NCBI GenBank assembly: GCA_019449555.1
Contig: JAGRPN010000157.1
Span: 1 to 44,270 of the forward strand
From: Ramlibacter sp.
GTDB taxonomy: Bacteria > Pseudomonadota > Gammaproteobacteria > Burkholderiales > Burkholderiaceae_C
Length of the DNA: 44,270 nt
Reading direction: 5' to 3'
Below the pieces are notes generated by a model that did not search any database, was not told the origin of the DNA, and saw nothing but the letters and a program-made list of their open reading frames with translations. Position numbers and translations under genes: made by a program. Positions within the stretch are counted from its first letter, which is position 1; the number at the start of each line of letters is the position of its first letter. Positions 1 to 44,270 of this stretch are shown here, piece after piece.

Positions 1-1532
1 ACCTGCTCGCGCGCGATCTGCGTCCAGCACGCATCGTTGCCGACCACCGCGATCACCGGGATGCGATGCCGCACGAACGTGTCGAACTCCGTCAGCCCGT
101 AGCCGCAGGCGCCGTCGCCATAGACGATCCACACTTCTCGGTCTGGCCGAGCAATCGCGGCGCCCAACGCGAAGCCGGCCCCCACACCCAGCGTGCCGAA
201 CGCGCCGGGGTCCAGCCAGCTGAGCGGGCCGCGCGCGTGCAGCACATACGACGCGGTCGCGACGAAATCGCCGCCGTCGGCCACCAGCAATGCGTTGTCG
301 CCCGCCGCCTGCTCCAGCGCGCGCAGGAAGGCGATCGGGTTGACGAACTCGCCGCCGGCCGCCGCCTGCTGGTCGATTTCCCCCTCGCGTTCGGTGTCGC
401 GCCCGCGCAATTGCGCCAGCCAGTCGTCCAAACGCGCTCCCGGCTCGGGTAGCGCCTTCGCCAGCTCCTGCAGGAACAGGCCGGCGTCGCCGATCGCGGC
501 GATGTCGGGCTTGCGGTTGAGCCGCGCATCGCGCGTGCTGCGGTTGGCCGCGATCAACGTGGCATTGCGGCGAACGTGCTTGCCGTAATCGAGCCGGAAA
601 TCGCACGGCACGCCGGCCAGCAGCACGCAATCGGCATCGCGCAACGCCTGGCGACGCTGGTGGCGCAGCAACAACGGATGGTCGCGCCCCAGCAGGCCGC
701 GCGCCATGCCCGACAGGTACACTGGGACGCCGAGCCGCGCCACGCTCGCCGCCAGCGCGTCGGCCTGGCCGGGCAGCACGACGGCCTGGCTGCCGATCAC
801 GAGCAGCGGCCGCTCAGCCTTCGCCAGCGCGGCCCGTGCGGATTTCAGCGCGGCTTCCGAAACACGCGGCACCGCCACCGCCAGCATGCGCTGCACCGGC
901 GGCTCGCCGCTGCCCTCGAACATCTTGCGCACGTGCCGGTTCAGGTAGAAGCGCAGCGCCCGATCGGCCATGCTCTTGCCCTTGCCGGCGGCGTCGGCGT
1001 ACCACTGCCGGATCGACGCTTCGTCATACAGCAGGTCGACCGGGCACTCCACGAACACCGGCCCCGGCACGCCCGACTGCGCGACGTTGAATGCCTCTTC
1101 GATCGCCGGGCCGAGCTCGCGCACGCGCACGATCTTGCGAAAGAGCTTGACGTGAGGCTCCACCAGCGGGCGCTGGTCGATGTCCTGCAACGCGCCCCGT
1201 CCCTGCAGCGCGGTCGGGGCGGCGCCCCCGAGCAGGATCACCGGCGACTGCGCGAGCTGCGCATTCTTCAGCGCGGTGATCGTGTTGGTGATGCCGGGCC
1301 CGGCCGTGACCGCGGCCACTCCCGGAACGCCGGACAGGCGGGCCGTGGCGTCGGCGGCGAACACCGCGGTCGCTTCATCGCGCACATCGACGATGCGGAT
1401 GCCGCGCGCCTTGGCGGCGCTGAGGATGGGCGAGATATGGCCGCCGCAGAGCGTGAAGAGGCTGCGCACGCCATGCGCCCGCAGCGCGTCCGCGACCCGG
1501 TCGCCGCCGTGGCGGCTGGTTTCAGCATTCAT
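1..1532 (-). CDS. ThDP-dependent enzyme, ILVBL/HACL2-like (3' end off window)
   Basis: The reading frame starts at the ATG at 1532 and stays open to the left edge, giving 510 residues; about 50 C-terminal residues of a normal family member are probably missing. The fold is that of acetolactate-synthase-like ThDP enzymes. The cofactor-activating glutamate is E53 in [13 protein letters not shown], and the ThDP/Mg motif starts with GDG at about 472 and continues to GND at about 498-500. The stretch EFDTFVRH...[10 protein letters not shown] is, from memory, close to human ILVBL (HACL2), a 2-hydroxyacyl-CoA lyase, more than to true acetolactate synthase or oxalyl-CoA decarboxylase. The gene follows an acyl-CoA synthetase by 32 bp on the same strand, so the two are likely co-transcribed, which fits cleavage of a CoA-activated 2-hydroxy acid. 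The substrate is inferred; the ThDP family is certain. Confidence 0.85.
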
Positions 1533-1564
1533 CGTGTTCCTTGTTGTCCAGGCGCGGAAGGCGG

Positions 1565-3244
1565 TCAGGCCCAATGCACCACGCCGCCGGCAGCGTACCA
1601 GTTCTCCACCTGGGTCGCGACGGCGGCCTCGATGCGGCTGCGCCGGATCTTCATCGTCGGCGTCAACAGGCCATTCTCGATCGACCAGGGCTCGGACGCC
1701 ACCACGATCATGCCCAGGCGCTGGGGCGCGGCCAGTTCGCGATTCACGTCCTGCAGCAATTGGCTCAATTGCTCCTGCACCTGCGAGCGGGTCGCGGCGC
1801 TGCTGATGCGCGCGCGCAGGTCCTCCGCCAGCACCACCATCGCGTACGGCGCGCTCTGGCCCACGCCCGACACCAGCGACAGTTCCACCATCGGGTGCGC
1901 GTTGATCCGGTTCTCGATCGGCGCCGGCGCGACGTATTCGCCCTTGGCCGTCTTGAACGGCTCCTTGACGCGGCCCGTGACGCGGAGCAGCCCATCGGCG
2001 CTGCGCTCGCCCTGGTCGCCGGTGCGAAAGAAGCCATCGGCGGTGAAGCATTGCGCATTGAGGTCCGGCCGCTTGTGGTAGCCGCAGAACTGCCCCGGCG
2101 ACTTGATCAGGATTTCGCCCTCGTCGCTGAGGCGCACCTGGACGCCGGGCAGCGGCACGCCCACGTAACCGGGCGCGTTGTGCTCCACGCTGGTGCTGTG
2201 CGAGTACGCGAAATCCTCCGTCATGCCGTACCCTTCGACCAGGTTCAGGCCCAGGCGGCGGTACCACTGGATCAGCTCCGCCGGGATCGGGGCCGAGCCG
2301 CTGCCCGCGCGCCGCACCTGGTCGAGGCCGAGGCCCTTGAGGATCTTGCGCCCGACCAGCCGGCCGATGAGCGGAATGCGCAGCAGGCGATCGAGCTTGT
2401 GCGGCGGCATCTTCGCGAACACGCCTTGCTGGAATTTCAGCCACAACCGCGGCACCGAGATGAAGGTGGTCGGCCGGGCGCGCTTCAGGTCGTCGATGAA
2501 CGTTTCGAGTGAATCGGCGAAGAACACATGCGTGTCGCCGTCGATCAGCGCGCTGGCCTCGATCCAGGCGCGCTCGAAACTGTGGGCCAGCGGCAGGTAC
2601 GACAGCACGCGGCTTTCGCCCGCCTCGCCGATCAGCGACTTCGTGTGATTCACGATGCCTTCGGCGGCGCGCGTCACCGCGGCGAACGTGAGCATCACGC
2701 CCTTGGGCTCGCCGGTTGAGCCGGAGGTGTAGATCAGCATCGCCAGATCGTCCGGCGAGCGCCGCGGGCGCTGGGGCAGCGGCTCGGTGCGCGCGACGAT
2801 CGCGTCCCACGTTTCGAACTGCGTGGGCGGCGCCAGCGGCAGCGCGATGCACGGCATCCCGGGCGGCACGGCGCTCGCCTGCTGCGGCCAGAGATCGAGC
2901 TTGCCCACGAACAACAGGCGCGCGTCACTGTCTTCGAGCACGTAGCGCACGATCTCGGCGGTCTCGGTGGGGAAGATCGCGACCGTCGTGCCGCCGGCCA
3001 TCCAGATCGCGAGCTCGGCGATGATGAAATGGGCGCAGTTCTTCGACAGGATGGCGATGCGTGAACCGGGTTCGAGACCTTGCGCGCGCAGATGGCTGGC
3101 CATGCGGCTCGCCTGTCCGACCACGTCGTCCCAGCTGTAGTCGATGACCTTGCCGCCGCCCACCGGCTGGGTGAGGAACACCTTCTGCGGATGCCCCGCA
3201 TGGTGGTCGAACACGTAGTCGAGAATCAGCCTGTCCTGTGTCAT
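1565..3244 (-). CDS. AMP-forming acyl-CoA synthetase (long-chain type)
   Basis: Protein of 559 residues in the ANL adenylating family. It would activate a carboxylic acid to an acyl-adenylate and then an acyl-CoA in the cytoplasm. Visible motifs are the AMP-binding loop [13 protein letters not shown], the A5 motif [11 protein letters not shown], the hinge region [12 protein letters not shown] with [17 protein letters not shown], and the C-terminal [11 protein letters not shown] typical of long-chain FadD15-like enzymes. The ATG at 3244 is preferred over an in-frame ATG 33 bp upstream because GGAG sits six bases before it. The gene lies just upstream of the ILVBL-like ThDP gene, which suggests a pair that activates and then cleaves hydroxy acids, as in alpha-oxidation. 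A terminator-like hairpin at 3281-3299 separates it from puuD, so it is probably not part of the urate unit. Confidence 0.88.
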
Positions 3245-3265
3245 GGCCCGCTCCATGGCGCCTGG

Positions 3266-3299
3266 AGACAAAGACAAAGGGGCGCCGGACTCCGGCGCC
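3266..3299 (-). terminator. Rho-independent terminator after puuD
   Basis: GGCGCCGG (3281-3288) and CCGGCGCC (3292-3299) form a perfect 8-bp stem with a 3-nt loop. On the minus strand the stem is followed by a T-rich run (CCTTTGTCTTTGTC). It lies 60-90 bases after the puuD stop and before the acyl-CoA synthetase start, so it should end the puuD transcript. Confidence 0.65.
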
Positions 3300-3356
3300 G
3301 AGGTTACCCTCGACGGGCGGTGCCGGGCTACTGGTGGATTCCCGTGAGACTTTGGG

Positions 3357-4556
3357 CTACTGCACCGGCGCGCCGCTCCGGTACCACTGCCCGATCAGAG
3401 CGCGCTCGGCTTCCGTGATGCCGGTGGCGTTGTTCATCGGCATGACTTTGGTGACGACCGCCTGCTGGTAGACCTGCTGCGCATGCAGCTTCACCGCGGC
3501 GGGCGAATCGAGGCGGACGTTCTTCATCTGCAGCTGCGGGCCATGGCACATGTAGCAGCGCTGCGCCAGCACCTGCTGCACCTGCTGGTAGCCGACCTCA
3601 CGCGGCGCCGCGCCGACGGCCTGCGAAGGATCCGGCCGCAGCCACACCACGGCACCCGCGATCACGGCGATGCCCACCAGCGCGTACGGCAGCGGATGGC
3701 GGTTGCGCCCGAGTTTCCAGCCGTGGCGCAGCACGAAGAACTGCCGGATCGCGGCGCCCGCGAACATCATCAGGATCAGCACCAGCCAGTTGCGCGGATG
3801 GCTCCAGGTGAAGCTGTAGTGATTGCTCAGCATCGCGAACAGCACCGGCAGCGTGAAATACGTGTTGTGCACGCTGCGCTGCTTGCCGCGCTTGCCGTGG
3901 ATCGGATCGACCGGCTCGCCGGCCTTGATCGAGGCGACCACTTTCTTCTGGCCCGGGATGATCCAGACAAGGACGTTCGCGCTCATCGCCGTCGCGATCA
4001 TCGCGCCGACCAGCAGAAACGCGGCGCGGCCGGCGAACCAGTGGCACGCCAGCCAGGACGCGACGCACACCAGCACCAGCACCAGCGCGCCGACGATCGC
4101 GTCGCCATGCCTGCGCTCCCCGAACACGCGGCAGATCGCGTCATAGAGCAGCCAGAACACGGCGAGGAACGACATTGCCACGGCGACGGCGGCGGCCGGC
4201 GACCAGTCCTTCACCGATCTGTCGATCAGGTAGGTGCTCGCGCTCCACAGGTACGAGACCGCGAGGAGCGCGAATCCCGTCAGCCAGCTCGAATAGCTTT
4301 CCCAATAGAACCAGTGCAGGTGGTCCGGCAGCTTCGGCGGCGCGACGTTGAACTTGACGGGGTGGTAGAAGCCGCCGCCATGCACCGCCCACAGCTCGCC
4401 GTCGACGCCCTGGCGCTTCAGGTCCGGGTCGGTGGGCGGCGTGAGGCTGGAATCGAGAAAGACGAAATAGAACGAGGAGCCGATCCAGGCGATGACGGTG
4501 ATGACGTGCGCCCAGCGCAGCAGCAGGTTCGCCCAGTCGAGGAGATAGCTTTCCAT
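3357..4556 (-). CDS. puuD: Membrane-bound urate oxidase with C-terminal cytochrome c (PuuD)
   Basis: This 399-residue protein oxidises urate to 5-hydroxyisourate and passes electrons to the respiratory chain through its own cytochrome domain, instead of making peroxide as soluble uricase does. The first about 300 residues are strongly hydrophobic with about eight membrane segments and carry the urate-oxidase domain, beginning with LLLRWAHVITVIAWIGSSFY. The C-terminal domain has one haem site, CYMCH at 334-338, and a likely methionine ligand in the VMPMNN segment. The ATG at 4556 begins directly at the membrane domain; the open frame extends upstream but that part looks non-coding. The next protein of the pathway, UraH, is at 6.2-6.6 kb, and the intergenic region upstream holds a copy of the GntR-type palindrome found in front of uraH, so co-regulation is likely. 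The gene appears to be transcribed alone. Confidence 0.95.
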   Translation of the reverse strand: MESYLLDWANLLLRWAHVITVIAWIGSSFYFVFLDSSLTPPTDPDLKRQGVDGELWAVHGGGFYHPVKFNVAPPKLPDHLHWFYWESYSSWLTGFALLAVSYLWSASTYLIDRSVKDWSPAAAVAVAMSFLAVFWLLYDAICRVFGERRHGDAIVGALVLVLVCVASWLACHWFAGRAAFLLVGAMIATAMSANVLVWIIPGQKKVVASIKAGEPVDPIHGKRGKQRSVHNTYFTLPVLFAMLSNHYSFTWSHPRNWLVLILMMFAGAAIRQFFVLRHGWKLGRNRHPLPYALVGIAVIAGAVVWLRPDPSQAVGAAPREVGYQQVQQVLAQRCYMCHGPQLQMKNVRLDSPAAVKLHAQQVYQQAVVTKVMPMNNATGITEAERALIGQWYRSGAPVQ

Positions 4557-4628
4557 GCGGGTCCGGTCGTGGAAGGCCTGCTCACCACTGCGGGCGCTCT
4601 GAGCAGTTGGCGCCGCGAACAACGGGAG

Positions 4629-4645
4629 CGGGGAGGCGTTCCCCG
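4629..4645. other. Hairpin between xdhC and puuD
   Basis: CGGGGA (4629-4634) and TCCCCG (4640-4645) pair around a 5-nt loop. It lies between the puuD operator at 4676 and the puuD start at 4556. It could end the xdhC transcript or sit in the puuD leader. There is no clear T-run, so its role is open. Confidence 0.35.
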
Positions 4646-4675
4646 TTCCGCGGCTCCGCTGCGGCGTGTGCACCG

Positions 4676-4690
4676 AAGTGTATACAGCTT
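4676..4690. promoter_or_regulatory. Putative GntR operator upstream of puuD
   Basis: AAGTGTATACA followed by GCTT reproduces 11 consecutive bases of the perfect palindrome between uraH and gntR (6589-6602), with the right arm shifted by one base. It lies 120 bp upstream of the puuD ATG. I saw this core only twice in the window, both times in front of urate genes. Confidence 0.6.
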
Positions 4691-4715
4691 GCCCGCATGA
4701 TGCGCGCTCGCCGGA

Positions 4716-5519
4716 TCAGGGTTTGCCCGGCGGCGCGACCTGCAGGATCTGCGCCGCGGTGCTGACGGCGATCACCTCGGGCTCCTTGCCGGCGATCCCC
4801 GGCAGCCCGATCGGGCAAGTGACCTGCTCCAACTCGGTGGGGATGAAGCCGCGCTCCTCCAACCGGTGGCGGAAGGTGGCCCATTTCGTCTGGCTGCCGA
4901 TCAGGCCGATGTAGGGCAGGTCGGCGCGCTCGCGCTGGCGCCGCAGGCAAGCGGCCACGATGTCGAGGTCTTCGGCATGGCTGAAGCTCATGATCAGCAC
5001 CCGCGTTTCCCGCGCGAGATCGCACACCGCGGCATGCACCGGGTCGGAATGCTCGCAGTCCACGTTGGCCGGCACTTGGGCGGGGAAGATCTCGTCGCGG
5101 CTGTCGATCCAGGTGACCGCGAACGGCAAGGTGGCCAGCACGTTGATGAGCGCCCGGCCGACATGCCCGCCGCCGAAGAGCGCGAGCGGCGCGAGCTTCG
5201 GGGCGAGGCGGGTCTCCAGGGCGGCCATGTCGGCCGCGCCGATGCGCTCGAAGCGCAGGTGCACTACGCCGCCGCAGCATTGGCCCAGGCTCGGACCGAG
5301 CGGAAAGCGGCGCACCGGCTCGCCTTCGCCACCGGCCAGCCGCCGGCGCGCTTCGGCCATCGCCTGGAATTCGAGCTGGCCGCCGCCGATGGTGCCAATC
5401 ACGTCGGCTGCGAAGACGGCCATCCAGGCACCCGGCTCGCGCGGCACCGAGCCCTGGGCGGATTCGACGCTCACCAGCACTGCGTGCTCGCGGGCCAGCC
5501 TGCTCGTGACAACGTTCAT
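4716..5519 (-). CDS. xdhC: Xanthine dehydrogenase accessory protein XdhC
   Basis: This 267-residue cytoplasmic protein belongs to the XdhC/CoxI family, which sulfurates molybdenum cofactor and inserts it into xanthine dehydrogenase. The N-terminal part has the family cysteine pair in GQCCGGVVH, and the C-terminal half is a Rossmann domain with LFGGGHVGRAL. The start at 5519 (MNVVTS) fits family length; the frame stays open about 75 bases further upstream without similarity. The structural genes xdhA and xdhB are not in the window, so this is a detached accessory gene placed next to the urate locus. It faces away from the lipoprotein at 5660 across 140 bp that must hold both promoters. Xanthine dehydrogenase makes the urate that PuuD consumes, which explains its position. 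Confidence 0.9.
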   Translation of the reverse strand: MNVVTSRLAREHAVLVSVESAQGSVPREPGAWMAVFAADVIGTIGGGQLEFQAMAEARRRLAGGEGEPVRRFPLGPSLGQCCGGVVHLRFERIGAADMAALETRLAPKLAPLALFGGGHVGRALINVLATLPFAVTWIDSRDEIFPAQVPANVDCEHSDPVHAAVCDLARETRVLIMSFSHAEDLDIVAACLRRQRERADLPYIGLIGSQTKWATFRHRLEERGFIPTELEQVTCPIGLPGIAGKEPEVIAVSTAAQILQVAPPGKP

Positions 5520-5659
5520 GGTGTTTCGCGGCTTGAGCGCGTCGAATCGCAACAATCGTAGCGCTTGGGTAAATACGGTCGGCAAAAGCGCCACTTTGGC
5601 GTTGAATAGCTCGGCAGTATTTCACGCGCCCGCAGCGGCCGCCCGAGGAGACCTATTCG

Positions 5660-6178
5660 ATGAAGCATATTCCCGACCCGCGCTACACGCTCGCGGGGGC
5701 ATTGGCCGCTGTTGTCGCCGCGCTCCTGGCGGCCTGCTCTTCCGCCCCGCCACCCCCGGGGCAGCCCGTCGCCGCGCCACCGGCCGGCATTCATGCGCCG
5801 ATGCCGCCCAGGCCGCAGCCCGGCGCTATGGCGCGCAGTTCCAACGCAACCAACGCGCGCGCGTACCGCGCCGATGCGGCGGCGCATCTGTATGGGCTGA
5901 ACCAGGACCGGATCTACAAGGGCCGGATGCCGCCGCTGCTGTATGCCATCGGCGTGCTGCAGGTGGAAGTGGATGGCCGCGGCGACGTGCGCAACCTGCA
6001 CTGGATGCGCGCGCCCCGGCATGCGCCGGAAGTGGTGGCCGAGATCGAGCGCACGGTGCGCGCGGCGGCGCCCTTCCCCGCGCCCGCGCGCATGGGCAAG
6101 GTGGTCTATACGGACACGTGGCTGTGGCACAAGAGCGGCCGCTTCCAGCTGGATACGCTCACCGAGGGGCAGGATTAG
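5660..6178 (+). CDS. TonB C-terminal-like lipoprotein
   Basis: This 172-residue protein has a lipoprotein signal: a hydrophobic stretch followed by the lipobox LLAAC at about residues 25-29, then a proline-rich linker. The C-terminal about 90 residues, with GVLQVEVDGRGDVRNL and a late FPAPARMGK segment, resemble the small TonB C-terminal fold. It should be anchored to the outer or inner membrane facing the periplasm. GAGGAG nine bases before the ATG supports the start. It is transcribed away from xdhC and converges with uraH. A true TonB would need an N-terminal transmembrane anchor, which this lacks, so an energy-coupling role is doubtful. Its link to purine breakdown is only by position. 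Confidence 0.75.
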   Translation: MKHIPDPRYTLAGALAAVVAALLAACSSAPPPPGQPVAAPPAGIHAPMPPRPQPGAMARSSNATNARAYRADAAAHLYGLNQDRIYKGRMPPLLYAIGVLQVEVDGRGDVRNLHWMRAPRHAPEVVAEIERTVRAAAPFPAPARMGKVVYTDTWLWHKSGRFQLDTLTEGQD

Positions 6179-6208
6179 ACCTGTCATTGGCCTCCGCGGT
6201 GAGGGGCG

Positions 6209-6562
6209 TCATGATCCGCGATACGTCGAGTAACTCCACGGGCTCACCAGCAGCGGCACGTGGTAATGCTGCTCCGGATGGGCGACGCCGAAATCCAGGC
6301 TCACCTTGTCCAGGAAAGTCGGCTCGGGCAGCGCGACGCCGCGCTCCTTGAAGTAGGTGGCCACGTCGAACACGAGCCGGTACGTCCCCTGCTCCAGCTC
6401 GCCGTCGCGATACAGCGGCCCGTCCGGGCAACGCCCGTCGTCGTTCAGCGTGAAGCGCTTGACCAGGCTAGCGCGTTCGCCATCGGTCGTGTAAAGCGCC
6501 ACAGCCATGCCGGCCGCGGGGCAGCCATGCATGGTGTCCAGGACGTGCGTGGTCAGGCCCAT
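6209..6562 (-). CDS. uraH: 5-hydroxyisourate hydrolase (transthyretin-like)
   Basis: A 117-residue transthyretin-like protein that hydrolyses the PuuD product 5-hydroxyisourate to OHCU. The N-terminal THVLDTMHGCPAAGM segment and the C-terminal signature YRGS, which forms part of the active site, are both intact. The conserved arginine lies in KRFTLNDDGRC. The start at 6562 is supported by GAGGAG seven bases upstream. It is transcribed divergently from the GntR regulator gene, with 68 bp between the two starts, and the shared region holds a perfect 14-bp palindrome. There is no signal peptide, so the enzyme is cytoplasmic, as is the next enzyme (the UraD domain at 8259). Confidence 0.96.
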   Translation of the reverse strand: MGLTTHVLDTMHGCPAAGMAVALYTTDGERASLVKRFTLNDDGRCPDGPLYRDGELEQGTYRLVFDVATYFKERGVALPEPTFLDKVSLDFGVAHPEQHYHVPLLVSPWSYSTYRGS

Positions 6563-6588
6563 GGCGACTCCTCGAAGTTGGTCCACAG

Positions 6589-6602
6589 AAGTGTATACAC
6601 TT
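6589..6602. promoter_or_regulatory. Perfect palindromic operator between uraH and gntR
   Basis: AAGTGTATACACTT is its own reverse complement over 14 bases. It lies 26 bp upstream of the uraH start and 28 bp upstream of the gntR start, where a repressor would block both promoters. GntR/FadR regulators bind short palindromes of this kind. A near copy is at 4676 in front of puuD. Confidence 0.72.
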
Positions 6603-6630
6603 TTTGGAATTGCGGCTATCATGCCGCTCC

Positions 6631-7296
6631 ATGGAGACGTCCACCACCCGCGTCATCGTCGAGACGCTGACGCGCGCCATCGTCGAGCACCGGCTGCAGC
6701 CCGGCAGCAAATTGGCCGAGCAGAAACTGGCCGACCACTTCAACGTCTCGCGCACCTTGGTGCGGCAAGCCCTGTTCCAGCTCGCGCAGAACCGCCTCAT
6801 CAGGATGGAGCCGGCGCGCGGCGCATTCGTCGCGGCGCCCACGGTGGAAGAAGCGCGGCAGGTGTTCGCCGTGCGCCGCATGGTCGAAGCCGGCATGGCG
6901 CGCGCGTTCGTGCGCGAGGCCACGCCGGCACGGATCCGCGCGTTGCGCGAACATATCGCGAAGGAACGGGCCGCGCTCGATGGCGAAGATGCCGCCGAGC
7001 GGGTCGAGCTGCTGGGCGATTTCCACGTGCGTATCGCCGAGCTGATGGGCAACGACGTGCTGGCGCAACTGCTGGGCGACCTGATCTCGCGCAGCTCGCT
7101 CATCGCGCTGATGTACCAGGGCGAGCGCGCGGCGCGGCACTCGCAGCAGGAACACGTGGAGATCGTCAAGGCGATGGCCGCCAGGGATGAAGAGCGCGCG
7201 GTGCGCCTGATGGACGAGCACCTGGCGCACGTCGAGGCGAGCCTGGCGTTCGACCGCAAGGTGCCCACGCACGACATCGCGCTGGCCCTTTCCTGA
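6631..7296 (+). CDS. GntR/FadR-family regulator of the urate locus
   Basis: This 221-residue cytoplasmic transcription factor has an N-terminal winged helix-turn-helix (LAEQKLADHFNVSRTLVRQALFQL, given here in two parts by its landmarks KLADHFNVS and TLVRQALF) and a C-terminal FCD ligand domain. The FCD domain keeps likely metal ligands in DFHVRIAEL, HSQQEH and the late DEHLAHVE. The ATG at 6631 begins just before the DNA-binding domain; a TTG 27 bp upstream would overlap the operator edge and is less likely. The gene leads an operon with puuE (11-bp gap), uraD-allC and the M20 gene. It probably represses itself, uraH and puuD through the GTATAC palindrome. The inducer is unknown; urate, allantoin or allantoate are reasonable guesses. 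Confidence 0.88.
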   Translation: METSTTRVIVETLTRAIVEHRLQPGSKLAEQKLADHFNVSRTLVRQALFQLAQNRLIRMEPARGAFVAAPTVEEARQVFAVRRMVEAGMARAFVREATPARIRALREHIAKERAALDGEDAAERVELLGDFHVRIAELMGNDVLAQLLGDLISRSSLIALMYQGERAARHSQQEHVEIVKAMAARDEERAVRLMDEHLAHVEASLAFDRKVPTHDIALALS

Positions 7297-7307
7297 GGCC
7301 CGACACC

Positions 7308-8255
7308 ATGACCTACGACAGCACCGCCGCGTATCCGCGCGATCTCGCCGGCTATGGCCGCAACCCGCCGCACGCGCGCTGGCCCGGCGCCGCGCGCATC
7401 GCGCTGCAGTTCGTGCTGAACTACGAGGAAGGCGGCGAGAACTCGGTGCTGCACGGCGACGCGGGCTCCGAGCAATTCCTCTCCGAGATGTTCAACCCGC
7501 CGAGCTTTCCGGCGCGTCACCAGAGCATGGAAAGCATCTACGAGTACGGCTCGCGCGCCGGCGCCTGGCGCATCCTGCGCGAGTTCGAGCGGCGCCGGCT
7601 GCCGCTGACGGTGTTCGGCGTGAGCATGGCGTTGCAGCGGAACCCGGAGCTGACCGCCGCTTTCAGGCAGCTGGGCCACGAGATCGCGTGCCACGGTTGG
7701 CGCTGGCTCCACTACCAGCACCTGGACGAGGCGACCGAGCGCGAGCACATGCGAATCGGCATGCAGGTCATCGAGGAGCTGACCGGCGAGCGCCCGCTCG
7801 GCTGGTACACCGGCCGCGACAGCCCCAACACGCGCCGGCTGGTGGCCGACTACGGCGGCTTCGAATACGACAGCGACTATTACGGCGACGACCTGCCGTT
7901 CTGGATGCAGGTGCGCCGCACCGACGGCGCCGTGGTGCCGCAACTGATTGTGCCCTACACGCTCGACGCCAACGACATGCGGTTTTCGCTGCCGCAGGGC
8001 TTCGCGCAGGCCGAGGATTTCTTCGTCTATCTGCGCGACAGCTTCGACATGCTGTACGCCGAAGGCGATCCGGCCGGCCTGCACCGCCCGAAGATGATGA
8101 GCGTCGGCATGCACTGCCGCCTGCTGGGTCGCCCCGGGCGCATCGTCGCGTTGCAGCGCTTCCTGGACCACGTGCAGCGGCACGATGACGTGTGGATCTG
8201 CCGCCGCATCGAGATCGCCCGCCACTGGCGGCAAACGCACCCTTTCGGAGCCTGA
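7308..8255 (+). CDS. puuE: Allantoinase PuuE (polysaccharide-deacetylase fold)
   Basis: This 315-residue protein belongs to the PuuE family, a metal-independent allantoinase unrelated to AllB, which opens the allantoin ring to give allantoate. Recognisable segments are the N-terminal YGRNPPHARWP, the NYEEGGE loop, the EIACHGWRWLHYQ segment and GWYTGRDSPNTRRL. The length matches the family. The start at 7308 lies 11 bp after the gntR stop, and its stop is three bases before the next start, so translation is probably coupled through the operon. It acts in the cytoplasm between the UraD and AllC steps, whose domains are fused in the next gene. Confidence 0.94.
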   Translation: MTYDSTAAYPRDLAGYGRNPPHARWPGAARIALQFVLNYEEGGENSVLHGDAGSEQFLSEMFNPPSFPARHQSMESIYEYGSRAGAWRILREFERRRLPLTVFGVSMALQRNPELTAAFRQLGHEIACHGWRWLHYQHLDEATEREHMRIGMQVIEELTGERPLGWYTGRDSPNTRRLVADYGGFEYDSDYYGDDLPFWMQVRRTDGAVVPQLIVPYTLDANDMRFSLPQGFAQAEDFFVYLRDSFDMLYAEGDPAGLHRPKMMSVGMHCRLLGRPGRIVALQRFLDHVQRHDDVWICRRIEIARHWRQTHPFGA

Positions 8256-8258
8256 GCC

Positions 8259-10079
8259 GTGCCCCTGACCTTGGAACAACTCAACACCGCCGGCGCGGGC
8301 GAAGCCGCCCGTCTATTGGACGGCCTGTACGAGCATTCACCGTGGATCGCGCAGGCGGCACTCGAGCGGCGCCCGTTCCGTTCGCTTGCGCACCTGAAGC
8401 ACGCGATGGCTAGCGTCGTGGCCGAAGCCGGGCTCGACGCGCAGCTCGCCTTGATCCGCGCGCACCCGGAACTCGCCGGCAAGGCGATGGTGAGCCGCAC
8501 GCTCACGGCGGAATCGACGAACGAGCAGGGCAAGGCGGGCCTCACCGATTGCACGCCCGGGGAATTCGCCAAGATCCAGCAGCTCAACGCTGCCTACAAC
8601 GCGAGGTTCGGCTTTCCGTTCATCTTCGCGGTGCGCGGCCCCCGTGGCACGGGCCTGAACCGCCAGGAGATCATCGCCACGTTCGAGCGGCGCCTGGACA
8701 ATCCGCCAGATTACGAACGGGCGGAATGCCTGCGCAACATCCATCGCATCGTGGAGCTGCGCCTGAACGACAGGTTCGGCGTCGAGCCCACGCTGGGCAA
8801 CCGGGTGTGGGACTGGCAGGAAGAGCTCGCGCAATTCAGCGATCCCGGTTTCAAGGAAAAGGGCCAGCTCACGCTGACGTACCTCACGGACGCGCATCGC
8901 GCCGCCGCCGCGTGCATCGCCGCGGTCATGAAGGACAGCGGCTTCGACGAGGTCGCGATCGATGCGGTGGGGAATGTGGTGGGGAAATATGGTGCGAGTG
9001 CGCAAGCAGGCCCCCACCCCAACCCTCCCCCGGCAGGCGATGGAGCACAGAAAAAGGCACTCCTCACGGGCTCGCACTACGACACGGTGCGCAACGGCGG
9101 CAAGTACGACGGGCGGCTGGGGATCTTCACGCCGATCGCCTGCGTGCGCGAACTGGCGCGCCAGGGCCGGCGGCTGCCGTTCGGCCTGGAGGTCATTGCA
9201 TTCGCCGAGGAGGAAGGCCAGCGCTACAAGGCGACCTTCCTCGGCTCGGGTGCGCTGATCGGTTCGTTCGATCCGGCGTGGCTGGACCAGAAGGACGCCG
9301 ACGGCATCACCATGCGCGAAGCGATGCAGCGCGCCGGCCTGCCCGCCACGGTGCAGGCCATCGCCGCGCTGCGCCGCAATCCCTCGGACTACCTGGGCTT
9401 CGTCGAGGTGCACATCGAACAAGGGCCGGTGCTGGCCGAGATGGACCTGCCGCTGGGCGTCGTCACTTCGATCAACGGCGGTGTGCGTTACCTGTGCGAG
9501 ATCACCGGGATGGCGAGCCACGCGGGCACCACGCCGATGGATCGCCGCCGCGACGCCGCCGTGGCCGCCGCGGAACTCGCGCTGTATGTCGAAAGGCGCG
9601 CCGCGCAGGATGGCGATTCGGTCGGAACGATCGGCATCCTCGACGTGCCGAACGGATCGACCAACGTCGTGCCGGGCCGCTGCCAGTTCACGCTGGACCT
9701 GCGCGCGCCCAACGATGCGCAACGCGACGCGCTCGTGAAGGACGTGCTGGCCGAGCTCGAAGCGATCTGCGCCCGACGCGGCGTGCGCTTCACCACGGAG
9801 CAGACCATGCGCGCCGCGGCCGCGCCGAGCGCACCGGACTGGCAGCAGCGCTGGGAACGCGCCGTCGATGCGCTCGGCGTCCCGCTGTACCGCATGCCCA
9901 GCGGCGCCGGCCACGACGCGATGAAGTTGCACGAGGTGGTGCCGCAGGCGATGCTGTTCGTGCGCGGGCAGAACGCCGGCATCAGCCACAACCCGCTGGA
10001 GAGCACGACGAGCGACGACATCCAGCTGGCGGTGGAGGCGTTGCAGCGCCTCTTGGCCGACCTGGCGGGGCAAGCATGA
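8259..10079 (+). CDS. Bifunctional OHCU decarboxylase / allantoate amidohydrolase (UraD-AllC fusion)
   Basis: One 606-residue protein carries two pathway steps. Residues 1 to about 170 are OHCU decarboxylase (RAHPELAGKAM, then NEQGKAGL and FGFPFIFAVRG), which makes (S)-allantoin. Residues about 180 to 600 are an M20 allantoate amidohydrolase, giving ureidoglycine, CO2 and ammonia. Its metal site is complete: H273 in GSHYDTV, D284 in KYDG, the EEE of FAEEEGQR, HIEQGP and the late GISHNPLE. This fusion is known in some proteobacteria. The two steps are not consecutive, because PuuE acts between them. A loop at residues about 250-263 (GPHPNPPPAGDG) just before the metal site looks like an in-frame REP-like repeat. 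The stop overlaps the next start as ATGA. Confidence 0.93.
   Translation: MPLTLEQLNTAGAGEAARLLDGLYEHSPWIAQAALERRPFRSLAHLKHAMASVVAEAGLDAQLALIRAHPELAGKAMVSRTLTAESTNEQGKAGLTDCTPGEFAKIQQLNAAYNARFGFPFIFAVRGPRGTGLNRQEIIATFERRLDNPPDYERAECLRNIHRIVELRLNDRFGVEPTLGNRVWDWQEELAQFSDPGFKEKGQLTLTYLTDAHRAAAACIAAVMKDSGFDEVAIDAVGNVVGKYGASAQAGPHPNPPPAGDGAQKKALLTGSHYDTVRNGGKYDGRLGIFTPIACVRELARQGRRLPFGLEVIAFAEEEGQRYKATFLGSGALIGSFDPAWLDQKDADGITMREAMQRAGLPATVQAIAALRRNPSDYLGFVEVHIEQGPVLAEMDLPLGVVTSINGGVRYLCEITGMASHAGTTPMDRRRDAAVAAAELALYVERRAAQDGDSVGTIGILDVPNGSTNVVPGRCQFTLDLRAPNDAQRDALVKDVLAELEAICARRGVRFTTEQTMRAAAAPSAPDWQQRWERAVDALGVPLYRMPSGAGHDAMKLHEVVPQAMLFVRGQNAGISHNPLESTTSDDIQLAVEALQRLLADLAGQA
9003..9050 (+). repeat. 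REP-like repeat inserted in frame in uraD-allC
   Basis: A C-rich tract (CCCCCACCCCAACCCTCCCC) followed by CGGCAGGCGATGG encodes GPHPNPPPAGDG. From memory this is the peptide produced when a widespread beta/gamma-proteobacterial intergenic repeat enters a gene. It falls in the loop between NVVGKY and LLTGSHYD, where related enzymes are shorter, and it keeps the reading frame. Confidence 0.5.
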
Positions 10080-11299
10080 GCGATTACGACAAGCTCGACG
10101 CCTGGGTCGACGCGCACTTCGAGGAGGAGGTGCGCTTCCTGCAGGAACTGATCCGCGTCCCCACCGATTCGCCGCCGGGCGACAACGCGCCGCACGCCGA
10201 GCGCACCGCCGAACTCCTGCAGGCGTTCGGCTTCGAGGCGGAGCGGCATCCGGTTCCGCTGGCCGAGGTGCGCGCCGGCGGGCTGGAATCGATCACCAAC
10301 CTGATCGTGCGGCGCCGCTACGGCCCCGGCAGGACCATTGCGCTGAACGCGCACGGCGACGTGGTGCCGCCCGGCGAAGGCTGGACGCACGACCCCTACG
10401 GCGGCGAAATCGAGGACGGGAAGATCTACGGGCGCGCCGCCGCCGTGAGCAAGAGCGATTTCGCCACCTTCACGTACGCCGTGCGCGCGCTGGAGTCGCT
10501 GCGGGCGCAGCTGCGCGGCGCGGTCGAATTGCACTTCACCTACGATGAGGAATTCGGCGGCGAACTGGGGCCGGGGTGGCTGTTGCGCCACCAATTGGCC
10601 CGGCCGGACCTGGTGCTGGCCGCCGGCTTCAGCTACGAGGTGGTCACGGCGCACAACGGCTGCCTGCAGATGGAAGTCACCGTGCACGGCAAGATGGCGC
10701 ACGCGGCCATCCCCGAATCGGGCGTCGATGCGCTGCAGGCCGCGGTGCGGATCCTGAACGCGCTGTACGCGCAGAACGCGGAATACCGCAAAGTGCTCTC
10801 GCAGGTGCCGGGCATTGCCCACCCCTACCTCAACGTCGGGCGCATCGAAGGCGGGACGAATACCAACGTCGTGCCGGGCAAGGTGATCTTCAAGCTCGAT
10901 CGGCGGATCATCCCCGAAGAGGACGCAGCCCAGGTGGAAGCGAGCATCCGCGAGGTCATCGCGCAAGCCGCGGCCCTGTGCGAGGGTGCGACGGTGGATG
11001 TGAAGCGTTTGCTGCTGGCCCATCCGCTCCAGCCGATGCCCGGCAACAAGCCGCTGGTCGACGCGATCCAGCAGCATGGCCAGGCCGTGTTCGGCGTGCG
11101 GATTCCCGCGATGGGCACGCCGCTTTATACCGACGTGCGCCTGTACGCCCAGGCCGGCATTCCGGGTGTGATCTACGGCGCCGGGCCGCGCACGGTGCTG
11201 GAATCCAACGCCAAACGCGCGGACGAAAAGCTGGAGCTCGACGACCTGCGCCGGGCGACGAAGGTGGTGGCGCGCGTCTTGCGCGATCTATTGGCCTGA
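10076..11299 (+). CDS. M20-family peptidase-like protein with altered metal site
   Basis: This 407-residue protein has the ArgE/DapE/M20 fold, including the HGDVVPPGEGW segment, the catalytic-base motif TYDEEFGG (E158/E159) and a lid domain with TVHGKMAHAAIPESG. Several usual metal ligands are missing by eye. The bridging aspartate in GRGxxDxKG is V124 (GRAAAVSKSD), the third-ligand region reads AAGFSYE in place of GEPT, and the last histidine before DE is K380 (NAKRADE). It starts inside the stop of uraD-allC (ATGA), so it is surely part of the operon. The pathway still needs a ureidoglycolate step and no allA is in the window, so this protein is a candidate, but the metal-site changes argue against ordinary hydrolysis. 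Fold sure, function unknown. Confidence 0.82.
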   Translation: MSDYDKLDAWVDAHFEEEVRFLQELIRVPTDSPPGDNAPHAERTAELLQAFGFEAERHPVPLAEVRAGGLESITNLIVRRRYGPGRTIALNAHGDVVPPGEGWTHDPYGGEIEDGKIYGRAAAVSKSDFATFTYAVRALESLRAQLRGAVELHFTYDEEFGGELGPGWLLRHQLARPDLVLAAGFSYEVVTAHNGCLQMEVTVHGKMAHAAIPESGVDALQAAVRILNALYAQNAEYRKVLSQVPGIAHPYLNVGRIEGGTNTNVVPGKVIFKLDRRIIPEEDAAQVEASIREVIAQAAALCEGATVDVKRLLLAHPLQPMPGNKPLVDAIQQHGQAVFGVRIPAMGTPLYTDVRLYAQAGIPGVIYGAGPRTVLESNAKRADEKLELDDLRRATKVVARVLRDLLA

Positions 11300-11319
11300 A
11301 GGATTCCTTTTAGGGCCCG

Positions 11320-12234
11320 TCACGCCTTGGGCAACGTCTCCCACCAGCGCGCCCCGAACTTCCCCTGCAGGAAAGCGACGAACGCCTGCACCTTGCCGGG
11401 CACGAGCTTGGGCGATGGGAACACGGCGTGGATTTCCTGCTCGGGCAGGCTGTACTCGCGCAGCACTTCGACGACATGGCCGGACGCGAGCGAATCGCCG
11501 GCCACATACCGCGGCAGCGCCGCGATGCCCAGGCCGTAGCGCGCCGCGGCGAGCACCGCCGACAGGTTGTTGGAGCGCAGCTTGCCGGTGACCGGCACTG
11601 TCACCGGCTCGCCGTTGGGGGAAAACAGCCGCCAGATATCGTCGCCTTGCACGCTGCTGTAGATCAATGCCGTGTGCCCGCTGAGATCGGATGGGCGCTT
11701 GGGTACCTTGTGCTTTTTCAGGTACTGCGGCGCCGCGACCAACACCCACGGATTGGTGCCGAGGAATCGCGCACCCAGTGTCGAGTCCGCCAGCTTGCCC
11801 ATGCGCACCGCGACGTCCAGCCCCTGCGCGACCAGGTCGCTGTAGCGGTCCTCGAAGCTCAGGTCGAGCTGCACCTGCGTGTGCTTGGCCATGAAGTCCA
11901 GCGCCAGCGGCATGATCACGCGCCGCCCGAACGCCACCGAGGTGCCGACGCGCAGCATGCCTTGCGCCTGCGACTGGCGCAGCTTCACGATGTTGTCCGC
12001 CTCCTCCGCCTCGCGCACGATGTTCTTGCACTTGTCGTAGTAGAGCGCCCCGGCTTCCGTCAGGCTGACGCCCCGCGTGTTGCGATTGAGAAGCCGCACT
12101 TTCAGGCGCGCCTCGGTCGCGGCGATCTGCTTGGTCACCGTGGGCTGCGTGGTCGCGAACTCCTTGGCCGCCTTGGAAAAGCTGCCGGTCTCGACCACGC
12201 GGACGAACATCTCCATCGCCTGGAGCCGGTCCAT
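11320..12234 (-). CDS. LysR-family regulator 1 (possible glyoxylate/gcl regulator)
   Basis: This 304-residue LysR-type regulator has an N-terminal helix-turn-helix (FSKAAKEFATTQPTVTKQI) and a C-terminal effector domain with VGTSVAFGRRVIMPL. GGAGG about five bases before the ATG at 12234 supports the start. A perfect inverted repeat with LysR spacing lies 14-32 bp upstream of the ATG, in only 38 bp between this gene and the next one, which suggests autoregulation. A similar repeat lies 90 bp upstream of gcl, in the opposite orientation 16 kb away, so this regulator may control the gcl operon. It converges with the M20 gene with a 20-bp gap. Confidence 0.88.
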   Translation of the reverse strand: MDRLQAMEMFVRVVETGSFSKAAKEFATTQPTVTKQIAATEARLKVRLLNRNTRGVSLTEAGALYYDKCKNIVREAEEADNIVKLRQSQAQGMLRVGTSVAFGRRVIMPLALDFMAKHTQVQLDLSFEDRYSDLVAQGLDVAVRMGKLADSTLGARFLGTNPWVLVAAPQYLKKHKVPKRPSDLSGHTALIYSSVQGDDIWRLFSPNGEPVTVPVTGKLRSNNLSAVLAAARYGLGIAALPRYVAGDSLASGHVVEVLREYSLPEQEIHAVFPSPKLVPGKVQAFVAFLQGKFGARWWETLPKA

Positions 12235-12247
12235 GGGGTACCTCCGC

Positions 12248-12266
12248 CTATTCCGTTGGGGAATAG
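12248..12266. promoter_or_regulatory. LysR-type inverted repeat at the lysR1 promoter
   Basis: CTATTCC (12248-12254), a 5-nt spacer and GGAATAG (12260-12266) form a perfect 7-bp inverted repeat that contains the T-N11-A pattern of LysR boxes. It sits just upstream of the lysR1 ribosome-binding site. The core ATTCC-N5-GGAAT recurs at 28731-28745 before gcl. Confidence 0.62.
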
Positions 12267-12272
12267 ATGGTA

Positions 12273-13190
12273 CTACCGCCGCCAGGGCGGCAGCGGCTTG
12301 AAGCGCGCCTGCAGGAAAGCCAGGAAGAGCTTGACGCGCGCCGACATGCCCGCGCGGCTGGCAACCAGCGCGACGGCGTCCGCATCGGGCAGGTTCCAGT
12401 CGGGCAGCAATCGCACCAGCCGGCCCGAGGCCAGGCTCTCGGCCACATCCCATTCCGAGCGCATGATCACGCCCTTGCCCTGGAGCGCCCACTGCCTGGC
12501 CACTTCGCCATCGTTGCAGCTCAGGATCGCCGGCACGCGCACGGCGACTTCGCTGCGCTTCTTGCGGAATTTCCACAGCGTGACGTCCTCGTCGTTCTCG
12601 CGCAGCACGATGCAGTCGTGCTGCGCCAGTTCCGCTGGTTCGCGCGGTGCCGGCCGGCGCGCGAGGTACTCGGGCGCGGCGCAGATGAAACGCGCATTCG
12701 GGGCGATCGGATAGACCACCATGCTGGAGTCGGGCAGGCTGCCGATGTGCACGATCAGGTCGAAGCGGTTCGCATCGGCCGCCGACACGACGTCGCTGAG
12801 CGTGAGCGACACCATCAACTTGGGGTACTGAGTGTGGAACTCCGCGATCGCCGGCGCCAGGTAATGCCGTCCGAACCCGAGCGGGCCCCCGACATGCAGC
12901 GTGCCGGCGACTTCGCCGGAGCGCTCGCGCAGCGTGTCGACCAGGTCATCGAGCTGCGACAACAGCGAGACCGCCCCGGCGTGGAACAGCTCGCCCTCCT
13001 CGGTGAGGCTGAAGCGCCGCGTCGTGCGATGGGCCAATTGCATGCCCAGGCGTCCCTCCAGCTGCCGCAACCGCTGCGACACGGCCGACGCCGTCACATC
13101 CAGGCGCCGCGCCGCTTCGGCCATCGAGCCACTTTCGATGATCGTGACGAAAAACCGCAGGTCGGTGATGTCGCGAGGCATGGGCTGCAT
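12273..13190 (-). CDS. LysR-family regulator 2
   Basis: This 305-residue LysR-type regulator has a helix-turn-helix in SMAEAARRLDVTASAVSQRL and a substrate-binding domain starting near VGGPLGFGRHYLAPA. It follows the ornithine-cyclodeaminase-like gene by 38 bp in the same direction and is followed by lysR1. It is therefore at the downstream end of the long catabolic operon and may sense one of its substrates. It differs clearly from lysR1 in sequence, so the two are not a recent duplication. Its target is not visible from the sequence. Confidence 0.86.
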   Translation of the reverse strand: MQPMPRDITDLRFFVTIIESGSMAEAARRLDVTASAVSQRLRQLEGRLGMQLAHRTTRRFSLTEEGELFHAGAVSLLSQLDDLVDTLRERSGEVAGTLHVGGPLGFGRHYLAPAIAEFHTQYPKLMVSLTLSDVVSAADANRFDLIVHIGSLPDSSMVVYPIAPNARFICAAPEYLARRPAPREPAELAQHDCIVLRENDEDVTLWKFRKKRSEVAVRVPAILSCNDGEVARQWALQGKGVIMRSEWDVAESLASGRLVRLLPDWNLPDADAVALVASRAGMSARVKLFLAFLQARFKPLPPWRR

Positions 13191-13228
13191 GCTACTCCGC
13201 GCCCTCCCGCGCCCCCAGGCGCCCCGTC

Positions 13229-14212
13229 CTAATAGTCCACCACGCTGCAGCCGCCGCGCTGCCGCGCGAGGCGCACGGCCAGCTCGGCGACGACCAGGTC
13301 CTGCATGGCGACCCCCGTGCCGTCGAACAGCGTGATCTCGCTAGCGCTCCGGCGCCCCGGGCAGCGGCCGGCGACCACATCACCGATGGCGCCGCGGAAG
13401 CTCGACGCGTCGATCAGGCCGGCGTTGAAGGCGTGCTGGCATTCACCGATGCTGATGGCTTGCGCGCCCTCGTCCACGAAGATGGCGCAGGCAGCGACCA
13501 GCAGCGGGTCGAGCTCCTGCTTGCCCTTGGTGTCGGCGCCCATGGCGCTGATGTGCGTGCCCGGGCGCACCCAGGACTTCTCGACCAGCGGCTGCTGCGA
13601 GGGCGTGACGGTGATCAGGACGTCGGCGGACGCGGCCACCTGCTGGCGCTCGGCGGCGGCGAATTCCAGCCCGAGCTGCTCCACCGTGCGGCCGAACGCC
13701 GCGAGGTTGTCGGCGGACGGGTCCCACGCGTACACCTTGCGGATGGGCCGAACGGCCAGCGTGGCGCGCAACTGGAACTGCGACTGCACCCCGGCGCCGA
13801 TCATGCCCAGCACCCGGCTGTCGGGCCGGGACAGGTACTTGGTTGCGATGGCGCTGGCTGCGCCGGTGCGCACGCCGGTCAGGTAATTGGCGCTGACCAG
13901 CGCACATGCGCGGCCGGTCTGCGGATCGAACAGCAGGGTCGACGACTGGTGATTGCCCAGGCCGCGGCCCAGGTTGTGCGGCCAGTAGCCGCCGGCCTTG
14001 AGGCCGAGGATCGGCGCGGCGGTGTCGGCACCCGCCTTGACGCCGAACACCGCATCCTGGCAGCCCACCGGCTCGCGCACCACGGGGTAGTTGCGCGCTT
14101 CGCCTCGCGCCATGGCCCCGAACATCTTTTCGACCGCGTCGATCGCGTCGTCGAAGCCGACCAGTTCGCGCGCATCGCGCTCGGAAATGATGACCAGGGA
14201 ACCGTTCGTCAT
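13229..14212 (-). CDS. Ornithine cyclodeaminase/mu-crystallin family, iminosuccinate-reductase (BhcD)-like
   Basis: This 327-residue protein is in the ornithine cyclodeaminase/mu-crystallin family of NAD(P)-dependent imine reductases and deaminases. K72 in LKAGGYWP is the family lysine, NHQSSTLLFDP follows it, and the Rossmann motif is GMIGAGVQSQFQLRA. From memory these segments, and NYPVVREPVG near residue 41, look closest to BhcD, the iminosuccinate reductase of the beta-hydroxyaspartate cycle, which makes aspartate. The start at 14212 is seven bases after the preceding stop. The upstream neighbours are a DSD1-like dehydratase and, two genes back, a hydroxyaspartate-aldolase-like protein, which supports that reading. 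Ornithine or alanine chemistry is the main alternative. Confidence 0.82.
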   Translation of the reverse strand: MTNGSLVIISERDARELVGFDDAIDAVEKMFGAMARGEARNYPVVREPVGCQDAVFGVKAGADTAAPILGLKAGGYWPHNLGRGLGNHQSSTLLFDPQTGRACALVSANYLTGVRTGAASAIATKYLSRPDSRVLGMIGAGVQSQFQLRATLAVRPIRKVYAWDPSADNLAAFGRTVEQLGLEFAAAERQQVAASADVLITVTPSQQPLVEKSWVRPGTHISAMGADTKGKQELDPLLVAACAIFVDEGAQAISIGECQHAFNAGLIDASSFRGAIGDVVAGRCPGRRSASEITLFDGTGVAMQDLVVAELAVRLARQRGGCSVVDY

Positions 14213-14219
14213 GCCTGGC

Positions 14220-15353
14220 TCACCATCCGCCGAAGCGCGGCCATCTTGCGTCGACTTGCCCGCCGGCGCCCAGCACCTCGTAATGCCCGAACTGCGCGGC
14301 CGTGGAGCACGCGTGATTGGGCAGGATACGCACCTGCGTGCCCACCGGCAGGTGCGGCGCGCCGTCGCGCCTGCCGCTGCGATGCGCAACGATGCCGTGT
14401 TCCTGGTTCACACCCACCAGCACTAGGTCGTCCAGCGGCCTGCCCTGGAGGTCGCACACGACGCCGTAGCCCTGGTCCACCGCCTGGCCCGCGGTGCCGC
14501 GGTCGCGCGACATCGCCATCCAGCCGGCATCGAGCAAGGTCCAGCCCTTGTCGGGACGGTGTCCGATCACGGTGCCGAGCACGGACAATGCGATCTCGTC
14601 CAGCCGGCAGACGTTCAGGCCGGCCATGAACAGGTCGAAGAACACGAACACGCCGGCGCGCAGTTCGGTGACGCCGGACAGGTTCTCGGCGAACAGCGCG
14701 GTGGGCGTCGATCCCACGCTCACCACCGGCGACCCCAGGCCTTCGGCGCGCAGCCGCTGCGCCGCGAGGACAGCCGCGGCTCGCTCCTGCTCGGCCATCG
14801 CGCGGATTGCCCCGGGCGACGGGCAGTCGTACGAACTCCCCGCGTGCGTGAGCACGCCGTTCACCGGGATTGCGGCGCGCTCCAGGCAGCGGCCGATCTC
14901 GAGCAGCAGGCCGTCGTCGGGCTTGACGCCGGAGCGATGGCCATCCGAGTCGATCTCGATCAATGTGTCGAACCGCTCGCCGCGCGCCTTTGCGCGTTCG
15001 GCCAGCAGCCGCGCGGCTTCCAGGCTGTCCAGGATGATCGACAGCTTCACCCCCTGCGCCCGCAGCCTGGCGACGTGATCGAGTTTGTTGGGCGCGATGC
15101 ACACCGCATACAGGATGTCGGTGACGCCCTGGGCCGCGAAGTAGTCGGCCTCGAGCAGGGTGGACACCGTGATGGGCCCTTGCGGGCTGTCCATCAGGCG
15201 GCGGGACACGTCGATCGACTTGTTGGTCTTCACGTGCGGCCGGAAGGCGACGCCGAGCTTGCGCAATTGCGCGCGCATGCGCGCGATGTTGCGGTCCATC
15301 TGCGCCTCGTCGATCAGCAGCGCAGGCGTCTCCAGCTGTTGCAGGGTCCGCAT
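14220..15353 (-). CDS. DSD1-like fold-III PLP dehydratase (D-serine or D-threo-3-hydroxyaspartate)
   Basis: This 377-residue protein is in the alanine-racemase-like fold-type III PLP family. The PLP lysine is K42 (RPHVKTNK) and the metal site is H347-x-C349 (PNHACST). The His-x-Cys pair is the zinc site of eukaryote-type D-serine dehydratase; related aldolases carry His-x-Asp instead. A Delftia (Comamonadaceae) homologue is known as D-threo-3-hydroxyaspartate dehydratase. The product would be an imine: iminosuccinate from hydroxyaspartate, which the next gene could reduce to aspartate. The start at 15353 is one base after the stop of the upstream deacylase gene. D-serine, released by that deacylase, is an equally possible substrate. 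Confidence 0.83.
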   Translation of the reverse strand: MRTLQQLETPALLIDEAQMDRNIARMRAQLRKLGVAFRPHVKTNKSIDVSRRLMDSPQGPITVSTLLEADYFAAQGVTDILYAVCIAPNKLDHVARLRAQGVKLSIILDSLEAARLLAERAKARGERFDTLIEIDSDGHRSGVKPDDGLLLEIGRCLERAAIPVNGVLTHAGSSYDCPSPGAIRAMAEQERAAAVLAAQRLRAEGLGSPVVSVGSTPTALFAENLSGVTELRAGVFVFFDLFMAGLNVCRLDEIALSVLGTVIGHRPDKGWTLLDAGWMAMSRDRGTAGQAVDQGYGVVCDLQGRPLDDLVLVGVNQEHGIVAHRSGRRDGAPHLPVGTQVRILPNHACSTAAQFGHYEVLGAGGQVDARWPRFGGW

Positions 15354-15354
15354 C

Positions 15355-16824
15355 TCAGGCCCCCGCCTTTTGCGGCTCGCGGGCCAGCACACGGCCCGGC
15401 CGGGCGCCGGTCGACTTGCCGCCCTGCCACACGGGAGCGCCGTTGACGATCACGGTGTCGATGCCGCGCGCGGGCGCGATCGGCGACTCGTAGGTGGCGG
15501 CGGAATCCACCGTCTCGGCGTCGAACAATGTGAGGTCCGCATAGGCGCCTTCCTTGAGCACGCCGCGGTCCTTCAAGCCGAAGTTCTTCGCCGTCAGGCC
15601 TGTCATCTTGTAGATGGCCATTTCCAGCGGAAAGAGCCCCAGCAGCCGGCCGTAGTGCCCCAACACGCGCGGGAAGGTGCCCCACAGGCGCGGGTGCGGC
15701 GAAGCGTCGTGGGGCAGCCCGTCCGAGCCGATCATGACCTTGTCGTGCTTCAGGATGCGCTGCACGTCGGATTCGTCCAGCCTGAAGTAGATGCCGCCCG
15801 CCGGGCTCAGCCGCCGGATCGCCTCGTCTTGCCCGACGCCCATCTTCTTCGCGATCGCGTCCAGGTCCTGGCCGGCGTACTCGGGCAGCGCCCGGGACCA
15901 GCTGACGATCACGCGCGCGGAATTCGCCGCGCGGTCCGCCGACAGGATCGTCGAGCCGGCCGTGTACGGGTAGCAATCCATGCAGATCGGCTGGTTCGCC
16001 ATGTTCTTCTCGATCAGCGAGAGCGCCTCCTGGGAGCGGCCCTTGTTCGCCTCGCCCACCACCTTGAGGTGCGAAATCACGACCGGCACGCCAACCTCGC
16101 GGCCGATCCGGAAAGTCTCCTCCAGCGAATCGATCACCCGGTCCGCCTCGTCGCGCATGTGGGTGCAATACACGCCGTGGAACTCCTTGAGCGGACGGCA
16201 GGTCTCGATCACTTCCTCGGTCGGCGCCGCGACCGCGGGCTCGTAGAACAGCCCCGTGGACACACCGATCGCGCCGGCCTGCAGCGCCTCGCGCACCAAG
16301 GCGCGCATCCGCTCGATCTGCTCGGGCGAGGCCGGGCGCTCCAGGTCATCGAGCGTCGCCACGCGCAATGTCGTATGGCCCACCAGCAGCGCGCAGTTGG
16401 TCGCGGCGGGTTGCTCGCGCAATTTCGCGATGTACGAGGCAAAAGTGGGGAACGAGAACCAGCCGCCTTCCTCGTCCAGCAGGTTCAGCGGCGGCGTGAC
16501 CGGCTGCGGGATCGGGCGCGGCATGGGCGCGAGCGAAATGCCGCAGTTGCCGGCCACCACGGTCGTGATGCCCTGGCTGACCTTGGGCGCCATGTCGGGG
16601 CTGGACAGCATCAGGCGGTCGTCGTGCGTATGGGCGTCGATGAACCCCGGCGCCGCGATGCGGCCCTTCAGGTCGATCTCGACCTTGCCGCTGGAAGCCG
16701 CCAGGTCACCGATGCGCGCGATGCGATCGCCGCGGATTCCGATATCGCCGGCATAGCGCGGGGCGCTTGTGCCGTCCACGATGGTGGCGTTGCGAATGAG
16801 AAGGTCGAAGTTCTTGTCCTGCAT
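15355..16824 (-). CDS. N-acyl-D-amino-acid deacylase (amidohydrolase)
   Basis: This 489-residue zinc amidohydrolase removes the acyl group from N-acyl-D-amino acids. The metal motif H65-x-H67 is in DAHTHDD, and C94 in AGNCG is the cysteine ligand typical of D-aminoacylases. Later motifs are VISHLKV, which brings a third histidine, and IGSDGLPHDASPHPR, which carries the catalytic aspartate. The N-terminal ATIVDG and C-terminal APVWQGGKSTGARPGRVL form the usual beta-sandwich. It starts at 16824 and is followed almost without gap by the DSD1-like gene, so free D-amino acids or D-hydroxy amino acids are likely handed on. Co-occurrence with the peptide-type importer upstream suggests uptake of acylated amino acids. 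No signal peptide is seen. Confidence 0.92.
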   Translation of the reverse strand: MQDKNFDLLIRNATIVDGTSAPRYAGDIGIRGDRIARIGDLAASSGKVEIDLKGRIAAPGFIDAHTHDDRLMLSSPDMAPKVSQGITTVVAGNCGISLAPMPRPIPQPVTPPLNLLDEEGGWFSFPTFASYIAKLREQPAATNCALLVGHTTLRVATLDDLERPASPEQIERMRALVREALQAGAIGVSTGLFYEPAVAAPTEEVIETCRPLKEFHGVYCTHMRDEADRVIDSLEETFRIGREVGVPVVISHLKVVGEANKGRSQEALSLIEKNMANQPICMDCYPYTAGSTILSADRAANSARVIVSWSRALPEYAGQDLDAIAKKMGVGQDEAIRRLSPAGGIYFRLDESDVQRILKHDKVMIGSDGLPHDASPHPRLWGTFPRVLGHYGRLLGLFPLEMAIYKMTGLTAKNFGLKDRGVLKEGAYADLTLFDAETVDSAATYESPIAPARGIDTVIVNGAPVWQGGKSTGARPGRVLAREPQKAGA

Positions 16825-16875
16825 CGAAAAATCCTGGTTGAAAGGTTCTTGTCGGTTCTTCCGGGAGCCGGCCGG

Positions 16876-17991
16876 TCACAGCAACGCGCCGCGTGCAGCG
16901 ATCGGCCAGAGCGCTTCGACGCGGTCGCCGCGAAAGCAGACCAGGTCGTCGTAGAGGTTCACCGTCGGGTCACAGTGGCCCGGCACCAGCATCAGCACGT
17001 CGCCCAGCGAGACCGCCGCTGCATCGGTCGTGGCCAGGACGCCATGCTCGTCGGCGGCCTTGACGTAGCGCAGCTCGGGACGCTGCCACACGCGCGGCAT
17101 GCCGGAGTCGACGCTCGACGCTTTCAGGCCGGCATCCACCACGGCGCGTTCGGCGGTCGGTCGGCTCATGACGGCGGTGCGAACGAACAATGCGTGCTCG
17201 AACGCGATATCGCCGGCGCCCGCCCGGTTGTCGCCGTAGTCGCGGTCCATGAACACATACGAGCCCGCCTGGATTTCGTTGAAGATGCCGCTGTCGCGCT
17301 CGTGGACGAAGGTGCCGGTTCCGCCCCCCGTGATGCGCCCGACGGCGATGCCGCAATCGACGATTGCCTGCCGGCTCACCCGTGCGGCTTCGCTGGCCTG
17401 GGCGATGGCCATCATGCGCTCCTGCGCTGAGCGCAGGTGCTGGGCCGGGCCGTGGTAGCACTGCAGCCCCGCAAACCGCAGTCCCGCGCTGGACGCGATC
17501 TGCCGCGCGAGCTGGGCGGCGCCGGCGCCTGGCGCCACGCCGCAGCGATTGGCGCCGACGTCGACCTCGACATACACGTCCAGCGTCACGTCGCCAGCCT
17601 GGGCGGCGGCGGCGAGCGCCCGGACCTGCTGCGGGTCATCCACCAGCACACCGACACGCGAGCGCCGCGCGAGCGGCGCCAGGCGGCGCAATTTGGCCTC
17701 GCCCATCACCTGGTTGGTGATCAGGACGTCGCCGATGCCCGCGTCCACGAATACGGCCGCCTCGCTGACCTTCTGGCAGCAGATGCCCACGGCGCCGGCT
17801 GCGACCTGGCGCAGCGCGATCTCCGGGCATTTGTGGCTCTTGGCATGCGCACGCAGGCGCACGTTGCTGCCCTTCAGCGCATCCGCCATGCGCTGCAGGT
17901 TGCGTTCGAACGCGTCGAGGTCGAGCATCAGCGCGGGGGTATCGACCGCGCTCAGCCGGTCGCCGGGCTGCGCGGCTTTCCAGGGGCTCAT
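16876..17991 (-). CDS. D-threonine/3-hydroxyaspartate aldolase-like PLP enzyme (BhcC/DHAA-like)
   Basis: This 371-residue fold-type III PLP protein has the PLP lysine at K51 (RAHAKSHK) and the metal pair H339-x-D341 in PGHCDPTVN. His-x-Asp is the aldolase version of the site, unlike the His-x-Cys of the neighbouring dehydratase-like protein. Internal segments GICCQKVSEA, EIQAGSYVFMDRDYG and VDAGLKASSVDSG match, from memory, D-3-hydroxyaspartate aldolase of Paracoccus, the BhcC enzyme that joins glycine and glyoxylate. The start at 17991 follows the TctC gene stop by 11 bp. Glyoxylate is available from purine breakdown in the same window. D-threonine aldolase is the alternative, and direction in the cell is not known. 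Confidence 0.85.
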   Translation of the reverse strand: MSPWKAAQPGDRLSAVDTPALMLDLDAFERNLQRMADALKGSNVRLRAHAKSHKCPEIALRQVAAGAVGICCQKVSEAAVFVDAGIGDVLITNQVMGEAKLRRLAPLARRSRVGVLVDDPQQVRALAAAAQAGDVTLDVYVEVDVGANRCGVAPGAGAAQLARQIASSAGLRFAGLQCYHGPAQHLRSAQERMMAIAQASEAARVSRQAIVDCGIAVGRITGGGTGTFVHERDSGIFNEIQAGSYVFMDRDYGDNRAGAGDIAFEHALFVRTAVMSRPTAERAVVDAGLKASSVDSGMPRVWQRPELRYVKAADEHGVLATTDAAAVSLGDVLMLVPGHCDPTVNLYDDLVCFRGDRVEALWPIAARGALL

Positions 17992-18002
17992 GGTTGGCGC
18001 TT

Positions 18003-18971
18003 TCAGTCGACTTTCGCGCCCGAGAACTTGACGATCTTGGCCCACTTCAGCGTCTCGCGCCGCGAGAGCTCGAGAAACTCCTCGGGCGTGCTGGGCGCCG
18101 TTTCCGCGCCGAGCAACCTGAAACGCTCGCGCACGGCGGGAGTGGCCAGCGCGGTGCGGATCTCGGTGTTCAGGCGCTTGACGATGTCCTTGGGCATGTT
18201 GGCCGGGCCGATGATGCCGCCCCAGGCCGTCACCTCGAAACCGGGCACCGATTCAGCGATCGTCGGCACGTCGGGATAGGTGGCCGAGCGCTGCGGCGAG
18301 GAAATGCCCAGCGCGCGCGCCTTGCCCGCCTGCACCAGCGGCCCGGACACCGGCGCGTTCACCATCATCAACTGGATGCCGCCGCCGATCAGGTCCGTCA
18401 CCGCCGAAGTGGCCGCACGGTACGGCACGTGCAGCATGTGCACCCCGGTCATCGCCTTGAACAGCTCGACGCCCAGATGCGCGGTCGTGCCGTTGCCGTC
18501 CGAAGCGAATGCCAATTTGCCCGGATTCTGTTTCGCATAGGAGATCAACTCGGGCACCGTTTTGACGGGCACGTTGTTGTTGACGATCATCAGGTTCGAC
18601 ACACGCAGCGCATTGGCGATGAGCGTCAGGTCCTTTTCCACGTCGTACGGCACGGTGGCCAGCAGCGACTTGTTGGTGGCCAGCGACACCACGTTGCCGT
18701 AGGCGAGCGTGTAACCGTCGGGGGCGGAGTGCACCAGATCCATCGTGCCGATCACGTAAGAGCCGCCCGGCTTGTTGTCGATCACGATCGACACGCCCAT
18801 CTGCTGCGACAGCTGCTGCGCCAGCGCGCGCATCAATGCGTCGGGTGCGCCGCCCGGTGCAGAAGGCACGATCAGGCGGATCGGCTTCTCCGGATACGCA
18901 GCGAAGCTCGGCAATGCGGCCGCAGCCAGCGCGGCCAGGGCCAATACGGGAAGAAGGAAACGTCTAAGCAT
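18003..18971 (-). CDS. Tripartite tricarboxylate (TctC/Bug) substrate-binding protein
   Basis: This 322-residue periplasmic receptor starts with a signal peptide of about 24 residues (FLLPVLALAALAAAALP, then FAAYPEKP) and the family segment IRLIVPSAPGGAPDA. The conserved NKPGGSYVIGT and VPYRAATSAVTDL segments are present. Bug proteins bind small carboxylates and feed TctAB membrane proteins, but no tctA or tctB lies nearby, as is common in Burkholderiales, which have hundreds of orphan receptors. The gene sits in the long minus-strand operon, 44 bp after the SDR gene. Its ligand is probably a dicarboxylate or amino-acid derivative used by the enzymes around it. Confidence 0.9.
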   Translation of the reverse strand: MLRRFLLPVLALAALAAAALPSFAAYPEKPIRLIVPSAPGGAPDALMRALAQQLSQQMGVSIVIDNKPGGSYVIGTMDLVHSAPDGYTLAYGNVVSLATNKSLLATVPYDVEKDLTLIANALRVSNLMIVNNNVPVKTVPELISYAKQNPGKLAFASDGNGTTAHLGVELFKAMTGVHMLHVPYRAATSAVTDLIGGGIQLMMVNAPVSGPLVQAGKARALGISSPQRSATYPDVPTIAESVPGFEVTAWGGIIGPANMPKDIVKRLNTEIRTALATPAVRERFRLLGAETAPSTPEEFLELSRRETLKWAKIVKFSGAKVD

Positions 18972-19015
18972 GATGCGGCCTCGTGGATGTCGGGATGGAA
19001 AGATGAAGGATGGAA

Positions 19016-19930
19016 TCACCGGGTTGCGGGCCCGAGCCGGCCGCCGGGCGCCGACTGGCCCGTGAGCAGCCGGCGGACCGCGTCGGCATAGACGACTTCC
19101 GAGTCGTCCTGCGGTGCGTAGCCGAGCACGGCGCGCGCCGATTCGAGCGACCAGAACGCGCGGGTGTTGTCCGAGATGCCGTAGGCGATCACCCACGGCA
19201 CGCTGCCCGGCGCCAATGCCAGCGGGGCCTCCACCGCGCAGCGAAACAGCGCAGCGCAGTCGCGGTCGCTCAGGTAGGCGCCGAGCGCGCGCTTGAAGCT
19301 GGCGAGGCCCGTTGGCCGACCCAGTCCCGACGGCGCGGGCTTCGCCCCGGACTCGTAGCGCGAGACGTCGATCGGGTAGGGCGAGCCGATGCGCAGCAGC
19401 ACGAACTCCATGCAGCGCCCGAACGTCCCGCAGGCATAGGGATGGGCCAGCAATTCATAGCTTGCCTTGGACCAGCCGTAGAAGTTGTCGGCCAGCGGCA
19501 GGTCGGTGGGATAGACGGTCTCCTTTCGCCGCTGATGAACCTGCGCATGTTCGTACCAGTCGGCAGCGTGGTTGGAGGAAACCGCGACCACCCGCCGCAC
19601 GCCGGCATCGAACGCGCAGCGGTACACGCGCTGGGCCATCCGCACGTTGTCGAGCTCGGCCTGGAAGCGCTCGATTTGGGGCGGGTACTGGCTGTAGACA
19701 TCGCGTTCGGCCGAAGGGATGTAGGCGCTGTGCACGACCACGTCGACGCCCTGGAACAAGCGCGCCAGCTCGTCGTCACCCGCGTCCAGCAGGCTCAGCT
19801 CGCGAAATGACGCGCCCGCCGTCAGCCAGGCCGGCTTGCGCACGTCGGCCAGGCGCAGCTCGTGGTGCTCGAGTCCCGGCATGGCCAGCGTAGCCATGTG
19901 ACCCGCCGCACCGGTCAGCAGCAATATCAC
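19016..19930 (-). CDS. NAD-dependent epimerase/dehydratase, uronate-dehydrogenase-like SDR
   Basis: This 304-residue extended short-chain dehydrogenase has the nucleotide motif LTGAAGHMATL, the active-site serines in AVSSNHAADWY and YGWSK with the catalytic tyrosine and lysine. The SSNH segment, LLRIGSPYP and the C-terminal SDNTRAFWSLESARAVLGY resemble uronate dehydrogenase, which oxidises sugar acids. The GTG at 19930 is chosen because it overlaps the upstream stop as GTGA. The protein is cytoplasmic. Its neighbours are an unrecognised 415-residue protein and a TctC receptor. Whether it acts on a sugar acid or another hydroxy compound in this operon is open. Confidence 0.83.
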   Translation of the reverse strand: MILLLTGAAGHMATLAMPGLEHHELRLADVRKPAWLTAGASFRELSLLDAGDDELARLFQGVDVVVHSAYIPSAERDVYSQYPPQIERFQAELDNVRMAQRVYRCAFDAGVRRVVAVSSNHAADWYEHAQVHQRRKETVYPTDLPLADNFYGWSKASYELLAHPYACGTFGRCMEFVLLRIGSPYPIDVSRYESGAKPAPSGLGRPTGLASFKRALGAYLSDRDCAALFRCAVEAPLALAPGSVPWVIAYGISDNTRAFWSLESARAVLGYAPQDDSEVVYADAVRRLLTGQSAPGGRLGPATR

Positions 19931-21174
19931 GACAGTTCCTCCTGCAACGCGGCGACGCGCCTTCCATGGCCCAGGGCACGCTGGATCCAGTCGAGGCGGT
20001 TCAACGGCATCATCGCGTAATGATAGAAACCGATGCTGCGCGCCGGCGAAGCCAGCACCGCCGCGACCTTGCCGTTGAAATTGTCCTCGTCGTGGCAGTC
20101 CGGCGCCAGCGGGCGCAGCATCACCGACAACGCGGCGCCGGCGCCCAGCGCGCGCGTGTAGCTGGCCAGCATGGCATCGAGCCGCTCCCGGGTGTCGACG
20201 TAGCCCAGTGCGCAGATCTCGTCGGACGCGGCGGCCACCGCGTTCAGGTCGATGCCCAGTTTGCGCGACGACACCGTCACTTCGTCGTCCGCGCCGGTGC
20301 CCAGCATGACGTGCGACATCGCGCCGGCATGGTCGATGAAATTGAGCTTGATGCCCGACGGCGACAACGCATCGCGCACTTCGGCCACCAGGCTGGACAC
20401 CACTTGCATGCGTGCGTCGATGTACGCCGTGAGCTCCGGCTGCATGCTCGGAGCGAGCAGCGCACCGGCGTGGCCGCGCGCCACTTCCCCGCGCCACACC
20501 GGCTCCAGGGCCTGGCGCACCGCGGCCGCGAGGGCGCCCGGATCGGCGCCCGCCAGCAGGCCGGCCCCGCGGCAGTGCCGGCAAAAGCACAGCGACAGGA
20601 GCGTGCGCGCCTCCGGCGGCAGATGGATCAGGTAGCGCTCGTGATGTTCGCCGTGTTCGAACGGGCGGTAATGCAGGCTCTCGGCGAGTAGCCGCCGGAT
20701 CGGGTAGCGCGCGAGGTCGCCGGCCAGCTCGCGGCAGTAGGCGCGCACGCGCGGATTCGCGGGACAAAGATCGCTGAGGTAAGCATCTCCGTACGCATTG
20801 TGGGTGGCGCAGTCGGGATGCGCCGTGGCGAGTTGCGAGTTGTGCAGGAAGATGGTCCAGGCATCGACACCCAGGCCGCGCCGCCCGGCCCGCTCGCACA
20901 ATTGCGAGAGCACGTCGGCGCCATCGGCCGCGGCGGCCGGGCGCGGCTGCAGGCCGCTGGTATAGCGAGCCGCATCGGGCACGAACCACGCCACGTCGCC
21001 TTCATGGCGATGGACATGGAATTTCGGGTTGTGCGGGAACACGTCGCGCGCATCGTGGTACGTCGCCGCCAGCGACACGGCGCCGACACCGGCACGCTCC
21101 TGCAGGTTGTCGAGCACGGCTTCATAGCCCTCGCCCAGCAGGTCGGTCCCGAATACGCAGAGTGAAGAGTCCAT
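19927..21174 (-). CDS. Unrecognised 415-residue protein (possible TIM-barrel)
   Basis: I do not recognise this protein. It has 415 residues, no signal peptide and no membrane segment. The ATG at 21174 is the first plausible start after the preceding gene, and the stop overlaps the SDR start as GTGA. The N-terminal ARDVFPHNPKFHVHRHEGD has many charged and aromatic residues. A later CFCRHCRG (CxxC type) may bind metal, and LNFIDHAG and PLAPDC are further conserved-looking stretches. The alternation of strands and helices and acidic loops (GVDAWTIF, RRLLAESLHYRP) suggests a TIM barrel, as in glycosidases or isomerases. It lies between a 2-hydroxyacid dehydrogenase and a uronate-dehydrogenase-like gene, so it may act on a sugar-like compound, but this is a guess. 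Confidence 0.75.
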   Translation of the reverse strand: MDSSLCVFGTDLLGEGYEAVLDNLQERAGVGAVSLAATYHDARDVFPHNPKFHVHRHEGDVAWFVPDAARYTSGLQPRPAAAADGADVLSQLCERAGRRGLGVDAWTIFLHNSQLATAHPDCATHNAYGDAYLSDLCPANPRVRAYCRELAGDLARYPIRRLLAESLHYRPFEHGEHHERYLIHLPPEARTLLSLCFCRHCRGAGLLAGADPGALAAAVRQALEPVWRGEVARGHAGALLAPSMQPELTAYIDARMQVVSSLVAEVRDALSPSGIKLNFIDHAGAMSHVMLGTGADDEVTVSSRKLGIDLNAVAAASDEICALGYVDTRERLDAMLASYTRALGAGAALSVMLRPLAPDCHDEDNFNGKVAAVLASPARSIGFYHYAMMPLNRLDWIQRALGHGRRVAALQEELS

Positions 21175-21185
21175 GATGGCCGGCC

Positions 21186-22154
21186 TCAGTACCAGAGCGC
21201 CTTGTCGACGAGGTTGCGCAGCGGCTGCCCGCCAGCGAAGCGCTGCGCGTTGTCGCACAACACCGCGAGCCGCCGCTCGGCAATGTGCGGACCGACCACG
21301 GCGACATGGGGTGTCAACAACGCGCGCGGTTCGCTCCACAAAGCGTGCGTGGCCGGCAGCGGTTCCTGCTCGAATACGTCGAGCGCCGCGCCGCCGAGGC
21401 GTTGCCGCTGCAGCGCTTCGGTCAGCGCGTCGAGCCGCACGGTCGCGCCCCGGCCGATGTTGACCAGCAGCGCATGCGGGCGCATCAAGGCGAGCCGCCG
21501 CGCATCGATCAGCCCTTCGCTTTGGGGCGTGTGCGGCAGCGTGAGGATCACGGCATCGGCCGATGGCAGCAGCCGGTCGAATTCATCCGGCAGGCACATG
21601 TGCCGCACGCCTTCGGGTGCCTCCAGCCGGCGCGGATCGATCCCGATCACGGTCGCGCCGAAGGCAGCGACCATGCGGCCGACCTCCGCGCCGATGCCGC
21701 CCATGCCCACCACCAGCACCGTGCTCTCGGGCAGGTTCAATACGTCCTCGTCGGCGAGATGCCGCGTCCATTCGGCTCGCGCCTGCTGCCGCAGGTAGCG
21801 CGGCAACCCGCGGGCCAGCGCCAGCAGCATTGCTACCGCGTGGATGGCGACATGGTCGTTGTAGATGCCGCGGAAGTTGGTTACCTGCACCGGATGCTCG
21901 ACCAGTTCCGGGAAGAAGTAGCCCGCGGGCGGCGCCGCCATGGGTGCCTGCAGCCAAGCCAGCTTCGGCGCCTTGGCCAGCAACTGCGCATCCAGCGTGC
22001 CGAAGGCCGCGTCGGCCTGCGGCAATAATTCCATGGCGGCGCGGCGATCCTGTGCAACCGATACCCGCAAACCGGGCGCGGCGGCGGCGACGGCCCGCGC
22101 CCAGTCGTCGGTGGGGGCATCGCCGGAAGCCAGCATGACGAAGTGGCGGTTCAC
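21186..22154 (-). CDS. D-2-hydroxyacid dehydrogenase (NAD), copy 1
   Basis: This 322-residue protein has the D-isomer hydroxyacid dehydrogenase fold. The NAD motif is VVGMGGIGAEVG, and the catalytic residues are visible as arginine in NIGRGATVR, glutamate in FEQEPLP and histidine in LTPHVAVVG. The GTG start at 22154 overlaps the upstream stop as GTGA, as at two other junctions in this operon. It belongs to the subgroup of reductases that includes glyoxylate/hydroxypyruvate reductases, which would fit glyoxylate metabolism in the neighbouring gcl and purine genes. It is not identical to copy 2, so the two may have different substrates. Confidence 0.88.
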   Translation of the reverse strand: MNRHFVMLASGDAPTDDWARAVAAAAPGLRVSVAQDRRAAMELLPQADAAFGTLDAQLLAKAPKLAWLQAPMAAPPAGYFFPELVEHPVQVTNFRGIYNDHVAIHAVAMLLALARGLPRYLRQQARAEWTRHLADEDVLNLPESTVLVVGMGGIGAEVGRMVAAFGATVIGIDPRRLEAPEGVRHMCLPDEFDRLLPSADAVILTLPHTPQSEGLIDARRLALMRPHALLVNIGRGATVRLDALTEALQRQRLGGAALDVFEQEPLPATHALWSEPRALLTPHVAVVGPHIAERRLAVLCDNAQRFAGGQPLRNLVDKALWY

Positions 22155-23098
22155 GGCGCGTCTCCTGCAGCGACGGTCACGCGATTGATCCAATCGCCGT
22201 CTCCAGTGAAGGCAGCCAGGTTGCGCTCGAAGATCGCGCCCCAGCGCGGTCCGTAACCAGGACTGTCGCCTGCGTTGTGGGCCGTGATCACGACCTGGGG
22301 CAAGCGCCACAGCGGCGATCCGGCCGGCAGCGGTTCCACCGCCGTCACGTCCAATCCGGCGCCGCGCAATCGCCCGGCGGTGAGCGCGTGGACCAACGCG
22401 TTCTCGTCGATCAGGCTGCCGCGGCCGACGTTCACGATCCAGCCGGCGCCAAGGCATTGCAGTTCGGCCTCGCCGATCAGGCAGCGGCGCTCCGGCGCCG
22501 CCGGCGCGCACAGCAGCACGATATCGGCCCATTCGCAGACGGCGGCGAGCTGATCCGGGCCGCGGACCTCGGTCACGCAGCCGTGATAGCGGGTCGGATC
22601 GCGTTTGACGCCGATGATCCGCAGCCCCCAGTTCTGCGCCCGCTTCGCCACTTCCTCCCCGATCCGGCCGAGCCCGACGATCGCGAGCTTCTTGCCGGCG
22701 AGTTCCTCACCCGGCAGCGCCTGCCACTGCTGCCCGATCATGTTGCGCACCGACTCGCCCACGCGCCGCGTCAGCGCGAGCAGCAGCGCGAACGCATGTT
22801 CGGCCACGCAGCCGGCATGCACGCCCGCCGCGGTGGTCAGCACCACGTCGCGCGCTGCGAGCTCGCGCAACGGATATTGCTCGATGCCCGCGCCCATGCC
22901 GGCGATCCAGCGCAGGGACGGCCGCAGGAAAGCGTCGCGCCAGACGAACGTGGCCAGCACCTGCGCGCCGGCGTCCAGCGCCTGCATCACCTCCTGTTCG
23001 CTGCCCGCCGAATGCAGCGTGATGCCGGGCAGCGCGCGCAGGAACGCCTCCACGCCGGGCGGGCGGTTCGGGTGCAGCACGACGTCGACTTGTTCCAT
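22151..23098 (-). CDS. D-2-hydroxyacid dehydrogenase (NAD), copy 2
   Basis: This 315-residue protein belongs to the same family as the next gene but differs in sequence. The NAD motif is IVGLGRIGEEVAKRA and the catalytic region is NVGRGSLIDENAL, VTAVEPLP and VITAHNAGDSP. Start ATG 23098 lies two bases upstream of the stop of the permease gene in transcription order. Adjacent unlike copies often reduce and oxidise different 2-oxo acids, for example hydroxypyruvate and glyoxylate. In this operon they could also handle keto acids produced by the hydroxyaspartate or D-amino-acid enzymes. Specificity cannot be read from the sequence. Confidence 0.88.
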   Translation of the reverse strand: MEQVDVVLHPNRPPGVEAFLRALPGITLHSAGSEQEVMQALDAGAQVLATFVWRDAFLRPSLRWIAGMGAGIEQYPLRELAARDVVLTTAAGVHAGCVAEHAFALLLALTRRVGESVRNMIGQQWQALPGEELAGKKLAIVGLGRIGEEVAKRAQNWGLRIIGVKRDPTRYHGCVTEVRGPDQLAAVCEWADIVLLCAPAAPERRCLIGEAELQCLGAGWIVNVGRGSLIDENALVHALTAGRLRGAGLDVTAVEPLPAGSPLWRLPQVVITAHNAGDSPGYGPRWGAIFERNLAAFTGDGDWINRVTVAAGDAP

Positions 23099-23100
23099 CG

Positions 23101-24036
23101 CTAGAGCGCCGTTTCGGGTCGGGCGGCGCCGCTGTGGCGCGGATCGAGGACATCGCGGATCGCGTCGCCCAGCACGTTGAAAGCGAGCATCAGCGCCACC
23201 AGCGCGACGATCGGCCAGACCGTGAGCCAGGGCGCGATCGTGATGAAGTCGCGCGCCTTGGACAGCATGCTGCCCCAGTCAGCTTGCGGCGGGCTCACGC
23301 CCAGGCCGAGGAAGCTGAGCGACGCATAGGCGAGCTGCGCCGTCGACATGCTGAGGGCGGCGAGCACGATGACCGATGGCAATACGTTGGGCAGCATGTG
23401 ACGCAGCAGGATCGACGGCGTGCCGACCCCGGCGAGTCGCGCCGCGTCCAGGTACTCGCTGGTCCTGACGCCCAGTGCGCTGGCGCGGGCGATGCGCGCG
23501 AACCGCGGCGTGTAGACGATCGCGATGGCCAACACCGCATTGAACAGCCCCGGGCCGAGCACGGCCACGATGATGATCGCCAGCAACAGGGTCGGAAAGG
23601 CGAACAGCACGTCCTGGCTGCGGTTGAGGATCGTGTCGATCTTGCCGCCGAAATAGCCGGCGACGACGCCGATGGCAACGCCCGCCACGGCGGCGACGGC
23701 CACCGACAGGAATGCCACGATCACGGCGATGCGCGAGCCGTCGATCACGCGGCTGAGGGTGTCGCGGCCGAGTTCGTCAGTGCCGAAGAAGTGCTGCGCG
23801 CTCGGGCCGGACAAGGTGCTGGCGAGTTCGCCGACGTTCGGGTCGTAGGGCACGAGCCAGCGCCCGACGAAGGCCAGCACGATGAACAGGCCGAGCACGC
23901 CGACGCCGAACGCACCACCCCGGTGGCGCAGCAATTCCGCGGCGAAACCTTCGCGCCGCGGCCTCGCCACGGCAGCGGCGGCGGGCAGCGGCTCGAACGC
24001 GCCGGCTTCGGCTTCGGTGGGCAGGTCGGGGGTCAT
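23101..24036 (-). CDS. Peptide-type ABC transporter permease (DppC-like)
   Basis: This 311-residue inner-membrane permease has the OppC/DppC pattern. An N-terminal cytoplasmic tail precedes the first membrane helix (GGAFGVGVLGLFIVLAFVG), followed by the periplasmic HFFGTDELGRDTLSRVI and about five more helices. The EAA-like loop EYLDAARLAGVGTPSILLRH contacts the ATPases. The start at 24036 overlaps the dppB-like stop as ATGA. It is the last of the importer genes before the dehydrogenases, so the imported substrate is probably processed by the downstream enzymes. An acylated amino acid or small peptide would fit, but this is inferred. Confidence 0.93.
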   Translation of the reverse strand: MTPDLPTEAEAGAFEPLPAAAAVARPRREGFAAELLRHRGGAFGVGVLGLFIVLAFVGRWLVPYDPNVGELASTLSGPSAQHFFGTDELGRDTLSRVIDGSRIAVIVAFLSVAVAAVAGVAIGVVAGYFGGKIDTILNRSQDVLFAFPTLLLAIIIVAVLGPGLFNAVLAIAIVYTPRFARIARASALGVRTSEYLDAARLAGVGTPSILLRHMLPNVLPSVIVLAALSMSTAQLAYASLSFLGLGVSPPQADWGSMLSKARDFITIAPWLTVWPIVALVALMLAFNVLGDAIRDVLDPRHSGAARPETAL

Positions 24037-24980
24037 CGGGGTCTCTGGCGCGGGTCGAGCACCGGATACAGCAGATCGATCAGCGCGTTGATCAGCACGA
24101 AGCTCACTGCGAACACCAGGGTCGTGGCGGTGACCATGGGATAGTCGCGGGTGGAAATCGCCTCGAGCATGCCGCGCCCCAGCCCCGGCAGGCTGAAGAT
24201 CTGTTCGACCACGATCAGGCCGCCCAGCATCACCCCGAACTGGAAGCCGATGAAGGTGATGATCGGCGGCAGCGCCTGGCGCAGCGCGTGCAGGTAGTGG
24301 ATGCGCGGCAGGCGCACGCCGGCGGCACGCGCGGTAACGATGCACGGATCGTGCAGCACTTCGAGCATGGCGCTGCGCGTCATCTGCATCGTCATCGCGG
24401 CGATGGGCAGCGTGATCGTCAGCAGCGGCATGATCATCGAACGGATGTGCGCGGCCGGGTCCTGCGACCACCCGGTGAACGACATGCGAAACAGGTCGGG
24501 CGCGATGCGCGAGCCCACCAGCAGCACCAAAATGCCGACCACGAAGGTCGGGACCGAGAAGGCGATCAGCAACTGCGAGCGGATCAGAACGTCGAGCCGG
24601 CGGTTCGCGTGCACCGCCGCCAGGATGCCGGCGGGCAGGCCGAGCAGCGTTGAAAACACGAGGCAGAGCAGCGCCAGCTCCACCGACACGGGGATCTGCT
24701 GCGCGAGGTCGGATGTCACGCTGCGCCCCGTGATCGGCGAGGTGCCGAAATCCCCTTGCAGCGCGTGGCCGAGCCAGCGCGCATATTGCACGGGCAGCGG
24801 CTGGTCCAGGCCGAGGTTGCGGCGCACTTCCTCGAACTGCTGCGCGGTCGCGCCCTCCTGCCCGACAATCACGCTGGTCAGGTCGCCGGGGATCAGCGAA
24901 CCCAATCCGAACACCAGCACGGACACCGCGAACAGCACGGCAAGCATCGCGCCCAGCCGTGCGAACAGCAACTTCAGCAT
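24033..24980 (-). CDS. Peptide-type ABC transporter permease (DppB-like)
   Basis: This 315-residue inner-membrane permease has six predicted membrane helices, starting with LGAMLAVLFAVSVLVFGLG. The DppB-type segment SLPGLGRGMLEAI precedes the C-terminal helix. It overlaps the upstream ATPase by seven bases and the downstream permease by four, so the importer genes are tightly coupled. It would pair with the DppC-like protein to form the channel. Confidence 0.93.
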   Translation of the reverse strand: MLKLLFARLGAMLAVLFAVSVLVFGLGSLIPGDLTSVIVGQEGATAQQFEEVRRNLGLDQPLPVQYARWLGHALQGDFGTSPITGRSVTSDLAQQIPVSVELALLCLVFSTLLGLPAGILAAVHANRRLDVLIRSQLLIAFSVPTFVVGILVLLVGSRIAPDLFRMSFTGWSQDPAAHIRSMIMPLLTITLPIAAMTMQMTRSAMLEVLHDPCIVTARAAGVRLPRIHYLHALRQALPPIITFIGFQFGVMLGGLIVVEQIFSLPGLGRGMLEAISTRDYPMVTATTLVFAVSFVLINALIDLLYPVLDPRQRPR

Positions 24981-26014
24981 GCGAGCTCCTCCGGCTGCAG
25001 CGCCGCCGCGGATTGCGCCGCGCGAGCAAGGCGTTCGGCCGCGTCCGGGAAATGGCAGGCGACGAGATGCCCGCCGCCCGTATCCTGCAATGTCGGCGCG
25101 GTGGCCGCGCAGCGCGCGTCGGCCAGCGGGCAGCGCGTGCGGAACCGGCAGCCGGACGGCGGATTCATCGGGCTGGGAACGTCGCCGCGCAGCACCAGCC
25201 CCGAGCGGGCGCGCTCCAGCACCGGGTCGGGCAGCAGCGTGGCATTGCGCAGCGCGATCGAATACGGATGGCGCGGACGCTGCGCGAACGTGCGCGCCGC
25301 CGCGGTCTCGACAATCTCGCCCAGGTACATCACGACCACGCGGTGGCTGATGGCCTGCACGGCCGCGAGGTCATGGCTGATGAACACGTAGGCGGTGCCC
25401 AACTTGTCCTGCAGCTGCACCAGCAGGTTCAGGATCTGCGCCTGCAGCGAGATGTCGAGCGACGCGACCGCCTCATCGTGCACCACCAGCGCCGGGTTGG
25501 CGATGAGCGCGCGCGCGATCGAGGCGCGCTGCTGCTGGCCGCCCGACATCTGGTGCGGCATCCGGGCCGCCATCTTGGGATTCAGGCCGACCAAAGTGAG
25601 CATGCGCGCGACTTCGTCGTCCGTGTCGCGGCTGCCGCGCGCCCACAGCGGTTCGGCGACGCTCGCGCCGACCGTGCGGCGCGGATTCATGGAGCCGGCC
25701 GGATTCTGGAACACCATCTGGAAGTTGCGGCGCCGCTCGCGGCCGGCGGCGCCGCTTTCCCAAATGTCGCCGCCGCCGACGCGGATGGTTCCGGCATCGG
25801 GTGCCAGCAATCCGACGATCAGCCGCGCGAGCGTCGATTTGCCGCAGCCGGATTCGCCCACGACCCCCAGCGTTTCGCCGGCGGCGAGAGTGAGGGAGAC
25901 GCCGTCGACGGCGCGCAGCGTGCCGGCAGGCCGTCCGCCGCCCGCGCGGATGTGGAAGTGCTTGACGACGCCTTGCACTTCCAGCAGCGGCCGGCCCGGC
26001 TCAGAGGACGACAT
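24974..26014 (-). CDS. Peptide-type ABC transporter ATPase (DppF-like)
   Basis: This 346-residue cytoplasmic ATPase has Walker A GESGCGKST, the signature MSGGQQQRASIARAL, the Walker B region NPALVVHDEAVASLD and the C-terminal domain found in oligopeptide-type ATPases (RCPLADARC). The cysteine-rich tail is the usual iron-sulfur-like or structural site of this subfamily. The aspartate before the Walker B glutamate has the sequence HDEAV where DEP(T/V) is usual; the P is replaced by A, a small deviation. Its stop region overlaps the permease start. Confidence 0.92.
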   Translation of the reverse strand: MSSSEPGRPLLEVQGVVKHFHIRAGGGRPAGTLRAVDGVSLTLAAGETLGVVGESGCGKSTLARLIVGLLAPDAGTIRVGGGDIWESGAAGRERRRNFQMVFQNPAGSMNPRRTVGASVAEPLWARGSRDTDDEVARMLTLVGLNPKMAARMPHQMSGGQQQRASIARALIANPALVVHDEAVASLDISLQAQILNLLVQLQDKLGTAYVFISHDLAAVQAISHRVVVMYLGEIVETAAARTFAQRPRHPYSIALRNATLLPDPVLERARSGLVLRGDVPSPMNPPSGCRFRTRCPLADARCAATAPTLQDTGGGHLVACHFPDAAERLARAAQSAAALQPEELAC

Positions 26015-27014
26015 CGACGGCCTCCCCGCGCGCGGGCGTTTCGGCCAGCGAAGTCCCTTCCTGCGCGACCCAGCAGCGTGTGGAGTGGCCGGGCGCGATC
26101 GCCAGCAGGTCGGGATGGGCCTGGCAGCGCTGCTGGGCGAACTCGCAGCGCTCGCGAAAGCGGCAGCCGCCGGGCAGGGCGCTCATGTCCGGCGGCGCGC
26201 CCGGAAGGGTCGGCAACTGGCCGCGCGGCTGGTCGACGCGCGGGATGGAGCGCAACAGGCCGCGCGTGTACGGGTGGCGCGAATCGGCGAAGAGTTCGCG
26301 CACCGGCGCCTCCTCGACGATCTCGCCGGCATACATCACGGCGACCCGGTCGCACATCCTGGCGATCACGCCCATGTTGTGCGTGATCAGCAGCAGTGCG
26401 GTCCCGTGGTCGTGCGTCAGCTTCTTCATGAGCTGCAGCACCTGCGCCTGGATGGTCACGTCCAGCGCGGTGGTGGGCTCGTCCGCGATCAGCAGTTGCG
26501 GCTCGTTCAGCATGCCCATCGCAATCACGACCCGCTGGCGCATGCCGCCGGACATCTGGTGCGGAAAGGACGCGGCTTGCCGCTGGGGGTCGGGCATGCC
26601 GACGGCCGCCAGCGCCTGGTGCACCGCGGCCGCGCCCGCGTCGCCGCGGCCATGCGCCTTCAGCACCTCGCCCATCTGCCAGCCGATGCTGAACACGGGA
26701 TTGAGCGCCGTCATCGGGTTCTGGAACACGAGCCCGGCCTGCGTGCCGCGCCGCTGGCGCATCCCTTCCTCGTCGAGCGAGAGGAGGTTCACTCCGTTGA
26801 GCTCCACGCGGCCGGCCTCGATGCGCCCCGGCGGCGCGACCAGCCGCAGCACCGACATCGCGGTGACGCTCTTGCCCGAACCGGATTCGCCGACCAGGCC
26901 CAGCGTCTCGCCCCGGCCCACGGTGAACGACACGTCATCGACGGCCGTCACCGTGCCATAGCCGGTGCGAAAGCGTGTCGTGAGACCGCTGACCTGGAGG
27001 ACCGGAGCGGTCAC
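26001..27014 (-). CDS. Peptide-type ABC transporter ATPase (DppD-like)
   Basis: This 337-residue cytoplasmic ATPase has Walker A GESGSGKSV, the signature MSGGMRQRVVIAMG and Walker B LLIADEPTTALD. The C-terminal segment GCRFRERCEFAQQRC is the usual tail of the family. The GTG start at 27014 overlaps the stop of the binding-protein gene as GTGA, which supports translational coupling. The gene ends inside the start of the DppF-like ATPase. Together they form the usual heterodimer of a DppBCDF importer. Confidence 0.93.
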   Translation of the reverse strand: MTAPVLQVSGLTTRFRTGYGTVTAVDDVSFTVGRGETLGLVGESGSGKSVTAMSVLRLVAPPGRIEAGRVELNGVNLLSLDEEGMRQRRGTQAGLVFQNPMTALNPVFSIGWQMGEVLKAHGRGDAGAAAVHQALAAVGMPDPQRQAASFPHQMSGGMRQRVVIAMGMLNEPQLLIADEPTTALDVTIQAQVLQLMKKLTHDHGTALLLITHNMGVIARMCDRVAVMYAGEIVEEAPVRELFADSRHPYTRGLLRSIPRVDQPRGQLPTLPGAPPDMSALPGGCRFRERCEFAQQRCQAHPDLLAIAPGHSTRCWVAQEGTSLAETPARGEAVDVVL

Positions 27015-28528
27015 TTCAGCGTGACGCCGGCGAGGAAAGTGCGCGACAGGGTCGGGTCGGGCTTGGCCGACTTCACCTTGCCGCTGTAGGCGACCCAGGC
27101 GTGGCGCGCCGCGATCGTGATGTCCGGGAACACGAGGTCGTCTTCCATGACGGCGACTTTCGCGAGCTGCGAGGCGTAGTCGTCCGCTGAGCCGCCCTGG
27201 GCCTTCGCGATCAAGGCATCGAGTTCCGGCGGGTTCGGGCCCTGGCGTCCCGGACGCGGCATCAGGTAGAACAGCGGGTCGGCCTGGAAGGCGTATTCGT
27301 TGTCCATGATCTCGTAGTCGGCCTTGTTCTGCTTGTCCAGCCACACCGCGTTCTGGTTGGCCTGGATCGTGACGCGAATATCCGCCTGGGCCAGCTGCGT
27401 CTTGAGCAGTTCGGCGAAGCGGTCCAGGTAGGTGGACCAGCCGGCCAGGTGGTTCAGCGTGATGTCGATGCCCTTCGGATAGCCGGCCTTGGCCAGCAGC
27501 GCCTTGGCCTGCGCCACGTCGTACTTGTGATACTTGAGGGAGTCCATCTTGGGCGCCCAGGTGTAGGACGGCGGCAGCTGCGCGCTCGGCACGGCCTCGC
27601 CGAGGAAGGCACCCTGCACCATCGCCGGCCGGTTGATCGCCAGCGAGATCGCGCGGCGCACGTCGACGTTGTTGAACGGCGCCTTGTTGGTCGCGATGTT
27701 CAGGCGGATCGTGTTGGTGGAAGGCACCTGCACCACCGCGATCGAAGGATCGCCCTTGAGCTGCAATTTGCCCTCGGCGCTGGGGAACATCAGGTCGATC
27801 TGGCCGGACTTCAGCGCGGCGATCTGGGCCGATTGCTCGGGCATGTAGCGGATCGTCAAGTCGGAGACTTTCGCGGCCGCTTCCTTGTTCCAATGAGCAT
27901 CATTGCGCTTGAGGACCAGCTGCTGGTTCGGCGTGTACGACACCATCTTGAACGGGCCCGTGCCCATCATCTCGCGCTTGGGGTCGTGCGTCTGCGCCCA
28001 TTTCTGGCTCAGGATCGCCGAGCCCACCACGAACGGGCTGCCCAGGTTCAGCAGGAAGCCGGCGTCGGGCTGCTTCAACTTGAAGCGCACGCGGCGGTCG
28101 TCCACCTTGGTCACGGAGTCGAGCAGCTTGAAGCGGTCCTTGGCGTAGGGCAGGCCCTTCTCGCTCAAACGCTGGAACGAGAACACCACATCGTCCGGCG
28201 ACACCGGTGTGCCGTCCGAGAATTTGACGCCCTCGCGCAGCGTGAAGTCGTAGGTGGTCTGCGCAGCGTCGACCGTCCACTGGGTCGCCAGCACCGGCAG
28301 GATCTTGCCGGAAACGTCGGCCCGCACCAGCCCTTCATAGACGAGCTGCCACATGTACCAGGTGCGGATCTGCGAGGACTGGGTCGGATCGAAAGTCTGC
28401 GGCACGACGTCTTCCGCGACGACCAGCATGCCGGTTTTCGCGCCGCCATCCTGCTGCGCCGCGCTGTATGAGGACGCGAGCAGGCCCATGGCCACGAGGC
28501 CGGCGATCCGGAGAAATTGAAAGCTCAT
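27011..28528 (-). CDS. Peptide-type ABC transporter substrate-binding protein (family 5)
   Basis: This 505-residue periplasmic receptor is of the DppA/OppA (SBP_bac_5) family. It has a signal peptide of about 23 residues (LRIAGLVAMGLLASSYSAA) followed by QQDGG. Family landmarks are FDPTQSSQIRTWYMW, REGVKFSDGTPVSPDDVVF and MMGTGPFKMVSYTP. The ATG at 28528 is supported by AGGAA eight bases before it. The gene is first in a minus-strand run of five importer genes and faces the gcl gene across 307 bp. The ligand cannot be read directly; downstream enzymes suggest N-acyl-D-amino acids, short peptides or a modified amino acid. Confidence 0.93.
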   Translation of the reverse strand: MSFQFLRIAGLVAMGLLASSYSAAQQDGGAKTGMLVVAEDVVPQTFDPTQSSQIRTWYMWQLVYEGLVRADVSGKILPVLATQWTVDAAQTTYDFTLREGVKFSDGTPVSPDDVVFSFQRLSEKGLPYAKDRFKLLDSVTKVDDRRVRFKLKQPDAGFLLNLGSPFVVGSAILSQKWAQTHDPKREMMGTGPFKMVSYTPNQQLVLKRNDAHWNKEAAAKVSDLTIRYMPEQSAQIAALKSGQIDLMFPSAEGKLQLKGDPSIAVVQVPSTNTIRLNIATNKAPFNNVDVRRAISLAINRPAMVQGAFLGEAVPSAQLPPSYTWAPKMDSLKYHKYDVAQAKALLAKAGYPKGIDITLNHLAGWSTYLDRFAELLKTQLAQADIRVTIQANQNAVWLDKQNKADYEIMDNEYAFQADPLFYLMPRPGRQGPNPPELDALIAKAQGGSADDYASQLAKVAVMEDDLVFPDITIAARHAWVAYSGKVKSAKPDPTLSRTFLAGVTLK

Positions 28529-28835
28529 CTGGATTCCTGTTTGAAGAACAAAAGCGCCGCCACGCGGCAAGCCTGGACTGCGAGTGCTGGAAGTTAAAGC
28601 AATGCATTCAAAACACAAACCAGGTAACGCTACATTCATCATTCAGCTGTTCTTACGAATCGCACTCGGATCCGCGCCCGGGGCCGGCGACCTCTCGAGC
28701 CCGCGTCCCGACTGGCTCATCCGTGCGCTCATTCCTACGCGGAATAGGTTTTATGGCCCGCCGCCCCCTTCTGCCGCCGGCGCTGGCTCCCTACATTCGA
28801 TGCCATACCGCATCACTCTCTCTTAGGAACACGCG
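28529..28835. promoter_or_regulatory. Divergent promoter region between the ABC operon and gcl
   Basis: The 307-bp intergenic region has no gene. Its left half, with the AT-rich AAGCAATGCATTCAAAAC, is likely the promoter of the ABC operon (minus strand). The right half holds the LysR-type box at 28731-28745 and the gcl ribosome-binding site (AGGAAC, 8-13 bases before the ATG). No other structured element was seen. Confidence 0.6.
28731..28745. promoter_or_regulatory. LysR-type inverted repeat upstream of gcl
   Basis: ATTCC-TACGC-GGAAT is a perfect 5-bp inverted repeat with 5-nt spacing and the T-N11-A pattern. It is followed by AGG and lies 90 bp upstream of the gcl ATG, a normal distance for a LysR activator site. 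The core equals the box before lysR1 at 12248. Confidence 0.6.
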
Positions 28836-30626
<1,791 letters not shown>

Positions 30627-30629
30627 AAG

Positions 30630-30765
30630 CTTGACCGATTCGGGCCGAGCCTTTAACCGTTTGGGCTGAGCCTGTCGAAGCCCCTCGAAGCCACCCGTTC
30701 GGGCTGAGCCTGTCGAAGCCTTCTCACACGCGAAGACCCTTCGACAAGCTCAGGGCGAACGGCGG
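30630..30765 (+). repeat. REP-like repeat cluster between gcl and hyi
   Basis: The 24-mer family TTCGGGCTGAGCCTG-TCGAAGCC (split here at a hyphen) occurs as a clear copy at about 30697-30720, a slightly changed one at about 30660-30681, and a degenerate one at about 30638-30652. An inverted copy, CTTCGACAAGCTCAGGGCGAA, lies at about 30739-30759 (hyphen-free run is one base longer than a single arm needs). Opposed copies can fold into a stem between the two genes. This repeat family is common in many Proteobacteria. Confidence 0.75.
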
Positions 30766-30795
30766 CGCAGCACCAACCGCCCAGGAGAAAACCCC

Positions 30796-31632
30796 ATGCC
30801 CCAATTCGCCGCCAACCTTTCGATGCTCTTTACCGAGCTGCCCTTCATGGAGCGCTTCGCCGCCGCGCGTGCGGCGGGCTTCGACGCCGTCGAATACCTG
30901 TTTCCGTATGCGTACAGCAGGCAGGAGTTGGTCGCGGCGCTGCGTACCAACGGGCTGAAGCAGGTGCTGCACAACCTGCCCGCCGGCGACTGGGAAGCCG
31001 GTGAGCGCGGCATCGCCTGCCATCCCGACCGCGTCGCGCAATTCCGGCAGGGCGTGGCGAAGGCCATCGAGTACGCCGGCGCGCTGCAGTGCCCTCAGGT
31101 CAATTGCCTGGCCGGCAAATTGCCGCCCGGCGTCGCGCTCGAGCACGCGCATGCCACCCTCGTGGGCAACCTGAGCTTCGCGGCGCACGCGCTGGCGGCG
31201 GCCGGCATCCGGCTGCTGATCGAGCCGATCAACAGCTTCGACATCCCCGGCTTCTTCCTCACGCGCACGCAGCAGGCGCTCGCGATCCTCGACGAAGTGG
31301 ACTCGGACAACCTGTTCGTGCAATACGACATCTACCATGCGCAGCGCATGGAAGGCGAGCTCGGCGCCACGCTGCGCGACCACCTCGATCGCATCGGTCA
31401 CATCCAGCTTGCCGACAACCCGGGGCGCAACGAACCCGGGACCGGTGAGATCAATTACGGCTGGCTGTTCAAGCACATCGACGCGCTCGGCTACCGCGGC
31501 CACATCGGCTGCGAGTACAAGCCGAAGACCACTACCACGGCCGGGCTCGGCTGGCTGAGGACAGCGGTGCCCGCCGCCGCCCTCTCCCAGCGGAAGAAGG
31601 AGCAGGGCAGACAACCCGCCTTGCACGCCTGA
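30796..31632 (+). CDS. hyi: Hydroxypyruvate isomerase
   Basis: This 278-residue TIM-barrel isomerase interconverts tartronate semialdehyde and hydroxypyruvate. It begins with PQFAANLSMLFTELPF and has the metal and catalytic segments LIEPIN and YDIYHAQRMEG; HIQLADNPGRNEPGTGEINY and GCEYKP complete the barrel. Start ATG 30796 is preceded by AGGAG. The usual end is near GLGWL, at about residue 255; here about 20 more residues rich in A, Q and K follow, so the stop may have been displaced by repeat-like DNA (AGCGGAAGAAGGAGCAGGGC). It lies between gcl, from which it is separated by repeats, and glxR. Confidence 0.94.
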   Translation: MPQFAANLSMLFTELPFMERFAAARAAGFDAVEYLFPYAYSRQELVAALRTNGLKQVLHNLPAGDWEAGERGIACHPDRVAQFRQGVAKAIEYAGALQCPQVNCLAGKLPPGVALEHAHATLVGNLSFAAHALAAAGIRLLIEPINSFDIPGFFLTRTQQALAILDEVDSDNLFVQYDIYHAQRMEGELGATLRDHLDRIGHIQLADNPGRNEPGTGEINYGWLFKHIDALGYRGHIGCEYKPKTTTTAGLGWLRTAVPAAALSQRKKEQGRQPALHA

Positions 31633-31656
31633 CCAATTAGATAAAGGATGGACCCA

Positions 31657-32559
31657 ATGACCCAGACTCCCCTCAAGCTAGGCTTCATCGGCCTGGGCAT
31701 CATGGGCGCGCCGATGGCGGGCCACCTGCTCGCCGCGGGCCACACGCTGTTCGTGAACACGGTGGGCCCCGTGCCCCCGCAACTCACGGCCGCCGGCGCC
31801 ACCGTTTGTCCGACCGGCCGGTCGGTCGCCGAGCGCGCCGACATCGTCTTCGTGATGGTGCCGGACACGCCCGACGTCGAGAAGGTGCTGTTCAGCGAAT
31901 ACGGTGTGGCCAGCGGCCTGGCGCGCGGCAAGACCGTGGTGGACTGCAGCTCGATCGACCCGATCGCCACGCGCGGCTTCGCCGAAAAGATCAAGAACCT
32001 GCGGTGCGACTACCTGGATGCGCCGGTCTCGGGCGGCGAAGTCGGCGCCAAGGCAGCCAGCCTCACGATCATGGTGGGCGGCGAGCCGAAGGCGTTCGAA
32101 CGCGTCAAGCCCCTGCTCGAGCTCATGGGTAAGAACGTGACGCTGGTCGGCGGCCCCGGCGACGGCCAGGTGTGCAAGGTGGCCAACCAGATCATCGTCG
32201 GCCTGAACATCGCCGCAGTGGCGGAAGCGCTGGTGTACGCCTCGAAGGCGGGCGCCGACCCGGCCAAAGTGCGCGACGCGCTGATGGGCGGCTTCGCTTC
32301 ATCGCGCGTGCTGGAGGTGCACGGCAAGCGCATGATCGAGCGTACTTTCGCGCCCGGCTTCCGGATTGCGTTGCATCAAAAAGACCTGAATCTGGCGCTG
32401 CAGGGCGCACGCACGCTCGGCATCGCATTGCCCCACACCGCGAGCGCGGCACAGTTGATGCAATCGTGCGTCGCGCTGGGCCACGGGCAGTCGGATCACT
32501 CCGCATTGGTGTGTGCCATCGAAAATATGACACAGCACAAGGTAATGCCGGATACCTGA
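31657..32559 (+). CDS. glxR: Tartronate semialdehyde reductase (2-hydroxy-3-oxopropionate reductase)
   Basis: This 300-residue enzyme belongs to the beta-hydroxyacid dehydrogenase family and reduces tartronate semialdehyde to D-glycerate. It has the NAD motif GFIGLGIMGAPMAGHL, the substrate motif DAPVSGGEVGAK, the catalytic lysine in GQVCKVANQ and the late KDLNLAL. The start at 31657 is preferred over an ATG nine bases upstream because AAGGA lies nine bases before it and would be too close to the other. It completes the Gcl-Hyi-GlxR trio. No glycerate kinase follows in the window, so glycerate must be used by an enzyme encoded elsewhere. Confidence 0.95.
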   Translation: MTQTPLKLGFIGLGIMGAPMAGHLLAAGHTLFVNTVGPVPPQLTAAGATVCPTGRSVAERADIVFVMVPDTPDVEKVLFSEYGVASGLARGKTVVDCSSIDPIATRGFAEKIKNLRCDYLDAPVSGGEVGAKAASLTIMVGGEPKAFERVKPLLELMGKNVTLVGGPGDGQVCKVANQIIVGLNIAAVAEALVYASKAGADPAKVRDALMGGFASSRVLEVHGKRMIERTFAPGFRIALHQKDLNLALQGARTLGIALPHTASAAQLMQSCVALGHGQSDHSALVCAIENMTQHKVMPDT

Positions 32560-32573
32560 ATTTTTTCAAATTC
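32558..32573. terminator. Weak hairpin after glxR
   Basis: GAATTT (32558-32563) and AAATTC (32568-32573) pair around TTTC. The stem is AT-rich and overlaps the last two bases of the glxR stop region, so as a terminator it is weak. It marks the gap of 89 bp before maeB. Confidence 0.3.
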
Positions 32574-32648
32574 GCCTGCCGCCGGAGGTACCCATCGGGC
32601 GCGATTAGGTTTAGCGTATCGGCTCTGTCAAGTTCCCAGGAGACGCTG

Positions 32649-34943
32649 ATGGCTGCCGAACTGTCCCACGCCGAACAGGCCCTGCGCGATGCGGCGCGCG
32701 AGTACCACCAATCGCCGCGGCACGGCAAGATTTCGATCACGCCGACCAAACCGCTGTCGAACCAGCGCGATCTCTCGCTGGCCTATTCGCCGGGCGTGGC
32801 CTACCCCTGCCTGGACATCCAGGCCAACCCGGCGCTGGCGCACGAATACACCTCGCGCGGCAACCTGGTCGGCGTCATCACCAACGGCACCGCCGTGCTC
32901 GGCCTGGGCGACATCGGCCCGCTGGCGGGCAAGCCGGTCATGGAAGGCAAGGCGTGCCTCTTCAAGAAGTTCGCCGGCATCGACGTGTTCGACATCGAGC
33001 TGGCCGAGAAAGACCCCGACAAGATCGTAGAGATCGTCGCCGCGCTGGAGCCCACGCTGGGCGGGGTGAACCTGGAGGATATCAAGGCGCCGGAATGCTT
33101 CTACATCGAGAAGAAGCTGCGCGAGCGCATGAACATCCCGGTGTTCCACGATGACCAGCATGGCACCGCGATCATCACGGCCGCGGCGCTGCTCAACGCG
33201 CTCGAAGTGGTGGGCAAGAACATGGCCGAAGTGAAGATCGCCGTCTCCGGCGCCGGTGCGGCCGCCATCGCCGTGCTCGACGTGCTGGTGGGCCTGGGGG
33301 CCAAGCGCAAGAGCATCTACGTGTGCGACTCGAAGGGCGTGATCTACGAAGGCCGCTCGGGCGGCTACGACGAGTCCAAGAAGCGCTATGCGCAAAACAC
33401 CGACGCACGCACGCTCGCCGACGTGGTGAAGAATGCCGACGTTTTCCTCGGCTGCTCGATGCCCGGCGTGCTGACCGCCGACATGTGCAAGACGATGGCG
33501 GCGCGGCCCATCATCCTCGCCCTGGCCAACCCCGAGCCGGAAATCCGGCCCGAACTCGCCAAATCGGTGCGGCCCGATTGCATCATCGCGACCGGCCGCT
33601 CCGATTACCCGAACCAGGTCAACAACGTCCTGTGCTTCCCGTACATCTTCCGCGGCGCGCTCGACTGCGGCGCGACCAAGATCACCGAGGCGATGAAGCT
33701 GGCGGCCGTGCGCGAGATCGCCGACCTCGCGAAGGCCGACATCAGCGAGGAAGTCGCCAATGCCTACGCCGGCAAGGAACTCGCGTTCGGGCCCGAGTAC
33801 CTGATCCCGACGCCGTTCGATTCGCGCCTGATCCTGCGCATCGCGCCGGCCGTCGCGAAGGCGGCCGCCGAATCCGGCGTGGCCGCGCGGCCAATCACCG
33901 ATTACGAAGCCTATCGCCAGAGCCTCACGCGCTTCGTCTACCAGACCGGCATGATCATGCAGCCGGTGTTCCAGGCGGCCAAGGCGGCGACGGCCAAGCG
34001 CGTCGCGTTCGCCGAGGGCGAGGACGAGCGCACGCTGCGCGCGGCGCAGATGGCGCTGGATGACGGGCTGGCGGTGCCGATCCTGATCGGCCGGCCCGCC
34101 GTGATCGAGGCGCGCATCGCCAAGGCGGGCCTGCGCCTGAAATTGGGCAAGGACGTGGAGTGCGTGAACCCGGAGAGCGACGCGCGCTTCCGGCAGTACT
34201 GGGAGACTTATCACCACATCATGGGCCGGCGCGGCGTGACGCCGGAGGCGGCGAAGGCGGCGGTACGGCGTTCCAACACCCTGATCGGCTCGCTGGCCGT
34301 GCACCTGGGCGACGCGGACGCGATGCTGTGCGGCCTGGTGGGGCGCTTCGACGCGCACCTGGAACATGTCGGCAACGTGATCGGCCTCGCCAAGGGCGCG
34401 CCCGGTTTCGCCACGCTGAATGCGCTGATGCTGCAGGACCGCACCCTCTTCATCGCGGACACCTACGTCAACGAGGATCCGAGCGCCGAACTGCTGGCCG
34501 GCATCGCCGCCATGGCGGTGGAGGAAGTGCGCCGCTTCGGGCTGCCGCCCAAGGTGGCCTTCCTGTCTCACAGCAATTACGGCACCTCGACCCGGGCGTC
34601 GGCGCGCAAGATGCGGCTGGCGCGCGACCTGTTCGCCGCCATGGCGCCGGACGTGGAATGCGACGGCGAGATGCAGGGCGATTCGGCACTGGCCGAGCCG
34701 GTGCGCCGCGGCAGCCTGATGGACGCGACGCTGTCGGGCGAGGCGAACCTGCTCATCTGCCCCAACCTCGACGCGGCCAACATCCTGTTCAACGTCCTCA
34801 AGATCACGGGCGGGCACGGCATCACCGTGGGCCCGATGCTATTGGGCGCCGCGAAGTCGGTGCACGTGCTCTCGCCGTCCTCGACGGTGCGGCGCGTGGT
34901 GAACATGACGGCGCTCGCCGCCGCCTGCGTGGCTTACTCCTGA
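32649..34943 (+). CDS. maeB: NADP-dependent malic enzyme with C-terminal phosphotransacetylase domain
   Basis: This 764-residue protein converts malate to pyruvate and CO2 with NADP. The N-terminal malic enzyme domain (about 1-430) shows [29 protein letters not shown] and the nucleotide motif [12 protein letters not shown]. The C-terminal about 330 residues are a phosphate-acetyl/butyryl-transferase domain ([26 protein letters not shown]), regulatory in MaeB. The start at 32649 has AGGAGACGCTG just before it; the longer open frame upstream overlaps glxR and is not coding. It is transcribed after a gap of 89 bp and may have its own promoter. It links the C4 acids of this region to pyruvate, which suits a glyoxylate-feeding metabolism. 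Confidence 0.95.
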
Positions 34944-34969
34944 CCGCAAGGCGGCACCCCGCCTTGCGG
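34944..34969. terminator. Strong hairpin between maeB and DUF1059 gene
   Basis: CCGCAAGGCGG (34944-34954) and CCGCCTTGCGG (34959-34969) form a perfect 11-bp stem with a CACC loop. It begins directly after the maeB stop and ends ten bases before the stop of the convergent gene, so it can serve both. There is no T-run. Confidence 0.65.
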
Positions 34970-34978
34970 CGCGCCTGC

Positions 34979-35197
34979 TCAGGCGTGCGCGTGACGCGGG
35001 GTCTCGACCGGCGGCGTGCCTTCCCTGAAGTGCTGCCGGATCGCGCTGCGCAGTTCCGGCGTGTCCTCATGCTTGTGAACCGCCACCGCATGCTGCACGG
35101 CGGCCTCGAGCAGTTCCTGGTCGCTATCGGCCGATAGCGCGACAGTGCAATTGCTGACGCTGGGGGTTTCGCGGCAATCGATGTACTTGCGTGTCAT
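34979..35197 (-). CDS. DUF1059-family small protein
   Basis: This 72-residue soluble protein has the DUF1059 look: two cysteines near the N-terminus (YIDCRETPSVSNCTV) and a following helix-forming SDQELLEAAVQHAVAVHKHED. GGAGG lies before the start at 35197. Function is unknown for the family. It converges with maeB across a strong hairpin, so it is a separate unit. The upstream region of 258 bp also holds the terminator of the next minus-strand gene. Confidence 0.7.
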   Translation of the reverse strand: MTRKYIDCRETPSVSNCTVALSADSDQELLEAAVQHAVAVHKHEDTPELRSAIRQHFREGTPPVETPRHAHA

Positions 35198-35383
35198 AGG
35201 GCCTCCGGGCTACGCGGGGGTGGACGGAATGCATCCCGGCACGAGCGAAACGCCTCGGCGGGAGCGCTGGGCGGCTGCGCCGCAAGGGCTCGTTATAGTT
35301 CGCCCCCTGAGCTTTTTCAAAGTCAAAGGCCGCGCGTGCTGCCCGGCCGTGCACGCGGCGGCCCCATGCCGCGCACAAGAGAA

Positions 35384-35411
35384 GGCATCCGGCCCTTGCG
35401 GGCCGGATGCC
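35384..35411. terminator. Rho-independent-type terminator after the GlsB/YeaQ gene
   Basis: GGCATCCGGCCC (35384-35395) and GGGCCGGATGCC (35400-35411) form a perfect 12-bp stem with a TTGC loop. On the minus strand it is followed by TTCTCTTGTG. It lies 45 bases past the stop of the gene at 35456. Confidence 0.7.
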
Positions 35412-35455
35412 GAAATCCTGATTGCCTCTAACGAGGCAAAAGCTTGCCGAAGGCG

Positions 35456-35722
35456 TTAGCGAACGCGGCCGCGGCGGAACAGATTGACGATCGCCAGCAG
35501 GATGATCGCGCCGACCAGCGAGACCAGCAGCGAGGCGATGCTGAAGCCTTCATTGATCGTGCCCGCACCGACCAGCGGAGAGATCAGCCAGCCGCCGATG
35601 AAGGCGCCCACGATACCGACGACCACGTTCAACAGGATGCCCTGCTGGGCATCGGTCTTCATGATCAGGCTGGCGAGCCAGCCGACGATACCGCCTACGA
35701 TTAGCCAGAGGATGAAATTCAT
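35456..35722 (-). CDS. GlsB/YeaQ/YmgE-family small membrane protein
   Basis: This 88-residue protein has three hydrophobic segments: FILWLIVGGIVGWLASLIM, then VVVGIVGAFIGGWLI and LLVSLVGAIILLAIV. This pattern, with G-rich helices and a short cationic tail (RRGRVR), is that of the transglycosylase-associated or YeaQ/GlsB family of general stress membrane proteins. AGGAG eight bases before the ATG at 35722 supports the start. It is followed by a strong terminator and stands alone, with a 395-bp upstream region. Function in the family is poorly known. Confidence 0.88.
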   Translation of the reverse strand: MNFILWLIVGGIVGWLASLIMKTDAQQGILLNVVVGIVGAFIGGWLISPLVGAGTINEGFSIASLLVSLVGAIILLAIVNLFRRGRVR

Positions 35723-36117
35723 GTTGAGACTCCTTTGCCGCGAACGGCGTGTTGTGGATAGCGGGCCGGTCCCTCTCGGTTCCGACCACCCGCCGCCAAA
35801 AACGAACGGCCGGTGAATCCAATATCGTTCTCGCCCCGAAACGGTGGCGTAGTCGCCCGTAAAGGCTCAGCGTGCGCGCTTATCGCATGGCGGCGTCGGA
35901 CGCGCCCTACTGACTTGGCGGGACGATGCGCAGGGCGCAGCGGCGCCGCGTGGACGTGACACGACCCGCCGCGCGATCCGGATGTAGGCCCCCACCTGCA
36001 ATCTTCGTCCTACGGCGCTACCGGCATCGCGCCGCCGCCGACGCGGACTGCTCTCCGGCACGGCCGCGCTGGAATATCGCCTAGACTGAATTCATCCCCC
36101 ATGCAAGGAGTCTCATC
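35723..36117. other. 395-bp intergenic region between divergent genes
   Basis: No convincing gene is seen. It must hold the promoters of the YeaQ-like gene (minus) and the exported 159-residue protein (plus). TGTAGG at 35983-35988 and CCTAC at 36009-36013 match the spaced pattern seen before other genes of this part (see finding on CCTACA motifs). A ribosome-binding site AAGGAG is at about 36106. Confidence 0.4.
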
Positions 36118-36597
36118 ATGACCGCACCCGATCCCGTCCGCTCGCGCAAGAGCCTCATGTCGTTCGGCGTCGCCGCGCTGCTCGCGGTGACGGCAGCGAC
36201 GGCCCAGGTCGCCACCGGTACCGGCGCGACCGGCATCGATGCCTCCGGCAGTTATCAGCAGGAAGTGCAGGCCTGCCTGTCCGGCCGCACGCAGCAGGAC
36301 CAGGCCACCTGCCTGCGGGAAGCGCGCAACGCACAGGCCGACAGGAAACGCGGCTTGCTCGATAACGCGGGCGCGCGCTACCAGGCCAACGCAACCGCGC
36401 GGTGCGACGTGCTCACCGGCGAAGACAAGGCCGCGTGCCAGGCGCGCATGATGGGCTACGGCAGCACCAGCGGCAGCATCGCCGGTGGCGGCCTGCTGCG
36501 CGAGGTGGAAACCGTGGTGCTGCCGCCGGGGTCCGGTTCGGTGACCGTCCAGCCGCAGACCTCGGATCCGGTCGTGATCGTGCCTTCCAACAAGTGA
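36118..36597 (+). CDS. Exported hypothetical protein, 159 residues
   Basis: This 159-residue protein has a signal peptide: positive start (PVRSRKS), hydrophobic stretch FGVAALLAVTAATAQVA. The mature part has four cysteines spaced in CLSGRTQ, TCLREAR, ARCDVL and ACQARM, so it is likely disulfide-bonded in the periplasm. The C-terminal QPQTSDPVVIVP is rich in V and P. AAGGAG upstream and ATG 36118 fit. A clear terminator follows at 36621, so it is a single-gene unit. I know no function; similar proteins occur in related genera, from memory. Confidence 0.8.
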   Translation: MTAPDPVRSRKSLMSFGVAALLAVTAATAQVATGTGATGIDASGSYQQEVQACLSGRTQQDQATCLREARNAQADRKRGLLDNAGARYQANATARCDVLTGEDKAACQARMMGYGSTSGSIAGGGLLREVETVVLPPGSGSVTVQPQTSDPVVIVPSNK

Positions 36598-36618
36598 TTG
36601 CGCGGTATTTTTACTACT

Positions 36619-36644
36619 AAAGCGGGCCAAGTGCCCGCTTTTTT
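36619..36644 (+). terminator. Rho-independent terminator after the exported protein
   Basis: AGCGGGC (36621-36627) and GCCCGCT (36633-36639) pair with a 5-nt loop and are followed by TTTTTT. It lies 24 bases after the stop at 36597. Confidence 0.85.
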
Positions 36645-36689
36645 ATTCATACTGCCCAACACCAAAACAACACCGATTGTTGCCGAGTG

Positions 36690-36730
36690 GCGCATTTGTA
36701 ACCAATCCGACGGGCCCGTCGCCTACAAGG
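36690..36730 (+). promoter_or_regulatory. Possible ECF-type promoter before the DUF4382 gene
   Basis: ATTTGTAAC at 36694-36702 and CCTACAAGG at 36722-36730 recur at 38649-38657 and 38679-38687 before another envelope gene. TGTAAC is followed 14-15 bases later by CGTC or CGTT, which resembles an ECF sigma -35/-10 pair. The start is about 90 bp away. Confidence 0.3.
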
Positions 36731-36819
36731 GATTTGTGTAACGCACGCTAACGTGCACATGGGCCATCTGGCGAGGATGGTGATTCCTGACACAACACAT
36801 CCATGAAGGACGACGACAT

Positions 36820-38064
36820 ATGAGATCAAAGAAACTATTCGGGAGCCGCTGGGCACAAGCCCTGCGTTGGGTCGCGACGATCGGCAGCGCCGCGGTGCTC
36901 GCCGCTTGCGGTGGTGGTGGGGGTGACGGCGGTGGCGACGGCACGTTGCGGGTCGCACTGACCGATGCGCCCAGCTGCGGCTTCGACAACGTGTACGTCA
37001 CCATCGAAAAAATCAGCGTGCACAAGAGCAGCACGGCCTCCGAGACCGATGCGGGCTGGAGCGATATCACTCTCTCGCCTGCAAGGCGGGTGGACCTGCT
37101 GTCGCTGAGCAACGGCGTACTGGAGGAACTCGGCACGACGCCGCTCCCGGCGGGATCGTATTCGCAGATCCGGCTCGTCCTGGCGAGCAACAGCACCACG
37201 GGCACGGGCACCGCCACGATCGCCAATGCCGTGCAGCCCACGGGCGGCGCGGTGGTCCCGCTGACGACTCCCAGCGCGCAGCAGAGCGGCCTGAAACTGC
37301 AGGCGCATTTCGACGTCGCCGCCGGCCAGATGGCCGACGTGGTGCTCGACTTCGACGCGTGCAAGTCGATCGTGAAGGCCGGCAACTCAGGCAAGTACAT
37401 CCTGAAGCCCGTCATCTCGGTCGTGCCGCGCTTCCTCAGCGGCCTCCAGGGTTATGTCGCTCCGAGCCTGGCCGCCGGCACCACCACGGTTGCCGCCCAG
37501 CAAAACGGTGTGACAGTCCGCGCCACGCAACCGGACACCAGCACAGCCACATTCGGAAAGTTCAGCATCCCGTTCCTGCAGCCTGGCACCTACACGCTCG
37601 TGATCACGTCCGACGGACACGTCACCGGCGTCGTCACCGGAGTTCCCGTGGGCACGACCACCACCGTGATCAACGGCACGTCCACGGCCATTGCAACCGG
37701 GACCTCGACCATGGCCAACGTGACGGGCACGGTGTCGGTGACGTCCATCTCCGGCACCAGCACGGTAACGACCGCGTTGACGGACGCGACGGTGCGCGCA
37801 CTGCAGCCGCTGACCGGCGGCCCGACCATCGAAGTGGGCGTGCAGCCGGTGGACAGCGTGCTCGGGACGTATTCGTTCCGGCTGCCGTCCGCCGCCCCGG
37901 TGAAGGCGCCGTTCGTTTCCGCCGGGACCGCGTTGAGCTTCACGGCCGACACGGCCGCGGCCGGCAAGTACACGATCGAGGCATCGGCGCCGGGACGAAC
38001 GCCGCAGACCAAACCGGCGACCATCACCGGCACCACGGGAGCGACGGTCAACTTCGCATATTGA
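36820..38064 (+). CDS. DUF4382-domain lipoprotein
   Basis: This 414-residue protein has a lipoprotein signal (VATIGSAAVLAACGGGG; lipobox LAAC, cysteine at about residue 30) and a glycine linker. The DUF4382 domain is at about 40-200, with VALTDAPSCGFDNVYVTIE and LLSLSNGVLEELG and LPAGSYSQIRLVL. The C-terminal half, rich in T and with repeated T-x-T (TSTAIATGTSTMANVTGTV), ends in a carboxypeptidase-regulatory-like domain. It is probably attached to the outer membrane. AAGGACGACGACAT before the ATG carries the ribosome site. Function unknown; a carbohydrate- or surface-binding role is only a guess. Confidence 0.82.
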   Translation: MRSKKLFGSRWAQALRWVATIGSAAVLAACGGGGGDGGGDGTLRVALTDAPSCGFDNVYVTIEKISVHKSSTASETDAGWSDITLSPARRVDLLSLSNGVLEELGTTPLPAGSYSQIRLVLASNSTTGTGTATIANAVQPTGGAVVPLTTPSAQQSGLKLQAHFDVAAGQMADVVLDFDACKSIVKAGNSGKYILKPVISVVPRFLSGLQGYVAPSLAAGTTTVAAQQNGVTVRATQPDTSTATFGKFSIPFLQPGTYTLVITSDGHVTGVVTGVPVGTTTTVINGTSTAIATGTSTMANVTGTVSVTSISGTSTVTTALTDATVRALQPLTGGPTIEVGVQPVDSVLGTYSFRLPSAAPVKAPFVSAGTALSFTADTAAAGKYTIEASAPGRTPQTKPATITGTTGATVNFAY

Positions 38065-38105
38065 CGCTGATCAGCTAAAGTCGGCGGCAGATTCAGGAGG
38101 AAACG

Positions 38106-38621
38106 ATGAACGCCAATCTGCCCCGACCCACAGCCCTCGCCGTCCTGCTCGCCTTCGCGTGCTGGACGGCGTTTTCATATGCGGGCAAGCCCGAATGGGC
38201 TGGCGGCCCGCACGGCGGCAAAGGCCAAGCCGACAAGCACTCGGTGGAGGCGAAAGAGGAACAGCATGGCGGCAAGCGGGCCGCCCGCGCCGCGCCGGTG
38301 ACGGTCGGCGGCTACTTCGCGGAGCAGCATCGAGTGGCTGCCCGCAACTACTACGATGGGCGAAAGGCCTCCGGCAAGGGTTGCCCCCCCGGCCTCGCGA
38401 AGAAGAACAACGGCTGCCTGCCCCCGGGCCAGGCGCGCAAGTGGGCGGTCGGACAGCCGCTGCCCTCCGACGTGGTGTTCTACCCGGTGCCCCAGACCCT
38501 GGTCGTTCAATTGGGCGCTCCGCCCGCCGGCTACCGGTACGTCCGTGTGGCCTCCGACATCCTGCTGATCGCGACGGGCACCCGGATGGTCGTCGACGGC
38601 ATCCAGGATCTCGTGCGCTGA
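38106..38621 (+). CDS. RcnB/CigR-like exported protein
   Basis: This 171-residue protein has a signal peptide (ALAVLLAFACWTAFSYA) and a basic, G- and K-rich mature start. The segment GCPPGLAKKNNGCLPPGQARK is recorded here only as GCPPGLAKK and GCLPPGQARK, the features of the RcnB/CigR family, and the tail ASDILLIATGTRMVVDGIQDL is the family C-terminus. AGGAGG six bases before the ATG is strong. It starts 41 bp after the DUF4382 gene, so the two may share a transcript. RcnB proteins affect nickel/cobalt export and CigR is a virulence regulator, but neither role can be assigned here. Confidence 0.82.
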   Translation: MNANLPRPTALAVLLAFACWTAFSYAGKPEWAGGPHGGKGQADKHSVEAKEEQHGGKRAARAAPVTVGGYFAEQHRVAARNYYDGRKASGKGCPPGLAKKNNGCLPPGQARKWAVGQPLPSDVVFYPVPQTLVVQLGAPPAGYRYVRVASDILLIATGTRMVVDGIQDLVR

Positions 38622-38644
38622 CATCGCGCTTGCCGCCACTGCCG

Positions 38645-38690
38645 GGCTATTTGTAACAGGACGTTGATTCGGCGTTGTCCTACAAGGCTG
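38645..38690 (+). promoter_or_regulatory. Possible ECF-type promoter before the L,D-transpeptidase-like gene
   Basis: ATTTGTAAC (38649-38657) and CCTACAAGG (38679-38687) repeat the pair found before the DUF4382 gene. The downstream GTG start is 33 bases further on. Confidence 0.3.
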
Positions 38691-38719
38691 TCAGCGGCGG
38701 CCGCTACCCTAGAGCGACC

Positions 38720-39439
38720 GTGTTCAAGCGAAACCCCAGCACCGGGCCCTCGGGGCCTGTTTTTTATACCAGCCTGGCCGCGGCACTCATCGGGTTCGGG
38801 CTTTTCTTCGATCACGCGGCGACCGTCGGCGCCGCACCGGATGGCGTGCTCACCGCGCTGCACGGCGACTTGGCGCGGGAACGCGCATCGGCCGAAGTAG
38901 AGCATGTCGCCCGGTGGGCAGTCGAGTCCCGGGACCACGCCGGACTGCCGTTCCTGGTCGTGGACAAGGCCCGCGCGCGGCTGTTCGCGTTCGGGGCCGA
39001 TGGGCGCCTGATCGCCAGCACGCCGGTGCTGCTGGGCGCGAGCCACGGTGACGGCCCCGCGGCGCCGGCCGCGACGCCGGCCGGACGCTTCGTGGCAGCG
39101 ACCTGGCTGTCCGCGCGCGACGACGGCATCGTCTGGATCAATCCCGACGCCGCTTTATCGCTGCACGGAATCCCATCGCGGCTGTCGCCGGGTCATGGCG
39201 CGCAACGCCTGGCGTCCGACGAAGTCGAGGACAAGCGCATCTCCGACGGCTCGCTGCACGTGCCGGGCTCGTTCTACCGGCAGTACCTCAGCTCCCTGAA
39301 GGGCCAAGCGAGCATCGCGTATGTGCTGCCCGAGGTGGTGCCCGTGCGCGAGCTTTTCAGCTCGAACGAAACCGCGCCGCGGTTCGGCTTCGCGCTGGAG
39401 CCGCGCGCCCAGGCCGCCGCCGGCAAGGGGCCGTCATGA
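38720..39439 (+). CDS. L,D-transpeptidase-fold protein lacking the catalytic residues
   Basis: This 239-residue protein has an N-terminal membrane anchor or signal (YTSLAAALIGFGLFF) and an L,D-transpeptidase-like domain with FLVVDKARARLFAF and TPAGRFVAATW. The usual active-site motif SHGCxR is SDGSLH (S178 at the cysteine position), so both the catalytic histidine and cysteine are replaced. The earlier HG of SLHGIPSR is kept. GTG 38720 is chosen because a longer TTG start would overlap the putative promoter at 38679. The stop overlaps the next start as ATGA. It is likely a periplasmic peptidoglycan-associated protein without ordinary activity. Confidence 0.75.
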   Translation: MFKRNPSTGPSGPVFYTSLAAALIGFGLFFDHAATVGAAPDGVLTALHGDLARERASAEVEHVARWAVESRDHAGLPFLVVDKARARLFAFGADGRLIASTPVLLGASHGDGPAAPAATPAGRFVAATWLSARDDGIVWINPDAALSLHGIPSRLSPGHGAQRLASDEVEDKRISDGSLHVPGSFYRQYLSSLKGQASIAYVLPEVVPVRELFSSNETAPRFGFALEPRAQAAAGKGPS

Positions 39440-39657
39440 GCGCCGACGCTCCCGGCAAGAGTCCCGAGCAGGACAAGGCGGAGCACGGCACGCCCAGCGA
39501 AGTCAGCTGGGACGATGGCGCAGGGCATCAGCCCTACGCCAACCAGGGCGCCGAAGAAGCCGGGCCCGCGACGGGAGATGAAGCCCAGGAAGGCGATCGC
39601 GGCGACAAGTCCGGGCGCAACCTCGAACAGTTGGAACAGGTCAAGAAGAAGCCGTGA
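39436..39657 (+). CDS. Small acidic hydrophilic protein
   Basis: This 73-residue protein is rich in E, D, G, K and Q and looks disordered, with no signal or membrane segment. Its start overlaps the stop of the L,D-transpeptidase-like gene as ATGA, so the two are translated together. I do not recognise a family. A role in stress tolerance would fit the neighbourhood but is a guess. Confidence 0.65.
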   Translation: MSADAPGKSPEQDKAEHGTPSEVSWDDGAGHQPYANQGAEEAGPATGDEAQEGDRGDKSGRNLEQLEQVKKKP

Positions 39658-39670
39658 GGCCGCGGCCGCG

Positions 39671-39745
39671 TCAGATGACGTGCAACAGCATCAGCAGCAC
39701 GACAAGGACCAGCGGAACGCCGAGAAGCCAGAGGATGACAGGCAT
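39671..39745 (-). CDS. 24-residue membrane miniprotein
   Basis: The frame MPVILWLLGVPLVLVVLL plus six more residues is a single hydrophobic helix. AGGAG lies eight to nine bases before the ATG at 39745. Similar short proteins (ILWLLGVP type) are, from memory, common in Proteobacteria. It converges with the acidic protein gene. Its length makes it easy to miss. Confidence 0.6.
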   Translation of the reverse strand: MPVILWLLGVPLVLVVLLMLLHVI

Positions 39746-39824
39746 TTGATTCTCCTGGATTGGTGATGCCTCCAAGCTACCGGGCGCGGGTTGCGGCCGG
39801 TGCGCGTCGCGGTCCCCAAACGCG

Positions 39825-39840
39825 GTAGGTACGTGCCTAC
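39825..39840. promoter_or_regulatory. Near-palindrome upstream of the hemerythrin gene
   Basis: GTAGG (39825-39829) and CCTAC (39836-39840) pair across TACGTG. It contains the CCTACA half-site found near other genes in this part. Role unknown. Confidence 0.3.
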
Positions 39841-40019
39841 AGCCGTGTATGTGGTGAAGCCGTGATCGCGTCATCTCGCCGGAGGCCGCGCACCAATCTG
39901 CGAAGTTGCGGCAGCGGGTCGGAATGAACGCTGCTTCGGACAAGGTGCCGTCCGACAAGCGCGGCCGCACCGGCGCAGCCAAATGACGCACTCACCCCCC
40001 AACGATTCGAGGAGCCCCC

Positions 40020-40631
40020 ATGACGTCGATCCTGAGCCGACTCTCGCCGAGCATCACCAACATGATCCGCTTGGACCACACACACGTGCTGTCCACTTTC
40101 CATCAGTACGAGGTCGATACTTCGCCGCGCATCAAGAAGGGCCTGGTGGACACGGTTTGCGTCGCCCTGGAGATCCATGCCCAGCTGGAGGAAGAAATCT
40201 TCTATCCCGCGCTGCGTGCAGTCGCCGAGACCGAGGTGGTGCAAAAGAGCGTGGCCGAGCACCAGCAGGCACGCGAACTCATCTCGAGCCTGCGCCACAT
40301 GGAACCGGGCGACACCCAGTACGACAAGAAGTTCTTCGAGCTCATGAACAACGTGATGCACCACGTCGCAGACGAAGAGACTTTATTGCTGCCCGCGGCG
40401 GAGCGCCTGCTGACCGGCCAGTTGGGAGAGCTCGGTGCGCAGATGACCAAGCGCCGCATGCAACTGGTCGTGCCCCGCACGCCCGAAATCGCCGGCGGCA
40501 TGGCCCGCTCGATGAGCGCCGGCACCTTGTTGGTGGCGGCCGGCACGCTGCTGGCCGGCGGCTACCTCATGACCCGGCCCGCGGAAAACCGTTGGCACTG
40601 GCGACGCCGGACGGCGGGGCCGATCCGATGA
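40020..40631 (+). CDS. Hemerythrin-HHE-domain protein with C-terminal membrane segment
   Basis: This 203-residue protein has a hemerythrin-like four-helix domain at about 14-140. Likely iron ligands are in LDHTHVLSTF, EIHAQLEEEIFYPAL, AEHQQAREL and MHHVADEETLLLPAAE. A hydrophobic segment, GTLLVAAGTLLAGGYLM, lies near the C-terminus, so it may be membrane-attached. AGGAG before the ATG at 40020 fits. The domain binds a di-iron centre and can sense or buffer oxygen, NO or iron. It is a single-gene unit, followed by a tRNA. The 274-bp region upstream has GTAGG-TACGTG-CCTAC at 39825-39840, a near palindrome. Confidence 0.85.
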   Translation: MTSILSRLSPSITNMIRLDHTHVLSTFHQYEVDTSPRIKKGLVDTVCVALEIHAQLEEEIFYPALRAVAETEVVQKSVAEHQQARELISSLRHMEPGDTQYDKKFFELMNNVMHHVADEETLLLPAAERLLTGQLGELGAQMTKRRMQLVVPRTPEIAGGMARSMSAGTLLVAAGTLLAGGYLMTRPAENRWHWRRRTAGPIR

Positions 40632-40729
40632 CGCTGCCTTCGTGGCTAGCCTTGCAGGTCTGCGCCTGGCGCGGCGCGCCGGCGTGCGGTGACCGGTTTG
40701 TGAGCGTCGCCCGGTAAAATCGTCCTGCT

Positions 40730-40819
40730 GGAGAGTTGGCAGAGCGGTTGAATGCACCGGTCTTGAAAACCGGCGACGTCGCAAGACGTCCGCGAGTTCG
40801 AATCTCGCACTCTCCGCCA
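40730..40819 (+). tRNA. tRNA-Ser(UGA)
   Basis: A 90-base serine tRNA. The acceptor stem GGAGAGT (40730-40736) pairs with ACTCTCC (40809-40815), followed by G and an encoded CCA. The anticodon UGA is at 40764-40766 within CTTGAAA, and the long variable arm (CGACGTC...GACGTCCG) and TTCGAAT confirm class II serine. It reads UCA and related serine codons. Confidence 0.97.
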
Positions 40820-40849
40820 TCGCAGGTCTCGGTCAAAAAACCGGCAGCT

Positions 40850-41791
40850 TCAGGGCCGGACCCGCACGCATTGGCCCGAGTCGATCACGCTGCGCACCAT
40901 CGAAGCTATGACCGCATGGCCGGCGTCGTTCGGATGCAGGTGATCGCCCGAATCGTACTGGGCGGCCAGGGTGCCGTCGGGCGCGGACAGCGCCTCGCGC
41001 ACCGGCACGAAGCACGGAGCCACGGCGGCCGCCAGGCGCGCGTCGATCTGCGGCAGCAGATCGAGCTGGGCACGCGGCAGCGACAGGGGCTGCGTGGACA
41101 GGATGATCACCGACACGCCGCTCGACTGGGCCGCCGCCCTGATGCGCAGGAAATTGTTGACGGTCTCGTCAACGCTGTAGCCCGATGAGGTGTCATTGCT
41201 CGGGTAAGACACGAGCAGCAGTTTGGGTGACTTGGCGATCGCCGCATCGACGTTGGCCCCGGGCAAGGGTAGCGGCCGGTCCGGCACCGGCGGGCTGGAC
41301 GACGGCAGTGCCGCATAGGTAGTCGTCCCGCCTTCGGCCAGGTTGAACAAGGTGATCCCGGCTGCCACGTAAGTCGCCCGCACCGCGTCCGCCCACGATA
41401 GCGTGGTGGCGCCGGCGCCCGATGCGGTGGAAGACCCGAGAAGGACCCAGTTCCCCGGCGCGACGAGCGCAGTCGCCGGCTGGGCGGGCGATGGGGCCGA
41501 TGCAGCGGTAGTTGCCGGGGCCGGTGCAGGAGCGGGTTCCGGCGCGGGTGCCGCCGCCGGTGCAACTGTGACGCCCGACGGCGCCGGGCTCGCCGCCGTG
41601 CCGGTCGGTGCGGCCGGAACCTGCAGCGCGTCGGCTGCCGCACCTCCGCCACCGCAGGCAGCCAGCAGCGCGAGCCAGGCAGCAGCCATGGCATGCAGGG
41701 CCACTCGCCGTGTGCCGATCGCAGTGCTCGTCGCTGCGGATCGGCCGCGGAGCTGCGGTGAGCGGGATGGGAGATCCTGGAGATGAGGCAT
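40850..41791 (-). CDS. SGNH-hydrolase lipoprotein
   Basis: This 313-residue protein has a lipoprotein signal, with lipobox LLAAC after a hydrophobic AMAAAWLALLAAC, and a long A/P-rich linker (PEPAPAPAPA). The SGNH/GDSL domain follows: block I is VLLGSSTASGAG with the catalytic serine, SYPSND has the asparagine of block III, and DHLHPNDAGH carries the block V aspartate and histidine. It should be a periplasmic or surface esterase or acyl hydrolase. The ATG at 41791 is chosen for being just before the signal; an internal ATG before AAAW is possible. It follows the tRNA in the opposite direction. Confidence 0.82.
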   Translation of the reverse strand: MPHLQDLPSRSPQLRGRSAATSTAIGTRRVALHAMAAAWLALLAACGGGGAAADALQVPAAPTGTAASPAPSGVTVAPAAAPAPEPAPAPAPATTAASAPSPAQPATALVAPGNWVLLGSSTASGAGATTLSWADAVRATYVAAGITLFNLAEGGTTTYAALPSSSPPVPDRPLPLPGANVDAAIAKSPKLLLVSYPSNDTSSGYSVDETVNNFLRIRAAAQSSGVSVIILSTQPLSLPRAQLDLLPQIDARLAAAVAPCFVPVREALSAPDGTLAAQYDSGDHLHPNDAGHAVIASMVRSVIDSGQCVRVRP

Positions 41792-41934
41792 GGCTCTTGT
41801 GCAACACAGCTTAGGGGACGACGCCTCAGCGGCGTGTCGGACAACGCCGCATGCGGCGCGGCTTCGCTGCGGCCGCGCACCGAAGCACGGCGGCACAAGC
41901 GCGGCCGTGAGGCAGGGGAACAGCCGAATCGCGA

Positions 41935-42102
41935 TCAGTGCTTCTTCACGCCGGCCGGTGGCGCCGGCGGGTTGCCCTGCCCCGGCGCCGTGATGCGGCG
42001 CTTGATCAGCGCATCCATCGCGCTCGCGGCACCGCGGCCGGTGGACGGGATCTCCGGCCGCTTCTTCTGGCCTTTGTGCGATTCGTCCTGCTTGCGGGTC
42101 AT
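41935..42102 (-). CDS. 55-residue basic small protein
   Basis: The frame begins MTRKQDESHKGQKKRPEI and ends PPAGVKKH. It is very basic and P/G-rich, without hydrophobic segment. AAGGAG nine bases before the ATG at 42102 is a strong ribosome site, which argues for a real gene. It is transcribed toward the SGNH lipoprotein, 143 bp from its start. Family unknown. Confidence 0.6.
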   Translation of the reverse strand: MTRKQDESHKGQKKRPEIPSTGRGAASAMDALIKRRITAPGQGNPPAPPAGVKKH

Positions 42103-42190
42103 CGTGGTTTGCTCCTTCTCGCACGGGGCAGATGCGGGGCATCAAGGTGCCGGGACCGGTTGCCGCCGAGAGTTCCCGCGTGATGGAAGA

Positions 42191-42322
42191 TCAGCCGAGC
42201 GGCCGGTCGTTGGCCGGCATGGCGTTGATGCGGTCGCGCTCGAGCCGCTTGAGCGAGGCCAGCGCGCTCGCCGCTTGCGTTCCATGTTGCGGATCGACGC
42301 GCGGTGTCCTGACCAGAGCCAA
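42191..42322 (-). CDS. Possible 43-residue small protein with TTG start
   Basis: A frame from TTG 42322 to the stop at 42191 encodes a hydrophilic peptide ending AMPANDRPLG, with ASALASLKRLERDRIN forming a likely helix. Codon choice looks coding. The start has no good ribosome site, and a CCTACA motif lies about 25 bases upstream. I am unsure whether it is expressed. Confidence 0.3.
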   Translation of the reverse strand: MALVRTPRVDPQHGTQAASALASLKRLERDRINAMPANDRPLG

Positions 42323-42431
42323 TCTAGGCCCGCGCCATCCGGCCGCATGTAGGCACTCCCAGCGTCACCGCGTAGGAAGCGCACTTCACAGGGTTGCGTT
42401 TTAGCTCGCGGCCCCGCGGCGCCCGGCGCAT

Positions 42432-44270
42432 TCAGACGAGGTTGCGCAATTCCCGCAGCGCCACCGACAGCATCGCCAGTTCCGGGCTCGCCGCATCCGC
42501 GAGTTCGGCCACCAGCCGTTTGGCGCGCGCGAACGCGGCGGGGTTGCGCGCTTCCCAGGCGGCGAGTTTTTCCGGCGCGATGCCCGTGTGGTGGCTCACG
42601 GCGTCCAGTGCGATGGAACGCTGCAGGTCCGCCAGATCGTCGGCGAGCGCGACCTTGGCGAGCCCTTGCCAGTGGGTCTCCGCCGGCAGCAGCTCGATCT
42701 GCTGGCGCAGTTTTTCCAGGCCCAGCCGCTCTCCGATGCCGAAGTGCACCTCGGTGGTCGCGTCGAGCGCATCGTGGCCCGCCTCCGCGATTTCAGCGAT
42801 GTCGAGCGCGCTGAACAAGCGGTCGGCGCTGGCCACCTGTTGCGCCAGCTCGCGCGGCACGCCGGCCTGGATCCACGCGACGGTTCTGGCGGAACCGGCG
42901 GCTTCGCTCTCCAGCCGGCTGCGCAGGAGCGACACGGCCGGCAGCAGTCGCTGGACGCCACGCTCCATCGGTTCCTGCAGCCGCCTGGAGCGCAAGAACC
43001 ACGTCGTGGCCCGCGCAATCAGGCCGCGCCAGTCGACGATCAGCTCGCTTTGAACGCTGTCGGGCACCTGGTTGTCCAGCGCTTCGATGCGGTGCCACAG
43101 TTCAACGCTGCCGAACACCTCGCGCGCCAGCAGGTAGCCGCGCACCACCTCGGCCGGCCGCGCGCCCGTGAGTTCCGAGATCCGATGCACGAATGTCGGC
43201 CCGACGCGGTTGATCATGCTGTTGAGCACGTAGGTGGCGATGATCTCGCGGCGCAGCGGATGGCGCGGAATGTAGTCGCCGAACGCGTTCTGCAGCGCCG
43301 CCGGGAAGTAGCGCTTCAGGGCGCTGCCGATCCAGGAGTCCTCGGGCACGTCCGAGTCCAGCAGCTCATCGGACAACCACATCTTGCTGTACGCGAGCAG
43401 CACCGCCTGCTCCGGGGTGGTCAGCCCCAGGCCGCGCGCCTTGCGCTCGGCGATTTCGTCGTCGCTGGGCAGGAACTCGATCGCGCGATGCAGGTGTCCG
43501 CCCTTTTCCAGGTATCGCATGAAGCGCGCCTGATCGTCGATCTGCGCACCGGCGAGGCGCCGGCCGACCGAGAGCGCCTGCGTCTGGAAATAGTTGTCGC
43601 GCAGCACCAGCGCCGCGACCTCGTCCGTCATCGTCGGCAGGAACGCGTTGCGCTGCTCGTGGGTCAGCTTGCCCTCGCCCACCGCCAGCCCCAGCAAGAT
43701 CTTGATGTTGACTTCATGGTCGGACGTATCGACACCGGCCGAGTTGTCGATCGCATCGGTGTACAGGCGCACACCGGCCATCGCCGCTTCCACGCGCCCA
43801 CGCTGGGTGAAGCCGAGATTGCCGCCCTCGGCAACCACTTTGCAGCGCAGCTCGGCGCCGTTGATGCGCACCGCGTCGTTGGCCCGGTCGCCGACGTCCA
43901 GGTGCGCCTCGCCGCCGGCCTTGACGTAGGTGCCGATGCCGCCGTTGTACAGCAGGTCCACCGGCGCCTTGAGGATGGCCGACACCAGCTCGCTGGGGGC
44001 CAGCCGTTCGGCCGCGATGCCCAGCACGGCCCGCGCCTGCGGCGACACCGGGATCGATTTCTCCGAGCGCGCCCAGATGCCGCCGCCCTCGGACACCAGG
44101 TTCAGGTCGTAGTCGGCCCACGACGAGCGCGGCAGGTCGAACAGGCGCCTGCGCTCGGCGAGCGCGGCGTCGCCCGGCCGCGGGTCGATGAAGATGTGCC
44201 GGTGATCGAACGCCGCCACCAGGCGGATGTGCGGAGACAGCAGCATGCCGTTGCCGAACACGTCGCCCGA
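42432..44270 (-). CDS. NAD-glutamate dehydrogenase, large type (5' end off window)
   Basis: This is the C-terminal 612 residues of the about 180-kDa bacterial NAD-specific glutamate dehydrogenase; the N-terminal two thirds lie beyond the right edge. Visible landmarks are GDVFGNGMLLS at the edge, FIDPRPGD, YDLNLVSEGGGIW, NGGIGTYVKA, GNLGFTQRGRVE and the helical end (ARTVAWIQAGVPRELAQ). It oxidatively deaminates glutamate to 2-oxoglutarate and ammonia in the cytoplasm. It is minus-strand and stops 110 bp before the small possible ORF at 42.2 kb. Ammonia or glutamate handling fits a cell that feeds on purine nitrogen, although position alone does not prove a link. Confidence 0.92.
   Translation of the reverse strand, partial: SGDVFGNGMLLSPHIRLVAAFDHRHIFIDPRPGDAALAERRRLFDLPRSSWADYDLNLVSEGGGIWARSEKSIPVSPQARAVLGIAAERLAPSELVSAILKAPVDLLYNGGIGTYVKAGGEAHLDVGDRANDAVRINGAELRCKVVAEGGNLGFTQRGRVEAAMAGVRLYTDAIDNSAGVDTSDHEVNIKILLGLAVGEGKLTHEQRNAFLPTMTDEVAALVLRDNYFQTQALSVGRRLAGAQIDDQARFMRYLEKGGHLHRAIEFLPSDDEIAERKARGLGLTTPEQAVLLAYSKMWLSDELLDSDVPEDSWIGSALKRYFPAALQNAFGDYIPRHPLRREIIATYVLNSMINRVGPTFVHRISELTGARPAEVVRGYLLAREVFGSVELWHRIEALDNQVPDSVQSELIVDWRGLIARATTWFLRSRRLQEPMERGVQRLLPAVSLLRSRLESEAAGSARTVAWIQAGVPRELAQQVASADRLFSALDIAEIAEAGHDALDATTEVHFGIGERLGLEKLRQQIELLPAETHWQGLAKVALADDLADLQRSIALDAVSHHTGIAPEKLAAWEARNPAAFARAKRLVAELADAASPELAMLSVALRELRNLV

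Follow-up and report, generated by a model that had tools for sequence, protein, structure and literature searches.

Which substrate is served by an operon of Ramlibacter sp. (GCA_019449555.1, contig JAGRPN010000157.1) in which a relative of the iminosuccinate reductase BhcD stands beside a fold-III dehydratase and an aldolase is the question raised by the present locus. The window, i.e. the whole stretch of DNA analysed, covers positions 1-44,270 of the contig (44,270 nucleotides). From three proteins of the operon, encoded at 13229, 14220 and 16876, the initial annotation had proposed a route from glyoxylate and glycine to aspartate, with the dehydratase taking the place of BhcB of the beta-hydroxyaspartate cycle. 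The three proteins are retained in the gene set, to which a fourth, a D-aminoacylase encoded between two of them (15355) and overlooked at that stage, has to be added (Table 1).

Gene content of the locus

Table 1. Features of the operon and of its surroundings in the window, as predicted from sequence
Feature	Position	Strand	Remarks
LysR regulator, directly downstream of operon	12273-13190	-	best match TtdR model, below cut-off
BhcD-like imine (iminosuccinate) reductase, OCD/mu-crystallin family	13229-14212	-	327 aa
DSD1-type Zn/PLP fold-III dehydratase, D-threo-3-hydroxyaspartate dehydratase-like	14220-15353	-	377 aa; ATG at 15353
N-acyl-D-amino acid deacylase (D-aminoacylase)	15355-16824	-	Arg348 in side-chain pocket
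D-threonine aldolase-family beta-hydroxy-D-amino acid aldolase	16876-17991	-	371 aa; His-x-Asp metal pair
Bug/TctC periplasmic solute receptor	18003-18971	-	PF03401, 218.9 bits
Uronate dehydrogenase-like NAD-dependent enzyme, optional associate	19016-19927	-	weak matches 6mfh/3ay3; start codon not settled
Glycoside-hydrolase-like TIM barrel, family f17, unannotated, optional associate	19927-21174	-	
Two D-2-hydroxyacid dehydrogenases, optional associates	21186-22151, 22151-23098	-	PF02826; NCBIfam
Peptide-type ABC transporter genes (permeases, ATPases, SBP family 5)	23101-28642	-	
gcl, hyi, glxR	28836-32559	+	

The ATG of the BhcD-like gene lies 7 bases past the stop of the dehydratase (DSD) gene, whose own ATG lies 1 base past the deacylase stop. 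The comparison covered 48 loci of the clade of 13229-type reductases, 23 betaproteobacterial and 25 alphaproteobacterial (hereafter beta and alpha loci), and 33 canonical bhc loci. Relatives at a level of at least 60% were observed for the LysR regulator in 17 and for the Bug/TctC receptor in 19 of the 23 beta loci.

Among the ABC transporter genes, the domain scan covered only the permease at 24033 (PF00528) and the solute-binding protein at 27011 (PF00496), the remainder being placed by reading. The 19016 protein has an Azf-like score far under the cut-off, and uronate-dehydrogenase-like genes of this kind are present in 6/23 beta and 21/25 alpha loci. Family f17 was defined by blastp of the 19927 ORF, and the fold of its protein resembles PgaB and the GH42 glycosidases. 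Some of these upstream genes (ABC transporter, hydroxyacid dehydrogenase, uronate-dehydrogenase-like and glycoside-hydrolase-like) recur with the operon in other orders (L051, L062, L065, L111), and none of them occurs near the operon in the Variovorax loci L063, L064 and L068.

The dehydratase and its reductase partner

The 13229 protein scores 415.7 bits against the BhcD model NF045643, short of the equivalog cut-off of 500, and 221.4 bits against the next family. Its best solved relative is the iminosuccinate reductase 6rqa (E 2.7e-97), it is 52% identical to an annotated BhcD, and the motifs KAGGYWPHN and NHQS are common to it and to canonical BhcD. In the tree, the 13229 protein and its relatives form a clade of their own beside BhcD. 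A total of 63 positions, which take in most of the two motifs, are fixed in this clade as well as in canonical BhcD and do not form the majority in seven other OCD rows, of which five represent one distant family and two EutC-like rows partly share the reductase motif. The shared motifs suggest that the 13229 protein works like BhcD, yet it is not filed as BhcD. Ornithine cyclodeaminase, alanine dehydrogenase and EutC were rejected as its identity, on their scores, which do not exceed 221.4 bits, and on the motif comparison; it does not group with the ornithine or alanine enzymes, and its initial description as BhcD-like stands.

For the 14220 protein, the best solved relative is the D-threo-3-hydroxyaspartate dehydratase 3wqc of Delftia (E 6.4e-127, 56% identity). 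PF01168 (Ala_racemase_N) and PF14031 (D-ser_dehydrat) are both above the cut-off, the His-x-Cys pair (NHAC) is aligned with the metal ligands H351/C353 of the Delftia enzyme, and the equivalent of its PLP lysine K43 is conserved, which bears out the earlier assignment to the DSD1 type. According to PMC8071972, D-threo- and L-erythro-hydroxyaspartate are substrates of the Delftia dehydratase, while the D-erythro isomer inhibits it. By analogy with this enzyme, the 14220 protein is predicted to be a D-threo-3-hydroxyaspartate dehydratase.

A dehydratase of the DSD1 type was found near the 13229-type reductase in 46 of the 48 loci (23/23 beta and 23/25 alpha), the two exceptions being a contig of 3,031 bases and a contig cut ahead of the place. 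The two genes show one-operon spacing in 24 loci and lie tail to tail, at most 50 bases apart, in seven. BhcA, BhcB and BhcC were encountered in none of the 48 loci, as against 25, 29 and 33, respectively, of the 33 canonical bhc loci, where DSD is present in none. Beyond the 48, the pairing recurs in L098 and in L114 (Kordiimonadaceae), the reductase of the latter falling on the canonical BhcD side with long branches. In the DSD tree, the beta-linked dehydratases form one starred clade and the alpha-linked ones, together with that of L098, another, while the Delftia enzyme sits among dehydratases without a reductase link; the partners of the reductase are thus derived from two separate DSD lineages. 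The alpha-linked dehydratases may use another substrate, as their motifs differ from those of the beta-linked ones (SKDRST versus SRDRGT, YQEHG versus NQEHG).

Because the pairing is conserved and the partner comes from two DSD lineages, there is good support for the proposal that the place of BhcB beside a BhcD-type reductase is taken by a fold-III dehydratase of the DSD1 type. The wider reading is nearly an even bet: BhcD-like reductases, with partners drawn from two or three fold-III DSD1 lineages, would convert D-threo-beta-hydroxyaspartate into L-aspartate in parallel to BhcB/BhcD and EutB/EutC, a mirror route consuming the isomer that the known cycle leaves unused. The pairing was not found described in the titles and abstract openings listed by a literature search of PMC, which does not by itself prove novelty.

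The deacylase and the aldolase

The 15355 protein is matched to the D-aminoacylase 1m7j, a subtype V amidohydrolase, across residues 5-482 (E 4.8e-177). Its Arg348 occupies the place of Met346 in the side-chain pocket of AfDam. The hydrophobic AfDam pocket Phe191/Met254/Leu298/Met346, as described in PMC12017989, reads Phe/Val/Ala/Arg here and is not matched, and neither are Ser292/Gln298/Gly348 of OngB, aligned with Thr/Ala/Arg; no weight is placed on the column equivalent to AfDam Leu298 and OngB 298, which lies in a variable loop. The pocket arginine is present in 21 of the 22 cluster rows (one being unreadable) versus 1/29 outside, the single outside carrier being the deacylase of L145. 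The gene itself occurs in 22/23 beta loci, the sole miss (L058) being a cut contig. In the alpha loci, where the deacylase is missing, an M81-family peptidase, also a putative amide-bond enzyme, is observed in 19/25. To judge from the arginine, the 15355 protein may deacylate an N-acyl-D-amino acid whose side chain is acidic.

Two other uses of such a deacylase were considered. In an amino-sugar-acid catabolism of the Ong type, it would remove the acetyl group of an N-acetyl-2-amino sugar acid and the DSD-type enzyme would dehydrate and deaminate the product, with the glycoside-hydrolase-like, uronate-dehydrogenase-like and hydroxyacid-dehydrogenase genes acting upstream. According to PMC9537276, OngB is homologous to D-aminoacylases and OngC belongs to the PLP enzymes of fold III, and the likeness of the f17 protein to glycosidases, together with the frequency of uronate-dehydrogenase-like genes in the alpha loci, agrees with such a role. 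However, the specificity residues of OngB are replaced (with the above reservation for column 298), RidA and KDG kinase are not among the operon genes assigned by annotation, the BhcD-like reductase has no role there, and sugar-type genes lie near just 5 or 6 of the 23 beta loci, so that this alternative is considered improbable. Still a shade less probable is a scavenging of D-amino acids, in which N-acyl-D-serine or N-acyl-D-threonine would be deacylated and then degraded by the dehydratase and the aldolase, the reductase acting on another imine: the D-serine dehydratase 3anu is also a relative of the 14220 protein, OngC accepts D-serine and D-threonine as well (PMC9537276), and D-threonine aldolases are closely related to the 16876 protein, but the arginine pocket fits an anion, the reductase has kept the BhcD motifs, and simple imine hydrolysis would make a reductase needless.

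The 16876 protein is closer to the D-threonine aldolases 7dib (52%, E 3.2e-114) and 4v15 (51%) than to BhcC (6qkb, 46%). K59, H193, H347 and D349 of AxDTA are conserved, its His-x-Asp pair (GHCD) being aligned with H347/D349, and the His-x-Asp site and the His193 base are retained in 18/18 aligned beta rows, of the 20 beta loci having the gene. It was rejected as a true BhcC, as it scores 417.5 bits against NF045642 (equivalog cut-off 690) and falls outside the BhcC clade (34 rows, support 99*). The metal pair given initially stands. The aldolase belongs to the Comamonadaceae set, because it is encoded in 20/23 beta loci and is missed only in L052, L058 and L082, where the contigs are short or cut, so that the gene cannot be called absent; in L059 and L111 it lies farther from the operon. 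No His-x-Asp aldolase occurs in the stretches covered of the 25 alpha loci, where a more distant copy is possible, and six of the 25 carry a second His-x-Cys enzyme instead.

These data bear on the variant cycle proposed initially, in which the aldolase would join glyoxylate and glycine, the dehydratase and the BhcD-like enzyme would yield aspartate, and an aminotransferase encoded elsewhere would regenerate glycine. The regular presence of the aldolase in the beta operons is in its favour. The selectivity of D-threonine aldolases at the beta carbon is no more than moderate (PMC4401734), and both threo- and erythro-hydroxyaspartate were measured in plants carrying the cycle (PMC8166194, legend to Fig. 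3), so that some D-threo isomer could form and be drained. As seen initially, BhcA and BhcB have no tblastn match in the window. A search of the rest of the genome (96% complete) for the aminotransferase did return a BhcA-like match, which is a distant one (43%, 429.6 bits against a cut-off of 650); the best BhcB match is a fragment that fits the threo-3-hydroxy-L-aspartate ammonia-lyase model better than BhcB.

Against the variant cycle, the dehydratase and the reductase persist in alpha loci devoid of the aldolase in the stretches covered, the BhcC clade does not include the aldolase, BhcA is absent from all 48 loci, and the deacylase is left unexplained. The intermediate of the known cycle is the D-erythro [2R,3S] isomer (PMC8166194), the very isomer that inhibits the Delftia dehydratase (PMC8071972). 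The surrounding purine and gcl genes had been taken as suppliers of glyoxylate, a view that has to be reversed for gcl, hyi and glxR, which consume it, the adjoining gcl thereby competing for glyoxylate; Gcl was found beside none of the 22 other beta loci. With no His-x-Asp aldolase in the stretches covered of the alpha loci, glyoxylate consumption by gcl and inhibition by the D-erythro isomer, glyoxylate and glycine assimilation as the main purpose is less supported and appears unlikely, while the pairing of the DSD with the BhcD-like enzyme survives from that proposal.

Probable role of the operon and its relation to known systems

The reading favoured here, at a probability of roughly 0.47, is that the operon serves the catabolism of D-beta-hydroxyaspartate, which would probably enter the cell as an N-acylated compound. 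Protein families, motifs, the conserved association of the genes and the origin of the dehydratases from two lineages are observations; all the substrates and the direction of flux are inferred, as follows. The Bug-type receptor would bind the acid, and the D-aminoacylase, with the arginine gained in its pocket, would strip the acyl group. The DSD1-type Zn/PLP dehydratase, like its Delftia relative, would remove water from D-threo-beta-hydroxyaspartate to give the enamine/iminosuccinate, and the BhcD-like enzyme, given the shared motifs, would reduce the labile iminosuccinate with NAD(P)H to L-aspartate before ammonia is lost, so that the nitrogen and all four carbons would be kept. The D-threonine aldolase-type enzyme may cleave beta-hydroxyaspartate of the other configuration, or in excess, to glycine and glyoxylate, the latter being usable by the neighbouring gcl, hyi and glxR. 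Dehydration and reduction form the conserved heart of the module, and deacylation and aldol cleavage its Comamonadaceae version.

Some observations weigh against the catabolic reading. The pocket arginine represents one event in one clade, OngB/OngC likewise combine a D-aminoacylase with a PLP enzyme of fold III, and the aldolase, regular as it is in the beta loci, is not required by a purely degradative route. No natural source of N-acyl-beta-hydroxyaspartate was identified.

If correct, the catabolic reading would provide a physiological role for DSD1-type hydroxyaspartate dehydratases and for a D-threonine aldolase, a type of enzyme whose function is largely unknown according to PMC4401734. 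It would show that an enzyme of a pathway employed in plant engineering has been replaced by a non-homologous one, offer an enzyme that could rescue the threo isomer measured in beta-hydroxyaspartate-cycle plants (PMC8166194), and indicate that Comamonadaceae and Alphaproteobacteria draw on a pool of D-hydroxyaspartate conjugates that has gone unrecognised.

Among the known systems, the dehydratase of Delftia sp. HT23 is alike in its PLP lysine and His/Cys metal ligands, but in L033, a family member with a near-identical gene (97%), the 18 kb searched contain no BhcD-like match. EutB of the EutB/EutC pair (hydroxyectoine) is a fold-II enzyme; EutC-like rows hold part of the reductase motif, whereas the 13229 protein scores 204 bits for EutC and 416 for BhcD. 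The eutABC genes have been proposed to remove the hydroxyl from hydroxy-ADABA and hydroxy-DABA (PMC13188858). OngB/OngC of the oxidative chitin pathway likewise combine a D-aminoacylase-like deacetylase with a subsequent fold-III PLP enzyme, but with other specificity residues, and the Ong system as outlined in PMC9537276 has RidA and KDG kinase and no reported reductase partner. With bhcABCD, the operon shares a BhcD-type reductase at the last step, a presumed iminosuccinate intermediate and an aldolase of the same superfamily; it differs in that BhcB gives way to a DSD1-type dehydratase of fold III, BhcA is lacking, a D-aminoacylase is present and the aldolase falls outside the BhcC clade, and probably also in using another diastereomer and running in the degradative direction.

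Gene organisation

Families were assigned by sequence searches against Pfam, NCBIfam and the PDB. The three genes that the initial annotation had placed in one operon are present, and the interval holds four co-directional minus-strand genes, the D-aminoacylase being the fourth; the gaps between them, from aldolase to reductase, are 51, 1 and 7 bases. The metal pairs described for the aldolase and the dehydratase are correct on alignment with relatives.

Features of the operon and its surroundings
Feature	Positions	Strand	Remark
Glyoxylate carboligase, hydroxypyruvate isomerase and tartronate semialdehyde reductase genes (gcl, hyi, glxR)	28836-32559	plus	all above curated cut-offs
GH-like protein family	19927-21174	minus	predicted TIM barrel resembling PgaB C-terminal domain and Cwp19
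Bug receptor gene	18003-18971		ahead of the four-gene set
D-threonine aldolase (DTA)-type aldolase	16876-17991	minus	
D-aminoacylase	15355-16824	minus	
DSD1-type dehydratase (DSD)	14220-15353	minus	
BhcD-like reductase	13229-14212	minus	
LysR gene	12273-13190		after the four-gene set

Among the upstream genes are those for a peptide-type ABC transporter, for two hydroxyacid dehydrogenases, for a uronate-dehydrogenase-like protein and for the unannotated GH-like protein. The last had no match in the Pfam, NCBIfam or PDB sequence searches; its family accompanies the operon in betaproteobacterial-type (beta; Comamonadaceae/Burkholderiales) and alphaproteobacterial (alpha) genomes, and its presence in 9 of 25 alpha loci suggests that the substance taken up may include a sugar moiety.

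Pairing of dehydratase and reductase

A search with the reductase in genome_contigs (one genome per species, 84,980 species) gave 219 confirmed relatives, the best 80 of which, close relatives of one protein only, were kept together with the window, a Ciceribacter plasmid and one Aminobacter bhc plasmid and grouped by neighbourhood, the resulting counts depending on contig ends and the chosen identity thresholds. The first set, the clade of the window reductase, comprises 23 beta loci (Ramlibacter, Rhodoferax, Polaromonas, Variovorax, Hydrogenophaga and other Burkholderiales) and 25 alpha loci (Mesorhizobium, Devosia, Rhodobacterales and others). A DSD lies nearby in 23/23 beta and 23/25 alpha loci, and BhcA, BhcB and BhcC were found near none of these 48 reductases. 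The second set, 33 canonical bhc loci, carries BhcC in 33, BhcB in 29 and BhcA in 25, and a DSD in none. Two extra loci, L098 and L114, both have a DSD; over the first set and these two (50 loci), DSD and reductase share one operon in 24, stand tail to tail in 7 and lie 5-9 kb apart in 17, no DSD being seen in 2. Within the order, just 44 out of 300 genomes, own genome included, carry a DSD of the operon kind anywhere (E <= 1e-60), so its adjacency in all beta loci is not chance. The reductase is itself rare at E 1e-60 (1/300 genomes in the order sample, 2/250 in the family sample, own genome included in each).

In quick IQ-TREE phylogenies (SH-aLRT support), the beta-linked DSDs and the alpha-linked DSDs, the latter joined by L098, form two separate clades (100 each); the Delftia D-threo-3-hydroxyaspartate dehydratase (3wqc) falls among unlinked DSDs. 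The window reductase clade stands apart from canonical BhcD with moderate support (90 and 83), its beta rows nested inside alpha rows; several long branches were flagged, L098 and L114 foremost. One reductase clade with two DSD lineages implies that the reductase acquired its DSD partner on two occasions or swapped it a single time. At L114 (Kordiimonadaceae, 8731-10957), a DSD gene directly precedes a reductase placed on the canonical side, a hybrid locus in its own right that combines both arrangements.

The reductase gives a clue to the substrate: 63 positions, including most of KAGGYWPHN and NHQS, are fixed (>=95%) both in the 48 rows of the window clade and in the 32 canonical BhcD rows and are not majority residues among seven other OCD-family proteins, of which five represent one distant family and two are EutC-like with part of the reductase motif; only 10 fixed differences separate the window clade from canonical BhcD. 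BhcB and EutB are both fold-II enzymes.

Aldolase and amide-cleaving partners

The aldolase is present in 20 of 23 beta loci, the misses (L052, L058, L082) being short or cut contigs. No His-x-Asp aldolase was found within 10 kb on either side in the 25 alpha loci, several contigs being shorter, and a second His-x-Cys enzyme replaces it in 6; a distant copy may exist, as the L111 aldolase sits 10 kb from the reductase. The beta aldolases and BhcC each form one clade (both 99), the tree leaving their mutual relation unresolved. In a Rhodoferax locus (L059, 953-3500), an aldolase adjoins a second deacylase copy (74%) upstream of the operon's own.

D-aminoacylase occurs in 22/23 beta loci. The side-chain pocket of the characterised D-aminoacylase AfDam is formed by Phe191, Met254, Leu298 and Met346, according to PMC12017989. 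Arg occupies the Met346 place in 21/22 cluster deacylases, the remaining row being unreadable (N). Outside the cluster, where the top 29 among 68 listed non-self matches were compared, L145 alone has it. The cluster deacylases form one clade (100), so the pocket Arg is one event; its natural reading would be an anionic side chain. An M81-family (MlrC-like) peptidase gene is found in 19/25 alpha loci (range L066-L094) and in L098.

Proposed role and relation to the beta-hydroxyaspartate cycle

If the operon serves to release and use hydroxyaspartate, the aldolase would dispose of the other isomer, yielding glycine and glyoxylate, which the products of gcl, hyi and glxR, a glyoxylate-consuming glycerate pathway on the opposite strand, could take up. 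This link is local to the window, as none of the 22 remaining beta loci showed a Gcl. A fragment near a contig end of the same genome (L131, C138, 21789-22502) matches threo-3-hydroxy-L-aspartate ammonia-lyase (433.7 bits, cut-off 452), and hence the genome may treat several hydroxyaspartate isomers.

The window DSD motifs HAGSSY, GWMAMSRDRGT and NQEHG are identical to those of the Delftia enzyme; the alpha DSDs compared differ. The Delftia enzyme is reported to degrade D-threo- and L-erythro-hydroxyaspartate with D-erythro as inhibitor (PMC8071972), and the cycle intermediate is D-erythro (2R,3S), erythro as well as threo isomers having been quantified in plants with the cycle (PMC8166194). 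As the descriptors disagree, L-erythro being (2S,3S) in the former and (2S,3R) as implied by the latter, isomers are designated here by name. On these preferences, a BhcC-like product could not directly feed a Delftia-like dehydratase, save via the minor threo isomer. The glyoxylate plus glycine to aspartate route initially proposed may still operate within the Comamonadaceae only, the group in which the aldolase is a regular member of the set. Dehydratase and reductase are the constant pair and the amide-cleaving partner varies, a D-aminoacylase in beta and an M81 peptidase in alpha loci, which makes the liberation and consumption of hydroxyaspartate a better fit than glyoxylate assimilation.
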